Below, piece after piece: positions 1 to 64,000 of a DNA stretch of 64,000 nucleotides. Origin of the DNA: Sphingobacterium hungaricum (lineage in GTDB: Bacteria; Bacteroidota; Bacteroidia; Sphingobacteriales; Sphingobacteriaceae); contig NZ_MU158698.1 in assembly GCF_015210005.1 (NCBI RefSeq), forward strand, positions 310,001-374,000, written 5' to 3'. How positions within the stretch are numbered: the first letter of the stretch is position 1; every line of letters starts with the position of its first letter. Made by a program: the position numbers and the translations under genes. The notes beneath the pieces were generated by a model that was given only the letters and a program-made list of their open reading frames with translations, did no database searches and was not told the origin of the DNA.

Positions 1-768
1 CGCGATTTCATAACCGTATTTTGCAGTTTCGATAAACAAAGGCATAATCACCGTATCGCCATAAGTTCCACCTATGTAAGACCAAAATGATTGACCGAAT
101 CGGTAAGGAAAATACTTATAAGACTGTTCGGTCATTTGCTTTAGCGTCGGAATATCTCTATTCGCATAGGCATCACGCATCCACATGGACGTAAATGCAT
201 CTTTATTGCCGATTGAGAAATATTCTGCCATACCTTCTACCATCCATAAAGGAACATTACCGATATTTTGCAAGCTAGTAGAATCCGTTCCCTCCATCAG
301 TACGCGATATTGGAAAGCGTGGACCAACTCGTGACCCAAAACATGCCGTGTTTGCTGATTGATTTGCATAAAAGGCATCACCACACGCTGTTTAAATGCT
401 TCTGTCACACCTCCTGTACCTACACCAATTTCTCCTGAAATAGTCGTTGTTTGCTGAAATTCAGGATGATTGCTATATAGTACGATTGGATTTTTTCTTG
501 AAAATGTATCCTGGAAAACCTGCTGGTGCATGTCGTACCAGATTTCACTTTCTTTAGCGATCCAGCGAACCATGCTGTCGTTATCCAGATAATAATAAAG
601 ATTAAAATGGGGAGTATCGTAAACTTTAAAATTCAATTTCCTATAGCGCATTTTATTTTGTCCAAAATATTGCGCCGAAGAAAATTCTGGAAGGCTCAGA
701 AACAGCAATCCTAAAAAAAGAAGTTTAGCAAATCGGCTAACACACGCTTTAGTAAACATAGAAATCAT
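1..768 (-). CDS. Secreted peptidase-MA/PD40-type protein, 5' part only
   Basis: The reading frame is open from an ATG at 768 (or 759) to the window edge, so about 256 N-terminal residues are present and the C-terminus lies outside. The protein begins with a hydrophobic signal segment ending near SSAQYFGQ, so it is probably exported. At roughly residues 140-150 it carries VLGHELVHAFQY, an HExxH-like motif written HELVH, followed by WMVEGMAEYFS. That is the gluzincin/peptidase-MA pattern with a downstream catalytic Glu (EGMAE). In Bacteroidota, proteins with this N-terminus usually continue into a WD40-like/TolB beta-propeller (PD40) region of about 1000 residues in total; this part is inferred. 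The substrate is unknown. An in-frame TAG at 784-786 bounds the start. Confidence 0.75.
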   Translation of the reverse strand, partial: MISMFTKACVSRFAKLLFLGLLFLSLPEFSSAQYFGQNKMRYRKLNFKVYDTPHFNLYYYLDNDSMVRWIAKESEIWYDMHQQVFQDTFSRKNPIVLYSNHPEFQQTTTISGEIGVGTGGVTEAFKQRVVMPFMQINQQTRHVLGHELVHAFQYRVLMEGTDSTSLQNIGNVPLWMVEGMAEYFSIGNKDAFTSMWMRDAYANRDIPTLKQMTEQSYKYFPYRFGQSFWSYIGGTYGDTVIMPLFIETAKYGYEIA

Positions 769-845
769 TAAAATATTGGCTTGCTAAAAATAAGAAATAA
801 ATTCTTCTTACTCTATGCAGTATCGGAAAATAAAAAAAGCTCCAA

Positions 846-3161
846 CTATTCCTCAGGAGGGTTAACCGTAGTGCTTTCTTCCTCCAAATTTTCTGTGCTA
901 TCGTCAAATAAATTTTCGTCAACTTCAAAGTTTGTGGTATCTTGTTGAACCCGAATTCGTGGACTTGGACAATTGTATTTTTTAGTGATTTCTACCGTTG
1001 GCTCTGGAAACTTTCCTAAAGTAACACCCAATTCTGGCCTTTTGTACAATTCTTCCATGAACTTCGCGTAAATAGGCAAGGCAGTTTTAGAGCCTTCGCC
1101 ATTTGAAGAGCTTGTGAAATGTACGCTTTGCTCATCACATCCTACCCAAACGCCTGCCACTAAATCTTTGGTTACCCCCATATACCATCCATCCACATAA
1201 TCAGAAGATGTTCCTGTTTTACCTCCGATTTGGTTCTCATCTTTAAAAAGATCCCATTCCCACAAAGCTTGAGACGTTCCTCCCGGTTCCTCTATAGTTC
1301 CTCGTAACATGTAAGTCATCAACCAAGCATTTTCGGGATCGATTACTTCTTCTTGTTTAGTTTTAAATGTCGCGATTGTTTCGCCATCTGAATTCAGAAT
1401 TTTAGAAACCAAAATAGGATCGGTTTTTTTTCCTTGGTTCATCATTGTTCCATAAGCCCGAACCATTTCAAAAACAGAAACATCATTCGAACCCAATCCT
1501 ACCGATGGAACTGACTCCAAAGGACTTTCAATGCCCACTCGGTGGGCAACTTCGACGACCTTATCCCAACCTACATCTTGCGTTACTTGAGCCGTAATCG
1601 AATTTAAAGACCGAGCCATAGCCCAGCGCAAAGACATATTCTGATGAGAAAAATTCCAGTCAGCATTTTTAGGTTCCCAAATTTCATTCTCACCCTGTTT
1701 ATTGACAAAGGAAATACTAATGGGTTTATCTTCATAGGTATCACAAGGAGACAATCCAGATTCCAGCGCTGCCAAATAAGCGAATGGCTTAAAGGTAGAA
1801 CCAGCTTGCCGTTTCGCTTGATTGACGTGGTCAAATTTGTAATAATCATGGTTTATTCCACCAATCCAAACTTTTACTTCGCCAGAATAGGGATCCATTG
1901 CCATAATTCCCGTATTCAGCATAGTCAGGTAATGGGCTAACGAATCCATAGATGACATGGTTACCTTCTCCATTCCGTCCCAAGTAAAAATTTCCATTTC
2001 TTTGGGTTTGTTCAACTCCGCAAAAACGGCCTCTTCATTTCCATACTTTTCTAACAGAGATTTGTAAATTGGCAACTTGCGGGCATTGTTTGGGAGAAAA
2101 TCAACAATTACATCCCCCTTTTTATCTCGCCAAGGTTCTTGACCGCGCCAGATATTATCTAAACGGTTTTGCAAAACTTTCATTTGCTCTTCCATCACAT
2201 CCTGCGCAATTTGTTGCATGCGCGAATCAATGGTCGTGTAAATTTTCAGCCCCGCTGTATAAATATCAATTTCATTCTCCTCCGACCATTTTTCAAGCCA
2301 TTTTTCAACTGCGGAACGCAAATAAGAATCGTTCGATGTTTTATTTTCCTGATTATTTAAATTCAGATTTAAGGGCTCCTTGCTATATAAATCGAATTCC
2401 GCCTGCGTGATGTACTCTTCTTTCAGCATCTGACCCAATACGACATTTCTTCTGTTAAATGCATTTTTTGGATTTCGTGTTGGATTATACATGGTCGTTG
2501 CTTTGAGCATCCCAATCAACACGGCAGATTCATTGACCGTAAGCGCACTCGGCATTTTATTGAAATAACGGATAGAAGCAGATTTGATACCGTATGCATT
2601 ATTGCTAAAAGACACAGTGTTCAAATACATCGTTATGATTTCTTGTTTGGAATAGCGTTGCTCTAATTTATAGGCAGTCATCCATTCTTTATATTTTGTG
2701 ATAAGAATATTGACGCCAGGTATTTTTCCTAAAAGTCCCTGAGATTGGGCATATCGGGTGCGGTAAAGATTTTTCGCCAATTGTTGCGTAATGGTACTTG
2801 CTCCTCTGCCGTTTCCTGAAATAGCACCGAAAGCACCTGCTACAACTCCATAAAAATCAACTCCATTATGTTTATAGAAACGAACATCCTCAGTTGCAAC
2901 TAATGCTTCCAATACATTTGGGGAAATACTATCATAAGGGACAGGATCCCGATCTTCTTTGAAGTAGCGTCCAATCAACACCGAATCAGCCGTGTACAAT
3001 TCGGAAGAAACGTTCAAGTTAGGAAGGACAATATCTTTTTTTGTAGGGGAATAGCCAAATAACCCAAGAAAGTTGATTTGAACAGCACAGGTGAACAAAA
3101 TGATTAGATAGATAGCTATGACTAAATAACGTAAAAACTTGTTTTTTATTTGTCTAAACAT
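846..3161 (-). CDS. Class A penicillin-binding protein (PBP1A-like)
   Basis: This is a bifunctional peptidoglycan synthase of 771 residues, the usual length. It has a short cytoplasmic tail, one membrane segment (about residues 10-28), a GT51 transglycosylase domain and a transpeptidase domain. The GT51 catalytic Glu is E91 in ATEDVRFYKHNG, followed by RGASTITQQLAKNLY at 119-133. The transpeptidase motifs are STFK at 455-458 (nucleophile Ser455), SLN at 518-520 and KTG at 648-650. It polymerises lipid II and cross-links the stem peptides in the periplasm. The acidic C-terminal tail of about 35 residues is not conserved in function. It is divergent from rpoN, with a perfect inverted repeat in the spacer. 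Confidence 0.95.
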   Translation of the reverse strand: MFRQIKNKFLRYLVIAIYLIILFTCAVQINFLGLFGYSPTKKDIVLPNLNVSSELYTADSVLIGRYFKEDRDPVPYDSISPNVLEALVATEDVRFYKHNGVDFYGVVAGAFGAISGNGRGASTITQQLAKNLYRTRYAQSQGLLGKIPGVNILITKYKEWMTAYKLEQRYSKQEIITMYLNTVSFSNNAYGIKSASIRYFNKMPSALTVNESAVLIGMLKATTMYNPTRNPKNAFNRRNVVLGQMLKEEYITQAEFDLYSKEPLNLNLNNQENKTSNDSYLRSAVEKWLEKWSEENEIDIYTAGLKIYTTIDSRMQQIAQDVMEEQMKVLQNRLDNIWRGQEPWRDKKGDVIVDFLPNNARKLPIYKSLLEKYGNEEAVFAELNKPKEMEIFTWDGMEKVTMSSMDSLAHYLTMLNTGIMAMDPYSGEVKVWIGGINHDYYKFDHVNQAKRQAGSTFKPFAYLAALESGLSPCDTYEDKPISISFVNKQGENEIWEPKNADWNFSHQNMSLRWAMARSLNSITAQVTQDVGWDKVVEVAHRVGIESPLESVPSVGLGSNDVSVFEMVRAYGTMMNQGKKTDPILVSKILNSDGETIATFKTKQEEVIDPENAWLMTYMLRGTIEEPGGTSQALWEWDLFKDENQIGGKTGTSSDYVDGWYMGVTKDLVAGVWVGCDEQSVHFTSSSNGEGSKTALPIYAKFMEELYKRPELGVTLGKFPEPTVEITKKYNCPSPRIRVQQDTTNFEVDENLFDDSTENLEEESTTVNPPEE

Positions 3162-3221
3162 AGCGTAAATATGAATATTTGTTTTGGAATAATTTGAATT
3201 AACTGATTAGAAAATTTAACA

Positions 3222-3251
3222 AAGTGTTAAAATTAACCATTTTTAACACTT
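3222..3251. promoter_or_regulatory. Perfect 11-bp inverted repeat between PBP1A and rpoN
   Basis: The arms AAGTGTTAAAA and TTTTAACACTT flank an 8-bp spacer. A second, overlapping repeat TTAAC-N5-GTTAA lies at 3216-3230. The site is about 60 bp upstream of the PBP1A start and 120 bp upstream of rpoN, a natural place for an operator. There is no T-tract, so it does not look like a terminator. Function is inferred. Confidence 0.4.
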
Positions 3252-3373
3252 CAATAAACTAGGTTTAAATCGCTTACAACAAATTACGCCTATCAAAAAT
3301 TATACCTTAAATTAACGTTTTCCCCATAAAATGGTTTTAATTCCTTAATTTTACCCTGTAATCAAGTCAGAAT

Positions 3374-4837
3374 ATGTTAAAACAAACGTTACAGCAAAAA
3401 CTTTTACAGAAACTTTCGCCCCAGCAAATACAATTTATTAAGTTATTGCAAGTACCTACTGTTTCATTAGATACACGGATTAAAGAAGAATTGGAAGAAA
3501 ATCCTGCATTGGAAGATGGAAGTCTTGCAAATATGAATGAGCCGATTGAGGATTATCCAGACAAAGATCCTGACGAACAATTTAATTCGGAAGAAAGTTC
3601 ATTCGATGAAGAGTTTAGCGTTGATGAATATATTCAAGAAGATGATTACAAAGACTATGGAGGCAATTATAACGGTGACGATGATGAAGAACGCAAAGAA
3701 ATACCCATTGCCATTCAAGATTCGTTCTTTGAGAAATTGCAGAATCAGTTAGATCTTTTAGCCCTAAGTGACAAAAATTATCTGATTGGACAACAAATTA
3801 TCGGAAGCCTCGATGATGACGGATATCTAAGAAGACCCATCCCTTCTTTAGTGGATGATCTATCGTTTTCTCAAAACACGTTTGTGGAAGAGAGCGAAGT
3901 CGAAGATATGCTCAAAGTCATTCAAGAATTTGATCCTCCGGGTATCGGAGCACGAGATTTACAGGAATGCTTGTTGATTCAATTAAAGAAAAAGGATCAA
4001 GAAAATCCAACTATTGTTTTGGCTACTCGTGTAGTAGAAGATTACTTGGAAGAATTCACAAAAAAGCATTACGATAAAATCGAGAAACAATTAGGCGTCA
4101 ATTCGGAAGAATTAAAAGATATCATTAACGAAATCTTAAAATTGAATCCAAAACCGGGCGACTCCGGAGCTGTTGCAGGCAAACAGTTGCATGTAATTCC
4201 AGATTTCCATATTTCGAATAATGACGGTGTTTTGCACCTAACCCTTAATGGCCGCAATGCACCTGAATTACGTGTTTCCAAATCCTATCAGGAAATGTTT
4301 GAACACTATGAAAAAGTGGAGAAGTCAGACAAAAAAATGAAGGAAGCCGTTCAATTTGTCAAGCAAAAATTGGATTCGGCGAAATGGTTTATTGATGCCA
4401 TAAAACAACGCCAGCAGACCTTGCTTAAAACAATGAACGCCATCATGGAATATCAATATGAATATTTCTTGACCGGCGATGATCGTGTTTTGAAACCGAT
4501 GATCCTGAAAGACATTGCTGATCGGATTGATATGGATATTTCGACGGTTTCTCGTGTTGCCAATTCAAAGTATGTACAAACTGAATTTGGAACTTTCCTG
4601 CTAAAATCATTTTTCTCCGAAGCAATCCAAACCGATTCTGGAGAAGAAGTTTCCAACAAGGAGGTTAAAAAAATCTTGGAGGAATGCATTGCGAACGAAG
4701 ATAAACGCAAGCCCTTAGCTGACGAAAAACTAACAGAAATCTTGAAAGACAAAGGTTATTCTATTGCCCGAAGAACGGTTGCTAAATACCGAGAAGCGAT
4801 GAATATCCCAGTCGCAAGACTTCGAAAAGAATTATAG
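3374..4837 (+). CDS. rpoN: RNA polymerase sigma-54 factor
   Basis: RpoN directs core RNA polymerase to -24/-12 promoters that need an AAA+ activator. The 487-residue protein has all family regions. There is a Gln/Leu-rich region I (residues 1-48, LKQTLQQKLLQKLSPQQIQF), a long acidic region II (about 50-115), the core-binding domain, a helix-turn-helix region, and the C-terminal RpoN box ARRTVAKYREAMNIP followed by RLRKEL. ATG 3374 gives the standard N-terminus. A strong hairpin terminator follows directly. No clear -24/-12 promoter was recognised in this window, so its targets here are unknown. Confidence 0.97.
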   Translation: MLKQTLQQKLLQKLSPQQIQFIKLLQVPTVSLDTRIKEELEENPALEDGSLANMNEPIEDYPDKDPDEQFNSEESSFDEEFSVDEYIQEDDYKDYGGNYNGDDDEERKEIPIAIQDSFFEKLQNQLDLLALSDKNYLIGQQIIGSLDDDGYLRRPIPSLVDDLSFSQNTFVEESEVEDMLKVIQEFDPPGIGARDLQECLLIQLKKKDQENPTIVLATRVVEDYLEEFTKKHYDKIEKQLGVNSEELKDIINEILKLNPKPGDSGAVAGKQLHVIPDFHISNNDGVLHLTLNGRNAPELRVSKSYQEMFEHYEKVEKSDKKMKEAVQFVKQKLDSAKWFIDAIKQRQQTLLKTMNAIMEYQYEYFLTGDDRVLKPMILKDIADRIDMDISTVSRVANSKYVQTEFGTFLLKSFFSEAIQTDSGEEVSNKEVKKILEECIANEDKRKPLADEKLTEILKDKGYSIARRTVAKYREAMNIPVARLRKEL

Positions 4838-4841
4838 ATTA

Positions 4842-4870
4842 AAAAAGCGAAAATCAGATTTTCGCTTTTT
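4842..4870 (+). terminator. Rho-independent terminator after rpoN
   Basis: A 13-bp stem, AAAAAGCGAAAAT / ATTTTCGCTTTTT, with a 3-nt loop and a run of T at the 3' side, starts 5 bp after the rpoN stop codon. Confidence 0.85.
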
Positions 4871-4890
4871 CTTTGACCTAACACGTAGAA

Positions 4891-5874
4891 ATGAACATAA
4901 TGAATGTATTTATCAGTAAAAATATTCCTTCACAAGCTGTAGAACTTTTAAAGAATAATGGATTTGAAATTGATATCAATTCCGATGATAAGAATCTTTC
5001 GCAGGAAGAATTAATTGCAGCTTGCAAACAACATGATTTTTTGTTAAACATTGGCCATGCGAATTTAGATAGTCATTTTTTCTCTTCATGCCCTAACTTG
5101 AAAGGCATTGCTTTGGCAAGTGTGGGCTATGACCACGTTGATATAAATGCAGCGACACGGGCTGGAGTTGCGGTATCCAACACACCCGATGTGTTGAGCG
5201 AAGCAACTGCTGATATTGCCTTTTTATTACTGCTAGCGGTTTCTAGAAAAGCGTTTGGCAGAGCAAGAGAAATTCCGGCAGGCGAATGGAAAGATTTCAG
5301 TTTCCTTCATGAGCTCGGAATCGATCTTTCTGGAAAAACTTTAGGAATTTACGGTTTGGGAAGAATAGGTTATGAATTAGCACGAAAAGCTAAAGCCGCG
5401 TTCAATATGAACATCATTTATTACAACCGAAGTAAAAACCCAAAAGCGGAGAAAGATTTAGATGCAAAATATGTCAATTTTGATGATTTATTAACGAAAT
5501 CAGATGCAATTTCGGTACACACGAATCTCAGTCCAGAAACAGAATTCCGATTTAACAAAGATGTTTTTAAGCGAATGAAATCGTCAGCCATTTTTATCAA
5601 TACAGCAAGAGGAAAAATTCACAACGAAAAAGATTTAATTGAAGCTTTAGAGACTCATGAAATCTGGGGCGCTGGTTTAGACGTAACCGATCCAGAACCC
5701 ATGTCTAAAGATAATCCTTTGTTGAACATGACTAATGTTTGTGTTTTACCGCACATCGGGTCGGCAACGATAGAAACCCGAACTAAAATGGCCACGCTGG
5801 CGGCGAACAATCTCATTGCTGCAGCAAAAGGAAAACAGATGCCACAGGTGGTTAATAAGGAAGTTTATGGATAA
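4891..5874 (+). CDS. D-2-hydroxyacid dehydrogenase (glyoxylate/hydroxypyruvate reductase-like)
   Basis: This is an NAD(P)-dependent reductase of 2-keto acids, in a family of about 320 residues (327 here). The Rossmann glycine motif is GLGRIG at 155-160. The catalytic triad fits Arg240 (INTAR), Glu269 (DVTDPEP) and His288 (LPHIGS). An Arg at the end of strand beta2 (YYNRS, R180) suggests NADPH preference; this is an inference. The exact substrate (glyoxylate, hydroxypyruvate or other) cannot be told from sequence. A second ATG at 4900 (MNVF) is an equally good start. Only 20 bp separate it from the rpoN terminator, so its promoter may lie inside or before that hairpin. Confidence 0.88.
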   Translation: MNIMNVFISKNIPSQAVELLKNNGFEIDINSDDKNLSQEELIAACKQHDFLLNIGHANLDSHFFSSCPNLKGIALASVGYDHVDINAATRAGVAVSNTPDVLSEATADIAFLLLLAVSRKAFGRAREIPAGEWKDFSFLHELGIDLSGKTLGIYGLGRIGYELARKAKAAFNMNIIYYNRSKNPKAEKDLDAKYVNFDDLLTKSDAISVHTNLSPETEFRFNKDVFKRMKSSAIFINTARGKIHNEKDLIEALETHEIWGAGLDVTDPEPMSKDNPLLNMTNVCVLPHIGSATIETRTKMATLAANNLIAAAKGKQMPQVVNKEVYG

Positions 5875-5900
5875 ATTATTACCGAAACGCTTTTCAAAAA

Positions 5901-5932
5901 AATAATCCAGCTTTTTAGAAAGCTGGATTATT
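5901..5932. terminator. Bidirectional terminator between the dehydrogenase and the EPS locus
   Basis: A 14-bp perfect stem, AATAATCCAGCTTT / AAAGCTGGATTATT, has a 4-nt loop. T-runs follow on the plus strand (5929-5936) and A-runs precede it, which become T-runs on the minus strand. It sits between the converging dehydrogenase gene and the last EPS gene. Confidence 0.85.
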
Positions 5933-5948
5933 TTTTAGTTTAATTAAA

Positions 5949-8309
5949 TTACTTTTTATTTCCGTAACCGTAGCCATAACCATAGCCGTATCCATAGCCG
6001 TAACCGTATCCATAGCCCATTTTGCCTTTAGGAATACCATTTAACAGAATCGACATATTGGCTAATTTATCTTCTTGATAAATCTTCTCTACCTCTGGAA
6101 GTTGTCTACGATCCATTTTGCCTGCGCGGATGACGAAAATAGTCAAATCTGATATTCGATTAACGATCGCCCCATCGGCTACGACACCAACAGGAACACT
6201 GTCAACGATGATCACATCATACAACGACTTTAAATCATTAATTAGCTCGTCTAAACGAGTACTCAACAGCAACTCAACAGGGTTAGGTGCGATCATCCCG
6301 ATTGGAATAATATCTACGCCTTCAGCTATTCCGTTTCTATAAACAATATCTGATAATAACACAGATTGATCAGACAAATAATGGCTCACTCCTTTACTCG
6401 CAACTGGCATCATAGAACTTAAAGTTCCCTTACGCAAATCAAGATCGAGCAATAAAACTTTCTTTTTCAAAAAACTTAAACTTGCAGCTAAGTTCACGGA
6501 GGTAAATGTCTTACCAGCGCCAATCCCGAATGAAGTAAACGTTACAACCTGCTGAGCATTCTCTGCTGCAGTCATGAAACTTAAATTGGTCCGTAAAATC
6601 CGAAACGCCTCTGTCACCGGATCTGTACCCTGCTCTGTAACAACCAACCGTTGGTTCTCTGAACCTCGTTTTCTATCTGCCAATGGAATGTCCCCTAAAA
6701 AAGGAACAGACACCGCGCCTTCGATATCCTTCCGTGTTCTAACGCCCGTATCCAACATTAGCATTAATAAAAGAATAACTGCTGGCACAACCAATCCGAT
6801 ACCGATCCCCATAGCCATCTTGCGAACGCGACTTGGGTAAATAGGAGAACTCGATCCCGATGCTGGGTCAATAACACGTATGTTATCTTCCGTCATTGCT
6901 TGATTAATTGCATTCTCTTCTCTTTTGTTTAAAAGGTATAGATACAACTCCTCTTTAACCTTCTGTTGTCTTTCGACGGAAAGCATAACACGCTGCTTCT
7001 CAGGGACGGCTAAAACCTGGCCTCGAGCTTTTCTTTCTTCCTTAGAAATATTTTGAATTTTGATATCTAGCCCCGTCAACGTATTATCAACTGCGCGGTC
7101 GATGTTATTTCTCATAGATACAAGTGTCCGATCCAAATCCTGCACTACAGGATTCGCTGAACTGCTTCCTTCTACCAAACGATTTCTTCTTAGCACCGTG
7201 GTATTATATTCAACAATCTGAGCCTCGACATTTGCATCAACTAATCCTGTATTATTTGGAATTAACTCGTTCTTTTTTGAGTCACTAGTTAAATACTCGC
7301 GCATCATTTGAACCAGTTTCTTGTCTGTCTCGGTTTTAGTCCGCTCACTTTGAAATTGTCTCGAATCTGACAAATACATCTCTCCAGCAACTCCGACATC
7401 TACACCTTGATTCGAAGTTTTCAATTGTTCGATATCAGACTCAACGGTACCTAACTCACTCTCAATAATACTCAATCTAGCACGTATAAAATCCGCAGTG
7501 TTTATAGCAATTTGATTTTTATCCTGAATAGAGAACTCATTATATACAGTAATCAAAGTAGTAATCACTTCAGCAGCACGCTCTGGCGAATAATCTTGTA
7601 ACGTAATCTGAAGTAAAGAAGCATCTTCTTCCATCTGCCTAATTTCCAAATTCGCCAAAAACTGACCTGCCAGCGCGTCGGATGAGTATTTCGTTACACG
7701 GATATCTTCATCATAACTTTCCGAATTATAGTAAATGCTAGGAATAATCGTTAAATTTCCGATGGGTGTTTTCACTTCTTTATTCAGCGCAACTTTCAAT
7801 TCTTGACCCTGATTTTCAGCGTCCCAGTTTTTTATAATAACAAAAGAGGAATCAAGAGGTGTTACTGTTAATGCAAAATATTTATCTGATTTTTCTTCAG
7901 ACATTTGGACTTGAACTGGCGACTTAATGTACAACTCGTAATCGCGCAAACCTCTACGAACCGAATAACTAATATTCGAATTAGTTCGTTCAATCGTCTG
8001 ACGCATCAATTCCTTCGAACGTAACTGTAAAATTTCTCCAGCAACGCTGACCGAGTTAAAAGCGGCATTTGTTCGTGTAATCCTAGCGGTAGTCGGCGTG
8101 TTCATTGGCGTCTTGATCATGACCATTTCCGACTGGCTATACATAAAGGGGGTTTTACTATAATCGTATAGGTAATAGCCTCCAAAAACCAGCACGGAAA
8201 GAACAAACCATTTCCAATTAAAAGCTAAGTATTTTAAGATATCTAAAATGTTAACTGATTGATCATTAAGACCTGTAGTCCCTGTGTTATTTTCTACGAC
8301 TTTATTCAT
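5949..8309 (-). CDS. wzc: Wzc-type polysaccharide co-polymerase / tyrosine autokinase
   Basis: This inner-membrane BY-kinase controls chain length and export of the polysaccharide together with the Wza channel. The 786 residues show an N-terminal Wzz domain with TM1 (about 33-48), a long coiled periplasmic part (260-460), TM2 (about 499-519) and a cytoplasmic kinase. The Walker A motif is FGIGAGKT at 593-600 or so, and the Walker A' motif is LLLDLDLRKG near 619-628. The C-terminus is nine Gly-Tyr dipeptides then GNKK. Tyr clusters at this position are autophosphorylated in the family, but a pure (GY)9 tail is unusual. It is the last gene of the leftward EPS run, 8 bp after wza. Confidence 0.93.
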   Translation of the reverse strand: MNKVVENNTGTTGLNDQSVNILDILKYLAFNWKWFVLSVLVFGGYYLYDYSKTPFMYSQSEMVMIKTPMNTPTTARITRTNAAFNSVSVAGEILQLRSKELMRQTIERTNSNISYSVRRGLRDYELYIKSPVQVQMSEEKSDKYFALTVTPLDSSFVIIKNWDAENQGQELKVALNKEVKTPIGNLTIIPSIYYNSESYDEDIRVTKYSSDALAGQFLANLEIRQMEEDASLLQITLQDYSPERAAEVITTLITVYNEFSIQDKNQIAINTADFIRARLSIIESELGTVESDIEQLKTSNQGVDVGVAGEMYLSDSRQFQSERTKTETDKKLVQMMREYLTSDSKKNELIPNNTGLVDANVEAQIVEYNTTVLRRNRLVEGSSSANPVVQDLDRTLVSMRNNIDRAVDNTLTGLDIKIQNISKEERKARGQVLAVPEKQRVMLSVERQQKVKEELYLYLLNKREENAINQAMTEDNIRVIDPASGSSSPIYPSRVRKMAMGIGIGLVVPAVILLLMLMLDTGVRTRKDIEGAVSVPFLGDIPLADRKRGSENQRLVVTEQGTDPVTEAFRILRTNLSFMTAAENAQQVVTFTSFGIGAGKTFTSVNLAASLSFLKKKVLLLDLDLRKGTLSSMMPVASKGVSHYLSDQSVLLSDIVYRNGIAEGVDIIPIGMIAPNPVELLLSTRLDELINDLKSLYDVIIVDSVPVGVVADGAIVNRISDLTIFVIRAGKMDRRQLPEVEKIYQEDKLANMSILLNGIPKGKMGYGYGYGYGYGYGYGYGYGNKK
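5964..6017 (-). repeat. Nine tandem Gly-Tyr codon pairs at the Wzc C-terminus
   Basis: Nine consecutive 6-bp units each encode Gly-Tyr. Codons vary (GGC/GGA/GGT, TAT/TAC), so the repeat is kept at protein level rather than being a fresh DNA slippage product. It gives nine candidate phosphotyrosines. Confidence 0.9.
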
Positions 8310-8317
8310 CTGAAATT

Positions 8318-9124
8318 TTATCTTGTAACATTGATAATAGAAAGGATTAGAGTTAATGAACCAAGGACAGTGCTCAAATACCTCCAGTTTCTCTCTTCTC
8401 TTGGAGTATTGACAGCAGCTTTAGGTTCCACAAAAACAATATCGTTTTGTTGTAGATAATAACTCGGAGAACTAAAAATATCCTTTGATTCGATGTTAGT
8501 AATAATTCTTTTTCTTTCGCCGTTTTCCTCTCTAATTACAGTAATTTTATCTGCAGCAGAATTATTTGTAAGTCCGCCAGCTTCGGTTATCGCTTCCACT
8601 AAGGTTATTCTTCCATCGGGAACATGAATGACTTTCTGTGCCAGCACCGCTCCTGTGACACTGACTTTAAGATTTAATAAATCCACTTTCACTAATGGTT
8701 CATTTATCAATTGATCTGATATTAATCGATTTTGTATCAAATCCCTAACTTCATCAAGGCTTAGTCCCTTTACAGGCTGAGAACCGAGTATAGGAAAGTC
8801 GATTTTACCTTCTCTATCAACTAGGTAACCTGAGGTGTTGGTCGATTGACCGCTATTAGCCAAAGTCGAAATACTTCCGTCGTCACCGACTCTATATGTT
8901 CCAAAGTTTGCATTAAATGGTGCCGCGAGCTCAGGAGTCTTAGCCCTGACTTCAATGTTTAAACGGTCGCCCTCCTTAACGCGCAATACGGAAGATGGCC
9001 CGGACGTATAAACTGAATCTGGAACCATATCATTTACGTATACAATTTTCTTACCTACCATGCACGAGGTCTGGAGGAACACCCCAAGAATTATCAATCC
9101 AAACAGAAACTTTTTCATCTTCAT
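8318..9124 (-). CDS. wza: Wza-type polysaccharide export lipoprotein
   Basis: This outer-membrane polysaccharide exporter has 268 residues. A lipoprotein signal ends at Cys21 (LGVFLQTSC). It is followed by a Poly_export domain (about 45-125, with KEGDRLNIEVRAKTPEL) and an SLBB domain (about 150-225, LKVSVTGAVLAQKVIHVPDG). A C-terminal hydrophobic helix (YLSTVLGSLTLILSIINV) may form the membrane barrel, as in Wza. It is somewhat shorter than E. coli Wza, as is common in Bacteroidota. It overlaps its neighbours by nothing and is separated by 8 bp from wzc and 0 bp from the kinase-like gene upstream, so all three are probably co-transcribed. Confidence 0.9.
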   Translation of the reverse strand: MKMKKFLFGLIILGVFLQTSCMVGKKIVYVNDMVPDSVYTSGPSSVLRVKEGDRLNIEVRAKTPELAAPFNANFGTYRVGDDGSISTLANSGQSTNTSGYLVDREGKIDFPILGSQPVKGLSLDEVRDLIQNRLISDQLINEPLVKVDLLNLKVSVTGAVLAQKVIHVPDGRITLVEAITEAGGLTNNSAADKITVIREENGERKRIITNIESKDIFSSPSYYLQQNDIVFVEPKAAVNTPREERNWRYLSTVLGSLTLILSIINVTR

Positions 9125-10036
9125 TTATTTTAGGTTAATCACTTTATTGAAACATAGCACTGCTGCTTCTCTATCTGGCAAACACGATAATTGTCCAACA
9201 GGTATATTCTTTATTATTTCTTCTAAACTATTCAACATTTGATCGAATAAATTCCTATTCCATCGAATGGAGGAACTACTAGGCAACAAAGCAATTATTG
9301 CTTCTCTACCCGTTTTCCAAATCATTTCATTGTATGGAGCTTGCTTTAGCCTAATAATAGCCTTAACAGGTACACCTTTGTTTTTATAACAAGGTGTTTT
9401 CCCACTCCAAGGTGTACCATAGATAAAAACTTCTCCATTTTCCAAAATACGTATTGCTGGATTATCGTCATTTAGGAGTTTTGCATTCTCAATGTTTTCC
9501 ATCCATAATCGAGCATGTGTACTTTTACCAGTTCCGCTTTTACCCAGAAACGCATATCCATGACCATCCTTTTCTATTACTGAAGCATGTATCAGTATAG
9601 TTTGATGTAATAGTGATGCTTGCGCAAATGTAACCATAATTAACCATCCTAGAATACTATTTCCTTCTAATTCTGATCGAATTGCATATATTTTTGACGA
9701 GCTAAAGTCTTTAGAACTAATCATCCACCAACTTTCATTAGAACTTTCGCTCATAACTTGAGTTACGTAAGTGTCTTCTGTTTCATAAAAACGAAATCGA
9801 TCCCCCCATGTCATTGAAATATCGCTACGAAGGGTTGCATTTGTTAAATCTTCGTCGTGAGGTTCTATTGAAATCGTAATTTCGCTAACTGGCTTTGATA
9901 AATCAACATTAACGGCGTGAAAATCTACAAATGTCGGCAACGCATGATCCGCAACAATTCCTTTAGGTAGACTAACCTTAATCAGGTGATCTGCAACTTG
10001 ATAATCGTATGAACTTAAGTTATTATTCTCTGTCAA
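9125..10036 (-). CDS. HPr-kinase-like / PEPCK-fold ATPase of the peptide cassette
   Basis: The protein has 303 residues. A P-loop FLGKSGTGKSTHARLW (GKSGTGKS at 165-172) is followed by LLNDDNPAIRI and TPWSGKTPCYKNKGVPVKAI, the pattern of HprK-related kinases. It lacks the normal HprK N-terminal domain and there is no HPr gene nearby, so it is unlikely to serve carbon control. Related kinases occur beside PqqD proteins in peptide-modification and exosortase-linked loci (HprK-related kinase A family), and in some lasso-peptide clusters they phosphorylate the peptide. The target here is unknown. The apparent start is TTG at 10036; no ATG lies near the N-terminus. Confidence 0.72.
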   Translation of the reverse strand: MTENNNLSSYDYQVADHLIKVSLPKGIVADHALPTFVDFHAVNVDLSKPVSEITISIEPHDEDLTNATLRSDISMTWGDRFRFYETEDTYVTQVMSESSNESWWMISSKDFSSSKIYAIRSELEGNSILGWLIMVTFAQASLLHQTILIHASVIEKDGHGYAFLGKSGTGKSTHARLWMENIENAKLLNDDNPAIRILENGEVFIYGTPWSGKTPCYKNKGVPVKAIIRLKQAPYNEMIWKTGREAIIALLPSSSSIRWNRNLFDQMLNSLEEIIKNIPVGQLSCLPDREAAVLCFNKVINLK

Positions 10037-10049
10037 TTGATATTCTTTT

Positions 10050-11675
10050 TTAATTCATAAAAATGGTCTGGCTACATTTATTCGATAAATGTAAATCATG
10101 GGTCACGAACAAAATCAACTTACTCTGGCCTGCAATCAATAATCTTTCAACCAATCGATCTGCAGTGTCTTTATCCAACGCAGATGTAACCTCATCGAAC
10201 AGCCAAATGGAAGTTTCTTGCATCATTGCACGTGCAATAGCTATCCGCTGTCCCTGACCTTCTGATAATCCATACCCTGATTCCCCAACAAGCGTATCAA
10301 GCCCATCTGGAAGATCATAAACAAACTCTGCACAAGCCAAGTGCAAGACATAATTTATTCGATCTTCGGTAGCAATCTCTTTATTTATAGTTAGGTTTTC
10401 GCGTATCGTACCACTAAATAAAGTATTACCTTGAGGTACATACGCAAAATTAATCCGATGTTCGCTCGACAATCCAAGCTGTTCGCCATTATTTTCAATC
10501 CAAATATTTCCCTTTTCTGGCTTAATTAAAGCTAAAAACAACCGAATCAATGTTGTCTTTCCTTTACCGCTCGAACCGATAATAGCCGTTGGTTTTCCAT
10601 ATTCAATTTCCGCATTTAAATTATCGATAATGGTGTTGTCATCGTATCTAAAATACACATTTTCCAATTGAATTTTAGTTGGATTGCTTAAATATGTTGA
10701 TTCTTTGATCAGTTCCTTTTCATTATTCTCAAGCTCCAGCAATCGATCAACTGAGGTGCGAAAGCGAATAAATAAAGGAAAGAAACCCACTGATTGGAGA
10801 ATTGGGGTTTGAATCCTGCCGACAAGCTGTAAAAAAGCCGTCATTGTTCCAAATGATATTTGTCCTGCCTGCAACCGAAAAACTCCCCAAATAAATGTTA
10901 GCAAATATCCTCCATTTATGGTGATTTTGATAATGCCTTGAGTCAATGTCGAAAAATTCAGCTGGCTCATTTTCAAATCATAAATATCTTCTTGGCTTTG
11001 ACTCAATTTTTGCGAACGCATTGGGGTTAACCCTAACGCACGGACTAAAACACGAAATTTCAAATTTTCTTGCATCACTTTTGCAAAGTTACTTTCTGCG
11101 CTTTTAACTTCTCGGTTTAATTTTCTCATTTTCCGAAAATATAACTTAGAAAATAAAAAAAGTGGAGATATTGCTACAATCATAAAAGCTAACATGGGAT
11201 CCATTGTCCACAAAAAACCAAAAGAGGCAAGCAACTGCACTACCGTAACAAAAAAGTAGATCGCTGATTGGCTTAACATGACAACCACTTCGGCTCCATC
11301 TGTCTGAATCCGTTGAACCAGATCGCCCGTGTGCCAGTCTTTAACAAACTTCCAGGTCGTTAACATCTGTCCCTCAATCAAATCACGCTGCAAACTAATC
11401 GTCATTCTTACGCGGATTGACTCACTTAACCTATTCGAAGCTAGCCTCAAAAAAACGCCACCTAAAACACTACCTACAGTCCATCCAAGTGTTGCTTTTA
11501 GGCTGCCTTGCACTTCCCCCATCGCAATATCTATCGACAATTTGGATCCGTAAACAAATAAAAGCATGAGCGCAATTCCCGCGAGTTCCATAAGAAGAAC
11601 ACCTAGCAATTGTAATCTATAGCCTTTCGTCAGATTCCATGCCCAACGCAGTTGATATGCTAATGAATAAGACAT
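10050..11675 (-). CDS. ABC transporter, fused permease and ATPase (peptide/lipid exporter type)
   Basis: This is an exporter half-transporter of 541 residues, with a six-helix transmembrane domain (about 1-310) and an ATPase domain. Walker A is GSSGKGKT (367-374), the signature is LSEGQ (470-474; normally LSGGQ) and Walker B is SIWLFDE (489-495) followed by TSALD. There is no N-terminal C39 peptidase domain, so any leader cleavage would need another protease, possibly the S24/S26 peptidase three genes upstream. It lies 5 bp after the nucleotidyltransferase and 13 bp before the kinase-like gene. Its cargo is inferred, not shown. Confidence 0.9.
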   Translation of the reverse strand: MSYSLAYQLRWAWNLTKGYRLQLLGVLLMELAGIALMLLFVYGSKLSIDIAMGEVQGSLKATLGWTVGSVLGGVFLRLASNRLSESIRVRMTISLQRDLIEGQMLTTWKFVKDWHTGDLVQRIQTDGAEVVVMLSQSAIYFFVTVVQLLASFGFLWTMDPMLAFMIVAISPLFLFSKLYFRKMRKLNREVKSAESNFAKVMQENLKFRVLVRALGLTPMRSQKLSQSQEDIYDLKMSQLNFSTLTQGIIKITINGGYLLTFIWGVFRLQAGQISFGTMTAFLQLVGRIQTPILQSVGFFPLFIRFRTSVDRLLELENNEKELIKESTYLSNPTKIQLENVYFRYDDNTIIDNLNAEIEYGKPTAIIGSSGKGKTTLIRLFLALIKPEKGNIWIENNGEQLGLSSEHRINFAYVPQGNTLFSGTIRENLTINKEIATEDRINYVLHLACAEFVYDLPDGLDTLVGESGYGLSEGQGQRIAIARAMMQETSIWLFDEVTSALDKDTADRLVERLLIAGQSKLILFVTHDLHLSNKCSQTIFMN

Positions 11676-11680
11676 CCTAT

Positions 11681-12775
11681 CTAATGAACAAATTTTGAGT
11701 AGAATTGAGTTACTGGGAAGAAAATAGCTTCCATTGGAGCATAAGGGATATACTTCAGGAAATTACTTTTCAAGCGACTTACAGAATCTACACGAACATT
11801 ATCCGCACGTTCTTTCTCTAGATTAACCCTTGAATCATAAAACCCAAAATTCCCCGCTGTCAAAATTTCTTCCATCATCCAATCTGCATTCTTATCTTCC
11901 TGCATTGGAAATGGTAAATATTCTTTTGGCAAACCTATGAATTTCACTAAAAGAACATGCAGTAGTTCGATCCATTTTAGAATTCCCAATCTTTTATAAA
12001 CAGCTTTCAATTTCCCCCCGTCAAACAAATCTTTATAGACATAACAAATACGTGCAGAATCGCATAACTGACGCATACCAATTCCAAAAGATAATAGATG
12101 CTTTAAGATATGCGCATTAATTTGAACAAAGGTCAACAAAGGCGATGGTAAAAAGACCGTCTCCCCTTCTATGGTTAATTCTTGCTTTTTATTAAATTCT
12201 TCTTTTTCAATTTTTCTAAGAAATCCGTAAGAAAACGGATTATGGATATCAAATATTTTCTTGTGATGTTCTACTTCACATTGATTCCAACTATAACTGC
12301 AACTAAATCCTGCTGTAAAGGTTATTTCGACCCCCAAATTAGAAAGTTTTCGATTTACGGCATCATAATCCTTTTTATTCTGAAGATACCAATCAATGTC
12401 ACCGCAAACACGGTGCAAAGGATTAATGTAGGTGCTAGCAATCCCCTGACCTTTCAGTAAAAGTGGTTGAATCGTAAGGTTTTTAAAAAATTTTGCTTGC
12501 TGGCTAATGATTTTATTCATCCACAAATTCCTGCGTTCAATGCGATCGACTTTTACAGTCCATTCTAACAACAAGTTCTTGGGAGGAAAATACTCAACAG
12601 GTAATTGGTTTAGTCCATCAAAAACAATCGCTTCGACGGTATGATTCGAAGACATGATAAAAACTTCTCTCCATTGCTCATTGTTCAAAGGAAACGAACC
12701 TGACAACTCGATAGCTCGATTCCAAAGACCTGACTGCAATAACGAAAAAAAAACATCACGAACCACATTTGCCAT
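11681..12775 (-). CDS. Nucleotidyltransferase-family protein (NTP_transf_5-like)
   Basis: The protein has 364 residues. It carries LLLKGQGIASTYINP (about 105-119) followed by RVCGDIDWYL (122-131). The G-D-I-D motif (Asp126, Asp128) matches the metal-binding pair of pol-beta-type nucleotidyltransferases of the uncharacterised NTP_transf_5 family. Members are often found next to PqqD-like proteins and HprK-like kinases in Bacteroidota, Paenibacillus lasso-peptide and exosortase loci. The reaction, perhaps nucleotidylation of a peptide, is not established. It starts 3 bp after the PqqD-like gene, so they are tightly coupled. Confidence 0.7.
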   Translation of the reverse strand: MANVVRDVFFSLLQSGLWNRAIELSGSFPLNNEQWREVFIMSSNHTVEAIVFDGLNQLPVEYFPPKNLLLEWTVKVDRIERRNLWMNKIISQQAKFFKNLTIQPLLLKGQGIASTYINPLHRVCGDIDWYLQNKKDYDAVNRKLSNLGVEITFTAGFSCSYSWNQCEVEHHKKIFDIHNPFSYGFLRKIEKEEFNKKQELTIEGETVFLPSPLLTFVQINAHILKHLLSFGIGMRQLCDSARICYVYKDLFDGGKLKAVYKRLGILKWIELLHVLLVKFIGLPKEYLPFPMQEDKNADWMMEEILTAGNFGFYDSRVNLEKERADNVRVDSVSRLKSNFLKYIPYAPMEAIFFPVTQFYSKFVH

Positions 12776-12778
12776 ACC

Positions 12779-13051
12779 TTACTGATTTTGCAAAACGCCT
12801 TGCTCTTTAAAGATTGCCACTAGATTTTCAACATCTTTAAGGACTTGTTCATTATCTACCTCGTATCTTTCTTTCAAGAGATCGACCATAGTTTCAGAAG
12901 TAAAATCTTGACCTTTTAATTCCTTCCACAACCAAGCAGCTGTTTCGTTCAATGTGTATACTTTAGACATATCGACCATGTCTTGACTTGGATCCACCAC
13001 AATATAATCGTTACCGATTTGTCTAAGTGTCAAATCATCTCGTAATCTCAT
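12779..13051 (-). CDS. PqqD-family peptide-binding protein
   Basis: The protein has 90 residues, the normal size for a stand-alone PqqD fold (RiPP recognition element). The sequence YTLNETAAWLWKELKGQDFT is the typical PqqD core (V..LN..A..IW.L..G), followed by a winged-helix-like C-terminal half (MVDLLKERY, LKDVENLVAIFKEQGVL). Proteins of this family bind the leader of a ribosomally made peptide and present it to modifying enzymes. No precursor peptide gene was found beside it. It is 16 bp after the peptidase gene and 3 bp before the nucleotidyltransferase. Confidence 0.85.
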   Translation of the reverse strand: MRLRDDLTLRQIGNDYIVVDPSQDMVDMSKVYTLNETAAWLWKELKGQDFTSETMVDLLKERYEVDNEQVLKDVENLVAIFKEQGVLQNQ

Positions 13052-13067
13052 AACGTATAAAATTTAC

Positions 13068-13514
13068 TCATTTTTTAATCCAATTTAATAAACGACGTAC
13101 TGGACGTGCCCAGTACCAAATAAACGCTGCATTTATTGTCAAAAACGAATGCACATCTATTTTGCCTTTATCGTTGAAAGCTTCGGCAACAATTGCCCAA
13201 ACCTCTTCTTTTTTTAATCGTTCTATCTGTTGCAAGTTCGCATCTCCTGCAAGCCATATTTCATCATCCATAATTTTCACTATGCGATGCAAAATATATC
13301 CTTGCTCTGTATCGGCTAGCACGATCCGACCTAATTTAAGATCGGCGTTCTCAATAGGTTTTAAAACAACTCGATCTCCATGTTTCAAAAAAGGATTCAT
13401 GCTGTTGCCCGCGACCCGTATGGTCACTCGCTGTCCTTTATCAAGATATACTTTAAGTTCTTCAAAAAAAAGGTTGTTTGCAAGAGTTATCTTCTTTTTT
13501 GAGGAAATCTCCAT
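13068..13514 (-). CDS. S24/S26-type serine peptidase (signal peptidase-like)
   Basis: The protein has 148 residues from the ATG at 13514 (a GTG at 13523 would add three residues). Ser38 in VAGNSMNPFLKHGD is the expected nucleophile. The second box YILHRIVK places His76 where the archaeal/ER-type and LexA-like enzymes have their general base, whereas bacterial SPase I has Lys. A C-terminal hydrophobic stretch (FLTINAAFIWYWARP) may anchor it in the membrane. In this cassette it is the candidate protease for a modified or exported peptide; that role is inferred. A TATATTTG -7 box lies 30-37 bp upstream. Confidence 0.78.
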   Translation of the reverse strand: MEISSKKKITLANNLFFEELKVYLDKGQRVTIRVAGNSMNPFLKHGDRVVLKPIENADLKLGRIVLADTEQGYILHRIVKIMDDEIWLAGDANLQQIERLKKEEVWAIVAEAFNDKGKIDVHSFLTINAAFIWYWARPVRRLLNWIKK

Positions 13515-13543
13515 GGGTATCACAATTTTTAAAAGATTAAAAG

Positions 13544-13551
13544 CAAATATA
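13544..13551 (-). promoter_or_regulatory. Possible -7 promoter box in front of the peptidase/PqqD cassette
   Basis: The minus-strand sequence TATATTTG fits the Bacteroidota -7 consensus TAnnTTTG. It lies in the only sizeable gap (about 77 bp) in this part of the EPS run. The -33 region is weak (no TTG at 19-21 bp). It would give a leader of about 23 nt to ATG 13514. Confidence 0.4.
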
Positions 13552-13591
13552 TCAAAATTTACGAATCTACAGGACGTGAGATGACTATTGA

Positions 13592-14710
13592 CTAATTTAA
13601 CAACAACTTATTGTAAAGTTTTATGCATTTATCAATCATATTTTTTCTCGTAAACTGAGTAGAGTATCTATCTAGTGCCCCTTGAGACAATTCATTATAA
13701 TAATCTGGGCTTCCCATGATTTTAACTATTGCATCAGCCAATGATTTTGAATCTTCACAAGGAACGACTAATCCAGACTCTCCATTGCTATTTACCCAGC
13801 TAACCCCAGAGCCTTTGATATCGGTTGAAATAACTGGTTTAGCACAGGACATAGCTTCTATTTGGACAATCGCAAAAGCTTCTGTCTTCAAAATAGAGCT
13901 TAAACAAAACAGATCACAGGCTTGAAAGTAATTTGCAACTTCCTCGTCTGATATAAAGCCAAGCAATTCAATTTTATTGCTTAGTCCATTTTTATCAATC
14001 GATGCCTGTAGTTCCTCTTTTAATGGCCCCATCCCACCGATTAGTACGATATAATCATCTGTTAGATAATTTGCAGCCTCCACTAAATAGGCATATCCCT
14101 TATACTCAACCAATCTTCCCAAAGAAAAGACAATCTTTTTATTAGGATACTTTTCACGAATTTGAGCAACTTTAGAAGCAGTTGAAGCTATGGATTCCAC
14201 TCCTATTGGAATAAAATCGATCTTATTTTGCACATGCTGCAAGAAAGATGATTCATTGACATAAACAGGCGTTGTGCCAACTATGTAATCCGCTCGCTTA
14301 ATCAACCAATCTTGTAAGGGTTTGTATAATTTTAAAAGTGTCTTTTGTTTTAAGATATCACTATGCCAATGTAAGATTATTTTTCCTTTGTAACCTGATA
14401 TAAACAAAGCTAAAGTCGCCATAGGATCAGGATGATGAATGTGAACGACGTCATATTCTTTGGCAATCGAACGGAGCTTGCTAATCATTCCTGGAGCAAT
14501 CATTGTTGCCGCGAACTTTAACTGCGTCTTCATGGCAATAACACGCCCATTTTCGTTTAATGTGATAATGCCTCCTGGGTGATCTTCGGTCGTAGCGCAC
14601 AACATATCACAATGTATTCCCGCCTCGGATAAACCGAGCGTCAGGTCATACATGACTTTTTCAACACCTCCGCGGATGGGATAAAATTTTCCGATTTGAA
14701 GTATTTTCAT
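13592..14710 (-). CDS. Glycosyltransferase family 4
   Basis: The 372-residue GT-B glycosyltransferase has an N-terminal acceptor domain (IRGGVEKVMYDLTLGLSEAG). Its C-terminal donor domain carries KIVFSLGRLVEYKGYAYLVEAA and the retaining-enzyme E-x7-E region EAFAIVQIEAMSCAKPVIS. It would add one sugar of the EPS repeat from an NDP-sugar donor at the cytoplasmic face. Donor and linkage are not predictable. It follows the next GT by 12 bp and is the last GT before the peptide cassette. Confidence 0.9.
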   Translation of the reverse strand: MKILQIGKFYPIRGGVEKVMYDLTLGLSEAGIHCDMLCATTEDHPGGIITLNENGRVIAMKTQLKFAATMIAPGMISKLRSIAKEYDVVHIHHPDPMATLALFISGYKGKIILHWHSDILKQKTLLKLYKPLQDWLIKRADYIVGTTPVYVNESSFLQHVQNKIDFIPIGVESIASTASKVAQIREKYPNKKIVFSLGRLVEYKGYAYLVEAANYLTDDYIVLIGGMGPLKEELQASIDKNGLSNKIELLGFISDEEVANYFQACDLFCLSSILKTEAFAIVQIEAMSCAKPVISTDIKGSGVSWVNSNGESGLVVPCEDSKSLADAIVKIMGSPDYYNELSQGALDRYSTQFTRKNMIDKCIKLYNKLLLN

Positions 14711-14722
14711 TTAAACTTTATT

Positions 14723-15883
14723 CTAAGAATTAGTGATTAGGTTTTCCTTCTTGCGATCTTCTAGTAAAATTTCAAATAATTCTTTCCAAGAACGAGCAGT
14801 AGGCTCTTCAATTGGTTTGGATTCAACAGGTTTTAAAAAAGATTCGTCACCAGAAATTAATTGCTTCATTTGAATCGCCAAAGCTTCTGGCGAATCCGCA
14901 TCAAAAAAAGAAACGAATTTACTTCCTGCAGCGGTTTCATGAGCATAGGGTAAGTCAGCTAACAACATTGGCTTATTGAAAGCAGAAAATTCAGTAATTG
15001 GTAAACCCCATGTTTCAACTTTAGAAGGGAATATCAAACAATTTGATGAATTGTAATAATCAAACATAGATTTCCGGTCTTGAAAACCAATAAATTTTAA
15101 CGAATCGACCTTACTCCAATTATTGTAAAGGTATTCAGCGTACTTATTTTCAGTTCCCTTAACTGTTATGTAAACAGAAAATTTTCCAGATCCTAGCTCA
15201 TTCTGTAAAATGTTCGATGCTTTGCAAATAATTTCAAAATTCTTATGACTATTTGGTGATCCTGCAAAAATGAAAGAATATAAAGATGGATCTTTATCCA
15301 GTTCAAATCCTACAAATTCTTCATTTTTCGGAGCATCTGGCAGAGCAACAATGAGCTCTTCTTTTGACAGGCCAAATAACTTGATAAACTCATCTTTAAG
15401 CCATTGCTGTTGGACAATAACAAAATTATTCTTGTGTATATTCTTTCGATAAATAAACTTAGAAAACAACGCAAATAAAACGATTTTAGGAGCAAATAGA
15501 CTCTCTCTCCATTTCCACTTGTAAAAAGGGAATGGGTTGTGACAGTATACCGCTCGTCGCTCTGCTACGACATTTGGGGTAGTATCATGCAAAGATAGCC
15601 ACAGCGAAACATGACCTATTTCCTTTGAGATTTCTTTCATAGAAACATACTCAAAACACAATCGATTAATCCATCGCTTTTTTGGCCATTGTGTTTCAAT
15701 GTACTCTATGTTTGGAAAATTTACTAAATCTTTACTGTACACTACGGCGATTACACGATAATTTCCACCGTCAGCTAGTTCAGATAAATAACCTAAGCAT
15801 TCTCTTAATATAGCTAAAGTTCCAGCTTCAATAAGATTCACTGCAGATACTACAATGGTTTTTTCGTTTGATGAGTATTTCAT
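14723..15883 (-). CDS. Glycosyltransferase family 4 (GT-B)
   Basis: The protein has 386 residues. The N-terminal half is divergent. The C-terminal donor domain is clear: FIFAGSPNSHKNFEIICKAS and IFPSKVETWGLPITEFSAFNKP, with the conserved Glu pair (VETWGLPITE). This resembles mannosyl/rhamnosyl-type GT4 enzymes of O-antigen and EPS loci. The exact sugar is unknown. A 62-bp gap separates it from the upstream acetyltransferase. Confidence 0.85.
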   Translation of the reverse strand: MKYSSNEKTIVVSAVNLIEAGTLAILRECLGYLSELADGGNYRVIAVVYSKDLVNFPNIEYIETQWPKKRWINRLCFEYVSMKEISKEIGHVSLWLSLHDTTPNVVAERRAVYCHNPFPFYKWKWRESLFAPKIVLFALFSKFIYRKNIHKNNFVIVQQQWLKDEFIKLFGLSKEELIVALPDAPKNEEFVGFELDKDPSLYSFIFAGSPNSHKNFEIICKASNILQNELGSGKFSVYITVKGTENKYAEYLYNNWSKVDSLKFIGFQDRKSMFDYYNSSNCLIFPSKVETWGLPITEFSAFNKPMLLADLPYAHETAAGSKFVSFFDADSPEALAIQMKQLISGDESFLKPVESKPIEEPTARSWKELFEILLEDRKKENLITNS

Positions 15884-15945
15884 TTTAATATTAAACTCGT
15901 AATTATAAAAAAGGGTTGCTTAAACTTAGATTACAGAAAAAGCAA

Positions 15946-16497
15946 CTAAAATTCTAAAGTTGAACCAATGTATCCTTCACAAGGATTGTTCTTACTTATA
16001 ATTTTGCATGGATTACCTAAAACTATAGAATTTTCAGGGACATCGACATTAACAAATGAATTCGGCGCTATAAGAACATTAGACGAAATTTTTATACGTC
16101 CAACAATAACGGCACCTGTACCTATCCAAACATTATCACCAATTGTTGGACAGCCTTCACGAGCGCCTCTATTAGTCTGTCCGATTGTCGTATTGTGCGC
16201 TATGTTACAATTTTTACCGACCTTTGCCTTCTCATTTATAACTATCGGACCAAAATGTCCTATGTAGAAGCCCCCTCCGATTTCTGTTTTTATTGGAATT
16301 TGGAAACCATATTTGAATGAATATCTACTCAATAGCCTAGTAAAAAAAAACCATGATAAGCTGTGTCTTTTGCTTCTTGCTGCCATTCGCAAAAAGAACA
16401 TATAACGAAATCCTGGAATGCGTAAGCCTTTTAGAAAACCTTTAAATCCAATAAGGCCCTCATAGCGATAAAGATCAGCTTTTAGTTTTTTATCCAT
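15946..16497 (-). CDS. Left-handed beta-helix acetyltransferase (CysE/WcaB-like)
   Basis: The 183-residue protein has hexapeptide repeats starting near GFQIPIKTEIGGGFYIGHFG and running through NCNIAHNTTIGQTNRG and PTIGDNVWIGTGAVIVG. His residues in IGHFG and IAHNTT match the active-site region of serine acetyltransferase-like enzymes. In this EPS context it more likely O-acetylates a sugar of the repeat unit than serine, as WcaB/WcaF do. This is an inference from location. It lies between two GT genes with gaps of about 31 and 62 bp. Confidence 0.85.
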   Translation of the reverse strand: MDKKLKADLYRYEGLIGFKGFLKGLRIPGFRYMFFLRMAARSKRHSLSWFFFTRLLSRYSFKYGFQIPIKTEIGGGFYIGHFGPIVINEKAKVGKNCNIAHNTTIGQTNRGAREGCPTIGDNVWIGTGAVIVGRIKISSNVLIAPNSFVNVDVPENSIVLGNPCKIISKNNPCEGYIGSTLEF

Positions 16498-16528
16498 GGG
16501 AATTGAATTTGATATAGTTAAACATCTT

Positions 16529-17659
16529 TCATTTACTTTTCAAGGTATCGAATAATTCTAACCAGATAGCCATAATTTTTTCTAGAGAAAAGTTATCAGA
16601 CATTAATTTTGCATTTGAACCCATCTCTATTCTCAAGTTTTCGTCGCCCATCAACTTCATAAGTTTCTCACTCATTATATCGTTATCGTATTCTTCAACT
16701 AAAAATCCATTTACCCCATCCTTAATGATGTCTCTAGGCCCACATTTGCACGCAAACGCAATTAATGGTAAACCACAAGATTGAGCTTCAGTCAAAGCCA
16801 TACCAAAGCCTTCATACCTTGAAGTCATAACCAAAATCGATCTCTTAATATATTCGCGCTCGATGTCCTTTACGGGTGGGCATAGACTAACACTAGCATT
16901 CAGTTCCAGATCATTAATTAACCTTTTATAACTTTTCTTGAGTGGTCCGTCACCAAATATATCTAATGACCAATCCGGATAATATTGATTTACAACTTTC
17001 CAAATTTTAATCAGATTGTCAAATCCCTTTTGATAATCATAACGACCAACTGCGATTACTCGTTTATTGATTAAAGATGATTGGCTTTGGGGCTCGAAAC
17101 TGTTTGCATTTGGAATTACAACCATGTTATCTAAATCGTTCCAATATTTTTTATCTTCATGCGTTAATACAACAAAACTGTCATACTTCCTCGCTAATAG
17201 GACATCTCTTCTACTTCTTAAACTGTCGATCAGTTTCCAAACACCCCTCCTACCGTACTGTATACGTTTAAAACGAGAAAAATGTATTTCAAGAACTTTT
17301 TTACTGCCATCCTTGATTTTATAAAGAAATGATGCTTCGTGATCGAACATTGATATAACAATATCTGCTTTGTGAGTTTTAAGAAACGCAGATAATCTGA
17401 CAAAATGAGAATGTTGCTTAAATGGATAAGACGCGAGCTTTTCAACTAGACTTTTGTTCTCATTTTCGCAATAATTAATATTCAAGTCATAATGCTTAAT
17501 TCTTGAATCCATTTCGAAATACGGAGTCTTATTTCGTTGATCGGTTGTTATTATAGTAATATCATTTCCAATTCTTGAAAGATAATTCGCTTTATTTGCC
17601 AATACCCTTTCCATACCTCCAGAATTGTGTGTCCCAGCAATGCAATAAACTATTTTCAT
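16529..17659 (-). CDS. Glycosyltransferase family 4
   Basis: The protein has 376 residues from ATG 17659 (MKIVYC); an upstream TTG at 17665 would overlap the stop of the polymerase gene. The N-terminus has the nucleotide-fold pattern GTHNSGGMERVLANKANYL. The donor domain has RVIAVGRYDYQKGFDNLIKI and SRYEGFGMALTEAQSCGLP, with both conserved Glu residues. It is close to GT4 enzymes that add galactose or GalNAc in capsule loci, but the specificity is not determined by the sequence. Confidence 0.9.
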   Translation of the reverse strand: MKIVYCIAGTHNSGGMERVLANKANYLSRIGNDITIITTDQRNKTPYFEMDSRIKHYDLNINYCENENKSLVEKLASYPFKQHSHFVRLSAFLKTHKADIVISMFDHEASFLYKIKDGSKKVLEIHFSRFKRIQYGRRGVWKLIDSLRSRRDVLLARKYDSFVVLTHEDKKYWNDLDNMVVIPNANSFEPQSQSSLINKRVIAVGRYDYQKGFDNLIKIWKVVNQYYPDWSLDIFGDGPLKKSYKRLINDLELNASVSLCPPVKDIEREYIKRSILVMTSRYEGFGMALTEAQSCGLPLIAFACKCGPRDIIKDGVNGFLVEEYDNDIMSEKLMKLMGDENLRIEMGSNAKLMSDNFSLEKIMAIWLELFDTLKSK

Positions 17660-17661
17660 AA

Positions 17662-18966
17662 TCAAGATACTTCTTTAGGTTCTAAGCAATAGAACAATGC
17701 ATAAATAATAAACAAATCAGTTGCTACCTTAAGCCAAATTATGAAAGTTAGGGCCAATAGAAAAAAAAAGAAAACTTTGTAACTCTGGAATTTCGAAGCA
17801 CAAATAAATGCATTGCAGACAAAAAATAAAGAGAATGTAATAAGTCCTAACAAGCCACTATAAAAGACAAACCTACAATACCCAATATCTGTTCCTACTG
17901 CGTGCCAATCTGAAAATGTTGCTTTGCCGATTATCCACGTCTTGTAGTCATTTGAATCTGGCCAAATCCACATGACCGAGTTCAAGCGCTCCGTAGATTC
18001 AGTCGTCAGCGTGCCTATTTCAATCCAATTGAAAAATCCTTCGAAACCAAATCTGATTTGTTCACGAATGATTTCATTAGTTTGATAAAAGAAGACTGCA
18101 ATCGCTACAATAATAAATGTAACTACGAAGATTGTCCGCCACATCTTCAACCTATCAAGGGATAAGCTTTTCATTAGGGAAGTCGAATTCAAAACTATGT
18201 AAAGAATGCCCAGTGAAGTCCCAATGATAGTTGTCCTTGACATCATGTTACCTATAATAGTTATTATCACAAACGCAGACCAATAGTAGAAGGTATTAGT
18301 CCTGTTTCGACTACTACCAACTAAAATTGCCGACAGAGCAAGTAGAACGATAGAGAAACGTGTTCCAGCAACATCAACCGCCGCACCAATACCATACAAT
18401 CGTTCAACCCTATTAAGAAACTCAACCTCGGCGACTGTACTTTGCGATATGTAAGTATCAATAAATATTTTAAAAGGCTCTACGTTATCTATTATTAAGG
18501 CAAGAAAACATTGAACTACACATACCGCTATTAAGTAATCAAATAAAAGCTTAAAACTTGTATAGCCGTAAAAATACCGTATTATCTCACATGTTGTATA
18601 AGCTCCTAAAAGCCAAGTCGAAAACGAAATCCAGTAATTGGCGTAAGAATAATCGCTTGAGTAATTTATATCGACGGAAATAAACCCAATTATGCTAAAT
18701 AGCGCTGCCAAAAGAATCGCAGGCATTAATTCTTTATCTAACGTAATTGATTTTTCTTTAATCGATCTAATTCCCAACAACAAAACACCAAATAATGCAA
18801 GCATTATTTTAGTATTTAAACCGCTTGGGAGGAATGTGAATTCGAATGGAAAAAAGTAGCAACTAACGATAATCCCAATAAAAAACTTCGTGGGAATTGC
18901 AACATCATTTCTTCGCTGCTTAACATCTTGAAAAACCTTATTGTCCCTATTTATAGATAAGTCCAT
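17662..18966 (-). CDS. O-antigen/EPS polymerase, Wzy-like
   Basis: This 434-residue integral membrane protein has about ten to eleven hydrophobic segments and a large loop around residues 290-345 (GFEGFFNWIEIGTLTTESTERLNSVMWIW). The run of helices with a long periplasmic loop before the last two to three helices is the Wzy/Wzx-pathway polymerase architecture. Sequence similarity within this family is always low, so the call rests on topology and on the locus, which otherwise lacks a polymerase. It overlaps the upstream GT2 gene by 20 bp and ends 2 bp before the next GT4 start. Confidence 0.75.
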   Translation of the reverse strand: MDLSINRDNKVFQDVKQRRNDVAIPTKFFIGIIVSCYFFPFEFTFLPSGLNTKIMLALFGVLLLGIRSIKEKSITLDKELMPAILLAALFSIIGFISVDINYSSDYSYANYWISFSTWLLGAYTTCEIIRYFYGYTSFKLLFDYLIAVCVVQCFLALIIDNVEPFKIFIDTYISQSTVAEVEFLNRVERLYGIGAAVDVAGTRFSIVLLALSAILVGSSRNRTNTFYYWSAFVIITIIGNMMSRTTIIGTSLGILYIVLNSTSLMKSLSLDRLKMWRTIFVVTFIIVAIAVFFYQTNEIIREQIRFGFEGFFNWIEIGTLTTESTERLNSVMWIWPDSNDYKTWIIGKATFSDWHAVGTDIGYCRFVFYSGLLGLITFSLFFVCNAFICASKFQSYKVFFFFLLALTFIIWLKVATDLFIIYALFYCLEPKEVS

Positions 18967-19936
18967 AAACTAATCGTGTAACTAAATAAAAATGTAGCTT
19001 AATTAACCAATCTTGATTGTTTATAGCTGCATATTGAATAATCTTAATCCTCCTAGAAAAGGCAGGATTACCCGAAATAAAAGCATTTGACTCTGGATAC
19101 CACTTTCTCCACAATTTATACATCTTTTTGTCAGCGCCTATCAGAAAAGGTAACTTAATATTTAATTTAAAATAATTTAACTCATTTCTAAAAATCTCAT
19201 AACCGTACTTTTCTTCTATATATTCAATCGTCTTCGCAGCATTGAATTTTACTTGCGCTAACTTTGTTTCTGAAACTTGTTTTGTATAGGCATTTGGATT
19301 TAATTGCTGATAGTGATAATATGCTTTTGGAATATAAGAAATTCTATTGGCGTGACAAAACAATTTAATTATTGTCATGTCTTCACCCATTGCATAACCG
19401 CTTGGAAATAAAATATTGAACTGTTGATAAAGCTGTCTTTTTATAAGTTTATTCCAAACATTAAATCGCAAACTTCCATTTAGCATTAGTCGAACGCAGT
19501 TCTTAGCTGAATTTGACTCTGGTTGCACCATATACCGTTCATTTTTTTTAAACGTTAGAAGCCAATCAGTATAAACAATATCAGCCTTATCTTCAACAGC
19601 AACCCTGACCATATCTTCAACCATCTCTGGTTCTACCCAATCATCGCTATCGCAATGAAAAATGTAATCACCTTTTGCAACATTTAGACCTGTATTCCTT
19701 GCAGCAGGCAACCCCTCGTTCTTTTCGTGATGTACAAAAGTAACCATATTCGTCCTGTGAGGGTATTGCTGAATCATATCTGATGTTATTTTCATGCTAT
19801 CATCATTGGACGCATCATCGACAATAATATATTCAATATTTGAATAACTTTGTTTCATTAGAGATTCAATGCATTTACTCACAAAATACTCTACTCCATA
19901 CACAGGTATAATAATAGAAACTAAAGGTTCTAACAT
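18947..19936 (-). CDS. Glycosyltransferase family 2
   Basis: The 329-residue GT-A inverting enzyme begins VSIIIPVYGVEYFVSKCIE, continues with EYIIVDDASNDDS and has the metal-binding DxD-type motif HCDSDDWVEPEMVEDM. The C-terminal part, including a Trp-rich KMYKLWRKWYPES stretch, resembles that of the other GT2 at 20886. The two are probably paralogues. It forms beta-linkages from NDP-sugars on the lipid carrier at the inner membrane. It overlaps the polymerase gene by 20 bp, so translational coupling is likely. Confidence 0.9.
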   Translation of the reverse strand: MLEPLVSIIIPVYGVEYFVSKCIESLMKQSYSNIEYIIVDDASNDDSMKITSDMIQQYPHRTNMVTFVHHEKNEGLPAARNTGLNVAKGDYIFHCDSDDWVEPEMVEDMVRVAVEDKADIVYTDWLLTFKKNERYMVQPESNSAKNCVRLMLNGSLRFNVWNKLIKRQLYQQFNILFPSGYAMGEDMTIIKLFCHANRISYIPKAYYHYQQLNPNAYTKQVSETKLAQVKFNAAKTIEYIEEKYGYEIFRNELNYFKLNIKLPFLIGADKKMYKLWRKWYPESNAFISGNPAFSRRIKIIQYAAINNQDWLIKLHFYLVTRLVYGLIYK

Positions 19937-19939
19937 AAT

Positions 19940-20878
19940 CTAATTTACGGTTTTACCATTTTTAAAATATCGGAAAAGAATTTTCATGCGCTTTTTTAAC
20001 GAAAGCTGATCATATTCATTAATTTTAGATTTAAAAAAATTATAGTAGAAGTTTTCATCAAAATAGACCGACTTACGATAATATTCCCACCAAATATCAA
20101 AATTTAAACACCAAGTGTTCCATGGCTTAGGCCCATTATAATGAACAATTCCAAAGCTAAGGACTCTTTCCAACTCTTCGAGGGTATACAAGGTTTGAAT
20201 TTCCTTCTTGACCGCCAAGTCAAATACTTCGATAGTACCACAAAATTCAGGAGGCATCCTTTTAACTTTATTTTTGCAAACAAGATTTATTATATCCATA
20301 TCTTGATATTCATACTTGGAATTCAGAACAGTTTGTTTGAAAACATCAACGACACCATCCTTTCGAAGAAGTTCAGAATTAAAAATAATATTCCCAGCTA
20401 AAATGTATGACTCCCAATCAAATCCAATCTTGGACCGCTCAGGTTTATCGGGAGCTAAAGGTTTAGGCGTAACGACTCCGGAAACATAAAAATCAGTCAA
20501 ATCAGTTTCGTTAAAAATATCGCTTAAATCATTTCTAAAGATCACGTCCACATCGTGATACATTATCTTGTCGTACTCTGGAATTAATTCTGGAATTAAT
20601 AGACGGTAATAGGTTGCAACATTAATATCTCTTATTTCAAATGCGCCTTGGAACGTGTTTTTAACATTTCTATAAGTGATTGAAAAGTTACTAAACTCAT
20701 TATATAGATGCTCCAATTTCCCCTGACTTGGAAATAACGACTTATTATCATGAATAACAAAAATATCGTAAAAAGTTTCACTTTTGGCATTCAACAACAG
20801 CGAGGTTATGCAAACTCCAGCTTGCGACACAAAATTATCGTCAAAACAAAAAACGATTGGTATCTTAATTTTTTCCAT
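19940..20878 (-). CDS. Glycosyltransferase family 8
   Basis: The 312-residue retaining GT-A enzyme begins IPIVFCFDDNFVSQAGVCITSLL. Its metal-binding motif is MYHDVDVIFRNDLSDIF (Asp-Val-Asp). The later FGIVHYNGPKPWNTW carries the conserved H-x-G-x2-KPW of GT8 galactosyl/glucosyltransferases (LgtC/RfaI type). It probably adds an alpha-linked hexose. It lies 3 bp from one GT2 gene and 7 bp from the next, inside the continuous EPS run. Confidence 0.93.
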   Translation of the reverse strand: MEKIKIPIVFCFDDNFVSQAGVCITSLLLNAKSETFYDIFVIHDNKSLFPSQGKLEHLYNEFSNFSITYRNVKNTFQGAFEIRDINVATYYRLLIPELIPEYDKIMYHDVDVIFRNDLSDIFNETDLTDFYVSGVVTPKPLAPDKPERSKIGFDWESYILAGNIIFNSELLRKDGVVDVFKQTVLNSKYEYQDMDIINLVCKNKVKRMPPEFCGTIEVFDLAVKKEIQTLYTLEELERVLSFGIVHYNGPKPWNTWCLNFDIWWEYYRKSVYFDENFYYNFFKSKINEYDQLSLKKRMKILFRYFKNGKTVN

Positions 20879-20885
20879 AAGCTTT

Positions 20886-21878
20886 TTAAAATTTACCTGA
20901 AACTTTTTTCAAAAAAAGCCATAGTTTTGGTATCAACCAGTTGTCCTTAATTATATTTGATGCTATAATTTTATAGTGAAGTGGCAAATCTCCGTTCCAA
21001 ATATACTTATTACTTTCTGGAAAAATTTCTCTCCACTTTTTATAAAATGATATATTATTGCCCTTAACCAAGAGATTTTGTTTAGGCGCAAGTTTTAGAA
21101 GTGAAATACTTACATTCAAATTTGAAAATCCTTTACCAATCAGAAATCGCTCGATTGATTTTACGTTCTCTATCCATCCTTCATTCACGTTTAAATAACC
21201 TGTACTTGTCAAACTAATTGATTCGTTCCGATATTTAGTGTAGTGATAAAAAGCCTCGTCTACGTGTCTAACTTTTTTTGCATAATAATACAATTGAACA
21301 CAAACGTTTAGATCCTCACACATATTGAAACCGTCTGGGTATGTAATATTGTTTCGCAAAAAGAGATCATGCAAAACAATTCTGTTACACATACCACCTA
21401 AGAGTTTGCCTGTTAGCATTCCTTCAATACAATCTCCCGAATTTTCATTAACCTTTTGGCTAATGTAGTCTTCATGGCTTTTATAATCATTATAATAATC
21501 ACACCAGACAATCTCAGCCTTCTCTCTTTCCGCAGTTAAATACATTTTCTCCAGCATATCTGGTTCAATCCAATCATCAGGGTCCATGGATGCCAAATAC
21601 TTACCTCTTGCTAGTCGCAAACCCGTATTCCTTGCAGTAGCCACTCCCATATTCTTTTCATGCCGAACAACTTGAATACTCTTTCCTAATTTGTTTGAGT
21701 CAATTAGCTTCGTTAGTACTTGAAAACTATTATCAGTGCTACAATCGTCAACAAATATAAACTCGAGTCCATCCAATGTTTGATTAAACAAACTAAGAAT
21801 TCCCTTCTCCAAATATTTTTCAACATTGAAAATTGGCACAATCACACTTACAGTAAAATTGCTACAAGCATTTATCAT
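20886..21878 (-). CDS. Glycosyltransferase family 2
   Basis: The protein has 330 residues from ATG 21878 (MINACSNFTVSVIVPIFNVE); a GTG at 21893 gives five more. Family motifs are EFIFVDDCSTDNSF and SMDPDDWIEPDMLEKMY. The C-terminal KWREIFPESNKYI matches KWYPESNAFI in the GT2 at 18947, suggesting a duplicated pair that may add related sugars. Inverting mechanism; donor unknown. A gap of 37 bp separates it from the upstream pyruvyl transferase gene. Confidence 0.9.
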   Translation of the reverse strand: MINACSNFTVSVIVPIFNVEKYLEKGILSLFNQTLDGLEFIFVDDCSTDNSFQVLTKLIDSNKLGKSIQVVRHEKNMGVATARNTGLRLARGKYLASMDPDDWIEPDMLEKMYLTAEREKAEIVWCDYYNDYKSHEDYISQKVNENSGDCIEGMLTGKLLGGMCNRIVLHDLFLRNNITYPDGFNMCEDLNVCVQLYYYAKKVRHVDEAFYHYTKYRNESISLTSTGYLNVNEGWIENVKSIERFLIGKGFSNLNVSISLLKLAPKQNLLVKGNNISFYKKWREIFPESNKYIWNGDLPLHYKIIASNIIKDNWLIPKLWLFLKKVSGKF

Positions 21879-21915
21879 ATTTACAAAAAGCACTTAAATT
21901 TTAAACAAAAATATC

Positions 21916-23058
21916 TTAATTAATATTAGATTTAATAAAAAGAAGCGATTTTTCTCTTAGATTTTCCAAAATTTGATTCACTTTATCATAATCAATATTC
22001 TCTTCTAGAATATTCTCGTTGAAAGCTCTCACATTCGTAATTAGACGATTTTCCAAATCAAACAGCTTCAACAAAGAATAAAATCTTGATGCCCCCCTTT
22101 CTTCATTTACAATTGCGAGAAAGGGTTTGTTGAATAAAATTGAGAATACAGTACCATGAAAAGAGTCCGTTACTACGAAGTCTGCATCATAAAAAGATTT
22201 TAACCATCCTTCTAAAGATGGATATTTGAAGTTCTGGATAGAGTCAAAATCAAAAATCACTCCCCCATCAATAGATCTTTCGGGTTGATTTGTGAACAAT
22301 TCCATGTTTATTTGCTTTGACAGACTTTCGATAAACTTTTGCTTATCTACGTTTCGATCTAACACATAGTTAAACATACCTGTTTTTTTGTAATTCAAAT
22401 TCTCAAATAAACTTTTGTAGTCGTCAGCTTTTAAAAGTAGAGTCGGGTCTAATACCCATTGCGCATCAGTATTGAGGTGTGTAGCGCACAACGACACACC
22501 TGAAAATTCCCTTACAGAGACGGAGTCAAATTCTTTAACAAGTTCCTTGCAACGAATTGTTTCCTCTTCTGTAAATTCCCATTTCTCTGTTCCAAATGAT
22601 GATGCATAAGCAATTTTGATGATATCTTTGTCATGCTCTATAAAATCTAAAAAATAATTATAGATATCAGGTGAATATTTTGGTCTCCATGTTTGATCAC
22701 TTCCAACGACGACAATATCGAACTTATTCTTCGAAAAATAGGATTGCAAATCCAATTTAGAATACAAGCTTTTAGAAACTTTTAGATGTTTTTCAATAAA
22801 AAACAAGTTTTCTGAAAAAACATAATCTGCTTCCTTCTTGCTAAATATCTTTTTGCGTTTGCCTAAGATACGATTGACAGTTTCATTTCTCAAATGAGCA
22901 AGAAAAACTCTAAATTTGGATGCATCCGGATGATATTCTCGTGAAATAGTTTCCACATTAAAGCCATTCCTTTTTAAAATAGTCTGTAATGCATAGTTTT
23001 GAATTATACCTCCGTAATTGGCCTTTAAAGGTTGAGTTAGTATAGCTATTTTTTTCAT
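21916..23058 (-). CDS. Polysaccharide pyruvyl transferase family protein
   Basis: The protein has 380 residues from ATG 23058 (MKKIAILTQ). An earlier in-frame start at 23088 would run into the nitroreductase gene, so it was not chosen. Family signatures are KANYGGIIQNYALQTIL near the N-terminus, VVGSDQTWRP in the middle and VTDSFHGTVFSILFNKPF in the C-terminal domain. These GT-B-like enzymes transfer pyruvate from PEP as a ketal onto a sugar, adding negative charge to the EPS. It starts 4 bp after the nitroreductase stop. Confidence 0.9.
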   Translation of the reverse strand: MKKIAILTQPLKANYGGIIQNYALQTILKRNGFNVETISREYHPDASKFRVFLAHLRNETVNRILGKRKKIFSKKEADYVFSENLFFIEKHLKVSKSLYSKLDLQSYFSKNKFDIVVVGSDQTWRPKYSPDIYNYFLDFIEHDKDIIKIAYASSFGTEKWEFTEEETIRCKELVKEFDSVSVREFSGVSLCATHLNTDAQWVLDPTLLLKADDYKSLFENLNYKKTGMFNYVLDRNVDKQKFIESLSKQINMELFTNQPERSIDGGVIFDFDSIQNFKYPSLEGWLKSFYDADFVVTDSFHGTVFSILFNKPFLAIVNEERGASRFYSLLKLFDLENRLITNVRAFNENILEENIDYDKVNQILENLREKSLLFIKSNIN

Positions 23059-23062
23059 TTTC

Positions 23063-24091
23063 CTAATCAAGTACAATAAAATTCTCATCGATGGTTCTTC
23101 TCAAGGATAAGGTAGTCTTAAATTCTGGATCGACTACACCAATCGGCAAAATACAGATTATCTTTTCAGATTTAGGGAGACTGATGACATCCTGAATTGG
23201 AGATTCCTCTTTAATTGTCTTCCCCCAGTTTGCGGGACAATTACCGATTTGATAGTAGTGCAAAGCATACAATAAATTCATTAAAAAAAGTCCTCCATCT
23301 ATAAATAATTGATTTCTTTCTCCTACGGTATAATAATAATTCCTGTCATTCGTCAATATGAGTAATTGAGAAACATGTTCTGTATATCCAGAGAATCCTG
23401 CTTGAATTTCTAAAATTTTATCTATCTTTTTCTTATCCTCTATTAAATAAACATTACTTGCTTGCCTATTACAAACTGAAGGGGCGGAATTCGCCAAAAC
23501 CATAGCCCTTCTTAAGCGATCAACATCGATTTTTTCTCCCGTAAAATTCCTAACACTTTTTCGTGAAAAAGCAAATTTTTCAAAATCAGATTTTACATCT
23601 TTATAAAAAGTTTCTTTATCGAATTCAATAACACCGGTAAAGGCCGTTGAATACGATGCGTCCAAAACTGATTTGTAAAAGTTATATTGCTCTATGGTAT
23701 ATACGTTATCGATGTTATAATTGAGTTTCTGGTGAACTTCGTAATATTGACACATAACTTGATATCCAACTCGTATCTGAGATCTATCAATATTATTAAC
23801 AATTTCGGGATCTTTTAAAATCTTATGCAAATTCTTAATTCTATATTCACCAAATCCTTTTTTCGTGTCTTTAAAAAGTAAGCCTTTCTCTAGCGAATGG
23901 TAATTTAATATTAGATTGGCTTCTTTATTTTTAATACCGTTATTATTGAATGCTACTGCAAATTCTCTATATAATTTAGCATCTTCTTTGTAATTCCTAA
24001 ATAATAGCCTTTGCAATAGATAAGATTTTACTCCATCAATTTCTAAGACAGGCCTTAATATTTTTCTTATTAAATTCTTAATCTTTTCCAT
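23063..24091 (-). CDS. Nitroreductase-family flavoprotein in the EPS locus
   Basis: The protein has 342 residues. About 165 N-terminal residues are unassigned (LNLILNYHSLEKGLLFKDTK). A nitroreductase FMN domain follows: FSRKSVRNFTGEKIDVDRLR, ANSAPSVCNRQ, and GNCPANWGKT near the C-terminus. Similar two-part proteins occur next to pyruvyl transferase genes in many Bacteroidota EPS clusters, so it probably acts on the polysaccharide or its precursor rather than on nitro compounds. The reaction is unknown. It sits 1 bp after the upstream GT2 gene. Confidence 0.82.
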   Translation of the reverse strand: MEKIKNLIRKILRPVLEIDGVKSYLLQRLLFRNYKEDAKLYREFAVAFNNNGIKNKEANLILNYHSLEKGLLFKDTKKGFGEYRIKNLHKILKDPEIVNNIDRSQIRVGYQVMCQYYEVHQKLNYNIDNVYTIEQYNFYKSVLDASYSTAFTGVIEFDKETFYKDVKSDFEKFAFSRKSVRNFTGEKIDVDRLRRAMVLANSAPSVCNRQASNVYLIEDKKKIDKILEIQAGFSGYTEHVSQLLILTNDRNYYYTVGERNQLFIDGGLFLMNLLYALHYYQIGNCPANWGKTIKEESPIQDVISLPKSEKIICILPIGVVDPEFKTTLSLRRTIDENFIVLD

Positions 24092-24092
24092 A

Positions 24093-25046
24093 TTAGTTTT
24101 TATTATCTCGGCTTAATGTAATTCTTAAATTTCCAAAAATCTGTTTGAAAAATAATTTTAAAACATGAACAGATAACAATCGTTCTGAAATTGCATATTT
24201 AACACCTTCGCTAAACTCGTTATTACCGATCAAAATAGATACTATAGAAATATCTTTTCTCTTTTCTAGCAAGATCAACTGTCGGTCTGTAATTACTAAA
24301 TTATATGTCTTAATCAGAAGAAGCTTTAAATCAAAAATGTCTTTTAATCTTTGAATTGACACTTTAAAATTTATTTTTTTGTGTGAATGAGAATTTTCCC
24401 TAACAAGATAGTACACCATCTCTTTACAAATGGTAACTGTTTTCGTGTTATAAAATATAGGCAGATAAAGTTGAAAGTTTTGACCAACCTTATTATTGAT
24501 TATTTTGTTGTCTAAAACCCTTTCAATTATGGAAGAATTGAAGAAATAGCAAATTGGAGAAAACCAAAAATTAGTTTCAAAAAGACAATCGTAAAAGATT
24601 TTCTCGCCGTCAATCTTCTCGACAATATTGTTATTTAAAATCAGTCCATCTTCATTTATATGTATCGGATAACATCTGACTGAATCAACCATCTCTTCTT
24701 CGATACAACCAACAAAAGTAGATATTGCATTTTCATCCTTATAGTAATCGTCGCTATCTGGCCATGTTATGTAATCACCTTCATACTCAGAAAGTCCTAA
24801 ATTAATTGCGGCTGATTGTCCCTGATTTTCTTGATAAAAATAACGCAGAGAATATCCCTTCAAATCAAATTTACGGAAGTAATCGGCCGTATCTAAGAAC
24901 ATTTTAAGATTATCTTTTGAACCGTCATCTACAACAAGAACTTCGATTCTAGGATAATCTTGCATTAAGATAGAATCCAATAAATTAGAAATGAATCCCG
25001 TACTATTATAACACGGAGTTACAATCGAAACTAACTTTTTCTCCAC
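24093..25046 (-). CDS. Glycosyltransferase family 2
   Basis: The protein has 317 residues. It begins KLVSIVTPCYNSTGFISNLL, with VLVVDDGSKDN and ITWPDSDDYYKDENA as the DxD-type motif. The start is GTG at 25046, overlapping the flippase gene by 16 bp; no ATG lies close, and the family N-terminus begins at once, so GTG is accepted. The C-terminal region is Ile/Lys-rich and not conserved with the other two GT2s here. Confidence 0.87.
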   Translation of the reverse strand: MEKKLVSIVTPCYNSTGFISNLLDSILMQDYPRIEVLVVDDGSKDNLKMFLDTADYFRKFDLKGYSLRYFYQENQGQSAAINLGLSEYEGDYITWPDSDDYYKDENAISTFVGCIEEEMVDSVRCYPIHINEDGLILNNNIVEKIDGEKIFYDCLFETNFWFSPICYFFNSSIIERVLDNKIINNKVGQNFQLYLPIFYNTKTVTICKEMVYYLVRENSHSHKKINFKVSIQRLKDIFDLKLLLIKTYNLVITDRQLILLEKRKDISIVSILIGNNEFSEGVKYAISERLLSVHVLKLFFKQIFGNLRITLSRDNKN

Positions 25047-26554
25047 AAACTTTGAATTTTATCAATTAATACTTTTTTAATATTTTTTTCAATTATTAGA
25101 TACCATGCAAACAATGACATTATAACTACCGATATGATTGCAATAGAAAAAAACTCAACATATTGGTTTGTAAAATATTTCTTAATTGAACTTAAAAACC
25201 AAAAATTTGTAATTGACAATACAATCACTGGTATAACTGATTTCAAATAAAAATTTGAAATATTAAATTTTGCTATTTCAGATTTTAGATAGATAGCATT
25301 AAAAACACCCCCCAAAACTACTAGAATAACATTGACAATATAAGGGAATGCAGGACTATAACCATTTCTAAATCCATAAAATGTTATCGGGATAACAAGT
25401 AAATAAATAGTTCCATTAATAAGGCTAGATTTTTTTATTTTTCCAGTTGCATGAATGCCCATTAATATACACTGAGATACATTCGCTGCAATAACAAATA
25501 ACAGAAACCAGCTTACAAATGAGCTAGTGTGCGCTGGCAACACCCCTAACCAGAATTTCAAAATAAAGTCCATTTCGACTAAAAGCGGTATTATAATAAT
25601 ACATAATAGTAAAGTAGAATATTTAGTCGTTTTGTTTATTAAGGTCAACATAGCACTTTCATCACCTGATGCAAAAGATTTAATTACCTGAGGTTTTGAA
25701 GCAAACAAGATATTAGAAGAAAACTGATTAACTATATTCTGAACTTGATTCGCAATCCCGATCGCGGCATTGATACCTACACCAAAAAACATATTTTGCA
25801 CCAATGCTATCCCAGAAGTTCTTGCCGTTACAGACAAATTGCCATATAAGTCCCAAGATGAATATGAGAACAGACTTTTCAAACCTTTATCAAACTTAAA
25901 TTTTAAGTCCACATGTTTAAAATTTCGTTTTACAAAAATTAAAAAAATAAGACTCAAAATAATGTTAACAATAATTAATAGATAAGAATACAATAGTACA
26001 TTTTCAATTGGAAAATTGTGAAATTTTAAAAATAGCACCGCTCCAAAATTTATTAAGGTGCCAACTATTGTAATCACCGCATACGCTTTCATTTTTTCAT
26101 AAGCAATAATAATTGCGTGAAAGGGTGTGAAAAGCAACAAAAAAAACAGATTGACTATTGAAAGGTGAAATACTAATATTGATAAATCTAGCTTACCCTC
26201 AGGAACATTTAATTTATTAATTAACCACCACAATCCCACAGATTCACATAAAAGGACTACGAAAATTGCTATTAATAAGCTCGACGTCAAGCATTGAGTA
26301 AACGTTTTATTTACCTCAATATCATTTTTCAATCCGATACTGAATGACAAAAATCTTGAATTGGCAGAGATAATACTATTTGAAACAAAAGAAAACGATG
26401 CAACTAATCCTCCGACAAGATTATAGATACCAAAATCTTCTATTCCCAATGTCTGCAATATCAATCTAGACGTGTAGAAACTAATACACATTGTGAAAAG
26501 CATTCTAGCGTATAGAAATAATGAATTTTTTGCTATAGTCGTGTTCGAAGACAT
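25031..26554 (-). CDS. Polysaccharide flippase, Wzx-like (MOP superfamily)
   Basis: The 507-residue membrane protein has about 12-14 helices. Its N-terminus (NSLFLYARMLFTMCISFYTSRLILQTLG and EDFGIYNLVGG) is the standard Wzx/MATE-like opening. It would flip the undecaprenyl-linked EPS repeat to the periplasm for the Wzy polymerase. The length is typical for the family. It follows the epimerase gene by 2 bp and overlaps the GT2 gene, consistent with one transcript. Confidence 0.92.
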   Translation of the reverse strand: MSSNTTIAKNSLFLYARMLFTMCISFYTSRLILQTLGIEDFGIYNLVGGLVASFSFVSNSIISANSRFLSFSIGLKNDIEVNKTFTQCLTSSLLIAIFVVLLCESVGLWWLINKLNVPEGKLDLSILVFHLSIVNLFFLLLFTPFHAIIIAYEKMKAYAVITIVGTLINFGAVLFLKFHNFPIENVLLYSYLLIIVNIILSLIFLIFVKRNFKHVDLKFKFDKGLKSLFSYSSWDLYGNLSVTARTSGIALVQNMFFGVGINAAIGIANQVQNIVNQFSSNILFASKPQVIKSFASGDESAMLTLINKTTKYSTLLLCIIIIPLLVEMDFILKFWLGVLPAHTSSFVSWFLLFVIAANVSQCILMGIHATGKIKKSSLINGTIYLLVIPITFYGFRNGYSPAFPYIVNVILVVLGGVFNAIYLKSEIAKFNISNFYLKSVIPVIVLSITNFWFLSSIKKYFTNQYVEFFSIAIISVVIMSLFAWYLIIEKNIKKVLIDKIQSLWRKS

Positions 26555-26556
26555 TT

Positions 26557-27516
26557 CTATTTTCTAAATTCCGTTTTCAACATCCTCCTCAAACCTTCTT
26601 CAATAGCAAAGGGTGGTACGAATCCGGAATTCATGGCTTTAGTCGAATCAAATTGTGTTTCAGCACAAAATTTTTTAACACGAACTGAACTAATATTTAA
26701 TTTTTTACGAGTAATAAATGCTAAAAGATCAAACCCATATCCTCCCAACATACCTAATGCATAAGGAATATGTACTGTTGGTATCTTTTTATCTAACACT
26801 TTTCCCGTATGATAAACAAGATCATTTGTAGTAAAATCTGGCTTATCGACATAATTATAGATATTATATCCTTCGACCTTCTCTACTAACAAAAATTCTA
26901 TGAAAGCGATAATATTTCCAATATAAGACATGGACTTTTTATTATTCCCTTTTCCTATCATTAAAAATCTGCCAGACGCTATTTGATTGAGTAAATTATA
27001 TACATTTCCTCTATTTCCTTCACCAAAAATCACGGTAGGTCGTACGATATTTATGTTCCAATCAAGATGATCTTTGTACCACTCTTGAAGAACTTGCTCA
27101 GCCTGCCATTTACTTTTTCCATAATGATTAAACGGATCTGCGGGAAATGATTCATCAGGATTATTCTTATCCAACCCATATATTGCGACCGAACTTGTAA
27201 AAATGATTCGACTGACATTATTAACCTCCATAGCTTCTAATGTATTTCTCATCCCTTGGACATTCACGTCATAATATAAAGATGTCGGGCTGACATCGTC
27301 CTTATGCTCAGCAGCCAACAGAATAACTATATCAGCAGAAGCAAGCTCACTTTGCAAAATTGATTTATCTAATACATCTCCTAACTTAGTAATAGCCGAA
27401 AATTCAAGACTTTCGTTTTTATCTATATTCAAAAGGTGATGATCCGAATTTCTACTTAAAAGATTTATTAATTGAGTTCCAACAAAACCCGATCCCCCTA
27501 TAATTACAATTTTCAT
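26557..27516 (-). CDS. NAD-dependent epimerase/dehydratase (extended SDR)
   Basis: The protein has 319 residues. The Rossmann motif IIGGSGFVGTQLINLL is at the N-terminus. The catalytic region is FTSSVAIYG followed by HYGKSKWQAEQVL, with Tyr and Lys in YxxxK. It is the only nucleotide-sugar-type enzyme in the locus and, with the WecA-like transferase just after it, resembles the epimerase/transferase pairs (Gne/WbpP-like) that prepare the first sugar. The exact substrate is not known. Gap of 8 bp from the initiating transferase gene. Confidence 0.87.
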   Translation of the reverse strand: MKIVIIGGSGFVGTQLINLLSRNSDHHLLNIDKNESLEFSAITKLGDVLDKSILQSELASADIVILLAAEHKDDVSPTSLYYDVNVQGMRNTLEAMEVNNVSRIIFTSSVAIYGLDKNNPDESFPADPFNHYGKSKWQAEQVLQEWYKDHLDWNINIVRPTVIFGEGNRGNVYNLLNQIASGRFLMIGKGNNKKSMSYIGNIIAFIEFLLVEKVEGYNIYNYVDKPDFTTNDLVYHTGKVLDKKIPTVHIPYALGMLGGYGFDLLAFITRKKLNISSVRVKKFCAETQFDSTKAMNSGFVPPFAIEEGLRRMLKTEFRK

Positions 27517-27524
27517 CTTAAACT

Positions 27525-28652
27525 TTATTGGTTAGCCATACTCAATTTTCGTATACGTTGCGTATTTTTTCTTTCAATCGCATTGAATACGTAATGAAAA
27601 ACAATCCATAATACAATATCCAATAATACAACAATATTATTACTAATCAATTGAACCATAATCATATTGAATACACAAAAGAAAAACGCTAATAACAATA
27701 TAGATATCATTGCATTTCGATGAGACATTCCTGTTCTAAGAAACTTATGATGCAAATGATTACGATCGGGTTTAAATATTGGTTTTCCTAAACGATACCT
27801 AACTGACATTACACGCGCAACATCTAAAATAGGAACAATTAATGTCGAAAATGCAACAACGATAGCACCTTCTGAAAACGGTTTAATATAATGATTATTC
27901 ATCGCAAAGCTAATGGCTAAGAATGCCATCGAGTAGCCTAGAGTCATACTTCCAGTGTCTCCCATGAAAATTTGACGCTTTCTTTTATAAGTGCCAAAAA
28001 CATTAAAATAGAAAAATGGAAATAAAACGCCAGCTGTAATAAATGCAAATAAAGCATGTACCCAGGCTCCATAGTATATAAACAAAGAGCCTAAAAATAG
28101 ACAACCTACACCGACCAAACCCGCACAAAGACCATCTAATCCATCCATTAGATTAATGGCATTAATAATCAAAACTATAACAAAGATGGTGAGTGGCATA
28201 CCTACCCACGGAGAAAGTGACGTTATAAATAATAGCCCGTACAAATCGTTAATCCAAAGTCCAGAGAGCGGAAAAAAACTTGCGACCAAAACTTGAGTTA
28301 GAAATTTCCATTTGTAATCTACTCCTACCAAATCATCGCCTATACCTACAATAAATAATATCATTAACCCACAAAGAAGCATCATCAATGTCGGCAAAAA
28401 AGCCCAAGAATCAACGTCAAGCTGAACGATATTTAATTTAAATATAACAACCAAAGAAGTCACAAAAATACAGAATTGAATGGGAGCGAAAGCTACACCA
28501 CCTAACCTAGGAATAACTCGTTGATGTATCTTTCTTGAGTTTACCGGATCAAACAACCGCTTTTTGTAACTAACCAGTAGAATAAATGGTATCATTATCC
28601 TACCGAGTAAAATCGCAAATAAAAAAGGAATGAGAATAACCAAGAACTCCAT
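27525..28652 (-). CDS. Undecaprenyl-phosphate sugar-1-phosphate transferase (WecA/MraY family)
   Basis: This is an integral membrane enzyme of 375 residues with about 11 helices. Catalytic motifs of the family are NAINLMDGLDGLCAGL, MGDTGSMTLGYSMAFLA and DRNHLHHKFLRTG (the His-rich motif). It transfers an N-acetylhexosamine-1-phosphate to undecaprenyl phosphate and so begins each repeat unit. It is the first gene of the leftward EPS run. A possible promoter lies about 110 nt upstream. Confidence 0.92.
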   Translation of the reverse strand: MEFLVILIPFLFAILLGRIMIPFILLVSYKKRLFDPVNSRKIHQRVIPRLGGVAFAPIQFCIFVTSLVVIFKLNIVQLDVDSWAFLPTLMMLLCGLMILFIVGIGDDLVGVDYKWKFLTQVLVASFFPLSGLWINDLYGLLFITSLSPWVGMPLTIFVIVLIINAINLMDGLDGLCAGLVGVGCLFLGSLFIYYGAWVHALFAFITAGVLFPFFYFNVFGTYKRKRQIFMGDTGSMTLGYSMAFLAISFAMNNHYIKPFSEGAIVVAFSTLIVPILDVARVMSVRYRLGKPIFKPDRNHLHHKFLRTGMSHRNAMISILLLAFFFCVFNMIMVQLISNNIVVLLDIVLWIVFHYVFNAIERKNTQRIRKLSMANQ

Positions 28653-28768
28653 AGTGTAAATTGATATTGCTGTAAAAATATTTTATTGTTGATAACGGTT
28701 TTAATAAATCGATGTAGACAACAAAAATATTAAGTTCAGATAATTAGTGTAATAATTTAAAATTTCTG

Positions 28769-28776
28769 CAAAGATA
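28769..28776 (-). promoter_or_regulatory. Possible -7 promoter box of the EPS locus
   Basis: The minus-strand sequence TATCTTTG matches TAnnTTTG and is identical to the box in front of tRNA-Leu. The -33 element is poor. Transcription would start near 28762, leaving a leader of about 110 nt before ATG 28652. Confidence 0.4.
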
Positions 28777-28848
28777 CATTATAATCATTGAGTTAAATCA
28801 GTATCAAAACTAATCTTTAAAGAATTGTAGAAGTTAAACCACACTATC

Positions 28849-28876
28849 GCTTAATTAAACACTTGGTTAATTAAGC
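28849..28876. promoter_or_regulatory. 10-bp perfect inverted repeat upstream of the EPS promoter
   Basis: The arms GCTTAATTAA and TTAATTAAGC enclose an 8-nt spacer. It lies about 75 bp upstream of the proposed -7 box. No T-run follows on either strand, so an operator is more likely than a terminator. Confidence 0.4.
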
Positions 28877-28976
28877 TAAATAAATTAACCTCTAACAGAT
28901 ATTGCTTCAACCTTTCGAAGAAAAAATAATTCTCAATATTCAAATTTAGCTATTTTTTCAAAATTTTGTCTAAATA

Positions 28977-29918
28977 TTATATTAAGTTGCTGTTAAGATA
29001 ATCAATTATCTCATCCAAATAAACATCCTTTAGAACAATGTTTTTATCTTGATCTAAAATATAAATCGTTGGTGAGGCTTTTAAATCGTACAAATCCTTA
29101 TTCAAGATTGATGCGTTATCATTGAACGCATTAACCCAGTTCGAAGGAATAGACGATTGATAATCTTTCCAAATGCTTTGGTCTCCCAGAGCATATACTG
29201 CAAGGATCTTTAATTTATTTTGTTTGATCAAATCATTCAAAAGTCCCAAATTATTCATTTCCGCAATTGAACGTTCACAGCTCGAACAGCCTGGTTCGTA
29301 GAAAAATAGCAAAGTAGGAACTGAGGATGAGTTCCACAAGGTTTCCTTTTTCCCAGAAGGCAGTGTGTATGAAAAATTTGTGGCTTTTGAGCCTGGTCTA
29401 TTTTTGCGAACCATTTCTAAAATCACTCCTTGTTTGATTTTTTCAGTTTCGTCTAATAGAGAAGATTGCGTATAAAACTGTAAAACAGGCTCATAAAACA
29501 ATTCATTCCGCATCGGTGAGTTTGGATCAAACAAATACCTCTCCAACTGGGTTTTAAAATAAAAAAATGAGGTTTCATTCGCTTCTGACTTTGTCAATAA
29601 ATTTGTAATGCTTGTTGACGCAACATCAAAAGGAACTTGATTTAACAAGTTAATAAAATTGACAAGTTCTTGTTCGGTAATATCTGGATTATTCAGTGTC
29701 AGCGTATCCTGGAAATCAAAATTATCCCAATAATGTGTTAGCAAATATGCTTTCTTATCCTCCTCATTTGTCAGATTTTCAGGAATTGTGGGTAAAGTAA
29801 AGGCCTTTGCGGTATTCGCTTCTTGATTTGTAGAGGCAGATTGTTTTTTATCATTTTGACAGGAAAACAATACACAAAAAATAAACAGGTTTAGTAGAAC
29901 TAATCGAATTTTCATCAT
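28977..29918 (-). CDS. Thioredoxin-like (TlpA/DUF5106-type) lipoprotein
   Basis: The protein has 313 residues from ATG 29918 (MMKIRLVLL). A longer frame exists but overlaps the HAD-like gene and lacks a signal peptide, so it was rejected. A lipoprotein signal ends at Cys20 (VLFSCQ). The N-terminal half is a helical DUF5106-like domain with PENLTNEEDKKAYLLTHYWDNFDFQD. The C-terminal half is an AhpC/TSA-thioredoxin fold with the redox motif FYEPGCSSCERS (CxxC). It probably reduces disulphides in the periplasm. It starts 4 bp after the HAD-like gene. Confidence 0.85.
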   Translation of the reverse strand: MMKIRLVLLNLFIFCVLFSCQNDKKQSASTNQEANTAKAFTLPTIPENLTNEEDKKAYLLTHYWDNFDFQDTLTLNNPDITEQELVNFINLLNQVPFDVASTSITNLLTKSEANETSFFYFKTQLERYLFDPNSPMRNELFYEPVLQFYTQSSLLDETEKIKQGVILEMVRKNRPGSKATNFSYTLPSGKKETLWNSSSVPTLLFFYEPGCSSCERSIAEMNNLGLLNDLIKQNKLKILAVYALGDQSIWKDYQSSIPSNWVNAFNDNASILNKDLYDLKASPTIYILDQDKNIVLKDVYLDEIIDYLNSNLI

Positions 29919-29922
29919 AGGT

Positions 29923-30345
29923 TTAGAAAAATTTACGCCAACCTTTTTTAGTTTCTTGTTGGACTTCAAGATCATTAAGTTTAAAGTCTCTAAACAGATC
30001 CACACCCTTGCGCCTAGCTCGCACAGCTTGATAGACCACGCCCCAATCTGGCAATCCACCGACATTTCGATCATCGATAAATAAATCAGCAGTCAATTTT
30101 CGAGCAGCTTTTTCTCTAGATTCTTCAGGAAAATTAGCATTGTGGGCAAAAAAAACAATCCCAAATTTAGCACAGTATTTTATAGCTTCCTCTAGCAATT
30201 CTCCTTCCCTAACCGTCCACAAAATCAATCGGTGTCCATCTTCTTGCAGTTTTTTTAATGTATCTAGAGCGAAAGGTATTGGTTTTCCAATTTGAGGATA
30301 TTTATGTTCAACAATGGTTCCATCAAAATCAACTGCTATAATCAT
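29923..30345 (-). CDS. HAD-like hydrolase (BT0820 type)
   Basis: The protein has 140 residues. The first HAD motif is VDFDGTIVEHK (Asp6, Asp8). LILWTVREGELLEEAI and DLFIDDRNVGGLP follow; the last supplies acidic metal ligands. The compact size, without a cap domain, matches the BT0820-like family, structurally known but without an assigned substrate. It likely shares a transcript with the thioredoxin-like lipoprotein that follows at 4 bp. Confidence 0.85.
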   Translation of the reverse strand: MIIAVDFDGTIVEHKYPQIGKPIPFALDTLKKLQEDGHRLILWTVREGELLEEAIKYCAKFGIVFFAHNANFPEESREKAARKLTADLFIDDRNVGGLPDWGVVYQAVRARRKGVDLFRDFKLNDLEVQQETKKGWRKFF

Positions 30346-30595
30346 CCTTGTTTAATCTATAAAGGTTTCTGTGTTCTACAAATGTAAATAACTTACAGCG
30401 ACATAGCAAATTGGAATACACCCAATTTTGAGCTACACCATTCTAAAAAAATGAATCGTGGAATGACCAAAATCATGGATAAAACTAGTAACAAGAAGAT
30501 TAGTTTGTTCTGAATGTCAAATTCGATTTTTTAAAAGCTTTCGGCTTGCGATATGTTATAAATATGATGAATTTTGAACTCAAATAAATTTCAGC

Positions 30596-31318
30596 ATGCA
30601 ATCATTAAAAGGAAAAACAGCAATAATTACGGGTGCCGGCAAAGGATTGGGCAAGGCCATGGCTTTGGCTTTAGCTGCCGAAGGAGTTCAATTAGGTTTG
30701 GTAGCAAGAACAAAGTCGGATTTAGAAAATCTATCTTCCGAAATAATCTCTTTGTATCCAGAACTTAAGATTTCTTATGCAACAGCTGATGTAAGCGATT
30801 ATCAGCAAGTACAAACAGCCATAAAAACGCTATCAGAAGACTTGCAAAGCATTGATATTTTAATCAATAATGCAGGAATTCTTAAAATGGGTGGAATCTT
30901 GGATCTATCCATCGAAGAATGGGAAAGCGTGTTTAAAATAAATGTTTTTGGAACGTATTACGTTACTCGCGAAGTGTTGCCACATTTATTAAATCAAGGA
31001 AAAGGCGATATCATTAACATCGCATCAACGTCTGGATTGAAAGGCGCGAACAAAATGGGCGCTTACGGTGCTTCTAAAGCAGCGGTCATCAATTTTACGG
31101 AAAGCTTGATGCAAGAAGTACGTAAATCAAATATCCGTGTGACGACCGTCAATCCAAGTACCATTGCTACAGAAATGACCTTGAACGCTAATTTCACAGA
31201 CGGGAATGCCGAGAAAGTATTACAGCCAGAAGATTTAGCTTACCTAATTGTTGCTAATCTTAAGTTGCCGCAGCGCGCATTCGTCAAAGAGATTGGGCTT
31301 TGGTCGACTAACCCATAG
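30596..31318 (+). CDS. Short-chain dehydrogenase (3-ketoacyl-ACP reductase-like)
   Basis: The 240-residue classical SDR has TGAGKGLGKAMALALAAEG as cofactor motif, NNAGI and the catalytic set Ser (IASTSGLKG), Tyr and Lys (YGASKAA). It resembles FabG-type reductases and the Bacteroidota YgfF/YvaG-like group. The substrate cannot be told. It is monocistronic, closed by a strong terminator. Confidence 0.88.
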   Translation: MQSLKGKTAIITGAGKGLGKAMALALAAEGVQLGLVARTKSDLENLSSEIISLYPELKISYATADVSDYQQVQTAIKTLSEDLQSIDILINNAGILKMGGILDLSIEEWESVFKINVFGTYYVTREVLPHLLNQGKGDIINIASTSGLKGANKMGAYGASKAAVINFTESLMQEVRKSNIRVTTVNPSTIATEMTLNANFTDGNAEKVLQPEDLAYLIVANLKLPQRAFVKEIGLWSTNP

Positions 31319-31341
31319 TCCTTTGATCTATTAAAAAACTC

Positions 31342-31380
31342 AAAATGCGGAAATAATGTCAACGATTATTTCCGCATTTT
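31342..31380 (+). terminator. Terminator after the SDR gene
   Basis: Stem AAAATGCGGAAATAAT / ATTATTTCCGCATTTT with a 7-nt loop, followed by more T to 31383. Confidence 0.88.
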
Positions 31381-31473
31381 TTTAGTTGACTTTCTTTACT
31401 AAGTCTGTCGCAAAATAGTTCGAAAGACACAAATAGATCACTATCAAATTTTGCTTTGATAAAAAATATATGA

Positions 31474-31656
31474 ATGCTTTCAACCTATGCTACACAAATT
31501 CAAATGTGTGCAGCCCGGTTGGATCCGACAGGTATCAATAAATTTACATTTGGAGCAGATGGTTCTAAAACCTTAGAAGTTAACTATTTTATGGTTCAAA
31601 GTGGTGCCGACAGAGCATCATTTACAGAAAAATGGACTTTTGTAAAAGCCCGTTAA
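31474..31656 (+). pseudogene. 60-codon ORF, probably the 3' remnant of a gene
   Basis: The ORF encodes 60 residues ending GADRASFTEKWTFVKAR, which reads like the C-terminal end of a small beta-barrel (lipocalin/DUF4488-like) protein. Directly before the ATG is an in-frame TGA (TGAATG). There is no signal peptide or normal start region. A good terminator follows at 31682-31708, so a transcript once ended here. I judge it a truncated gene, but a genuine small protein is possible. Confidence 0.35.
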
Positions 31657-31681
31657 AATAGGTTTTAATTGCGAATACATT

Positions 31682-31708
31682 TGGGAGTCTCCGTTTTAGA
31701 GGCTCCCA
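31682..31708 (+). terminator. Terminator after the 60-codon ORF
   Basis: Stem TGGGAGTCTC / GAGGCTCCCA (one G-T pair) with a 7-nt loop and eight T at the 3' side. Confidence 0.8.
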
Positions 31709-31896
31709 TTTTTTTGTTTCACACAGTTAGCTTCATGATATATTGTATTGATTAAACGTTTTAGTAATGCTTAATATTCAGTGTCAAGCTATAAACCTTT
31801 ATCCTTTTTTATATATATTTAAGTTTTAGAACCCATTTTATAAACAAATTTTGATCTCTTTGACCAGTCAATAGAGTCAACCTTAAGAACCATTGT

Positions 31897-33114
31897 ATGA
31901 AAAGAAGAAACTTTTTACAAGCATTAAATGTTGGTATTGCATCTGCTGCACTTTTAGACACGAAATTATATGGAATGCCCCTGGACAGGCTCTATGTACC
32001 TACTTTGGACGATAAAGAATTGGGCTACCATACCATTCAATCCATTAAATTTTCAAATGTACGACTTCAATATCCTCGCTTAGTGGGTAAAAATGCCCGT
32101 CTTGATTTACATGGCTATGGCCCTCGGGTAGAAATCTGCGTCATCCAAACTGATAAGGGAGCAAAAGGTTGGGCATCATTGAGGGGATCACGAAGAGAAG
32201 CTGAAGAAGTAGCGAAAGATTTAATAGGAAAAAAAGTGTCTGACGTATTTCAGGTATCCGTCGGAACCATCAATAACAGGCATATTCCGTATGATATGGC
32301 CTTACATGATCTTGCAGGCGTTATCCTAAATAAACCAGTTTACGCGCTGTTGGGAAAAGAAACACCTGAAATTGTCGATTGTTACAGTGGCATGATTTAT
32401 TTTGATGATTTAGAGCCTGCTCAGAATCCGAGCGGCATTGATAAAATTCTAGAAGAATGCCGATTTGATTATGAGATGGGCTATAGGCAATTTAAACTTA
32501 AAATCGGAAGAGGAAATCGCTGGATGTCTTTTAAAGAAGGCATGCAACGAGACATTGACGTTACAAAAAAGGTTGCGCAAGCATTTCCTGATTGTGATGT
32601 GTTAGTCGATGGAAACAATGGATTCTCTGTAGAAGAGTTCATTGTCTACATGAAAGGGATTTCGGGAGTTAACTTATTCTGGATCGAAGAACCCTTCCAC
32701 GAAACAATTGTCGATTACGAAAAACTTGGTGGCTGGTTAAAAAGTGAAGGAATTAAGACGTTATTGGCAGATGGAGAAGCAGACCCAGATCAAGATTTTC
32801 TAAAAAAATTAATTGAACGAAAATTGATTGATATTCATTTAACGGATATAGAAGGTTTAGGATTTACCAATTGGAGGAAACTAATGCCTGAATTAAAAAT
32901 GCTAGGCGCACAAGCATCGCCACATGCATGGGGTTCGTTGCTTAAAACACATTACACTGCGCATCTGACTGGAGGTCTAGGAAATACCATTACGATCGAA
33001 GGTGTATCCAGCACGTCGGATGATGTTGATTTATCAGGCTATAAATTGGAGAAAGGCAAACTAGTTCCGCCGGCTACTCCCGGATTCGGAATGCCTTTGT
33101 TAATTTCGGTATAA
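31897..33114 (+). CDS. Exported enolase-superfamily enzyme (mandelate racemase/dehydratase-like)
   Basis: The protein has 405 residues. The N-terminus MKRRNFLQALNVGIASAALL is Tat-like, with one Arg pair RR before a hydrophobic run. The barrel domain has K200-L-K202 (FKLKIG), metal ligands near Asp238 (VDGNN), Glu264 (WIEEPF) and Glu294 (LADGE), and a base His343 (SPHAWG). This fits mandelate-racemase-type enzymes that abstract a proton next to a carboxylate, such as acid-sugar dehydratases. The substrate is unknown. It is monocistronic and ends at a 19-bp hairpin. Confidence 0.85.
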   Translation: MKRRNFLQALNVGIASAALLDTKLYGMPLDRLYVPTLDDKELGYHTIQSIKFSNVRLQYPRLVGKNARLDLHGYGPRVEICVIQTDKGAKGWASLRGSRREAEEVAKDLIGKKVSDVFQVSVGTINNRHIPYDMALHDLAGVILNKPVYALLGKETPEIVDCYSGMIYFDDLEPAQNPSGIDKILEECRFDYEMGYRQFKLKIGRGNRWMSFKEGMQRDIDVTKKVAQAFPDCDVLVDGNNGFSVEEFIVYMKGISGVNLFWIEEPFHETIVDYEKLGGWLKSEGIKTLLADGEADPDQDFLKKLIERKLIDIHLTDIEGLGFTNWRKLMPELKMLGAQASPHAWGSLLKTHYTAHLTGGLGNTITIEGVSSTSDDVDLSGYKLEKGKLVPPATPGFGMPLLISV

Positions 33115-33133
33115 CGGACTAATAATCTTCATT

Positions 33134-33178
33134 AAACAAATAAGGCAACAAACGATCTATTTGTTGCCTTATTTGTTT
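33134..33178. terminator. Bidirectional 19-bp hairpin terminator
   Basis: Perfect arms AAACAAATAAGGCAACAAA and their complement at 33160-33178 flank a 7-nt loop. It lies between the converging enolase-superfamily gene and the gene at 33217. Confidence 0.8.
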
Positions 33179-33216
33179 AGTTGCTTTTCCTAATGGTTGC
33201 TTTTCGGAAGAGCTAT

Positions 33217-33681
33217 TTAATTCGAATACGTTTTATGCAGATTGACTTGTACTCGCACAAGTTTTACTTCTTGAAAATACTCATCGCTGACCCTTACCGT
33301 CATTTTCGCTTCATTATCTCCCTTAAATAAAAACTCAGCCTCAGGAGAACCTTCAAAATACCAATTCGAAGCTAATTTAAATTTTAAAAATCCATTGGTA
33401 AATCGGTATTTATCATACCAGCGTACATAATTAGGAGAAACGCCATCATCTCTCAGTTTCGCGAAATGCAAACTCCCATCTTCTACAAATTGATAAATAT
33501 CTGTCGTATATTTTTTCTCAGCTGCTTTTCCGTTTTTTGAGATATCTACATAAGATACGGATTGCCATGCCCCTACTATATTTCCGTCCTTAAAGTATCC
33601 GCTCTCCTTATCTTCGACCCATTCTTTATTAAATCCAGGCTCCGAAAACAAAGAGATAAATAGATTAATTAATTTTTTCAT
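33217..33681 (-). CDS. Small lipocalin-like protein of unknown function
   Basis: The protein has 154 residues from ATG 33681 (MKKLINLFISLF); a TTG at 33690 would add three. NIVGAWQSVSYVD followed by KKYTTDIYQFVEDGSLHFAK and WYFEGSPEAEFLF is reminiscent of the lipocalin-like/DUF4488 beta-barrels found in Bacteroidota, where G-x-W opens the first strand. The short N-terminal hydrophobic stretch may be a weak signal or membrane anchor. I cannot assign a ligand. Confidence 0.6.
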   Translation of the reverse strand: MKKLINLFISLFSEPGFNKEWVEDKESGYFKDGNIVGAWQSVSYVDISKNGKAAEKKYTTDIYQFVEDGSLHFAKLRDDGVSPNYVRWYDKYRFTNGFLKFKLASNWYFEGSPEAEFLFKGDNEAKMTVRVSDEYFQEVKLVRVQVNLHKTYSN

Positions 33682-34172
33682 CCAGTTCAATTATTTAGCG
33701 TATTTCGTTAAATTATATATTGGTAACTTATTTTATAAATGATCAGGTTTTACTTTTTTTCTAAGGAATCATTTCAAAAAAATTAAAGTAACTCAGGGTT
33801 GGTATAAAATAACAATAGTTCACAATTTTATAATATATAGCAAAATGCAGACCAAGATTTATTTCAACTCTGGGTAAAACCAATTTTGTAATAAAACGTC
33901 GACAATGTAATGAAGAAATTCAGGTTGAAAAAAAATTGCGATCATGATTTATGGAACAAACTAACAGCTATTTAAGTTATACTTAATAAAACTAAACCAA
34001 CAGTATATCAACAGAATATATTTGTAGCTTATCAAAAAAATCAGTCTAAAAACGTTGTAGATTTAAACTTCCATTTGTAATTTTATACTAAACAGATAAA
34101 TGGCGATCTTCTCGCCTACATCTACCAAAAGTTCGAGTTTATTTTTTGTGTATATAAAGAATACAATTTGCT
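33682..34172. other. AT-rich intergenic region, nothing recognised
   Basis: About 490 bp without an open frame of credible composition, hairpin terminator or promoter match. It separates two leftward/rightward genes and presumably carries their promoters. Confidence 0.5.
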
Positions 34173-34463
34173 ATGAAAAACGATAGAATACAGATTACTT
34201 ATAGACTCGTTATGGAATGGTTTGAAGTCGGCATATCTTCCGCCTATGTCTTGTTGCATGAGTTCAAGAATAAAGCTAGAGTACGGCAAGATAAAAAACT
34301 TTATATCCAAGATCTTGCTCGTGCATTAGGAATTTCTACTCTGGAACTAATGAAAATCATTAAATATAAAAACCGATTAACAAGATTAAACAGCTTAATG
34401 GTCAAGCAGAAAATCGTCAATCCAAAGAAAATCAGAAGAAAGTTTATCTACACTGAGATTTAA
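34173..34463 (+). CDS. Small basic protein, possible helix-turn-helix
   Basis: The protein has 96 residues, Lys/Arg-rich, with no signal peptide. The segment LYIQDLARALGISTLELMKIIKYKN has helix-turn-helix spacing (ARALGIS as the turn), so a DNA-binding role is possible. I do not recognise the family. A hairpin with T-run 60 bp downstream supports transcription in this direction. Confidence 0.5.
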   Translation: MKNDRIQITYRLVMEWFEVGISSAYVLLHEFKNKARVRQDKKLYIQDLARALGISTLELMKIIKYKNRLTRLNSLMVKQKIVNPKKIRRKFIYTEI

Positions 34464-34525
34464 TACATGTATGAACGCAAGGTATTCGTCCATAGTATAA
34501 CACTCAAGATGGGTGAATTAAACGT

Positions 34526-34561
34526 AAAAAGGATAGTAATCCAGAGATTATTATCCTTTTT
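34526..34561. terminator. Hairpin terminator between 34463 and 34613
   Basis: Stem AAAAAGGATAGTAAT / ATTATTATCCTTTTT with one mismatch-type G-T pair and a 6-nt loop. A and T tails on both sides suit the convergent genes on each side. Confidence 0.75.
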
Positions 34562-34612
34562 ACAATTTTATATTCTTATTACCTAATTGATAATCAATAC
34601 CAGATAGAGGGA

Positions 34613-35278
34613 TTAATTAAATGTGTATTTAAGTCCGATAGTTGAATTGAACATCCCTTCGAATTTTCTGCCACCGTATTCTCCATCCATTCCATCGCCT
34701 ACAAGATTACCACGGACATCGATAACAATATTAAAGTTATCATTGATTCTAAAATCATTCGAAGCTCCCAAATTAAAGCTCAAACGAGTTGCCTTTGGTT
34801 CGTCTACAACAGACATTACTCCGATTCCAGCGTATGGGATAAATGAATAAAAACGATCCGCTTGATAACTGTAAAAGTAATTCATGATGTTAAACATTAC
34901 GTCGGCATGAACTTTATAATAGTTAAATTCTTGCTTGTACAACTGATCCTGCGCATCATACAACTCTCCAGTACTGTGCACATCATGCCCCGCAAGCGCT
35001 TGCGTCAATCCTTTAACTTTATAACCATCAGCACTAATACGAGCACCAATATCAGGAGTAAACCAGTTTCCTACATATAACTGATACCCAGTCGATATAC
35101 GATCTTGCAAATCAGCCTGTCGGTCATGATCACCGAAATAAACTTGAGGTCCAACTCCAGCTCCAATAAACCAATTGCTAAAGGGACCGTCGTTAAATTT
35201 AAATCTGTAAGCCGATTGAGCATTTGCTTGACCAACAATAATAGATAAGGCTATGAAAATTTTTAGTAGGCTTCTCAT
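34613..35278 (-). CDS. Outer-membrane beta-barrel protein (paralogue A)
   Basis: The 221-residue protein has a signal peptide ending near GQANAQ. SNWFIGAGVGPQVYFGDHDRQAD and YVGNWFTPDIGARISADGYK show the alternating pattern of a small outer-membrane beta-barrel (OmpA/OmpW-like, about eight strands). The last residue region GLKYTFN ends in an aromatic-x motif typical for barrel insertion. It shares its layout and many residues with the gene at 35771, so the pair is a tandem duplication. Function is unknown, perhaps envelope or adhesion related. Confidence 0.82.
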   Translation of the reverse strand: MRSLLKIFIALSIIVGQANAQSAYRFKFNDGPFSNWFIGAGVGPQVYFGDHDRQADLQDRISTGYQLYVGNWFTPDIGARISADGYKVKGLTQALAGHDVHSTGELYDAQDQLYKQEFNYYKVHADVMFNIMNYFYSYQADRFYSFIPYAGIGVMSVVDEPKATRLSFNLGASNDFRINDNFNIVIDVRGNLVGDGMDGEYGGRKFEGMFNSTIGLKYTFN

Positions 35279-35770
35279 TTTATAAAATAAAATTTCAAAT
35301 TAATAATTACACTTAGTTGTTAATAATGATTTAATAATCACCTTGTTGTAATCAAAATCACTCAGCAAAAATACGATAATATTTTAAGTATCCTGTAATT
35401 ATTTTAACCTATTAATTTTATTTGTAGTTCATCTATTACAAATATAACTCGATAAAATCGGCTTCTATCTAGCATTAGCGCAATTTATGCTAAATTCAAA
35501 ACTTAAATCAATCTATTGCCCAACTTATTTTGTTAAAGCATTATTTCCAATTTAGCTGATAGAAATCAGAAAATGAAGGTATTGAAAACGCATTTCACAA
35601 AACTCAATTAACATATGCCAAAAATTTAATTGTGCTTGCTAGTAACCAAGTATATTGGATATTTCGTGATTATTTAAGGTAAAGCTTAAAATAAAAGGTT
35701 TGTAAATATCGATAGCATCTATTTACTATTCGATATTAATGATCAAAAATTACGGGTTATTCGTTAAAAA
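35279..35770. other. Spacer between the two beta-barrel paralogues
   Basis: This 492-bp AT-rich stretch has no gene. A minus-strand TATTTTTG (35366-35373) fits the -7 consensus about 90 bp before the start at 35278, but it has no good -33 partner. Nothing else was recognised. Confidence 0.4.
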
Positions 35771-36424
35771 TTAAAAAGCGTATTTTAGCCCAGCAGCCGT
35801 GACTAACAATCCTTCCGATTTACGGCCGCCCAACTCGCCATCAAAACCATCTCCTACAATATTGCCACGTATATCGATGGTAAAGTCTAACTTCCTGGTA
35901 AGTTTAAACGAATTGAAGAATCCAAGGTTAAAGCTTATTTTATTGGATGTTGGTTCCTGCACAGCAGACATCAAACCAACTCCGACATAAGGGATAAAGG
36001 AATAAATCCGATCCACATCATAGCTGTAAAAGTAGTTCATAATATTAAACATTACGTCAGCATGCGCGTAGAAGTAGTTAATTTTTTGCCTACTTAACTC
36101 GTTAGCCGCATCATAGGCCTCACCTGTAGAGTGGGCCCCATTTTGTGTCAATCCATTGATTTTATAGCCGTTAAAGCCTATACGAGCTCCAATATCTGGT
36201 GTAAACCAATTTCCTACATAGAACTCATAACCCGCTGTAATCCGCTTTCCGAAATCTAATTTTTTATCGTGGTCACCGAAAAACACCTGTGGTCCAGCTC
36301 CAGCGCCAATAAACCAATTACTGAATGATCCATCGCCACTAAAGCGATTGCCATAAGCAGACTGTGCGACCGCATAATGAGCTGCCATTACCAAGATGAG
36401 AAGTGTTAATAATAAATTTTTCAT
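35771..36424 (-). CDS. Outer-membrane beta-barrel protein (paralogue B)
   Basis: The 217-residue protein has a signal peptide ending near HYAVAQS. GSFSNWFIGAGAGPQVFFGDHDKK, EFYVGNWFTPDIGARIGFNGYKI and a C-terminus AAGLKYAF repeat the pattern of the gene at 34613. The two differ mostly in loops, as expected for surface barrels after duplication. Each gene has its own long 5' region, so they may be controlled separately. Confidence 0.82.
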   Translation of the reverse strand: MKNLLLTLLILVMAAHYAVAQSAYGNRFSGDGSFSNWFIGAGAGPQVFFGDHDKKLDFGKRITAGYEFYVGNWFTPDIGARIGFNGYKINGLTQNGAHSTGEAYDAANELSRQKINYFYAHADVMFNIMNYFYSYDVDRIYSFIPYVGVGLMSAVQEPTSNKISFNLGFFNSFKLTRKLDFTIDIRGNIVGDGFDGELGGRKSEGLLVTAAGLKYAF

Positions 36425-36757
36425 AGTTAATTAATTAGCTTGTAAATAGATGGTTAAGGTTTTATGTTGATAATATGCAAGGTACATAAAAATTCAACAA
36501 CAAACTACTCCAATTGATTAAAAACTAGAATTTTACATAAAATAGAGCGACTTTTTGTTGAGCAATCTTAAATATTCTACAAAAAAGACAAATTTGAAGA
36601 TCGTTTTATTCTATAGATTTTTTTTGAAAAAAGAACAAAGAAAAACCTCATTTATTATATAAAAGAGGCTTGATAAAAATGGACGAAAAAAATAAACCAA
36701 TTCAATGATTATTGAGCTTGAATAGCATCGTTTTAAAATTATACCATTTTGAGCGCA
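36425..36757. other. AT-rich spacer, nothing recognised
   Basis: About 330 bp between the barrel gene and the leftward two-gene operon. No open frame, no clear hairpin terminator and no promoter match found. Confidence 0.4.
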
Positions 36758-37171
36758 TTAATCGTTCCTTTTAATAACTTTAATAATGGGTTGCGTGCTT
36801 GAAATTTTAAATTTAGATCCTGTTGCAATCAATTGAAAGCTAGCTTCTGCTCCTTCTACAAGACCAGACACCTCAAATCTGCAGCGCGTTGAGTTGAATG
36901 TCACTTTAAGTTTATAAGGATCAGTCACAACAGTTTTATAAACAACCTCTAACATATAATTTGTTGCACCAACCAATTTATCGCAATTTACAGCTACAAC
37001 CCCTTCTTTTGTTGTGTTTTTCACGGTAAAATTCTCAGGATCATCCAAGTGATTAATTGGCTTTTTCTCCGTCACCGTAAATCCCGAAGACAGCATAAGC
37101 TCGAGAACACCTTTGCAAATCCCCTTAACTTTGACTCCCAAATTGGACACCTCCCCAACCACAGCACTCAT
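36758..37171 (-). CDS. Unknown 137-residue protein, second gene of a coupled pair
   Basis: There is no signal peptide. The sequence is rich in beta-prone segments, with two Cys in the first half (GICKGVLEL, VNCDKLVG), and has the feel of a fibronectin-III-like sandwich: ATNYMLEVVYKTVV and the C-terminal GLVEGAEASFQLIATGSKFK resemble FN3 strand patterns. I do not recognise the family. The start ATG follows the TAA of the upstream gene without any gap (TAAATG), so translation is probably coupled. Confidence 0.6.
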   Translation of the reverse strand: MSAVVGEVSNLGVKVKGICKGVLELMLSSGFTVTEKKPINHLDDPENFTVKNTTKEGVVAVNCDKLVGATNYMLEVVYKTVVTDPYKLKVTFNSTRCRFEVSGLVEGAEASFQLIATGSKFKISSTQPIIKVIKRND

Positions 37172-37384
37172 TTACGTATCTCGATTAGTACGGTCTTGCC
37201 TTGTTCCTGAAAATGCAACTACGATCAGATTCTCGAGAATGTCATTCATTGATTTAATTTTTGCGACCTGTTCAGATAAGTCTTTGAACGTGTCATTTCC
37301 AGTCATTTTTTGAATAATTTCTTTGATCTTGAGAATGAATTCCGCATCCGTAAGATCTCCATAATAAGTTACCAAGTAATACAT
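37172..37384 (-). CDS. Unknown 70-residue protein, first gene of a coupled pair
   Basis: The protein is short and mostly helical: MYYLVTYYGDLTDAEFILKI and DTFKDLSEQVAKIKSMNDIL. Its stop codon abuts the start of the 137-residue protein. A 14-bp perfect palindrome lies 22 bp upstream of the start and may be an operator. No family is recognised. Confidence 0.55.
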   Translation of the reverse strand: MYYLVTYYGDLTDAEFILKIKEIIQKMTGNDTFKDLSEQVAKIKSMNDILENLIVVAFSGTRQDRTNRDT

Positions 37385-37405
37385 GGTTATATAGTTTACA
37401 ATTTC

Positions 37406-37419
37406 TCCTTATATAAGGA
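37406..37419. promoter_or_regulatory. 14-bp perfect palindrome before the two-gene operon
   Basis: TCCTTATATAAGGA reads the same on both strands. It is 22 bp upstream of ATG 37384, inside the expected promoter/leader zone. Confidence 0.4.
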
Positions 37420-38035
37420 TTACTATAAATTTAAACAAGTGTATAGATAATGTAAAATACATCTTTTAATAAAATTAATTTAAGACAAAATGTATGAAAA
37501 AATCAGCTGAATTTAATATAAAAGCAAATGACTATCAGCAATTAAAAAAACAAAAATGCTATAATTAACCTAAAAATACGGTTTGATAATTGAAACTAAA
37601 ACCTGTTATCGATGTATTTAAATTTCGCTGTTACAATAGCTTTTTTATCATGGCTAAACAATTAAAACAACTTATAAAAAAACTAAATTGATGGAAAATT
37701 CCCGCATTAAACCGATAACTAAATTTTTATAAATCAAAAGAAAATCTTTCCTTCGAATTCCTATAGATATCGTCAATAATGCTGCACCCGAATGGCAAGT
37801 TTAATGACTAAAAGATTATTTAAAAAAATAGAAATGCAAAAGTTTTATATCAAATTTCTAACTTTCAAGTCTAAAGTTAGAACTTTCAAGTTAGATTTAG
37901 AACTTACTAAGTTCGTTATAGGTTACTGGCATGATCCAATAAATAGCATAGGTACAAAATCTATATATAAATTTATTAGCTTATTCTATTCTGCCAATAT
38001 ATTGTATATCAATGATGGTCCACTATAAATAGCAA
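37420..38035. other. Intergenic region with imperfect 21-bp tandem repeat
   Basis: No convincing gene. A 78-codon frame on the plus strand (37792-38028) is Lys/Phe-rich and contains an imperfect tandem repeat near 37861-37901 (ACTTTCAAGT twice, 21 bp apart), so it is more likely non-coding. The rest is AT-rich. Confidence 0.45.
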
Positions 38036-38053
38036 AACCCGCTTGAGCGGGTC
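38036..38053 (-). terminator. Terminator after module 1 lipoprotein
   Basis: Minus-strand stem ACCCGC / GCGGGT with a 4-nt loop, followed by TTTT, 25 bp after the stop of the gene at 38078. Confidence 0.75.
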
Positions 38054-38077
38054 TTACTAATTTCATTATTTGTTAAG

Positions 38078-40054
38078 TTATTGAACTTCTTTTAACCATT
38101 TTTCGATCAAATTCATCATAATTACCGAATTCGCGACTTTGGTACTTGCCCAAACACTATTTCCAAAAGAACTTATTATTGGCCTTTTGTTCGCATCGAG
38201 TAAAAATGGATACGAGGTGTTTCCTACCGATTGAGATGCTTGCGTCCAACCTGGGTTATACACTGTAAATCCTCCATCGGAAAGCCAATAAAAATTGCTC
38301 GTTTTTGATTTGAAAAAAACAATATTATCTGTAAAGTCTGCATCTCTTCCTAACACATCAATCATAGAAAGATTAGCATTTAATAATGAATGCCCAGCAT
38401 TAGCATCATCATAGATATTTTGATTAGCTCCAATACCGAATGAGCCATTTAAAATTGTATTATTTGTTGCGTTACCCAATCTCCAATACACATCATTTGC
38501 TCCACCATTCGAAAGAATACCGTTACTTTTGCTTCCAGTTGAATGGGTATCGGAACCCGAATAAAAACTCACTAGCGACTTTTCTCCCGGACTATCTTCC
38601 AAGTTTTCACCATAATACAAAACTCGACCTCCAGCAGCAACAAATCCTCTAATAGCCGTCACATCACTAGTCGTTGGACGGTAATCATAGCTAACTAAGA
38701 GAAGTTTATAACCCGCTGAATTTAGATCATCTAAACCACCTGAACCTACATCCCTACTTGTCACACTCCAATCATCGTAGCTAGTCGTTATGACTTTGCC
38801 GTTAGGGCCAAAATTATTTTGATTAAACATGGCCGCATATAAACCCGAATTTGCATGTCCAGTTCTTACACCTACGGCTTTCTTAGACTCTGCTTCCGAG
38901 AATATTTTATAATAAGCATATACTCCAACTTCCAGTATTTTAAGCTTTTTAATATCTATTTTAGGTTTTAATTCGATCTTGGCTGTATAATTATACCCTT
39001 CGCTAGTTTGGACTGGCGTAAATGTAAAGGTTCTGTTCGTAAATCCTGTCAAGCCTGCCGTAGTATTAATAGCGAGACCTATAATATTAACATCCATACT
39101 AGGAATAGATGTTGCCGGAGCTGTATAATAATATGCCCTTCTAACCGACGCATTAATTTCTTTGAAATCTATTGTCGTTGTTGAAAGAGTACTTGGAGCA
39201 GAAGCAAATCCTCCAGTCTTCAAGTCTAATGCGCCCCCTCTAAAATAATTAGCTGAACCTAATCTCCCACTTAAAGCCGTAAATGTTCCTGGATACGTAG
39301 AAGCATTGATCTCAATTGTAATCCGGTGAAGCTTGTGCGCAAAAGTTATCTTCACGGGAACAGTAACATCCTGGCCATCTCCTTCAACGCCAGGAATAAC
39401 ACCCGTAAAACCGGCAGCGTGAATCAAGTCCCGTTGATCGGAAGCAATTTTTCCATTAGTTGGCTCTTGAGGTTCATTGTTATCATTAAATGAATAGGCT
39501 ATCCAGTAATAACTCTTGCCCTTTTCGACAGGAATACTTAATGGCGAGCCGGCTACTCCTATTGTAGAGGAAATAGCTGCAGAAGTTCCAGTTGCGTCAG
39601 GATACAGTATCACTCGATATTTCACGTCTTTTACTAAAGGACTCTTTGTAGCGACAGGATTGATGTTATTTAAATTTCCTACGCCCACAGCGCTTAATTT
39701 AGACGCTGTAGAACCGTTAGAATTGGCTCCATGATCTTTTCCCATGGAAACTTCAGCATAAAAGTCACCAAAATCAACAATAGTCGGCTTTACATTCTCT
39801 GTAACCGGACTTAGATTAGAACGGATAGATGTACTTGCATTCTTATCAAGAGATCCATCAATCTGTTCTTCAATCCCATCAATAGTTATAGCTAATTTTG
39901 TACCTGTGTCTGCAGGATTGACATTTATTTCATTTTTACAACTTACAAGTAAAATCGATATAAATAGAACAGGCAAAACAATATTGAAGCTAAAGCTTTC
40001 TTTAACTCGATTCAACATAGTTACATATATTCGGTGATGATGTTTAATTTTCAT
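38078..40054 (-). CDS. Fimbrillin-like lipoprotein, module 1
   Basis: The protein has 658 residues from ATG 40054; the longer open frame overlaps the small gene upstream and was rejected. Lipobox ISILLVSC gives an outer-membrane lipoprotein. Early residues INVNPADTGTKLAITIDGIEE and the later VPVKITFAHKLHRITIEI match the Mfa/FimA-like (fimbrillin) sandwich. The last 270 residues form a different domain: KLLLVSYDYRPTTSDVTAIR followed by GGRVLYYGENLEDS looks like a Rossmann/class I amidotransferase-like fold, without a recognisable Cys nucleophile. It is very similar to module 2. Likely a surface protein, perhaps a fimbrial base or tip subunit. Confidence 0.75.
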   Translation of the reverse strand: MKIKHHHRIYVTMLNRVKESFSFNIVLPVLFISILLVSCKNEINVNPADTGTKLAITIDGIEEQIDGSLDKNASTSIRSNLSPVTENVKPTIVDFGDFYAEVSMGKDHGANSNGSTASKLSAVGVGNLNNINPVATKSPLVKDVKYRVILYPDATGTSAAISSTIGVAGSPLSIPVEKGKSYYWIAYSFNDNNEPQEPTNGKIASDQRDLIHAAGFTGVIPGVEGDGQDVTVPVKITFAHKLHRITIEINASTYPGTFTALSGRLGSANYFRGGALDLKTGGFASAPSTLSTTTIDFKEINASVRRAYYYTAPATSIPSMDVNIIGLAINTTAGLTGFTNRTFTFTPVQTSEGYNYTAKIELKPKIDIKKLKILEVGVYAYYKIFSEAESKKAVGVRTGHANSGLYAAMFNQNNFGPNGKVITTSYDDWSVTSRDVGSGGLDDLNSAGYKLLLVSYDYRPTTSDVTAIRGFVAAGGRVLYYGENLEDSPGEKSLVSFYSGSDTHSTGSKSNGILSNGGANDVYWRLGNATNNTILNGSFGIGANQNIYDDANAGHSLLNANLSMIDVLGRDADFTDNIVFFKSKTSNFYWLSDGGFTVYNPGWTQASQSVGNTSYPFLLDANKRPIISSFGNSVWASTKVANSVIMMNLIEKWLKEVQ

Positions 40055-40070
40055 ATTATAGCACAATGAT

Positions 40071-40256
40071 TTAAAAATAAGTTTGTTGGGTACCAGGGTT
40101 ACTACTTTCTTTCCAGTCTTCAACGTCTGGGTAATTTGCATCAGTTCCTTCAATAGTAATCTTAGCACCCGATCCTGTAGCTATCCCCTCCTCCATCTCT
40201 AGATAGAATACTTCTATTTTGGGAGCGATATACTCTAATAATTTTTTTCCATTCAT
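40071..40256 (-). CDS. 61-residue peptide, module 1
   Basis: The peptide begins KKLLEYIAPKIEVFYLEMEE, then GIATGSGAKITIEGTDANYP, VEDWKESS and a C-terminal TYF. It has no signal peptide. Its stop is 16 bp before the lipoprotein ATG, so the two are co-transcribed. It shares most residues with the module 2 peptide and the pattern LLxYxAPxIxVxxLxxExxIAxxS with module 3. Similar short proteins precede fimbrillin-like genes in other Bacteroidota (general knowledge). The role is unknown; it could be a chaperone-like partner or a processed peptide. Confidence 0.75.
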   Translation of the reverse strand: MNGKKLLEYIAPKIEVFYLEMEEGIATGSGAKITIEGTDANYPDVEDWKESSNPGTQQTYF

Positions 40257-40474
40257 GATTTTTACTTTTATTCGTTTTTAGTGGTTGTCTATTATCCATC
40301 ATATAAGTCCCTATTATTTATAAGTGATATACTTAAAAAATAGGTTTCGAACAATGAGATTACTAAAGGAAAACAGCCTCCCTAATAATTTTCTGTGAAT
40401 TGATTTGTCTATTGTTTATCGTATAATAATTTGCTTATAACTCGTTCAAATTTTCTTTAACGAATATATTTTTA

Positions 40475-40506
40475 CAAAATTAATTAACTTTAACGATACG
40501 AAGCAA
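40475..40506 (-). promoter_or_regulatory. Module 1 promoter (TTG-N21-TAATTTTG)
   Basis: The minus strand has a -33 TTG, 21 bp, then TAATTTTG (TAnnTTTG consensus). The 20 bp before and through the -7 box are nearly the same as in module 2 (AAGTTAATTA core). The transcript would start near 40468, giving a 5' leader of about 210 nt. Confidence 0.6.
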
Positions 40507-40722
40507 TAGCGTCAACCTACTATTTATAAGCTATTTAATTCTTGTAGAACAATTACTACACATCACTATGCTAGCATATTTACAACACAATAAAATGAAA
40601 TATAAACATTTGAATATAAGTAGTTTGAATAATTTTTAAATAAAAATGTTAAAACATATTTTCGCATAAAATCGGATAGAACGTCAATTTTAGTAGGTGA
40701 GAAAGGCTAGCCAAATTTGTTG

Positions 40723-40766
40723 TAGACGTTTGATAGACGCGGTCAAAAGTTAACTAAAAAGATAAA
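40723..40766 (-). promoter_or_regulatory. Upstream repeat block of module 1
   Basis: TAGACG occurs at 40723 and 40734, an 11-bp period, followed 16 bp after the second box start by TTAACTAAAAAGATAAA (40750-40766). The same pieces with the same spacing occur at 44020-44063. It is 217 bp upstream of the -33 box. Confidence 0.6.
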
Positions 40767-41365
40767 GCAGCTTTAATCTATTAGAAAAGGGTTTTTTGTC
40801 ATTTCGCCAAAAAGCATTTTTTTATGTCTTACAAATTGTAATCGATTTCTAAGAGGATTCGAGCACGTAATAAACACATATCCTATGGATAATGGAAAGA
40901 CTTGTATTACGAGACAAGGAGCAAATTCTTCCGATAATAGGTCAGAAAATGACGAATAATTTTGGCGTCAACAAAAATTGCCTGTAGCACAGGCTAATGT
41001 AGACTAACATAAAATTAAGAGGAAATATAATATATACTTGTAAAAGATGCTACTCAAAACCTGATTTAATTCTTTAAAGAAGTTTCCTAGAAATATATGT
41101 GTATCAAAAGAACTTATTGATTTTTCCTAAAGACGAATCAATAAGGTTGTAGACCAACTATTTTGCAAGTATTGCCTATCAAATTTGTGTACAATCATTC
41201 TGACTGATAAAAAAAATCCAATGAATTATTCGAATAACACTATTGTAATCACATCTTTTTGTTAAATAATGTCGGCTTCTTGATTCAAGTCAGTGTAAAT
41301 ATTTTAGTGCGCAGATTTCCTCCCGCTTCTTTCAATATTCATCCAAATATATCCGTGTAATAATA

Positions 41366-41388
41366 AAGCCCACCAAGGGCGGGCTTTA
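41366..41388 (-). terminator. Terminator after module 2 lipoprotein
   Basis: Minus-strand stem AAAGCCC / GGGCTTT with a 9-nt loop (GCCCTTGGT), 23 bp after the stop at 41412, followed by ATTATTA. Confidence 0.65.
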
Positions 41389-41411
41389 ATTACATAAGTC
41401 AACTTAATTGG

Positions 41412-43394
41412 TTATTGAACTTCTTTTAACCACTTTTCGATCAAATTCATGATAATTACCGAATTCGCGACTTTGGTACTCGCCCAAACGCTATTTCCAA
41501 AAGAACTAAGCATTGGGCTTTTATTTGCGTCCAATAAAAATGGATAAGATATGTTGCCCACAGATTGCGACGCTTGCGTCCAAGCAGGATTATATACTGT
41601 AAACCCTCCATCTCCAATCCAGTAAAAATTACTGGTCTTCGATTTAAAGAAGACGACATTACCTGCAAAATCAGCATCTGTTGCCAACACATCGATCTTA
41701 GACAGGTCGGCTCCTACCAGGGAATGACCTGCGTTTGCATCATCATAAACAGTTTGATTGGCCCCGGCACCAAATGAACCATTCAAAATCGTGTTACTTG
41801 TTGCGTTCCCTAGTCGCCAATATACATCATTTGCTCCGCCATTCGAAAGGACTCCATTGGTTTTACTACCTGTAGAATGAGTATCTGAACCTGAATAAAA
41901 CTTAACTAGCTGTTTTTCCCCTGGACTATCTTCCAAGTTTTCGCCGTAATACAAAACTCGACCTCCAGCAGAAACAAATGTCTTTATCGCCGCTACATCA
42001 GCATCTGTCGGGCGGTAGTCATAGCTGACCAACAAAAGCTTATAGCCAGCTGAATTTAAGTCGTCTAATCCACCTGAACCTACATCCCTACTTGTAACAT
42101 TCCAATCGTTATAACTAGTTGTAATCAGCTTACCGGAAGAGCCAAAATTCTTTTGATTATACATAGCGGCATACAATCCTGAATTAGCATGTCCAACAGC
42201 TGTACCGGGAGTCTTTTTAGATTCAGCCTCAGATAATATTTTATAATAAGAGACCGTACCAACCTCTAATATTTTAAGCTTCTTGATATCTATTGTAGGC
42301 TTTAGCTCAATTTTCGCAGTATAGTTATAACCCTCGCTTGTTTGGACTGGTGTAAATGAAAAAGTTCTGTTAGTAAAGCCCTTAAGCCCTGCCGAGGTAT
42401 TAACAACCAGAGCCCCGATAGTGACATTCATACTTGGAATGGATGTGATAGGTGCAGTATAATAGTACGCCCTTCTTACTGAATTGTTAATAACTTTAAA
42501 ATCTATTGTTGTTGTCGAAAGGGAGCTTGGAGCTGGAGAGAATGCTCCAGTTTTTAAATCTAATGTCCCACCTCTAAAATAATTAGCCGAACCTAAAGTT
42601 CCAGTTAAAGTTTGGAATGTTCCAGGATATGTTGAAGCATTGACCTCGATGGTGATGCGGTGAAGCTTGTGAGCGAAGGTAATCTTTACAGGCACCGTAA
42701 TATCCTGCCCATCACCTTCAACACCAGGAATAACACCCGTGAACCCAGTTGCGTGAATCAAGTCCCTTTGATCGGAATTGATCTTCCCGCTGCTAGGTTC
42801 CTGAGGATCATTATTATCGTTAAATGAATATGCTACCCAATAGTAATTTTTACCTTTTTCAACAGGAATACTTAATGGCGATCCGGCTATTCCTATTGTG
42901 GAAGAAATAGCGGCAGAGGTTCCCGATGCATCGGGATAAAGTATAATACGATATTTGACATCCTTTAATAAAGGACTCTTCGTGGCAACAGGATTGATAT
43001 TTTTTAAATTTCCTACACCTACAGCGCTTAAATTAGTACGTGGTGAACTAGTTAACTTGACCCCGTTATCCTGTTGCATGGATACTTCAGCATAAAAATC
43101 ACCGAAACTAACCACAGTCGGCCTTTCAGCATCATCCACATCCGAATAGCTAATCTTCGACTTTATAGCTGTACTTGCGTTCTTATCAAAAGATCCTTCA
43201 ATCTGCTCTTCAATCCCATCAATAGTAATAGCCAATTTTGTACCTGTATCAGTAGGATTGACATCTATTTCATTTTTACAACTTACAAACAAAATCGAAA
43301 TAAGTAGAACGGATAAAACAACTTTAAAGGTAAAACTTTCTTTAACTCGATTCAACATAGTTAAATATATCTGTTTAGTATGTTTAATATTCAT
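41412..43394 (-). CDS. Fimbrillin-like lipoprotein, module 2
   Basis: The protein has 660 residues; ATG 43394 or the internal ATG at residue 13 (MLNRVKES) are both possible. The lipobox Cys is residue 39 (ISILFVSC), or 27 from the second start, which is the more usual signal length. Domain order and most residues equal module 1: IDVNPTDTGTKLAITIDGIE, VPVKITFAHKLHRITIEV, then the C-terminal KLLLVSYDYRPTDADVAAIK and GGRVLYYGENLEDS part. Module 1 and 2 are clearly recent duplicates. It is 15 bp after its peptide gene. Confidence 0.75.
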   Translation of the reverse strand: MNIKHTKQIYLTMLNRVKESFTFKVVLSVLLISILFVSCKNEIDVNPTDTGTKLAITIDGIEEQIEGSFDKNASTAIKSKISYSDVDDAERPTVVSFGDFYAEVSMQQDNGVKLTSSPRTNLSAVGVGNLKNINPVATKSPLLKDVKYRIILYPDASGTSAAISSTIGIAGSPLSIPVEKGKNYYWVAYSFNDNNDPQEPSSGKINSDQRDLIHATGFTGVIPGVEGDGQDITVPVKITFAHKLHRITIEVNASTYPGTFQTLTGTLGSANYFRGGTLDLKTGAFSPAPSSLSTTTIDFKVINNSVRRAYYYTAPITSIPSMNVTIGALVVNTSAGLKGFTNRTFSFTPVQTSEGYNYTAKIELKPTIDIKKLKILEVGTVSYYKILSEAESKKTPGTAVGHANSGLYAAMYNQKNFGSSGKLITTSYNDWNVTSRDVGSGGLDDLNSAGYKLLLVSYDYRPTDADVAAIKTFVSAGGRVLYYGENLEDSPGEKQLVKFYSGSDTHSTGSKTNGVLSNGGANDVYWRLGNATSNTILNGSFGAGANQTVYDDANAGHSLVGADLSKIDVLATDADFAGNVVFFKSKTSNFYWIGDGGFTVYNPAWTQASQSVGNISYPFLLDANKSPMLSSFGNSVWASTKVANSVIIMNLIEKWLKEVQ

Positions 43395-43409
43395 ATATAG
43401 TACAGTAGT

Positions 43410-43595
43410 TTAAAAATAAGTTTGTTGAGTACCAGTACTAGAACTTTCTTTCCAGTCTTCAAGGTCTGGGTAATTTGCGTCAGTCCCTTCAATAGTAATC
43501 TTAGCACTTGATCCTGTAGCTATCCCCTCCTCCATTTCAAGATAGAGTACTTCAATTTTTGGAGCGACATACGCTAATAATTTTTGGTGATTCAT
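43410..43595 (-). CDS. 61-residue peptide, module 2
   Basis: The sequence QKLLAYVAPKIEVLYLEMEE, GIATGSSAKITIEGTDANYP and a C-terminal TYF differs from the module 1 peptide at about ten positions only. Changes cluster at the N-terminus and just before the C-terminus, while IEV.YLEMEEGIATGS and the Asp/Glu-Trp segment (LEDWKESS) are kept. Co-transcribed with the lipoprotein. Role unknown. Confidence 0.75.
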   Translation of the reverse strand: MNHQKLLAYVAPKIEVLYLEMEEGIATGSSAKITIEGTDANYPDLEDWKESSSTGTQQTYF

Positions 43596-43781
43596 GATTT
43601 TAATCTTATTTGCTTTAAGTTGATGTTCGTTTATAGTAGCCGATTCTTAATGTGCTATCACATACCTAATAGTGAGCTTCAATTGACATACATAGTCCAA
43701 TCAAACCTTGTACACTATTCCCCGATATCATGTGTTTTTTTAAGTTTAGTTATCAAATGATTGCTTTTCAACAATGCTGTG

Positions 43782-43813
43782 CAAAAATAATTAACTTAAA
43801 AGATACTTGTCAA
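43782..43813 (-). promoter_or_regulatory. Module 2 promoter (TTG-N21-TATTTTTG)
   Basis: The minus strand reads TTG, 21 bp, TATTTTTG. The spacer GTATC...AAGTTAAT corresponds base for base with the module 1 spacer at most positions. The start site would be near 43775 with a leader of about 180 nt. Confidence 0.6.
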
Positions 43814-44019
43814 GGGATAAATAACCTATTTTGATTCATTTAAATATTTGTAGTTATATAGCTACAAAATGTTTCAAATAAACAACTCAAACCGAGAATA
43901 ATATAAATTCAACAAACTAATTATCAGTAATTTAAATAAAAATAGCTAATACTTAGTAAATTTCATTTTTTCTTTAAAAAGAGAATATACTATCGAATAT
44001 ACACTATTTAACATCGTCG

Positions 44020-44063
44020 TAGACGCATGGTAGACGTTGATAAAATTTAACTAAAAAGATAAA
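44020..44063 (-). promoter_or_regulatory. Upstream repeat block of module 2
   Basis: TAGACG at 44020 and 44031 (11-bp period), then TTAACTAAAAAGATAAA at 44047-44063. Order and internal distances are identical to 40723-40766. It is 207 bp upstream of the module 2 -33 box. Confidence 0.6.
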
Positions 44064-44381
44064 TTGATATTGTTTTGATTTGAAATAGAAACCTGATGTT
44101 CATATTCGTAGTAGAAAGGTCAATTTGCAGAATTTAAATCGTGAATTGAACGTTTCCACGAGAAGAAAATCAAATCGATGCAATAAATTATTACTATAAT
44201 TTCACAAACAATTTATAATTAGAAATGCCTATCCCTATCTGAAATAATAGACAATAATTCTAATCAAATTTTAGGGAATAGTCTTGTTTGTAATAAATCT
44301 TAACTAGCTAGAATCTACAAACACCAACATACGCTGACCTAAAAACCAACATTTATACGTTATTGCCTTCCTATAAAACTG

Positions 44382-44412
44382 CAATTCCTAAAGGAAAATC
44401 CTTTAGGAATTG
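44382..44412 (-). terminator. Hairpin after module 3 lipoprotein
   Basis: A 14-bp perfect stem CAATTCCTAAAGGA / TCCTTTAGGAATTG with a 3-nt loop lies 46 bp after the stop at 44458. The T-tract is weak, so termination is likely but not certain. Confidence 0.6.
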
Positions 44413-44457
44413 AGGTTATTGAAGTGGATAATTATCGCTAATTAAAGCATCTCAAAA

Positions 44458-46326
44458 TTACTGCGCATCCAATAATGCCTGTCCGATAATATTCATTAAT
44501 ACAGTAGAATTGGCAACAGATGTTGGAGTACCCGGCGTTGGTGTATACCAAGCTCCAATATAAGGCGCACCCGTCGATGTTAACAAAAATGGAAAAGAAT
44601 TTGCCCCATTCGCAGACCCAGGAACGTTGTATGAAGAATTATAAACATCAAAGCCACCATCTCCAACCCAGTAAAACTTTCGGGTTTTTGATTTAAACAT
44701 TGCGACCTGTGCCGCATTTGTAGAATTCGTTGCAAGCACATCTATTAAAGATAGATTAGGACTGGTAATCACAAATCCTGCACCAGCATCGTTACCAACT
44801 TGCTTACTTCTTGCATCACCAAACTTCCCATTTAAAACTGCATTCGTAGTTGTATTAGCTAACAAGCCCCAACTTGTATAAGATGTTGTGCCTGCATATG
44901 TGCTTAATAGAGAAGCTTCTCCAGCTGAACCAGGATTTTCAACCGCGTATATGACTGTCCCCCCATTATTTAGGAAGGTCGTAATCGCCGTCGCTTCAGC
45001 AGTTGTAAGAATATAAGCGTAACCGACGTATAAAAGTTTATAAGAACCTGTATTCAAATCAGTCAATTCACCAGCTACTCCCGGACGAGAAGTCAACGCC
45101 CAATCCGTGTTTAAGGTAGGTATGATGCCGGTCGGCCCAAAGTTGCTAGCACTCTTAAGAGCATGGTAAATTCCGGAGTAAGGATGGTCCATAATCGCAT
45201 ATGGCGCTGACCCTACTGATAATATTTTAAAGTTAACTGGGTTAGGCAGCGGCTTGAAATCTACTCTAGCCGTATAACTAGATGACTCACTATTCGCAAT
45301 CATCGGCCAAGTAAAAGTCCTTGCAGTGGAAAACGACTTAGGGCCACCAGTCGTAGAAATCGTCATAGAATTAATCCGCACTTGAAAATTAGCCAGCGAA
45401 GTGACAGGCATGGTGTAATAGGTAGCTGTTTTTACAGCATTGTTCGTAACAGGATTGAAGGTAATTGCTGTACTTGGCATAACTGTATTAGTCGAGTTGG
45501 CCGTTAACCCTCCCGTTTTTAAATCAAGTGTCCCTGCTCTGAAATAGTTATTAGCTCCCAAATTTGCGGATATTGCTGTAATTATGCCAGGATAGTTAGC
45601 AGCGGTTACTTCTACTTTTATGCGTGAGAGTTTATGCCTTAATCTAATTTTTAGAGGTACTTTAATTTCCTGCCCATCCCCCACTGTGCCCGGGATAGTA
45701 ATAGGTATACCCACAGCATGCAACAAATCACGTTGATCTGTAGGCAACAAACCATCCGAAGGAGTTCCAGGATCTGTATCATCATTAAAAGAATAGACAA
45801 CCCAATAATAATTTTTACCTTTTTCTACAGGGATATTTAGTGCTGTTCCAGCCGTTCCTAGGGTTGAGGAAACAGGTACAGTAGAACTAGAGCTGTTATC
45901 GTATACCAAAACCCGATATTTGACTCCAGTGGTTAACGCGGTTACGGCCGCCTGCTTAGCGACGTTATTTAAATTTCCGGGCCTCACAGCACTTACCTTA
46001 GTTAACTCAGACTGATTATTACTATAAAAATCTTGCTGTAAAGATGTTACCGCATTGAATTCGCCGAAACTTTCGACAGAAGCTTCATCGGCCAATGCCA
46101 TAGTTTGTTTCGAAAAGTGGGGATGAACAGAGGTGCTTGCATCCTTATCTATTGTGGCTTGACCTTCGTCTTCTATCCCTTCAATAGTAAGAACCAGTCG
46201 CGTTCCATCATCTATAATTTCATTTTGCATATTCTCTTTACAACTTGCAAAGAATAGGCATGAGAGTATAAAACTGCTAAAAATTCCAATTTTATACGCA
46301 CGGATTTTTATGGCTTGTGTTGACAT
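44458..46326 (-). CDS. Fimbrillin-like lipoprotein, module 3
   Basis: The protein has 622 residues with lipobox LSCLFFASC. The sequence is diverged from modules 1-2 but colinear: IIDDGTRLVLTIEGIEDEGQ, then VPLKIRLRHKLSRIKVEV as fimbrillin-like strand, and a C-terminal KLLYVGYAYILTTAEATAIT with GGTVIYAVENPGSAGEAS part. The ending NIIGQALLDAQ parallels NLIEKWLKEVQ. It is likely the oldest copy. The gap to its peptide gene is 45 bp, longer than in the other modules. Confidence 0.72.
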   Translation of the reverse strand: MSTQAIKIRAYKIGIFSSFILSCLFFASCKENMQNEIIDDGTRLVLTIEGIEDEGQATIDKDASTSVHPHFSKQTMALADEASVESFGEFNAVTSLQQDFYSNNQSELTKVSAVRPGNLNNVAKQAAVTALTTGVKYRVLVYDNSSSSTVPVSSTLGTAGTALNIPVEKGKNYYWVVYSFNDDTDPGTPSDGLLPTDQRDLLHAVGIPITIPGTVGDGQEIKVPLKIRLRHKLSRIKVEVTAANYPGIITAISANLGANNYFRAGTLDLKTGGLTANSTNTVMPSTAITFNPVTNNAVKTATYYTMPVTSLANFQVRINSMTISTTGGPKSFSTARTFTWPMIANSESSSYTARVDFKPLPNPVNFKILSVGSAPYAIMDHPYSGIYHALKSASNFGPTGIIPTLNTDWALTSRPGVAGELTDLNTGSYKLLYVGYAYILTTAEATAITTFLNNGGTVIYAVENPGSAGEASLLSTYAGTTSYTSWGLLANTTTNAVLNGKFGDARSKQVGNDAGAGFVITSPNLSLIDVLATNSTNAAQVAMFKSKTRKFYWVGDGGFDVYNSSYNVPGSANGANSFPFLLTSTGAPYIGAWYTPTPGTPTSVANSTVLMNIIGQALLDAQ

Positions 46327-46371
46327 CGTTAGAGGGTGTGGGTTTAGGGTTATTTAAAATGCAGAAGCGGT

Positions 46372-46554
46372 CTACAAAAAGCTATTCTGGCTGCCAGTTT
46401 GTTCGGTCCAATCATCGACTTCGGGAGTGATTGCATTTGTATCACTTCCAACAGTTACAGTAGCACCAGAAGTAGCCGCAATGCTTTGTTCTAAATCTAA
46501 CCAAGTCACGGTAATGGTAGGAGCAACGTACTCCAATAAACTTCTGCTATTCAT
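46372..46554 (-). CDS. 60-residue peptide, module 3
   Basis: The sequence RSLLEYVAPTITVTWLDLEQ then SIAATSGATVTV, PEVDDWTEQTG and C-terminal SFL. It keeps the same hydrophobic/acidic pattern and the xIAxxSGAxxT segment as modules 1 and 2 but few other residues, showing which positions are constrained. It ends in a hydrophobic residue after an aromatic one, like the others. Role unknown. Confidence 0.72.
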   Translation of the reverse strand: MNSRSLLEYVAPTITVTWLDLEQSIAATSGATVTVGSDTNAITPEVDDWTEQTGSQNSFL

Positions 46555-47262
46555 TTTGTTTTAAGGTTGAGTATATTTCACATAGATTATTGCTGTTTGC
46601 AAACTTTAGCATATAAACTCCTGCGTTTTATTTGCTAGGAATCTGATTTAACAGACTGCCCATCAATGTAAATTGCTACAAACAGGTCTGTCTTACCAAT
46701 ATAAGGTTATGCATTTGCTAGTTTAGGTAGAATATTCTATCAAGGAGATGCCAATATTAATCAAGAGTCATCGTAAATATTTCCTAGCCTAAAACGCATT
46801 ATTTTCCAGCTAGGACCATTAATAGCTTGGTCAATTTTCATTTGTACGGTAAGACAAATTAAAAACTTGGGTTTAGGAAGTCTTTTGATCTGAATAGTGT
46901 TAATAATTAATTATAGCTGTTAATAATTAATATCGACAATACATGTATTCCTAATACATATATTAAGCACAACAAACAAAAATTAACTCATTAGCTATAT
47001 AAAACAAAAATAATAAAGGAAAACCTACATTTAAAAGAAAATATTGTAATTTAAATGTCATAATAATTTATTTATACTAAGTATATCAATTATTTTTATA
47101 ATTATAAATACGAAAATTTAAATAAGTAAAGTATAAATACTTAAAATCAACAGAATTAAAACATAAATCAGTCCAGTCGACTAAAAAGGTCAATTTTAAA
47201 AATAAGTTTATGGAAGTGGTTAATAGCAAATTAAGCAAAATCAATTACACATCACAAAAAAA
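46555..47262. other. AT-rich region upstream of module 3
   Basis: No gene is seen. It has a 14-bp direct repeat TGTTAATAATTAAT at 46898 and 46918 (20-bp period) and the AAAGGTCAATTT copy. No counterpart of the module 1/2 promoter with a -33 TTG was found, only an isolated TATTTTTG at 47005-47012. Confidence 0.5.
46898..46931. repeat. 14-bp direct repeat, 20-bp period
   Basis: TGTTAATAATTAAT is present twice without mismatch at 46898-46911 and 46918-46931. The 20-bp period is about two helical turns, which would place both copies on the same face of DNA. Confidence 0.6.
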
Positions 47263-47288
47263 GCCTGCTCAATTAGTTTTGAGCAGGC
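47263..47288 (-). terminator. Terminator after the SRPBCC gene
   Basis: Stem GCCTGCTCAA / TTGAGCAGGC with a 6-nt loop; on the minus strand it is followed by seven T. Confidence 0.88.
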
Positions 47289-47310
47289 CTTATATCTTTT
47301 AATTGGTTTA

Positions 47311-47709
47311 TTATCCTAAAATTTCTTTCAGACGAGCAACTTGGTGATCCGCTAATTTCTGCAAAGGTCCAGCTGCCATCATTTTCATCATCATGTTCAA
47401 TTGTGCTTCAATGACAAAGGTAGCTTTCGTCACTTCAGAACTCTCCTGCTGCGTTTTCCAGCGCAATGTGATTTCAAAAGGCGCTTCCTCCAAAGGCACA
47501 CAAACGACTTCTTGATTCTCAATACGTTGACTGATCTTCAAAGAAAGCTTAGCCATATTCTTTATCGTAAAACGAGCCTCATCTTTGGTAGAAGACCAGT
47601 TATAGATGTTGTCAGGCATTAGTTGTTCATGATTATTTAAATCCTGCAAAAACTCATAAACCTCTTCAATCGGTTTATTCACGATGCAACTGTTCTGGAT
47701 AATAGTCAT
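47311..47709 (-). CDS. SRPBCC/START-like small-molecule binding protein
   Basis: The protein has 132 residues from ATG 47709 (MTIIQNSCIVNKPIEEVYEFL). A longer frame would overlap pyrE. The opening strand-helix pattern and EITLRWKTQQESSEVTKATFVIEA are typical of the polyketide-cyclase/START superfamily. The Met-rich end NMMMKMMAAGPLQKLADHQV forms the long C-terminal helix that closes the cavity. Ligand unknown. It follows pyrE by 11 bp and is likely in its operon. Confidence 0.82.
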   Translation of the reverse strand: MTIIQNSCIVNKPIEEVYEFLQDLNNHEQLMPDNIYNWSSTKDEARFTIKNMAKLSLKISQRIENQEVVCVPLEEAPFEITLRWKTQQESSEVTKATFVIEAQLNMMMKMMAAGPLQKLADHQVARLKEILG

Positions 47710-47720
47710 AGGATTAGTTA

Positions 47721-48371
47721 TTAAATTAATTCCGCATTCCAAGTAGACGGGTTTTTACGCCATTCTTCAAGCAGTTCAATATCAGATTCTAAAATATAGC
47801 TATTTTTAGCAGCTACATTGATTAATGCATTATAGTCGCACAGGCTAAACAAAGGACATTTAGCTTCTTCAAAATTTGCTGCCGCTTCGTCAAATCCATA
47901 AGTGAAGATAGAAACTAACCCAACCACATTACAATCATTCTCACGCAAAGCTTTCACCGCAGCTAAGCTACTTTTGCCCGTAGAAACTAAATCTTCAACA
48001 ACCACGACACGTTGGCCTGAGTTAATCTCGCCCTCAATAAGATTTTGGCGACCATGATCTTTCGCACTGCTGCGAACGTAGGTAAAAGGTAATCCTAAAT
48101 CTTGAGCGACTAAAACCCCCTGAGGTATACCTGCTGTTGCGACACCAGAAATCATTTCAACCGAACCAAATTCATTCTGGATCAATTGGGCTAGATTCTG
48201 CCTGATGTACGTACGGATCGATGGATGAGATAAAGTTATCCTGTTGTCACAATAAATTGGAGACTTCCATCCCGATGCCCAAGTAAAAGGGTTTTTAGGT
48301 TGCAATTTAATTGCTTTAATTTGCAGTAAGGATTCAGCAATTTTCTGTTCAACCTCATTTAATTTATTCAT
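47721..48371 (-). CDS. pyrE: Orotate phosphoribosyltransferase
   Basis: This converts orotate and PRPP to orotidine-5'-phosphate in pyrimidine synthesis. The protein has 216 residues, normal length. The PRPP-binding loop is VVVVEDLVSTGKSS, with the flexible catalytic loop around SSAKDHGRQNLIEG. The opening KNPFTWASGWKSPIYCDNR is a clear PyrE signature. It is divergent from the Nudix gene, with starts almost touching. Confidence 0.96.
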   Translation of the reverse strand: MNKLNEVEQKIAESLLQIKAIKLQPKNPFTWASGWKSPIYCDNRITLSHPSIRTYIRQNLAQLIQNEFGSVEMISGVATAGIPQGVLVAQDLGLPFTYVRSSAKDHGRQNLIEGEINSGQRVVVVEDLVSTGKSSLAAVKALRENDCNVVGLVSIFTYGFDEAAANFEEAKCPLFSLCDYNALINVAAKNSYILESDIELLEEWRKNPSTWNAELI

Positions 48372-48393
48372 GGCACAAATTTATAAAATTTAT

Positions 48394-48978
48394 ATGAACC
48401 AATCTCTGCTAATTATTGCAGATTTTGCTCCTTCTGATTTAATTAATATTCAAACAATTGGATTACAAGATATTGACTTAGAAAAACTTTTCAACAATTC
48501 TGTAAACAACACGTTACCTGTAACTTATTTATATATTCATCCTCAGGCAGAAAAACATTTTAAAGATATTTTGATCAATACTAGGATCATTAAAGCTGCT
48601 GGCGGTCTTGTGAAAAATGGAGACGGGGATTACCTATTTATTTATCGCTTAGGCAAGTGGGATCTTCCAAAAGGAAAAGCCGAAGAAAATGAAAAAATGC
48701 GCGATGCTGCATTGCGAGAGGTGGAGGAAGAATGTGGCATTAAGGTAAATTATTTAGGAAAAAAAATCACGACGACCTATCACACGTATATGATGCGTGG
48801 CAAATTTGTGCTTAAACAAACAAACTGGTATGATATGGGCGTTAATAAATGTCCAAAATTAATCCCTCAACTGGAGGAAGACATCACTCAAGCAGAATGG
48901 ATTGGCAAGTCGGAATTCCCAAAAGTAATGGAGAATTCCTATCCTTTGATTATAGACATTGTCAAGAGCATTAGATAG
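48394..48978 (+). CDS. Nudix hydrolase
   Basis: The protein has 194 residues from ATG 48394 (MNQSLLIIADF); an ATG at 48370 overlaps the pyrE start codon and is less likely. The Nudix box GKAEENEKMRDAALREVEEECGI fits Gx5Ex7REUxEExGU exactly. The N-terminal 65 residues are a separate small domain found in Bacteroidota members. It hydrolyses a nucleoside-diphosphate-linked compound; which is unknown. Confidence 0.88.
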   Translation: MNQSLLIIADFAPSDLINIQTIGLQDIDLEKLFNNSVNNTLPVTYLYIHPQAEKHFKDILINTRIIKAAGGLVKNGDGDYLFIYRLGKWDLPKGKAEENEKMRDAALREVEEECGIKVNYLGKKITTTYHTYMMRGKFVLKQTNWYDMGVNKCPKLIPQLEEDITQAEWIGKSEFPKVMENSYPLIIDIVKSIR

Positions 48979-49003
48979 TGAATTAGTGCGTTGGAGTAAA
49001 AAA

Positions 49004-49034
49004 AGAAGCCCTGCTAACAACTAGCAGGACTTCT
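49004..49034. terminator. Hairpin terminator between Nudix and Spy-like genes
   Basis: Stem AGAAGCCCTGCTA / TAGCAGGACTTCT (one mismatch) with a 5-nt loop lies between converging genes. An A-run precedes it, giving T on the minus strand. Confidence 0.75.
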
Positions 49035-49070
49035 AAACACTTAAACTATAACTAATCACAAACGTATTTT

Positions 49071-49562
49071 CTAGCTTTGCAAGCTTTCGGTCGTTTCTTC
49101 AGAAACCACTTCTTTGCTTTCGCGCTCTTTTCTATCAAAATTTCTTCTTCGTTCCCCATGTCCGCGCTTGCGGAATCCAGGGCCTTTATCGTTAGCAATC
49201 TTATTTTTCATCAGCTCTTTTTGCTCTGGAGTCAAGATTTTTAACAAATCTTCTCTCGAGGCTCTTAAATCCTGTTTGCGCGCTTCCATTTCTTTTTTAC
49301 GCTGTTCGAAACGGAGTTTTTGTTCTTGCGCAGTTTTTAGATTTAACGCGTAGACTTCTTTTTTCTGAGCCTCTGTAAATTTCAGCTCTTTATCCAAACG
49401 ATTTGTCTTCATTTGCGCCAGCTCTTCAGGAGTTTTATTTACAAACTCGCTTCTTGGGTGCTTCTTCCCTTTCGTATTTTTTACAGAATCAACTTGTTCT
49501 TGTGCGATCGAAGCAAAACTAATCCCTAGGAATGTTAAGCCGAATACTAAGATTTTTTTCAT
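49071..49562 (-). CDS. Spy/CpxP-like periplasmic protein (DUF4890 type)
   Basis: The protein has 163 residues. The signal peptide ends near SFASIAQEQ. The helical core has two LTxxQ-like motifs, LKFTEAQKKEVYALN and LLKILTPEQKELMKNK, as in Spy/CpxP chaperones and their Bacteroidota DUF4890 relatives. A very basic stretch GFRKRGHGERRRNF and an acidic tail follow. Likely a periplasmic stress chaperone or metal-related sensor. Confidence 0.82.
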   Translation of the reverse strand: MKKILVFGLTFLGISFASIAQEQVDSVKNTKGKKHPRSEFVNKTPEELAQMKTNRLDKELKFTEAQKKEVYALNLKTAQEQKLRFEQRKKEMEARKQDLRASREDLLKILTPEQKELMKNKIANDKGPGFRKRGHGERRRNFDRKERESKEVVSEETTESLQS

Positions 49563-49788
49563 ACCCTGAACTATTTTTAATTTAACTTTTAATCTTGTTT
49601 ATTGGTAAGATGCATATTGGGGCAAATCGTTTAAACTATATACTGTTAAAAAAGGTTAAGAATGGTGTTCTTCGCTTTAACCATAGAAATTTAGAACTAA
49701 TACCACAAAAATCGCTAAAAATAAAAAACTGATTGATAATGTATTAGCCTAGCACGCATAAAAAACTATAAAACACATTCAATATTGC

Positions 49789-49819
49789 TTTGCAATTTTC
49801 GAAAGAAAATCTATCTTTG
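49789..49819 (+). promoter_or_regulatory. Promoter of tRNA-Leu (TTTG-N19-TATCTTTG)
   Basis: The -33 TTTG at 49789-49792 and -7 TATCTTTG at 49812-49819, 19 bp apart, match the Bacteroidota housekeeping promoter exactly. The transcript would begin about 7-12 nt before the mature tRNA region. Confidence 0.8.
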
Positions 49820-49838
49820 CATCATTCCAATTCAAAAT

Positions 49839-49920
49839 GCCCAGCTGGCGGAATTGGTAGACGCGTTGGTCTCAAACACCAATATCTTCGGATGTGCCGG
49901 TTCGACTCCGGCGCTGGGTA
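49839..49920 (+). tRNA. tRNA-Leu (anticodon CAA)
   Basis: An 82-nt tRNA. The acceptor arms are GCCCAGC and GCTGGGT, the D-arm has GGCGGAATTGGTAGACGC, and the anticodon stem TTGGT/ACCAA holds loop CTCAAAC with anticodon CAA (codon UUG). There is a long variable arm as in class II leucine tRNAs, and the T-loop GTTCGACTCC. The 3' CCA is not encoded. The tRNA is followed by its own terminator. Confidence 0.97.
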
Positions 49921-49925
49921 CAAAG

Positions 49926-49949
49926 AGAGAGAAAGAATTTATTCTTTCT
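49926..49949 (+). terminator. Terminator after tRNA-Leu
   Basis: Stem AGAGAAAGAAT / ATTCTTTCTCT with a 2-nt loop, then TTT, starting 6 bp after the tRNA. Confidence 0.75.
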
Positions 49950-50061
49950 CTTTTCTATTGAGGGTTATTTTTTAATAGACTGCTAAATAAAGGGATCATG
50001 TTCAAAAGTTGTGGAGTAGGAAAAAAATAATAAGATATTTGTGCTTTGATCTTTTATAAGT

Positions 50062-50415
50062 ATGCACGATTCGTTCAAAGCTTTAATGCCTTTAATTATT
50101 CCGGAAGGAGTTTCCGACTATTTCGAAATGACCCATTATTCTAAAGATGACGGGAGATTGGACATCTTTCTGGAAGAGCTTAACATCACACCCGAAGAAT
50201 ATCAAGGACAAAAATTGGTTTCCAAAGGTTTTTTCGACCCTATCACCCTTCAAGATTTCCCAATACGCGGCCTACAGGTATATCTGCACGTCAAACGCCG
50301 TAGATGGCTTAACCGGGATATAGATAAGGCAGTTTATAGGAACTGGGAGCTAGTAGCCAAAGGAACGCGCATCACACAGGATTTCGCGGCTTTTTTAAAA
50401 GAGATCAGCGGATAG
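50062..50415 (+). CDS. IS transposase ORFA (ISAon1 N-terminal region)
   Basis: The protein has 117 residues with RGLQVYLHVKRRRWLNRDID and WELVAKGTRITQDFAAFLKE, matching the N-terminal zinc-/DNA-binding part of ISAon1-type transposases. Its TAG stop (50413-50415) falls within ORFB's open frame. Near its end is T-TTT-TTA at 50391-50397. It probably acts as a regulatory half or is fused to ORFB by frameshifting. Confidence 0.85.
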   Translation: MHDSFKALMPLIIPEGVSDYFEMTHYSKDDGRLDIFLEELNITPEEYQGQKLVSKGFFDPITLQDFPIRGLQVYLHVKRRRWLNRDIDKAVYRNWELVAKGTRITQDFAAFLKEISG

Positions 50416-51391
50416 CCAGGCACATAGCATCCAGAGCATATCTTCATTTTATGGCATAAGCGCTAGCAAGCTAAGGAGATACTATCGGAACAAGCTCAGT
50501 GGTTTTCAAGATTGGGAACATCGAGATAATGCAAAGCAGGGGCTCATCTTTGCCGAGAACATCAGCCCTCATCTTTCTATTGACGAAACCTGCCTTTCCC
50601 ATGGAGAACTTTATACAGTCTTGAGCAATAAACATGCACGAGGCAAAAAGGGAACCATCGTAGCGATATTGAGCGGCACTAAATCCGACAATATTATTCC
50701 CTTGCTTCAAAAGATACCTTTGCGGATCCGCAAACAAGTCACGGAGATTACCCTGGACTTAGCTGGAAATATGGGCCTGATCGCTAAGCGCTGTTTTCCC
50801 AATGCAGTTCAGGTAATCGATAGGTTCCATGTGCAGCAGCTGGCTAGCGAAGCGCTTCAAGAAATCAGGATAAAACATCGGTGGCAGGCTATAGATGACG
50901 AAAATCAAGCTATCGACCAAGCACGGAAGAAGAAAGAAAGCTATTGTCCAGAAATGCTTCCCAATAGCGATACGCTCAAACAGCTGCTGGCAAGGAGCCG
51001 ATATCTGCTCTATAAAAGCGAGCACAAATGGACGGTTGAACAGAAAGAAAGAGCTGTTATATTGTTCGAGCGCTATCCAGATATTGAAAAAGCTTACCGC
51101 CTGTCACAGGAGCTCTCTTGGATATTCAACACAACAGTGGATAAGATATATGGATTTACAAGGCTAGCGAAGTGGGCAGACAAGGTCGAACGGGCGGGGT
51201 TCAAGTCCTTCAATACCGTATCCAGAACGATAAACATACACCACAAAACGATATTGAACTACTTCGATAACAGAAGCACAAATGCTTCAGCAGAATCTTT
51301 CAATGCTAAGATAAAGGCTTTCAGAAGTCAATTTAGAGGTGTAAGGGATGTCAACTTTTTCCTGTTTAGATTAACTAAATTATTTGCTTAG
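50399..51391 (+). CDS. IS transposase ORFB (DDE catalytic part)
   Basis: Frame +1 relative to ORFA is open from 50399 to the TAG at 51389-51391 inside the right inverted repeat, about 330 residues. It reads through QAHSIQSISSFYGISASKLR, then HLSIDETCLSHGELY (first Asp at 50582), ITLDLAGNM (second Asp) and STNASAESFNAKIKAF (catalytic Glu). There is no ATG near its beginning; a TTG at 50621 would remove the first Asp. ORFB is therefore made as a +1 frameshift product of ORFA, or by reinitiation, or it is disabled. The DDE set itself looks intact. Confidence 0.85.
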   Translation, partial: KRSADSQAHSIQSISSFYGISASKLRRYYRNKLSGFQDWEHRDNAKQGLIFAENISPHLSIDETCLSHGELYTVLSNKHARGKKGTIVAILSGTKSDNIIPLLQKIPLRIRKQVTEITLDLAGNMGLIAKRCFPNAVQVIDRFHVQQLASEALQEIRIKHRWQAIDDENQAIDQARKKKESYCPEMLPNSDTLKQLLARSRYLLYKSEHKWTVEQKERAVILFERYPDIEKAYRLSQELSWIFNTTVDKIYGFTRLAKWADKVERAGFKSFNTVSRTINIHHKTILNYFDNRSTNASAESFNAKIKAFRSQFRGVRDVNFFLFRLTKLFA

Positions 51392-51574
51392 TCCACAGGT
51401 TTTGTTTATGATCCAAATAAAGCAGATATTTTGATAAAACCATGGTTTGTTTATAAAATCCGCTGATTATGAACTACTTAGATTGAGTTAACTATCAATA
51501 AGACATCAATAAAAATTTTTAATCGTACTCATCTAATGATTTATAATCGGATCTAACATTAAGATATTGCGCAA

Positions 51575-53323
51575 ATGGCATTTAGATTCTGTTTATTTAT
51601 TCTTTATTTAACATTAAATCTGAATGGTTATACTCAAACAGTCAGTAACCAAAAAATTAGAGCAGAAATTTCAGATGAAATTTCAAACGAGGAATTTGAC
51701 TCTGCCTATACCAAGATTACGAACCTAATCAATGCCAATCAATCTAATGAGGATGAACTTATTGAATTATTAGGACTAAAATACATTCTTTTTACAAATA
51801 AAGAAGAATTGCACAACGTAATCGCTGTACATACAGAATTTGTTGATTTAGAAAAAACATATCCAAAAAATCACACATTAAAATCGTATAAACATTTAAT
51901 AAAAGCCTACATAGAATCCTCGCTAAGTCATTATAAAGAAGCAGTCGAAGAAGCCCAATTAGCGTTACTCAGTGGTGAAAAGGCTAAAAATAGCAAATTA
52001 ATTAATCAAGCAAATCTTCAAATCGCTCAATCATATGTTCAAACTGGCAACACAGGACAAGCAATCAAGTATGCAAATAAAGTTTATAAGGGGCAAATTA
52101 AAGACAAGGACTATATAGGCCAACTCGGAGCATTGCTAGTTTTAAATTCATGTAAAGTTCAATTATATTTAGAAGACAAAACCGAAAGCAACGAAAAAAG
52201 AATATTGGCAAACCTTTCTCTTTTAAATGATTTAGCCGTAAACAACAAAGAAGATTTAGGTGCCTATAATGAGACGTCGGTATACATCAATGTTGCAAAT
52301 TTTTACATTTCGGTAAACCCTGATTATCCAGATGCAAAGAAATTAGGCACGCAGGCGTTGGATAAAGCTTTCGCTACAGCAAGGCCAATGAAGGTGAATG
52401 ACTATTTGCTCGCTCATATTTATAATCTTGAATACCAGTTAAGAAATTCAAACAAAGATCCAAAGGCTATCCAGTCTTTATTTAAGGGAATTCAAGCCCT
52501 AAAATCTTCTGCGCTTGTAAACAACTACATGCTGGCTTATCAAAATTTAAAAATAGCAGAACATTATGAAGGAATTGAAAATTATAAAACTGCAAATAAA
52601 TATTTAAGAGAGGTTCAGCACTATAGTGATTTAGCAAACAGCAATGACCAAAAAGAATCGTTACTCAACAATGAAATTTATTTTCAATCGCAACGTTCAG
52701 AAGCTGAAAAAAAATTGTTAGATGAAAAAATTGATTTATTAAATAAACAGAAAATTCTTTCCTTTATCATTTTATTTTTTAGCATTGCTTTTGGCTATGT
52801 TACCTATCTATATGTTCGAAAAAAGAGAGACGAAGCAGTCATTGCAAAAATAATTGCTGAAAGTGAATTAGTGAACACTCACGGTCAATTAAAGTCAATC
52901 AAAAAAGAAAAAATCAAATTAGAAAAATTAGCTTTAATCGACAAGCTGAACTTAGATAAAAAAACAGAGGTATTGAATCAAATTTCTTCTAAAAACTCTG
53001 ACAATTTCGAGTCAAATGTTAAAAAAATCATCAAAACGAGCGATGAAAATGATAAAGAAATTTTTCTGATGAAATCTACTTTGAAAGAGATCCATCCCGA
53101 TTTCATAGATTTTTTGATGGAGAGATCTAACAATACGCTAACGGAGATAGATTTAAAATACTGCTCGTACATCCATTTGCGGTTCAACACGGTGAGCATA
53201 GCTTCCATTTTGAATGTCGAAACAAAATCAGTCCGTATGGCAAAATATAGAATTAAACAAAAATTAAAACTAGATAAGGATCTTGATTTGAACAAATTCC
53301 TCCAAAATTATCCTCAAGAATAA
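51575..53323 (+). CDS. Membrane TPR protein with C-terminal LuxR-like HTH
   Basis: The protein has 582 residues: signal peptide (to NLNGYTQ), helical TPR repeats (about 30-360), one membrane segment (ILSFIILFFSIAFGYVTYLY, near 396-415), a coiled coil and a C-terminal HTH (CSYIHLRFNTVSIASILNVE then SVRMAKYRIKQKL). This is the Bacteroidota TPR-LuxR one-component regulator layout, in which a periplasmic TPR sensor is joined directly to a cytoplasmic DNA-binding domain. The signal and targets are unknown. It lies just right of the IS, which may have changed its promoter region. Confidence 0.82.
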   Translation: MAFRFCLFILYLTLNLNGYTQTVSNQKIRAEISDEISNEEFDSAYTKITNLINANQSNEDELIELLGLKYILFTNKEELHNVIAVHTEFVDLEKTYPKNHTLKSYKHLIKAYIESSLSHYKEAVEEAQLALLSGEKAKNSKLINQANLQIAQSYVQTGNTGQAIKYANKVYKGQIKDKDYIGQLGALLVLNSCKVQLYLEDKTESNEKRILANLSLLNDLAVNNKEDLGAYNETSVYINVANFYISVNPDYPDAKKLGTQALDKAFATARPMKVNDYLLAHIYNLEYQLRNSNKDPKAIQSLFKGIQALKSSALVNNYMLAYQNLKIAEHYEGIENYKTANKYLREVQHYSDLANSNDQKESLLNNEIYFQSQRSEAEKKLLDEKIDLLNKQKILSFIILFFSIAFGYVTYLYVRKKRDEAVIAKIIAESELVNTHGQLKSIKKEKIKLEKLALIDKLNLDKKTEVLNQISSKNSDNFESNVKKIIKTSDENDKEIFLMKSTLKEIHPDFIDFLMERSNNTLTEIDLKYCSYIHLRFNTVSIASILNVETKSVRMAKYRIKQKLKLDKDLDLNKFLQNYPQE

Positions 53324-53360
53324 AATAAATAATATAATTGCAAAAATTAAGAATCGAGTA

Positions 53361-53879
53361 TTACTTTAAATTTATGATATGCCCTTTTAGCTTTTGCAAA
53401 ATATCCAATAGACATTGGGCATCGTCAATAACTAACGAAACACACGAATCATCGTCATGTCGGTTTAATTTTAAAAAGAAATCCCATGAATTATCCGCAA
53501 AACAACTTCCTACTTCAAGCCCTGCCCTACTTAAAAAGCTAACTTCCGTATAGTGTTCTGGATAGGATTGAAATACTTGATTCTTTAAGATTGATATTGA
53601 TTTTATCAGAACATCCAATTCATCCTCATCTATTGTCCCGACGTTGGAAACACTAGTTTTAGAACAATCAGCTGGGAAATGATTCTCGAATCTAATTGCC
53701 ATTTCTTGCCTACCATTGATCATGTCCATGTAAATTACGAGCAAGACTTTAATGGTCTTGACGTAACCGATTTCAATAAATTGAGAACTTATTAATACGC
53801 CCGCTTTTTTTGAAAATACTTCCGCTTGACTTTGCTGCCTTTCTTTGTGCAAACTATTCATAATACTTAAATTTTTCAT
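53361..53879 (-). CDS. Unknown 172-residue protein
   Basis: It has no signal peptide and no recognised domain. The sequence is mixed alpha/beta, with IGYVKTIKVLLVIYMDMING in the first half and a Cys/Asp-rich C-terminal part (HDDDSCVSLVIDDAQCLLDI). It is the divergent partner of the thermonuclease gene; the palindrome at 53996-54011 lies between them, 117 bp upstream of this start. I cannot assign a function. Confidence 0.55.
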   Translation of the reverse strand: MKNLSIMNSLHKERQQSQAEVFSKKAGVLISSQFIEIGYVKTIKVLLVIYMDMINGRQEMAIRFENHFPADCSKTSVSNVGTIDEDELDVLIKSISILKNQVFQSYPEHYTEVSFLSRAGLEVGSCFADNSWDFFLKLNRHDDDSCVSLVIDDAQCLLDILQKLKGHIINLK

Positions 53880-53995
53880 CTAGACTCAATGTGTACATAA
53901 TATACGTTAACAGATTTATTTTAGATTTAAGTGCGTTTTTCGACCATCCTAATCCACCAAGTAGCTCAAAGTTATTCTTACAGCAGGAGAATCAA

Positions 53996-54011
53996 TTACG
54001 GTTTCCCGTAA
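53996..54011. promoter_or_regulatory. Palindrome TTACGG-N4-CCGTAA, copy 1
   Basis: A perfect 6-bp inverted repeat around TTTC. It is 59 bp upstream of the thermonuclease ATG at 54071 and in the spacer shared with the divergent gene. The same palindrome is at 57671-57686. Confidence 0.5.
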
Positions 54012-54070
54012 ATTAAAGAAATCGTAAATTGCACATTTGTGTAGCATATCATTTCAAATTTTATCGTTTA

Positions 54071-54616
54071 ATGAATTTCTTTTTCCTTGCTTTCCTTGTA
54101 ACAGTCGTTTCTATCGCGAGTTCTTGCCAAACCTATCCTTCAAATTCTCAAGAATACATCCAAACCTATTCATTGGATGAACTGAACACCACGATACCAA
54201 ATGGATTTCATCAGGTTACCAAAATTTCTGATGGCGACACATTTTGGTGCGTAAATCGTAAAAATGAAAAAGTAAAAATCAGATTTATTGGAATTGATAC
54301 TCCAGAATCCAGAAATGCGTTCAAAAAGAAAAAACAGCCTTTCGGAAAGGAAGCGTCAGCATTCACAAGCAATTTAATCATGGATAAATTTGTAAAGCTA
54401 ACTTTTGATATTGACTCTCTGGATCCGTTTGGTCGCGCCCTCGCCTACGTTTATCTACAGGACGGGACTTTCGTCAACGAAGAAATTATCCGAAATGGCT
54501 TCGCAACCATAATGACCGTCGCTCCTAACGTAAAATTCGAAAACAAGTTTATCAAAGCGCAGCGTTATGCAAGGGAACGGAAATTAGGAATGTGGGCTAT
54601 GCCAATTTCCAATTAA
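54071..54616 (+). CDS. Staphylococcal-nuclease-like lipoprotein (thermonuclease family)
   Basis: The protein has 181 residues from ATG 54071, the start that gives a proper lipoprotein signal with Cys19 (VSIASSCQ). An upstream ATG at 54029 would put 14 residues before it. The SNc domain has KISDGDTFWCV, KIRFIGIDTPESRN, the second Arg region DPFGRALAYVYL and RKLGMWAMP at the end, so both catalytic Arg and the Asp metal ligands are in place. It should cleave DNA and RNA outside the cytoplasm. Palindrome copy 1 is just upstream. Confidence 0.87.
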   Translation: MNFFFLAFLVTVVSIASSCQTYPSNSQEYIQTYSLDELNTTIPNGFHQVTKISDGDTFWCVNRKNEKVKIRFIGIDTPESRNAFKKKKQPFGKEASAFTSNLIMDKFVKLTFDIDSLDPFGRALAYVYLQDGTFVNEEIIRNGFATIMTVAPNVKFENKFIKAQRYARERKLGMWAMPISN

Positions 54617-54641
54617 AAAGGAGACCTTAACGATCTCCTTT
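54617..54641. terminator. Terminator after the nuclease gene
   Basis: Stem AAAGGAGA / TCTCCTTT with a 9-nt loop, starting after the stop codon and shared with the converging response regulator gene. Confidence 0.72.
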
Positions 54642-54670
54642 ATCTAAGTTAATTGGTAAATAAAATAGTT

Positions 54671-55336
54671 TTAGATCAGTCCTTTGTCTCGGCAATAGAC
54701 TACAAGCTGTTCATTATTCGTTAAACCCAAGACATCTTTCATAAGATTCAGACGCTTTTCGACGCTGCTTAGGCTAGAGGGTCTGATACTTTTTTCCTGC
54801 AAATAATCCGGAATACTTTTCTGACGAACACCCTGGGACAGATAAGAAACAATAGCAAGATCCAAGGTACTGAACTCATGGGAGTTCTTTTCACGAATGG
54901 CTTGTTTGAAATCCGATGAATAATATATCTTGTTCCTGTAGATTGCTTGGAAAGCATCTTTTAGAGATTGAGCGTCTCTCCTTGCCTTTCGGACATACCC
55001 GTTAATTCCGTATATTTTATAAAGCTCATCAATTATGCTATCTCTACTTTCCGCGGAAAAAACAATAACTTTTAAATCCGGCTGAAGCGCTCTGGCGGCT
55101 TGAACAAGCTCTTTGCCATCGGCAATTTTCTGTTTATGATGATCCTCTTCAAAAGAAAGATCTGTAATCAACAAATCATATGGATCCCCTTCCCGAACGG
55201 CAACCTGAATTCGAGACAATGCATCATCGCAATAATAAACGTATCGGGCATCTGGAATCTCTAAATCCTGCAATGTCTTTTGAATCGAGATATTTGTAGA
55301 TTCATGATCCTCGGCAATTAAAACCTTTTTAAACAT
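54671..55336 (-). CDS. Response regulator, REC + LuxR-type HTH
   Basis: The protein has 221 residues. The receiver domain has Glu9/Asp10 in LIAEDHES, phospho-acceptor Asp59 in LLITDLSFEED, and a Ser/Thr at FSAESRDS. The C-terminal domain LAIVSYLSQGVRQKSIPDYL then SSVEKRLNLMKDVLGL is a LuxR/NarL-like HTH, somewhat diverged. The gene lies 14 bp after the histidine kinase, so they form one two-component system. Confidence 0.9.
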   Translation of the reverse strand: MFKKVLIAEDHESTNISIQKTLQDLEIPDARYVYYCDDALSRIQVAVREGDPYDLLITDLSFEEDHHKQKIADGKELVQAARALQPDLKVIVFSAESRDSIIDELYKIYGINGYVRKARRDAQSLKDAFQAIYRNKIYYSSDFKQAIREKNSHEFSTLDLAIVSYLSQGVRQKSIPDYLQEKSIRPSSLSSVEKRLNLMKDVLGLTNNEQLVVYCRDKGLI

Positions 55337-55350
55337 ACACTAAACTTTTT

Positions 55351-57045
55351 TTAGCTGAAAGGAATGAAGATCGTTACCTTGAACCCACTTTCCCTTTCTG
55401 TAGCAAATATAATCTCGCCAAAAAGGTTTTCAATACGGTTTTCCGTATTTGCTAAACCATTTCCTTTTACTGAATCATTAGCGAAACCAACTCCATTATC
55501 TGAATAATAAATACTTAGACTTTCCGAACTTTTCTCAAAGCGGACAATAACCTCCGAAGCTTGGCTATGTTTCCGCATATTCACCATTAGTTCTTGCAAG
55601 ACATGCGTAAGTTCGTTCTTTATTTTTTGATCTACGTCCTTCCAAAGCTCAGGTGAACTTCCAGCAGTAAGTACGATCAGATCTTCCGTTGCGAAAGATG
55701 TCAATAGATTAGAAATTTTTGTTGAAAAGTCTTCTTCGATCAAAACGTGATCTTCGGTCTCGTAGGATATATCCCTAGATTTTTCATACACCTCTTCTAA
55801 TTGATCTAATACGGATTCTCGATCAATTTCATCTTTATTTTCAATTTCAGCCATGACCCGGTAAATCCCATTTGCTACCACGTCGTGAACTTTACGGGAT
55901 GTCTTTAGCCGATTAGCTTTGATTTGCGCATCGGTCTCCAGCTCCAACCTTTGTTTGCGTTTCTTGTACCAAAATATTGCCCCAAAAACTAACAGAACCG
56001 ACAACAAAAAAATTGAAGTTGTCAATATTTTCTGACGGCTAACACGATAGTCTTTTTCTGCATTATCTTTTTGCAATTCCAGATTTTCAGCTTTATTCTT
56101 TTCGACCTCATATCGAATCACAGCGAATTGATTCTTGGCGGAAGATCTAGCAAATTGAACGCTATCTTCAAGAGATTTGTATTTTTCAAAGTAAAATTTA
56201 GAAGAGTCCGGAGAACTTAATCGAATCAATTTAGACAAAGATAAAATTTGATCATCAGCGCTTTTTACTCTTGTAGAAACCTGAAGCATCTGATTTGCAT
56301 AATAGAGTGCAGAATCTGTGCGCACTGTCGAATAATAATCCGATAGGTGAGCATAGCTAGAATTCATGCCCCAATAGTCTTTAGCAGATTCACGAATGTG
56401 CAAAGCCTCTAAAAAACTTGGCAATGGATTATAATTTTTAAATAGCCGTCTCCGAGAATTCGCCATGTTCGTAAGCGCTCGAGCTAGTTCTACGTCTTTT
56501 ATACTTGTTGAATGGATAGCCTTTTCAAAGACAGCGATTGCCTTTTGGTATTCTTTCTTGTCATGATATGTTTTGCCAATATTATTTAGATACACTGCAT
56601 TATTGGCCGAATCGAGAGAGTATTTTAATGCTAAATTGTAAAACTCTAAAGCTCGGTCGTATTCATTCAGTTGGTAAGTCGTAATACCTAAATTATTGTA
56701 ATTAGAACTTAAATACACAAAATGTTCAGGCTTCTTTTGATCTAAATATGATATTGCTTCCAGCGAAGTTTCTTGTGCCCCAAAATAATCTCGCTTATCG
56801 GACTGAATGATCGCCATCTGTATTAAGCAGTTTGCTGTATTTAGGCTGTCCTTTGCTTCAATAAATATATTTTTCGCAATGTTAAAAACCAAAAATGCAC
56901 TATCCGTTTTCCCATTATCCAAATGAACATAAGCCTTTTCATAATAAGGATATCCATCTGGCATCGCTTTTTTTGCTTCTTGTTTCTTACAAGAAAATAA
57001 TAAAGTAATGGAAGTTAATAAAATTAAAGGATTAGATATATTCAT
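55351..57045 (-). CDS. TPR sensor histidine kinase (NarL-partner type)
   Basis: The protein has 564 residues. The N-terminus (SITLLFSCKK) is lipoprotein-like, with a Cys at 19. The periplasmic region (30-300) has about six TPR units such as SSNYNNLGITTYQLNEYDRA and VYLNNIGKTYHDKKEYQKAI. A coiled coil is followed by TM (341-359), a HisKA_3-like box with His387 in SRKVHDVVANGIYR, and an ATPase domain with ELMVNMRKHSQ, DNGVGF and GNGLANTENRIENLFG. The TPR part probably detects an envelope peptide or protein. Confidence 0.9.
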   Translation of the reverse strand: MNISNPLILLTSITLLFSCKKQEAKKAMPDGYPYYEKAYVHLDNGKTDSAFLVFNIAKNIFIEAKDSLNTANCLIQMAIIQSDKRDYFGAQETSLEAISYLDQKKPEHFVYLSSNYNNLGITTYQLNEYDRALEFYNLALKYSLDSANNAVYLNNIGKTYHDKKEYQKAIAVFEKAIHSTSIKDVELARALTNMANSRRRLFKNYNPLPSFLEALHIRESAKDYWGMNSSYAHLSDYYSTVRTDSALYYANQMLQVSTRVKSADDQILSLSKLIRLSSPDSSKFYFEKYKSLEDSVQFARSSAKNQFAVIRYEVEKNKAENLELQKDNAEKDYRVSRQKILTTSIFLLSVLLVFGAIFWYKKRKQRLELETDAQIKANRLKTSRKVHDVVANGIYRVMAEIENKDEIDRESVLDQLEEVYEKSRDISYETEDHVLIEEDFSTKISNLLTSFATEDLIVLTAGSSPELWKDVDQKIKNELTHVLQELMVNMRKHSQASEVIVRFEKSSESLSIYYSDNGVGFANDSVKGNGLANTENRIENLFGEIIFATERESGFKVTIFIPFS

Positions 57046-57082
57046 AATTTGGTTTGAATGTACAAAAAATATACATAAAAAA

Positions 57083-57103
57083 AGGAGAGCAAAATGCTCT
57101 CCT
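57083..57103 (-). terminator. Terminator after the small Pro-rich peptide gene
   Basis: Minus-strand stem AGGAGAGCA / TGCTCTCCT, 3-nt loop, followed by seven T. It lies between the peptide gene and the histidine kinase gene. Confidence 0.85.
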
Positions 57104-57116
57104 AAATATTCACCAA

Positions 57117-57308
57117 CTATCGAGTAGGTGGAATTGGTGGCCTTGGAGGAATCGGAGGACGCACTTGCCCCGTATCTCCACCGACACCATGATCATCGCC
57201 ATTGTCGCCGTCGCCGTTTTCCGTTTGGACATAGGTTTGGACATTATTGCATATTGCGTCCGCAGGGCTGCTTACAGCCAATAAAAGATTGATAAGTAAA
57301 TACCACAT
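57117..57308 (-). CDS. Small secreted acidic/Pro-rich peptide
   Basis: The ORF encodes 63 residues. The first 18 form a short signal peptide (LLINLLLAVSSPADA) followed by a single Cys (ICNN). Then comes an acidic stretch of NGDGDNGDDHGVGGD and a Pro/Arg tail PPIPPRPPIPP. The signal peptide and the strong terminator 14 bp after the stop argue for a real gene. It lies just upstream of a TPR sensor kinase gene on the same strand, but is separated from it by the terminator. It could be a ligand of the sensor; this is speculative. Confidence 0.6.
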   Translation of the reverse strand: MWYLLINLLLAVSSPADAICNNVQTYVQTENGDGDNGDDHGVGGDTGQVRPPIPPRPPIPPTR

Positions 57309-57670
57309 TTTACAAAAAATTAAAAGTCAAAAACTTGTTAGTTCCCTGCGCGCCATGCGCAGGGGTTACTACGTTTGTTTCAGAAGGCCTTCTGAATTTT
57401 TTGGGAAGTGGAGACAATCGCGGAAGCAAACAACTGCTTCCCAAACCGGTTATTGACTACCGCAATATTTTCTCCTGTAGAATCTATTCTCTATCTTTAT
57501 TCACATAGAGCAATTCGATACTTGAATTGATTCTGAGACAAATTTATAACACATAAATTGCTGATTATTAATAAATTCCAGGGTTTCCGATTATTCCATT
57601 GGAATTCCGAAAATTCCGACGGGATTCCAAAAAAGCAGTTTGTAATTCGTTGTTTTGTAGATAATAGCGA
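57309..57670. other. Intergenic region with three hairpins and a TTCC array
   Basis: Contains CCCTGCGC/GCGCAGGG (57344-57364), the palindrome CAGAAGGCCTTCTG (57381-57394) and GGAAGCA/TGCTTCC (57422-57441). No T-run follows. Further right lies the phased TTCC array. No gene is recognised. Confidence 0.5.
57576..57628 (+). promoter_or_regulatory. Phased array of six TTCC boxes
   Basis: TTCC starts at 57576, 57585, 57594, 57605, 57614 and 57625, giving steps of 9, 9, 11, 9 and 11 bp, close to one helical turn. Several boxes read ATTCCGA or ATTCC. The array lies 93-145 bp upstream of ATG 57721 and 43 bp before palindrome copy 2. Confidence 0.5.
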
Positions 57671-57686
57671 TTACGGTTTTCCGTAA
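57671..57686. promoter_or_regulatory. Palindrome TTACGG-N4-CCGTAA, copy 2
   Basis: A perfect inverted repeat around TTTT, 34 bp upstream of ATG 57721, so near a possible promoter. Identical arms to the copy at 53996. Confidence 0.5.
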
Positions 57687-57720
57687 ATTCCAAGCCAATT
57701 GTTCATTTAATTTTGAGTTG

Positions 57721-58587
57721 ATGTTTACATTTGAAATTTTTAGAGAAGAAGTTATAACCTGTTATAAGGAAAAGAAGCAACAGCATAAACTATATAGCCA
57801 ACTAGAGAATCCATCACCTGGAAACCTCAGAAATTTATGTTTGATTATCTTTTCAAATGGATTGTCCAAAGAGGATACTCAAACATTTAATGAGTTTTTT
57901 AATCCCCTAAATCAGTCCAACGAGTTGGAGACAAGCATAAATCGATTTGACTTAGATAAACTTAGGCCATTAAGAAATTTTATTTTAGGTAAGGCTAAAA
58001 ACCCAAAAGATGAGGTTGTCAAGCTTTTGGCTATTCTTGTTGACTTCCAGCCTAGACCCTACGAAAATTGGAAAAAATCAAATAGCACAACAGTCATAGA
58101 GAATGACAATGTTGAATCAGGGGAAAAGGACAGCTCTGAGATCGAGGCAGAAATCCCAGTAAATACAGAACAAGCAATTACTGCATTAAACGACGCGAAT
58201 AGCTTAAAATCAAACAGCAAATCAAAATACTTGGTAGTTACGCTTGGTCTAGTTTTGCTTTTAGGAGTATTTTTATTTATAAAATATGGAACCCTACAAA
58301 AGCAATGCATGTATTGGAACAATGACCGCTATATTGCTGTGGATTGCAAAGAAAAAATTCCAGGTTCGGAAGTCATTGCATTGGATGAACACAAATTAAA
58401 CAACTTTAGGAGAATAACACGTCCAGATACGTTATCAAATAAAGATGTAAGCAGGGTATGGTACTCGAAAGTAAATAACTCTGTAGAATTTTTCACCGAA
58501 CCAGGACATCATCCGCTTTATGATAAACCATTAAAAGCAGTGACGGCCTATATACTTAACCAACACGCTTTGGAGATAAAAAATTAG
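57721..58587 (+). CDS. Single-pass membrane protein of unknown function
   Basis: The protein has 288 residues from ATG 57721; a TTG directly before it is not needed. The N-terminal cytoplasmic domain (1-120, with ENPSPGNLRNLCLIIFSNGL and DLDKLRPLRNFILGKAKNP) is helical. An acidic linker and a membrane segment (YLVVTLGLVLLLGVFLFIKY, about 178-197) follow. The outer C-terminal part has two Cys (QCMYWNNDRYIAVDCKE) and many Asn. I do not recognise the family. The gene is monocistronic with its own terminator, the palindrome and the TTCC array. Confidence 0.65.
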   Translation: MFTFEIFREEVITCYKEKKQQHKLYSQLENPSPGNLRNLCLIIFSNGLSKEDTQTFNEFFNPLNQSNELETSINRFDLDKLRPLRNFILGKAKNPKDEVVKLLAILVDFQPRPYENWKKSNSTTVIENDNVESGEKDSSEIEAEIPVNTEQAITALNDANSLKSNSKSKYLVVTLGLVLLLGVFLFIKYGTLQKQCMYWNNDRYIAVDCKEKIPGSEVIALDEHKLNNFRRITRPDTLSNKDVSRVWYSKVNNSVEFFTEPGHHPLYDKPLKAVTAYILNQHALEIKN

Positions 58588-58620
58588 GATTCAATTCATA
58601 AATTATAAATTTTCTACAAA

Positions 58621-58656
58621 AAAAGGGGGATTCTTTCATCAAAGAATCTCCCTTTT
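58621..58656 (+). terminator. Terminator after the membrane protein gene
   Basis: Stem AAAAGGGGGATTCTTT / AAAGAATCTCCCTTTT with one G-T pair and a 4-nt loop, followed by TGCATTT. Confidence 0.85.
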
Positions 58657-58946
58657 GCATTTAAAAACACAACAAATCCTTCATATTGATAAATATTTTA
58701 TCCAAAATAAAGCCAATACATAAATATTAATGAAATAATCGATTATAAATTATCTAACAAAAGTATTTTTAATACAAAAAATTCAAATATTAATACAAAA
58801 ATCAAAGAATTTAAAAATTTAAAAGAAAAATTATTAAAATATTTTCAAAAAAAGTTTAATTTTATAAAAAATATACTAATTTTATAAAAAATATTTCTAC
58901 TTAACCATAATTATTAATTAAAATTTAACTAAAAACATCTAAAAAA
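58657..58946. other. Very AT-rich leader of the ammonium transporter gene
   Basis: About 290 bp, nearly all A/T. It contains a direct repeat AATTTTATAAAAAATAT at 58858-58874 and 58878-58894 (20-bp period). No clear -24/-12 sigma-54 promoter or TAnnTTTG box was seen. Confidence 0.5.
58858..58894 (+). repeat. 17-bp direct repeat, 20-bp period, before amt
   Basis: Two identical copies of AATTTTATAAAAAATAT lie 53-89 bp upstream of the amt ATG. The period of two helical turns is compatible with a bound dimer or a bent DNA site. Confidence 0.55.
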
Positions 58947-60290
58947 ATGAAAAAACTTACACTACAACAGTATCTACCCTTTCTAATCTTACTAATAATT
59001 GCGATTTGCGCATTATTTGTTCCATTAGCTCCCAATTTCGATGACGGAACTTACAATTCTTCGGACATTGCATTTGTTTTGATCTGCGCAGCGTTGGTTT
59101 TTCTTATGACACCAGCATTATCGTTCTTTTATGGCGGAATGGTCAACAGAAAAAATGTGTTATCGACGATGATGAAAAGCTTCGTCGCAACTGGAGTGAT
59201 TACGGTCTTGTGGATTGTTATGGGATTCAGCTTAGCTTTCGGCGATAGCATCTACGGAATCATCGGCGATCCGAGAACGTTCTTCTTTTTCCAAGGCGTG
59301 AATTCAGGGCCTGCATTCGGAACAATTCCTCTTTCGCTTTTTGCAGTATTCCAATTGATGTTCGCAATCATTACTCCAGGTTTAGTTGTTGGGGCAGTAG
59401 CAGAGCGTATCCGATTTACATCGTACATTTTGTTCATTGTCTTGTTCGCGATTTTTGTTTATTCGCCTTTGGCGCATTGGACATGGTCTCCAAATGGATT
59501 TCTATTGCAAATGGGTGTTTTAGATTTCGCTGGAGGAACAGTTGTTCATATTTCAGCAGGAATGGCAGCATTGGCTGGAGCATTGGTATTAAAAAGAAGA
59601 AAATCTCATTTGGAGCATAAAGAAGTTCCTCCGGCTAACATTCCATACGTACTTATCGGTACAGGCTTATTATGGTTTGGATGGTTTGGATTTAATGCTG
59701 GATCAGCTTTAGCCGCTAATTCGTTGGCTGTTTCCGCATTCATTACGACAAATATTGCTGCAGGTGCTGCCGGATTATCATGGATGTTATTTGATGTTGC
59801 CAGAGGCAAAAAACCATCTGTATTAGGATTTTGTATAGGTGCAGTTGTCGGTCTAGTTGCGATTACTCCTGCTGCAGGATTTGTCAGCATTCCATCAAGC
59901 ATTTTTATTGGAACCGTTTCTGCAGTAATTTCCAACCTAGTAGTTGCATGGAAACAAAAAACAAGCCTTGATGACACATTAGATGTATTTCCATGTCACG
60001 GAATTGGCGGTATCGTAGGAATGATTTTGACAGGTGTATTTGCAACGACTACGGTAAACAGTGCTGGCCAAGATGGTCTTTTATATGGAAACGCTGACTT
60101 CTTTTTCACTCAAGTTAAAGGAGCTGTGATTGTAATTATCTTCAGTTTTGTGGTTTCATTTGTTATTTTCAAAATAGTCAACCTTATTCAACCTATCCGC
60201 GTTTCGGAAGCAGAAGAAGAATTGGGATTGGACGAGTCTCAACACAATGAAAAATACAATCAAGGTAATTTAAGCCCTGAAATTTCATAA
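58947..60290 (+). CDS. amt: Ammonium transporter
   Basis: The protein has 447 residues with about 11-12 helices. Family signatures are FYGGMVNRKNVLSTMMKSF, the first pore His in LAHWTWSPNGF, GAALAANS-like NAGSALAANSL and the second pore His in FPCHGIGGIVGMILTGVFA. It conducts ammonium/ammonia across the inner membrane. No glnB (PII) gene is adjacent; the next gene is a barrel protein 58 bp downstream, probably its partner in the outer membrane. Confidence 0.96.
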   Translation: MKKLTLQQYLPFLILLIIAICALFVPLAPNFDDGTYNSSDIAFVLICAALVFLMTPALSFFYGGMVNRKNVLSTMMKSFVATGVITVLWIVMGFSLAFGDSIYGIIGDPRTFFFFQGVNSGPAFGTIPLSLFAVFQLMFAIITPGLVVGAVAERIRFTSYILFIVLFAIFVYSPLAHWTWSPNGFLLQMGVLDFAGGTVVHISAGMAALAGALVLKRRKSHLEHKEVPPANIPYVLIGTGLLWFGWFGFNAGSALAANSLAVSAFITTNIAAGAAGLSWMLFDVARGKKPSVLGFCIGAVVGLVAITPAAGFVSIPSSIFIGTVSAVISNLVVAWKQKTSLDDTLDVFPCHGIGGIVGMILTGVFATTTVNSAGQDGLLYGNADFFFTQVKGAVIVIIFSFVVSFVIFKIVNLIQPIRVSEAEEELGLDESQHNEKYNQGNLSPEIS

Positions 60291-60348
60291 ATACTGAACA
60301 CTACCTACATTTAAAAGAACCGCTTATTTAACAAGTAATAAACTTATC

Positions 60349-61371
60349 ATGAAAAGAAATTTATTAGCTATATTTTTTATAGCCAGCATGTCCTATGCCG
60401 TAGCTCAAGAGAACGAATCATCTTTAGAATTTTCAGGATCCGTAGATACCTATTACAAATATGACTTTGCGAAGCAACCCGGAAACATAAAAACATCCTT
60501 TGCAACAGACCATAATTCAGTTTCATTAGGCATGATTGATTTGGCCTTGAAGAAAACTACGGGTAAAGCTTCTTTTGTTGGAGAGATTTCGTTTGGCCCT
60601 AGAGGCCAATCACAATCTCTTCTTGACGAAGCGAACAACTCATCTTCATTTAACATTCAGAACCTATTTGTAAATTATGATTTTACAGAGAATTTCTCGA
60701 TGACAGCGGGTTTTATGTCCACATTTATTGGTTATGAAGTTATTTCTCCAGCAGGAAACATGAATTATTCTACTTCTTACCTATTCTCAAGTGGACCATT
60801 TCAAAATGCAGGTATTAAAGGAACTTACCAATTCAGTGAAAAAGCAAGTTTAATGGTTGGTTTGTTTAATGATTGGAATGTCTACACAGCGACTCGTGGA
60901 GTTTCTAGCATTGGCGGTCAATTGATGCTTGCGCCTGTTGAAGGCTGGACGGCATACATCAATGTCTTATCTGGAGCTGGACTTGGCGGTTATGGAACGA
61001 TTGAAGATTTAACGACTTCGTACCAATTTAACGACAGCTTTAAATTAGGATTGAATGTTGCCAATTACGACATCAATGATTCAGAAACACCAGGAAGCTA
61101 TATCGGCGCGGCATTGTATCCACAATATTCAATCAACTCTATGGTTTCTTTTGGACTACGTGGGGAATATCTGGAGTACAAAAAGACAGGTGACATTCCA
61201 AAAACAGCTTACACATCAGTAACCTTATCCAGCAATATAAAAACTGGTGGCTTGATTTTTATTCCTGAGGTACGCTTAGATCACAATGGCGACAGTCCGT
61301 TTTTAAATTCCAATGGATTAGCTGCGCCAAATGCCGGACAATTCTCATTAGCAGCGATCTATGCATTCTAA
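60349..61371 (+). CDS. Outer-membrane beta-barrel porin next to amt (BBP2-like)
   Basis: The protein has 340 residues. The signal peptide ends at SYAVAQE. Strand patterns such as LEFSGSVDTYYKYDFAKQPG, VSLGMIDLALKKTTGKASFV and a final FSLAAIYAF (aromatic end) indicate a roughly 16-18-strand barrel like the beta-barrel porin-2 family. In Bacteroidota this gene commonly follows amt, so it probably lets ammonium through the outer membrane; this role is inferred from location. Confidence 0.82.
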   Translation: MKRNLLAIFFIASMSYAVAQENESSLEFSGSVDTYYKYDFAKQPGNIKTSFATDHNSVSLGMIDLALKKTTGKASFVGEISFGPRGQSQSLLDEANNSSSFNIQNLFVNYDFTENFSMTAGFMSTFIGYEVISPAGNMNYSTSYLFSSGPFQNAGIKGTYQFSEKASLMVGLFNDWNVYTATRGVSSIGGQLMLAPVEGWTAYINVLSGAGLGGYGTIEDLTTSYQFNDSFKLGLNVANYDINDSETPGSYIGAALYPQYSINSMVSFGLRGEYLEYKKTGDIPKTAYTSVTLSSNIKTGGLIFIPEVRLDHNGDSPFLNSNGLAAPNAGQFSLAAIYAF

Positions 61372-61375
61372 AAAA

Positions 61376-62143
61376 TCAACTACCTATGATACAAACATAC
61401 ACTTTAGTAGCATAATGGATTTTTACAAAATCCCCCTCTTTATGTTCTAAAAATAACTTTTGAAGATCGGCTATCATGCTTTCATAACCCGGCGATCCGA
61501 CTTGAGGAATGTACGAAGAGGACAAATGACGACCTCTTAAGCTTTCATAATCCAGCACTTGCTGATTACTGAAGACTTTCATTTCACAAGCATAAGGAGC
61601 AAAAAAGTTTTGAATATGCTGATAGCCGATATTTCTATGATTGATTTGCACATAGTCACTCGCATAATCTAAGATATGTTGCTCATATGCCTTTTCAAAA
61701 GCTGTTTCTGTCAAACGCTCATTCCATATCAACGCTACCAGCCCATTTGGGGTAAGAATCCGCTCAAACTCTGGCCGAACAATCGCAGCATCAAACCAAT
61801 GAAAAGCCTGAGCCGAAACAATTAAATCCACACTACTATCCTCCAATGAAGTTTGTTCTGCCGTTCCGGCAATAGCTTGAAATTTTTCGAAAGATTTTAA
61901 TTGATCAATAGCAACATTCCTCATTTCTTGATTTGGCTCAACTGCCGTAACAGCATACCCATAATTTAGAAAAAGCTCGCTTGAAATTCCTGTTCCAGCA
62001 CCAATATCAGCGATCGTCGAAGTTGGAGAAAGGTTGTAGGCGGAGACTAACCAACTCACAATTTCATTTGGATAATGTGGCCGATATTTCGCATAATCTT
62101 CTGCCCTATCGCTAAATCTTTTTGTGCTATCGTGTTTAGACAT
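61376..62143 (-). CDS. SAM-dependent methyltransferase (class I)
   Basis: The protein has 255 residues. Motif I is IADIGAGTGISSELFLNYG, followed by VTAVEPNQEMRNVAI with the acidic residue for the SAM ribose, and VDLIVSAQAFHWFD as motif post-I. The pattern A-x-A-F-H-W is typical for the UbiE/Methyltransf_11 subgroup. The substrate is unknown. The gene is convergent with the porin gene, 4 bp apart, with no terminator between. Confidence 0.88.
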   Translation of the reverse strand: MSKHDSTKRFSDRAEDYAKYRPHYPNEIVSWLVSAYNLSPTSTIADIGAGTGISSELFLNYGYAVTAVEPNQEMRNVAIDQLKSFEKFQAIAGTAEQTSLEDSSVDLIVSAQAFHWFDAAIVRPEFERILTPNGLVALIWNERLTETAFEKAYEQHILDYASDYVQINHRNIGYQHIQNFFAPYACEMKVFSNQQVLDYESLRGRHLSSSYIPQVGSPGYESMIADLQKLFLEHKEGDFVKIHYATKVYVCIIGS

Positions 62144-62273
62144 ATCCCAAAGTTTAAGTTTTCATTCTAACAAAATAGTGTTTTTCATGTTAATAAGGTG
62201 TAAAATAAAAATTATATCTTGAAAAACCCAAGCAAAGGATTCGCATCTTGCATATGATTTAATCGAATAGAAT

Positions 62274-62741
62274 ATGAAAACATATCGCTTAACATTTGAA
62301 CAATTTCTCCCAACAACTTTGGACAAAGCTTGGGATTATTTTTCCTCGCCATTCAATTTGGCCGAGATTACTCCGAGCGAGATGGCTTTTGATGTAAGAT
62401 CACCATTAACTAAAGAAGACAAAATGTTTCCTGGCTTAATCATCAGTTATAAGGTTTCGCCTTTATTCGGGATTAAATTAAATTGGGTCACGGAGATTAC
62501 GCACATTAAAGACAAATCCTATTTTGTCGATGAACAGCGCTTTGGACCTTTTGCCTTTTGGCATCATTTACATCAATTTCAAGAAGTCGACGGTGGTGTA
62601 TTGATGCAAGATGTGTTGCATTATGCCATCGGATGGGGACCTGTAGGTATTCTGGCGAATGAAATGATCGTCTACAAAAAACTAAATCATATATTCAGTT
62701 TTCGGCAGCAAAAAGTTGAAGAACTTTTTAAACCAGAATAA
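62274..62741 (+). CDS. SRPBCC family protein
   Basis: The 155-residue protein has FEQFLPTTLDKAWDYFSSPF at the start and WVTEITHIKDKSYFVDEQRF then HHLHQFQEVDGGVLMQDVLHY, the pattern of ligand-binding SRPBCC/CDPx-type proteins. No signal peptide. It is monocistronic with a strong bidirectional terminator. Ligand unknown. Confidence 0.85.
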   Translation: MKTYRLTFEQFLPTTLDKAWDYFSSPFNLAEITPSEMAFDVRSPLTKEDKMFPGLIISYKVSPLFGIKLNWVTEITHIKDKSYFVDEQRFGPFAFWHHLHQFQEVDGGVLMQDVLHYAIGWGPVGILANEMIVYKKLNHIFSFRQQKVEELFKPE

Positions 62742-62759
62742 TCAACTGAAAAACAATAA

Positions 62760-62793
62760 AAAAATCCTTGCAAGTTTCCCTGCAAGGATTTTT
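62760..62793. terminator. Bidirectional terminator before isocitrate dehydrogenase
   Basis: Stem AAAAATCCTTGCA / TGCAAGGATTTTT, 8-nt loop, T-runs on both strands, between converging genes. Confidence 0.88.
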
Positions 62794-62813
62794 TACCTTT
62801 TATTTGTTATTTT

Positions 62814-64000
<1,187 letters not shown>

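Follow-up and report, generated by a model that had tools for sequence, protein, structure and literature searches.

A candidate trans-acting peptide-modification cassette in an exopolysaccharide operon of Sphingobacterium hungaricum, and its likeness to the LPP pathway

The window analysed here, a stretch of 64,000 nucleotides from Sphingobacterium hungaricum, contains a sugar-polymer (EPS) operon in which five minus-strand genes follow one another in the order S24/S26 serine peptidase (13068..13523), PqqD-type RiPP recognition element (RRE; 12779..13051), NTP_transf_5 nucleotidyltransferase (NTP5; 11681..12775), ABC exporter (10050..11675) and HprK-like kinase (9125..10036, with a TTG start). 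All five open reading frames are present with the 3–16 bp spacing given in the original prediction, the gaps from peptidase to kinase being 16, 3, 5 and 13 bp. With a gap of 0 bp the kinase gene runs into the gene for a Wza-type polysaccharide export protein (8318..9124, minus strand; PF02563, 5e-18), and a Wzc-type chain-length/tyrosine kinase is encoded next (5949..8309, minus strand; TIGR01007, 131.6 bits, above the cut-off of 108.05). On the other side the cassette is flanked by a glycosyltransferase gene, and the remaining genes of the operon are mostly glycosyltransferases.

Consistent separation of the five genes in relatives had been named as a point against the original prediction, and it is not what is seen: 18 of 40 NTP5 neighbourhoods from 31 other genomes show the order GT4-S24-PqqD-NTP5-ABC-HprK-wza-wzc, the 40 being a non-random draw from the NTP5 matches (best plus second copies) that leaves out L032, a probable duplicate of contig G132:C8. 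Because of this recurrence we conclude that the cassette is no chance cluster. The window also encodes a DUF5106 and thioredoxin-like lipoprotein (28977..30074, minus strand; PF17127, 3e-45), homologues of which directly precede the S24 gene in other cassettes of the genus (L048, L061, L192, L193, L194, L196).

By likeness the five proteins correspond to LppS, LppB (or the B1 proteins of lasso clusters), LppN (or PsmN), LppD and LppK (or BsfK), the Lpp proteins being those of the Linear Polyphosphorylated Peptides (LPP), a RiPP family of Bacillota published in May 2026 (Popov et al., Nat Commun; PMC13381572). The peptidase, proposed to be the leader peptidase, is of the archaeal/Sec11 type (PF00717, 3.1e-8); its start is listed as GTG, an ATG at 13514 also being possible. 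Its profile matches Sec11 (7p2q, 3.7e-5), it scores 35.2 bits against TIGR02228, under the cut-off of 51.85, and Ser41, His79, Asp94 and Glu101 are invariant in all 23 aligned sequences (the window protein and 22 of 23 others). Of the fetched stretches that were checked, eight showed no S24 gene (L039, L042, L045, L053, L055, L059, L064, L067). The maturation protease of nickel superoxide dismutase (NiSOD; TIGR02754) is likewise an S24/S26 peptidase that removes a propeptide, but the cassette peptidase scores 28.3 bits where 63.25 are required, and no NiSOD gene is present among the scanned genes of the operon. The nucleotidyltransferase (PF14907, 1.6e-33) keeps K108, G109, R122, G125, D126 and D128 in 32 of 32 aligned sequences, namely the window protein and 31 of 43 others, fragments of L052 and others being excluded. 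The exporter matches PF00664 and PF00005, with no peptidase domain among its Pfam matches.

The kinase has no Pfam match above the cut-off and only sub-cut-off matches in NCBIfam, and searching the PDB with profiles made from its alignment and from that of NTP5 returned no informative match. Its fold was settled by a structure model (pLDDT 92) that matches HprK/P and PEPCK in Foldseek. H150, G165, G168, G170, K171, S172, D190 and D191 are invariant in 25 of 25 aligned sequences (the window protein and 24 of 28 others, without the broken L039 and the duplicates or near-copies L032, L035 and L036); the eight-residue BsfK motif H-G-G-G-K-S-D-D is thereby retained in full, with equal spacing up to the Walker serine. 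A PqqD protein and an HprK-like protein also occur together in the HPr-rel-A system (TIGR04352) and the SynChlorMet cassette (TIGR04249). The scores obtained here are far under both cut-offs, at 28.1 bits against 200 and 26.2 bits against 125, and membership of HprK_rel_A was rejected on its score.

The PqqD protein (PF05402, 9.1e-17) is the only match to this family in the genome. The peptide-binding strand, whose absence from a structure model had been named as a point against the original prediction, is accounted for: the model (pLDDT 87) has the three-strand sheet of leader-binding RREs, and its top Foldseek matches are the lasso RREs TbiB1 and TfuB1 in complex with their leaders (VIA Z 10.9 and 10.3). 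N35 (27 of 28 sequences) and D73 (28 of 28; the window protein and 27 of 32 others) align with LppB N33 and D70, in an alignment that is itself weak (E 0.84); these LppB residues are described as holding the leader Pro and Tyr (PMC13381572). The RREs of LPP are described as a monophyletic clade (PMC13381572). The profile scores 33.4 bits against TfuB1, 19.7 against PbaB1 (9x90) and 14.1 against LppB (9x8z); as it is closer to TfuB1 than to LppB, common descent with the LPP proteins of Bacillota can be taken as no more than a possibility. The protein fits the lasso B1/RRE type for a [Y/W]xxPxL leader, binding of which is predicted from the fold and the residues.

The tailoring systems of the lasso peptides paeninodin, pseudomycoidin and Bsf (PadeK, PsmK-PsmN, BsfK-BsfB1) are described as likewise combining an RRE, an HprK-like kinase, a nucleotidyltransferase and an ABC exporter (PMC9266682, PMC10368454), and the [Y/W]xxPxL leader and the H-G-G-G-K-S-D-D kinase motif are common to them and to the cassette. 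BsfK is reported to act on core Ser3 (PMC10368454). PsmN is reported to add hexoses to the phosphorylated Ser of pseudomycoidin, in a review whose account leaves the identity of PsmN as a glycosyltransferase open (PMC9266682), and genes for the kinase, PqqD and nucleotidyltransferase are described as accompanying lasso clusters of rumen bacteria (PMC7533575). As every part bar the peptidase is also known from paeninodin-type and Bsf clusters, the cassette could be read as a decayed lasso cluster that has lost B2 and C and is on its way out. We find this hardly credible, since the catalytic motifs are intact in all aligned sequences (the broken kinase of L039 aside), the same gene order is kept in 18 of 40 neighbourhoods, and Transglut_core3 (PF13471, the lasso B2 leader peptidase) has no match at E 0.001 among 93 genomes of the genus, in a search whose control is positive in 2 of 14. 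For its absence from these 93 genomes a lasso peptide as the product was also rejected. Unlike the lasso systems, the cassette contains no cyclase, the scanned window genes from 5949 to 28652 (two of them without a Pfam match) including none of the Asn-synthase type (macrolactam cyclase), and leader removal is here assigned to the S26-type peptidase.

The original prediction remarked on the lack of a visible precursor. This stands for 8310–14710, where all ORFs of at least 20 aa were listed and none is among the precursor-family matches, but it does not stand for the genome, which holds 12 copies (genome-wide search, E ≤ 0.001), predicted to be acted on in trans; the nearest is more than 26 kb from the cassette, and the genus maximum is 16 per genome. 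Three copies lie in the window on the minus strand, and they are the very small ORFs that had been named as candidates: precursor A (40071..40256, 61 aa, leader YIAPKIEVFYLEMEEGIA, predicted core start TGS), precursor B (43410..43595, 61 aa) and precursor C (46372..46554, 60 aa), each assigned by profile match and alignment. Six of the small peptides searched against Pfam and NCBIfam gave no match better than E 0.1. Each of the three is paired with a lipoprotein on the same strand, its lipobox recognized by eye. For A this is fimbrillin-like (38078..40168; Mfa_like_1, 1.7e-5, sub-cut-off), its real start probably lying downstream of the listed GTG; for B it is also fimbrillin-like (41412..43394; Mfa_like_1, 2.5e-7, above the cut-off); for C it has a sub-cut-off DUF4350 match (44458..46326).

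The leader is rigid, YxxPxh...ExE.GIA↓xxS, the arrow marking the proposed cut. YxxP is present in 95 of 98 distinct precursor ORFs, and of these 95, 94 have E at +13, 93 a small residue at +15, 94 a small residue at +17, 94 S at Y+20, and 92 one of I, V, L, M and F at Y+5; this conservation is partly selected, because the ORFs were collected by profile and, where two YxxP occurred, the better-fitting one was used. Y, P, E, S and W are invariant in 24 aligned precursors; the 27 known at that point also included L060, L086 and a further one from L089, which were excluded. A lipoprotein is the next gene for 76 of the 81 precursors that have a gene within 150 bp (17 of the 98 have none), compared with 117 of 570 control genes that likewise have a next gene, using a looser lipoprotein detector; a stricter one gave 65 of 81. 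The distance from the precursor stop to the lipoprotein start used has a median of 20 bp (65 pairs). This position, just upstream of a lipoprotein gene in most cases, would also suit cis-acting regulatory leader ORFs, in which case the cassette would act on a different substrate, so far unseen. We regard this as quite improbable: the motif is conserved at the protein level, in one subfamily the lipoprotein gene comes first and the small ORF follows it (L208, L209, L211, L212), the leader fits the RRE motif, and the presence of the small ORFs tracks that of the enzymes.

All three enzyme families that were scanned are present together in 70 of 93 genus genomes, and precursors are found in 69 of these 70 as against 6 of the 20 genomes with none of the three (Fisher p 6e-11 over the 93 genomes, kinship between genomes being ignored). 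Of the 40 neighbourhoods, 17 have a precursor no more than 10 kb from NTP5, where 1.4 are expected, and with one 20 kb stretch per genome 10 of 31 do, where 1.1 are expected. In eight loci (L048, L053, L055, L056, L057, L064, L067, L069) the precursor gene is part of a single run that includes NTP5 and further genes of the cassette, and in L054 of one with PqqD and the kinase. Peptide modification and export, as originally predicted, is at the level of sequence well supported. The enzymes might instead modify an exopolysaccharide intermediate, with PqqD as a stray adaptor, as their place in an operon of mostly glycosyltransferases could suggest; we hold this to be very improbable, as the PqqD protein matches peptide-bound RREs, the kinase has the motif of peptide kinases, and precursors are linked to the enzyme genes.

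In the sample of 301 genomes of the family, NTP5 (E 1e-10) and the precursor (E 1e-4) each match a single genome from outside the genus, in both cases G039. The precursor scan of the class sample, at a threshold that would miss more distant relatives, matched 4 of 395 genomes, three of them from the genus itself and one a weak match in G672 (9e-5), with no S24, PqqD, NTP5 or kinase gene within 9 kb. The genomes with precursor matches and none of the three enzymes are G053, G305, G311, G166, G187 and G323, in which a sensitive kinase search also found nothing. In G053, G305 and G311 most of the matches are to divergent ORFs of precursor-like type that adjoin a lipoprotein gene, and some such peptides therefore depend on another maturase or need none. 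The precursor locus of G323 resembles a remnant. In G181 the enzymes are present and no precursor was found.

We favor the reading that the cassette is a Bacteroidota counterpart of the LPP pathway, acting in trans on about a dozen dispersed small precursors, and we consider this probable on the basis of gene content, synteny, co-occurrence, linkage, motifs, folds and the absence of lasso B2, from which we infer the chemistry. PqqD would bind the leader YxxPxh as an added beta strand, as its fold and residues suggest. The HprK-like kinase, by analogy with LppK and BsfK, would phosphorylate the invariant Ser at Tyr+20, which would be core residue 3, and the nucleotidyltransferase, by comparison with PsmN, may further modify the phosphate, this being the weakest step. 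The S26-type peptidase would cut after Ala, (G/S)-I-A↓xxS, to judge from where the site lies and from the small amino acids at -3 and -1. This would free a linear core some 32 residues long, acidic and in most cases with Trp. The ABC exporter would carry this core out, and the product may act at the cell surface with the lipoprotein whose gene adjoins that of the precursor, amid exopolysaccharide export.

The nucleotidyltransferase could also join the Ser phosphate to a sugar, yielding a peptide-polysaccharide conjugate in which each core would connect the exopolysaccharide with the partner lipoprotein as a tag or anchor. A wza or wzc homologue (blastp against the two window proteins, E 1e-15) is present in 34 of the 40 NTP5-centred 20 kb stretches, even where PqqD and the kinase lie tens of kb off or on another contig (L050, L058, L060, L063, L065), and none is present near detached genes for PqqD, the kinase or both (nine stretches). 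The hexose transfer reported for PsmN agrees with such a role, as does LppN, described as inactive in a foreign host, a partner being proposed as necessary (PMC13381572). This is evidence of neighbourhood, however, and shared expression may keep the operon genes together; the originally suggested attachment of the peptide to the polysaccharide, or its regulation by the peptide, can be raised on the same kind of evidence as a possibility. The cassette has no known sugar donor or acceptor, and the standing of PsmN as a glycosyltransferase is itself open in the review cited above. We consider the conjugate unlikely. In a more elaborate form, which we regard as a long shot, the one maturase of the EPS operon would make peptide-phosphate-sugar conjugates of a dozen dispersed precursors: NTP_transf_5 would link phospho-Ser3 of each core to the exopolysaccharide, or to its intermediate on a lipid carrier, and the fimbrillin-like lipoprotein of the pair would bind this tag. 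Every pair would then dock the polysaccharide to a surface protein of its own, giving a ribosomally encoded barcode by which the cell surface is assembled.

Returning to the favored LPP-like reading, the LPP core is described as an archaeal-type signal peptidase, an RRE, an HprK-like kinase, an NTP transferase and an MsbA-like exporter, in capsule or polysaccharide settings and with no cyclase, the reference cluster being lppAKBSDN of Paenibacillus alginolyticus (PMC13381572). The same five core proteins are adjacent here and in 18 of the 40 neighbourhoods, again in a polysaccharide locus and with no cyclase among the core genes, and the YxxP leader, the proposed leader peptidase of signal-peptidase type and the MsbA-like exporter are shared. 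Provided that the cut falls after Y+17, the invariant Ser is core position 3, as in LPP, where the kinase polyphosphorylates this residue. The leader ends in GIA instead of FET, the Tyr-to-Ser distance is 20 instead of 18, and of the residues in between, HQ and FET are not common to the two. The catalytic residues of LppS are S29, H68 and D93; the invariant acids here are D94 and E101, and the equivalent of D93 may be replaced. Further differences are the lack of lasso B2 in the 93 genus genomes and the score of PqqD, nearer to TfuB1 than to LppB.

LPP is reported with no known final product, with no role found for LppN, and as restricted to Bacillota; the main text has no word beginning with "bacteroid", and its supplements could still list a Bacteroidota case (PMC13381572). 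Our literature search found no paper on a Sphingobacterium RiPP with PqqD or a precursor peptide, the lasso-peptide titles being unrelated. What looks like LPP machinery is common in one genus of Bacteroidota, with numerous precursors per genome that usually have a lipoprotein as partner, and the precursor-lipoprotein pairs and the single PqqD make the open question of LPP function testable in Sphingobacterium. The cassette also illustrates how one RiPP maturase may serve many distant loci. In conclusion, three things are new relative to LPP: the phylum, Bacteroidota and not Bacillota; a single maturase for many dispersed precursors, 12 in this genome compared with one to three per LPP cluster; and the usual pairing of precursor and lipoprotein.

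In the 4.06-Mb genome of Sphingobacterium hungaricum, five minus-strand genes (9125–13523) lie between the gene of a GT4 glycosyltransferase (13592–14710) and wza (8318–9124), beyond which wzc (5949–8309) follows. From the glycosyltransferase side to the wza side they encode an S24/S26 peptidase, a PqqD protein, a nucleotidyltransferase of the NTP_transf_5 type (NTP5), an ABC exporter and an HprK-like kinase, so that the original prediction of five consecutive genes, 3–16 bp apart, between a glycosyltransferase and wza/wzc was right in every part. The genes are spaced by 16, 3, 5 and 13 bp, with 0 bp between the kinase gene and wza, which makes it likely that the cassette and wza form a single operon. 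The region upstream, as far as 28652, encodes mainly glycosyltransferases, along with a pyruvyl transferase, a nitroreductase-like protein, an epimerase and a PF00953 protein. The Wzc-like protein has a C-terminal GYGYGYGYG repeat, a tyrosine cluster of the kind usual in these kinases.

In a family sample of 301 genomes, 55 encode the NTP5 protein, 54 from the same genus and one (G039) from another. Of 40 stretches of about 20 kb, each centred on an NTP5 gene and together covering 31 genomes, 18 retained the order of the window, GT4-S24-PqqD-NTP5-ABC-HprK-wza-wzc; the co-occurrence with wza/wzc that the original prediction set as a check is seen in relatives. In other loci the set is split, with NTP5 elsewhere and either S24-PqqD-ABC-HprK behind a DUF5106-thioredoxin lipoprotein (L192, L193, L194, L196) or a PqqD-HprK pair (L195, L197, L205). 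A scan of 93 genomes of the genus for the kinase, PqqD and NTP5 found them in 72, 71 and 71 genomes, respectively; 70 genomes contain all three, 20 none and 3 are mixed, and 54 of the 71 PqqD-bearing genomes have one copy only of PqqD. Some copies appear to be decaying, namely a second NTP5 gene with internal stop codons in genome G247 (locus L052), and the EPS cassette of G295 (L039), where the kinase is fragmented and no ABC gene was found; G295 has further cassette genes on another contig (L056).

In some relatives' loci the cassette enzymes adjoin a lipoprotein of about 600 aa with a small ORF directly upstream of it. The window contains three such pairs at 38–47 kb, and their small ORFs are those at 40071, 43410 and 46372 that had been singled out as candidate peptides. 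Across 24 aligned small ORFs of this family, hereafter precursors, Y, P, E, S and W are invariant. The source genome carries 12 copies, the gene after each of the 12 encodes a protein with a lipobox (judged by eye), and genomes of the genus contain up to 16. Counting as next gene one of at least 100 aa, or an open frame, on the same strand and starting no more than 150 bp downstream, 81 of 98 distinct precursors have one, which is lipoprotein-like in 76 of the 81 vs. 117 of 570 control genes. Among the 17 others, one subfamily has the lipoprotein upstream (L208, L209, L211, L212); its member in G323, a genome without the enzymes, has no lipoprotein partner (L210). The closest paralogues in the window, 40071 and 43410, differ by 8, 4 and 10 substitutions at codon positions 1, 2 and 3, a small sample whose pattern is compatible with a translated frame.

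'Fimbrillin-like' is a loose label for these lipoproteins: of three from relatives that were scanned, two score over the Mfa_like_1 cut-off, and of the three window proteins one does. The window lipoproteins (38078–46326) also show sub-cut-off similarity to DUF4350 in their C-terminal part. Two consecutive genes nearby (34613–35278 and 35771–36424) encode similar proteins with the motif SNWFIGAG.GPQV.FGDHD, which look by eye like outer-membrane barrels and resemble the products of two genes, 2915–4141 of L085 and 8932–10119 of L088, each directly upstream of a precursor pair in another part of the same genome. A 48-aa peptide similar to the precursors, KPYIAPGIEVIEVKIERGFAGSG, is encoded in G672, a genome from another family of the class (L207, 9555–9701), directly after a 1576-aa protein, with no S24, PqqD, NTP5 or kinase gene nearby.

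Four lines of evidence support the view that enzymes and precursors belong together, while six enzyme-less genomes and genome G181 speak against it. Precursors occur in 69 of the 70 genomes where all three enzymes were found vs. 6 of the 20 with none (Fisher p 6e-11, uncorrected for relatedness). In the family sample they occur in 57 of 301 genomes, 56 of the genus plus G039, the single outside genome that has NTP5 too and whose locus L047 carries the whole cassette; the class sample gave matches in 4 of 395 genomes, three of the genus and one weak. A precursor lies within 17 of the 40 NTP5 stretches vs. 1.4 expected, or in 10 of 31 vs. 1.1 expected when one stretch per genome is counted. In eight stretches the precursor, NTP5 and further cassette genes make up a single gene run, such as precursor-lipoprotein-PqqD-NTP5-ABC-HprK (L055, L067, L064). 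On the other side, the precursor match of G323, one of the six genomes without enzymes, looks like a remnant, and G053, G305 and G311 have several divergent precursor-like pairs each. A kinase profile search of these three genomes gave nothing real (best E 0.1), and a second maturase may exist in them. Their loci L199–L202 contain divergent precursor-like ORFs, many next to lipoproteins, and no cassette is detectable in these genomes. In G181 the enzymes are present and no precursor was found.

The PqqD model (pLDDT 87) has the element order b-b-b-a-a-a, and its best structural matches are the leader-bound lasso-peptide RREs TbiB1 (Z 10.9) and TfuB1 (Z 10.3); the model also has the leader-binding three-strand sheet, the lack of which would have counted against the original prediction. 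Two papers give [Y/W]xxPx[L/V] as the recognition motif of leaders of lasso peptides and of Linear Polyphosphorylated Peptides (LPP) (PMC10368454; PMC13381572), and the latter has the leader Pro and Tyr held by N33 and D70 of LppB. Of our 98 precursors, 95 contain YxxP, and in 92 of these 95 the residue at +5 is I, V, L, M or F. Once the published LppB numbering was fitted to the structure chain via its named residues, N35 (27/28) and D73 (28/28) of the window PqqD aligned with N33 and D70 in a weak pairwise match (E 0.84). PqqD probably recognises the precursor leader via the YxxP motif.

The peptidase is Sec11-like, with Ser41 and His79 invariant in the aligned set. Signal-peptidase sites have small residues at −3 and −1, and small residues stand accordingly at Y+15 (93/95) and Y+17 (94/95) of the precursors. 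The S26-type peptidase could then remove the leader by a cut after Y+17, leaving a predicted core of median 32 residues with net charge −4 and Trp in 89/95. Such a cut would make the invariant Ser of the family, at Y+20, core residue 3, and core Ser3 is given as the phosphorylation site of the lasso-peptide kinase BsfK and of LppK (PMC10368454; PMC13381572). As the kinase model has an HprK/PEPCK fold and all eight BsfK motif residues are kept in 25 aligned kinases, the HprK-like kinase probably phosphorylates this Ser. The K-G and G-D-x-D residues of NTP5 are kept in 32 aligned sequences, and the enzyme might act on the phospho-Ser of the core in the manner of PsmN, the pseudomycoidin nucleotidyltransferase, which a review ties to hexoses on phospho-Ser (PMC9266682), but LppN is described as inactive in a heterologous host (PMC13381572). 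We infer every chemical step of the cassette.

Of the 40 NTP5 stretches, 34 contain a wza or wzc homologue, including ones where PqqD and the kinase are distant (L050, L058, L060, L063, L065), and none was found in nine stretches that surround a PqqD or kinase gene standing apart. This association is no more than a hint at a tie between the nucleotidyltransferase step and the polysaccharide, in which case the product would be a peptide-sugar conjugate.

A lasso pathway was ruled out, as the lasso B2 peptidase PF13471 is found in 0 of the 93 genus genomes. A limited check of the open-access literature found no report of a pathway such as this one. The LPP family, reported from Bacillota in May 2026 (PMC13381572), has the same parts list as the Sphingobacterium cassette and also sits in capsule loci, but is called restricted to Bacillota, whereas the cassette here is from Bacteroidota. 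The PqqD profile scores closer to TfuB1 than to LppB, which leaves membership in LPP by descent unsupported. The Sphingobacterium pathway probably works like that of LPP; it is new in its phylum, in having up to 16 dispersed precursors per genome for what is usually a single maturase, and in pairing precursors with lipoproteins.
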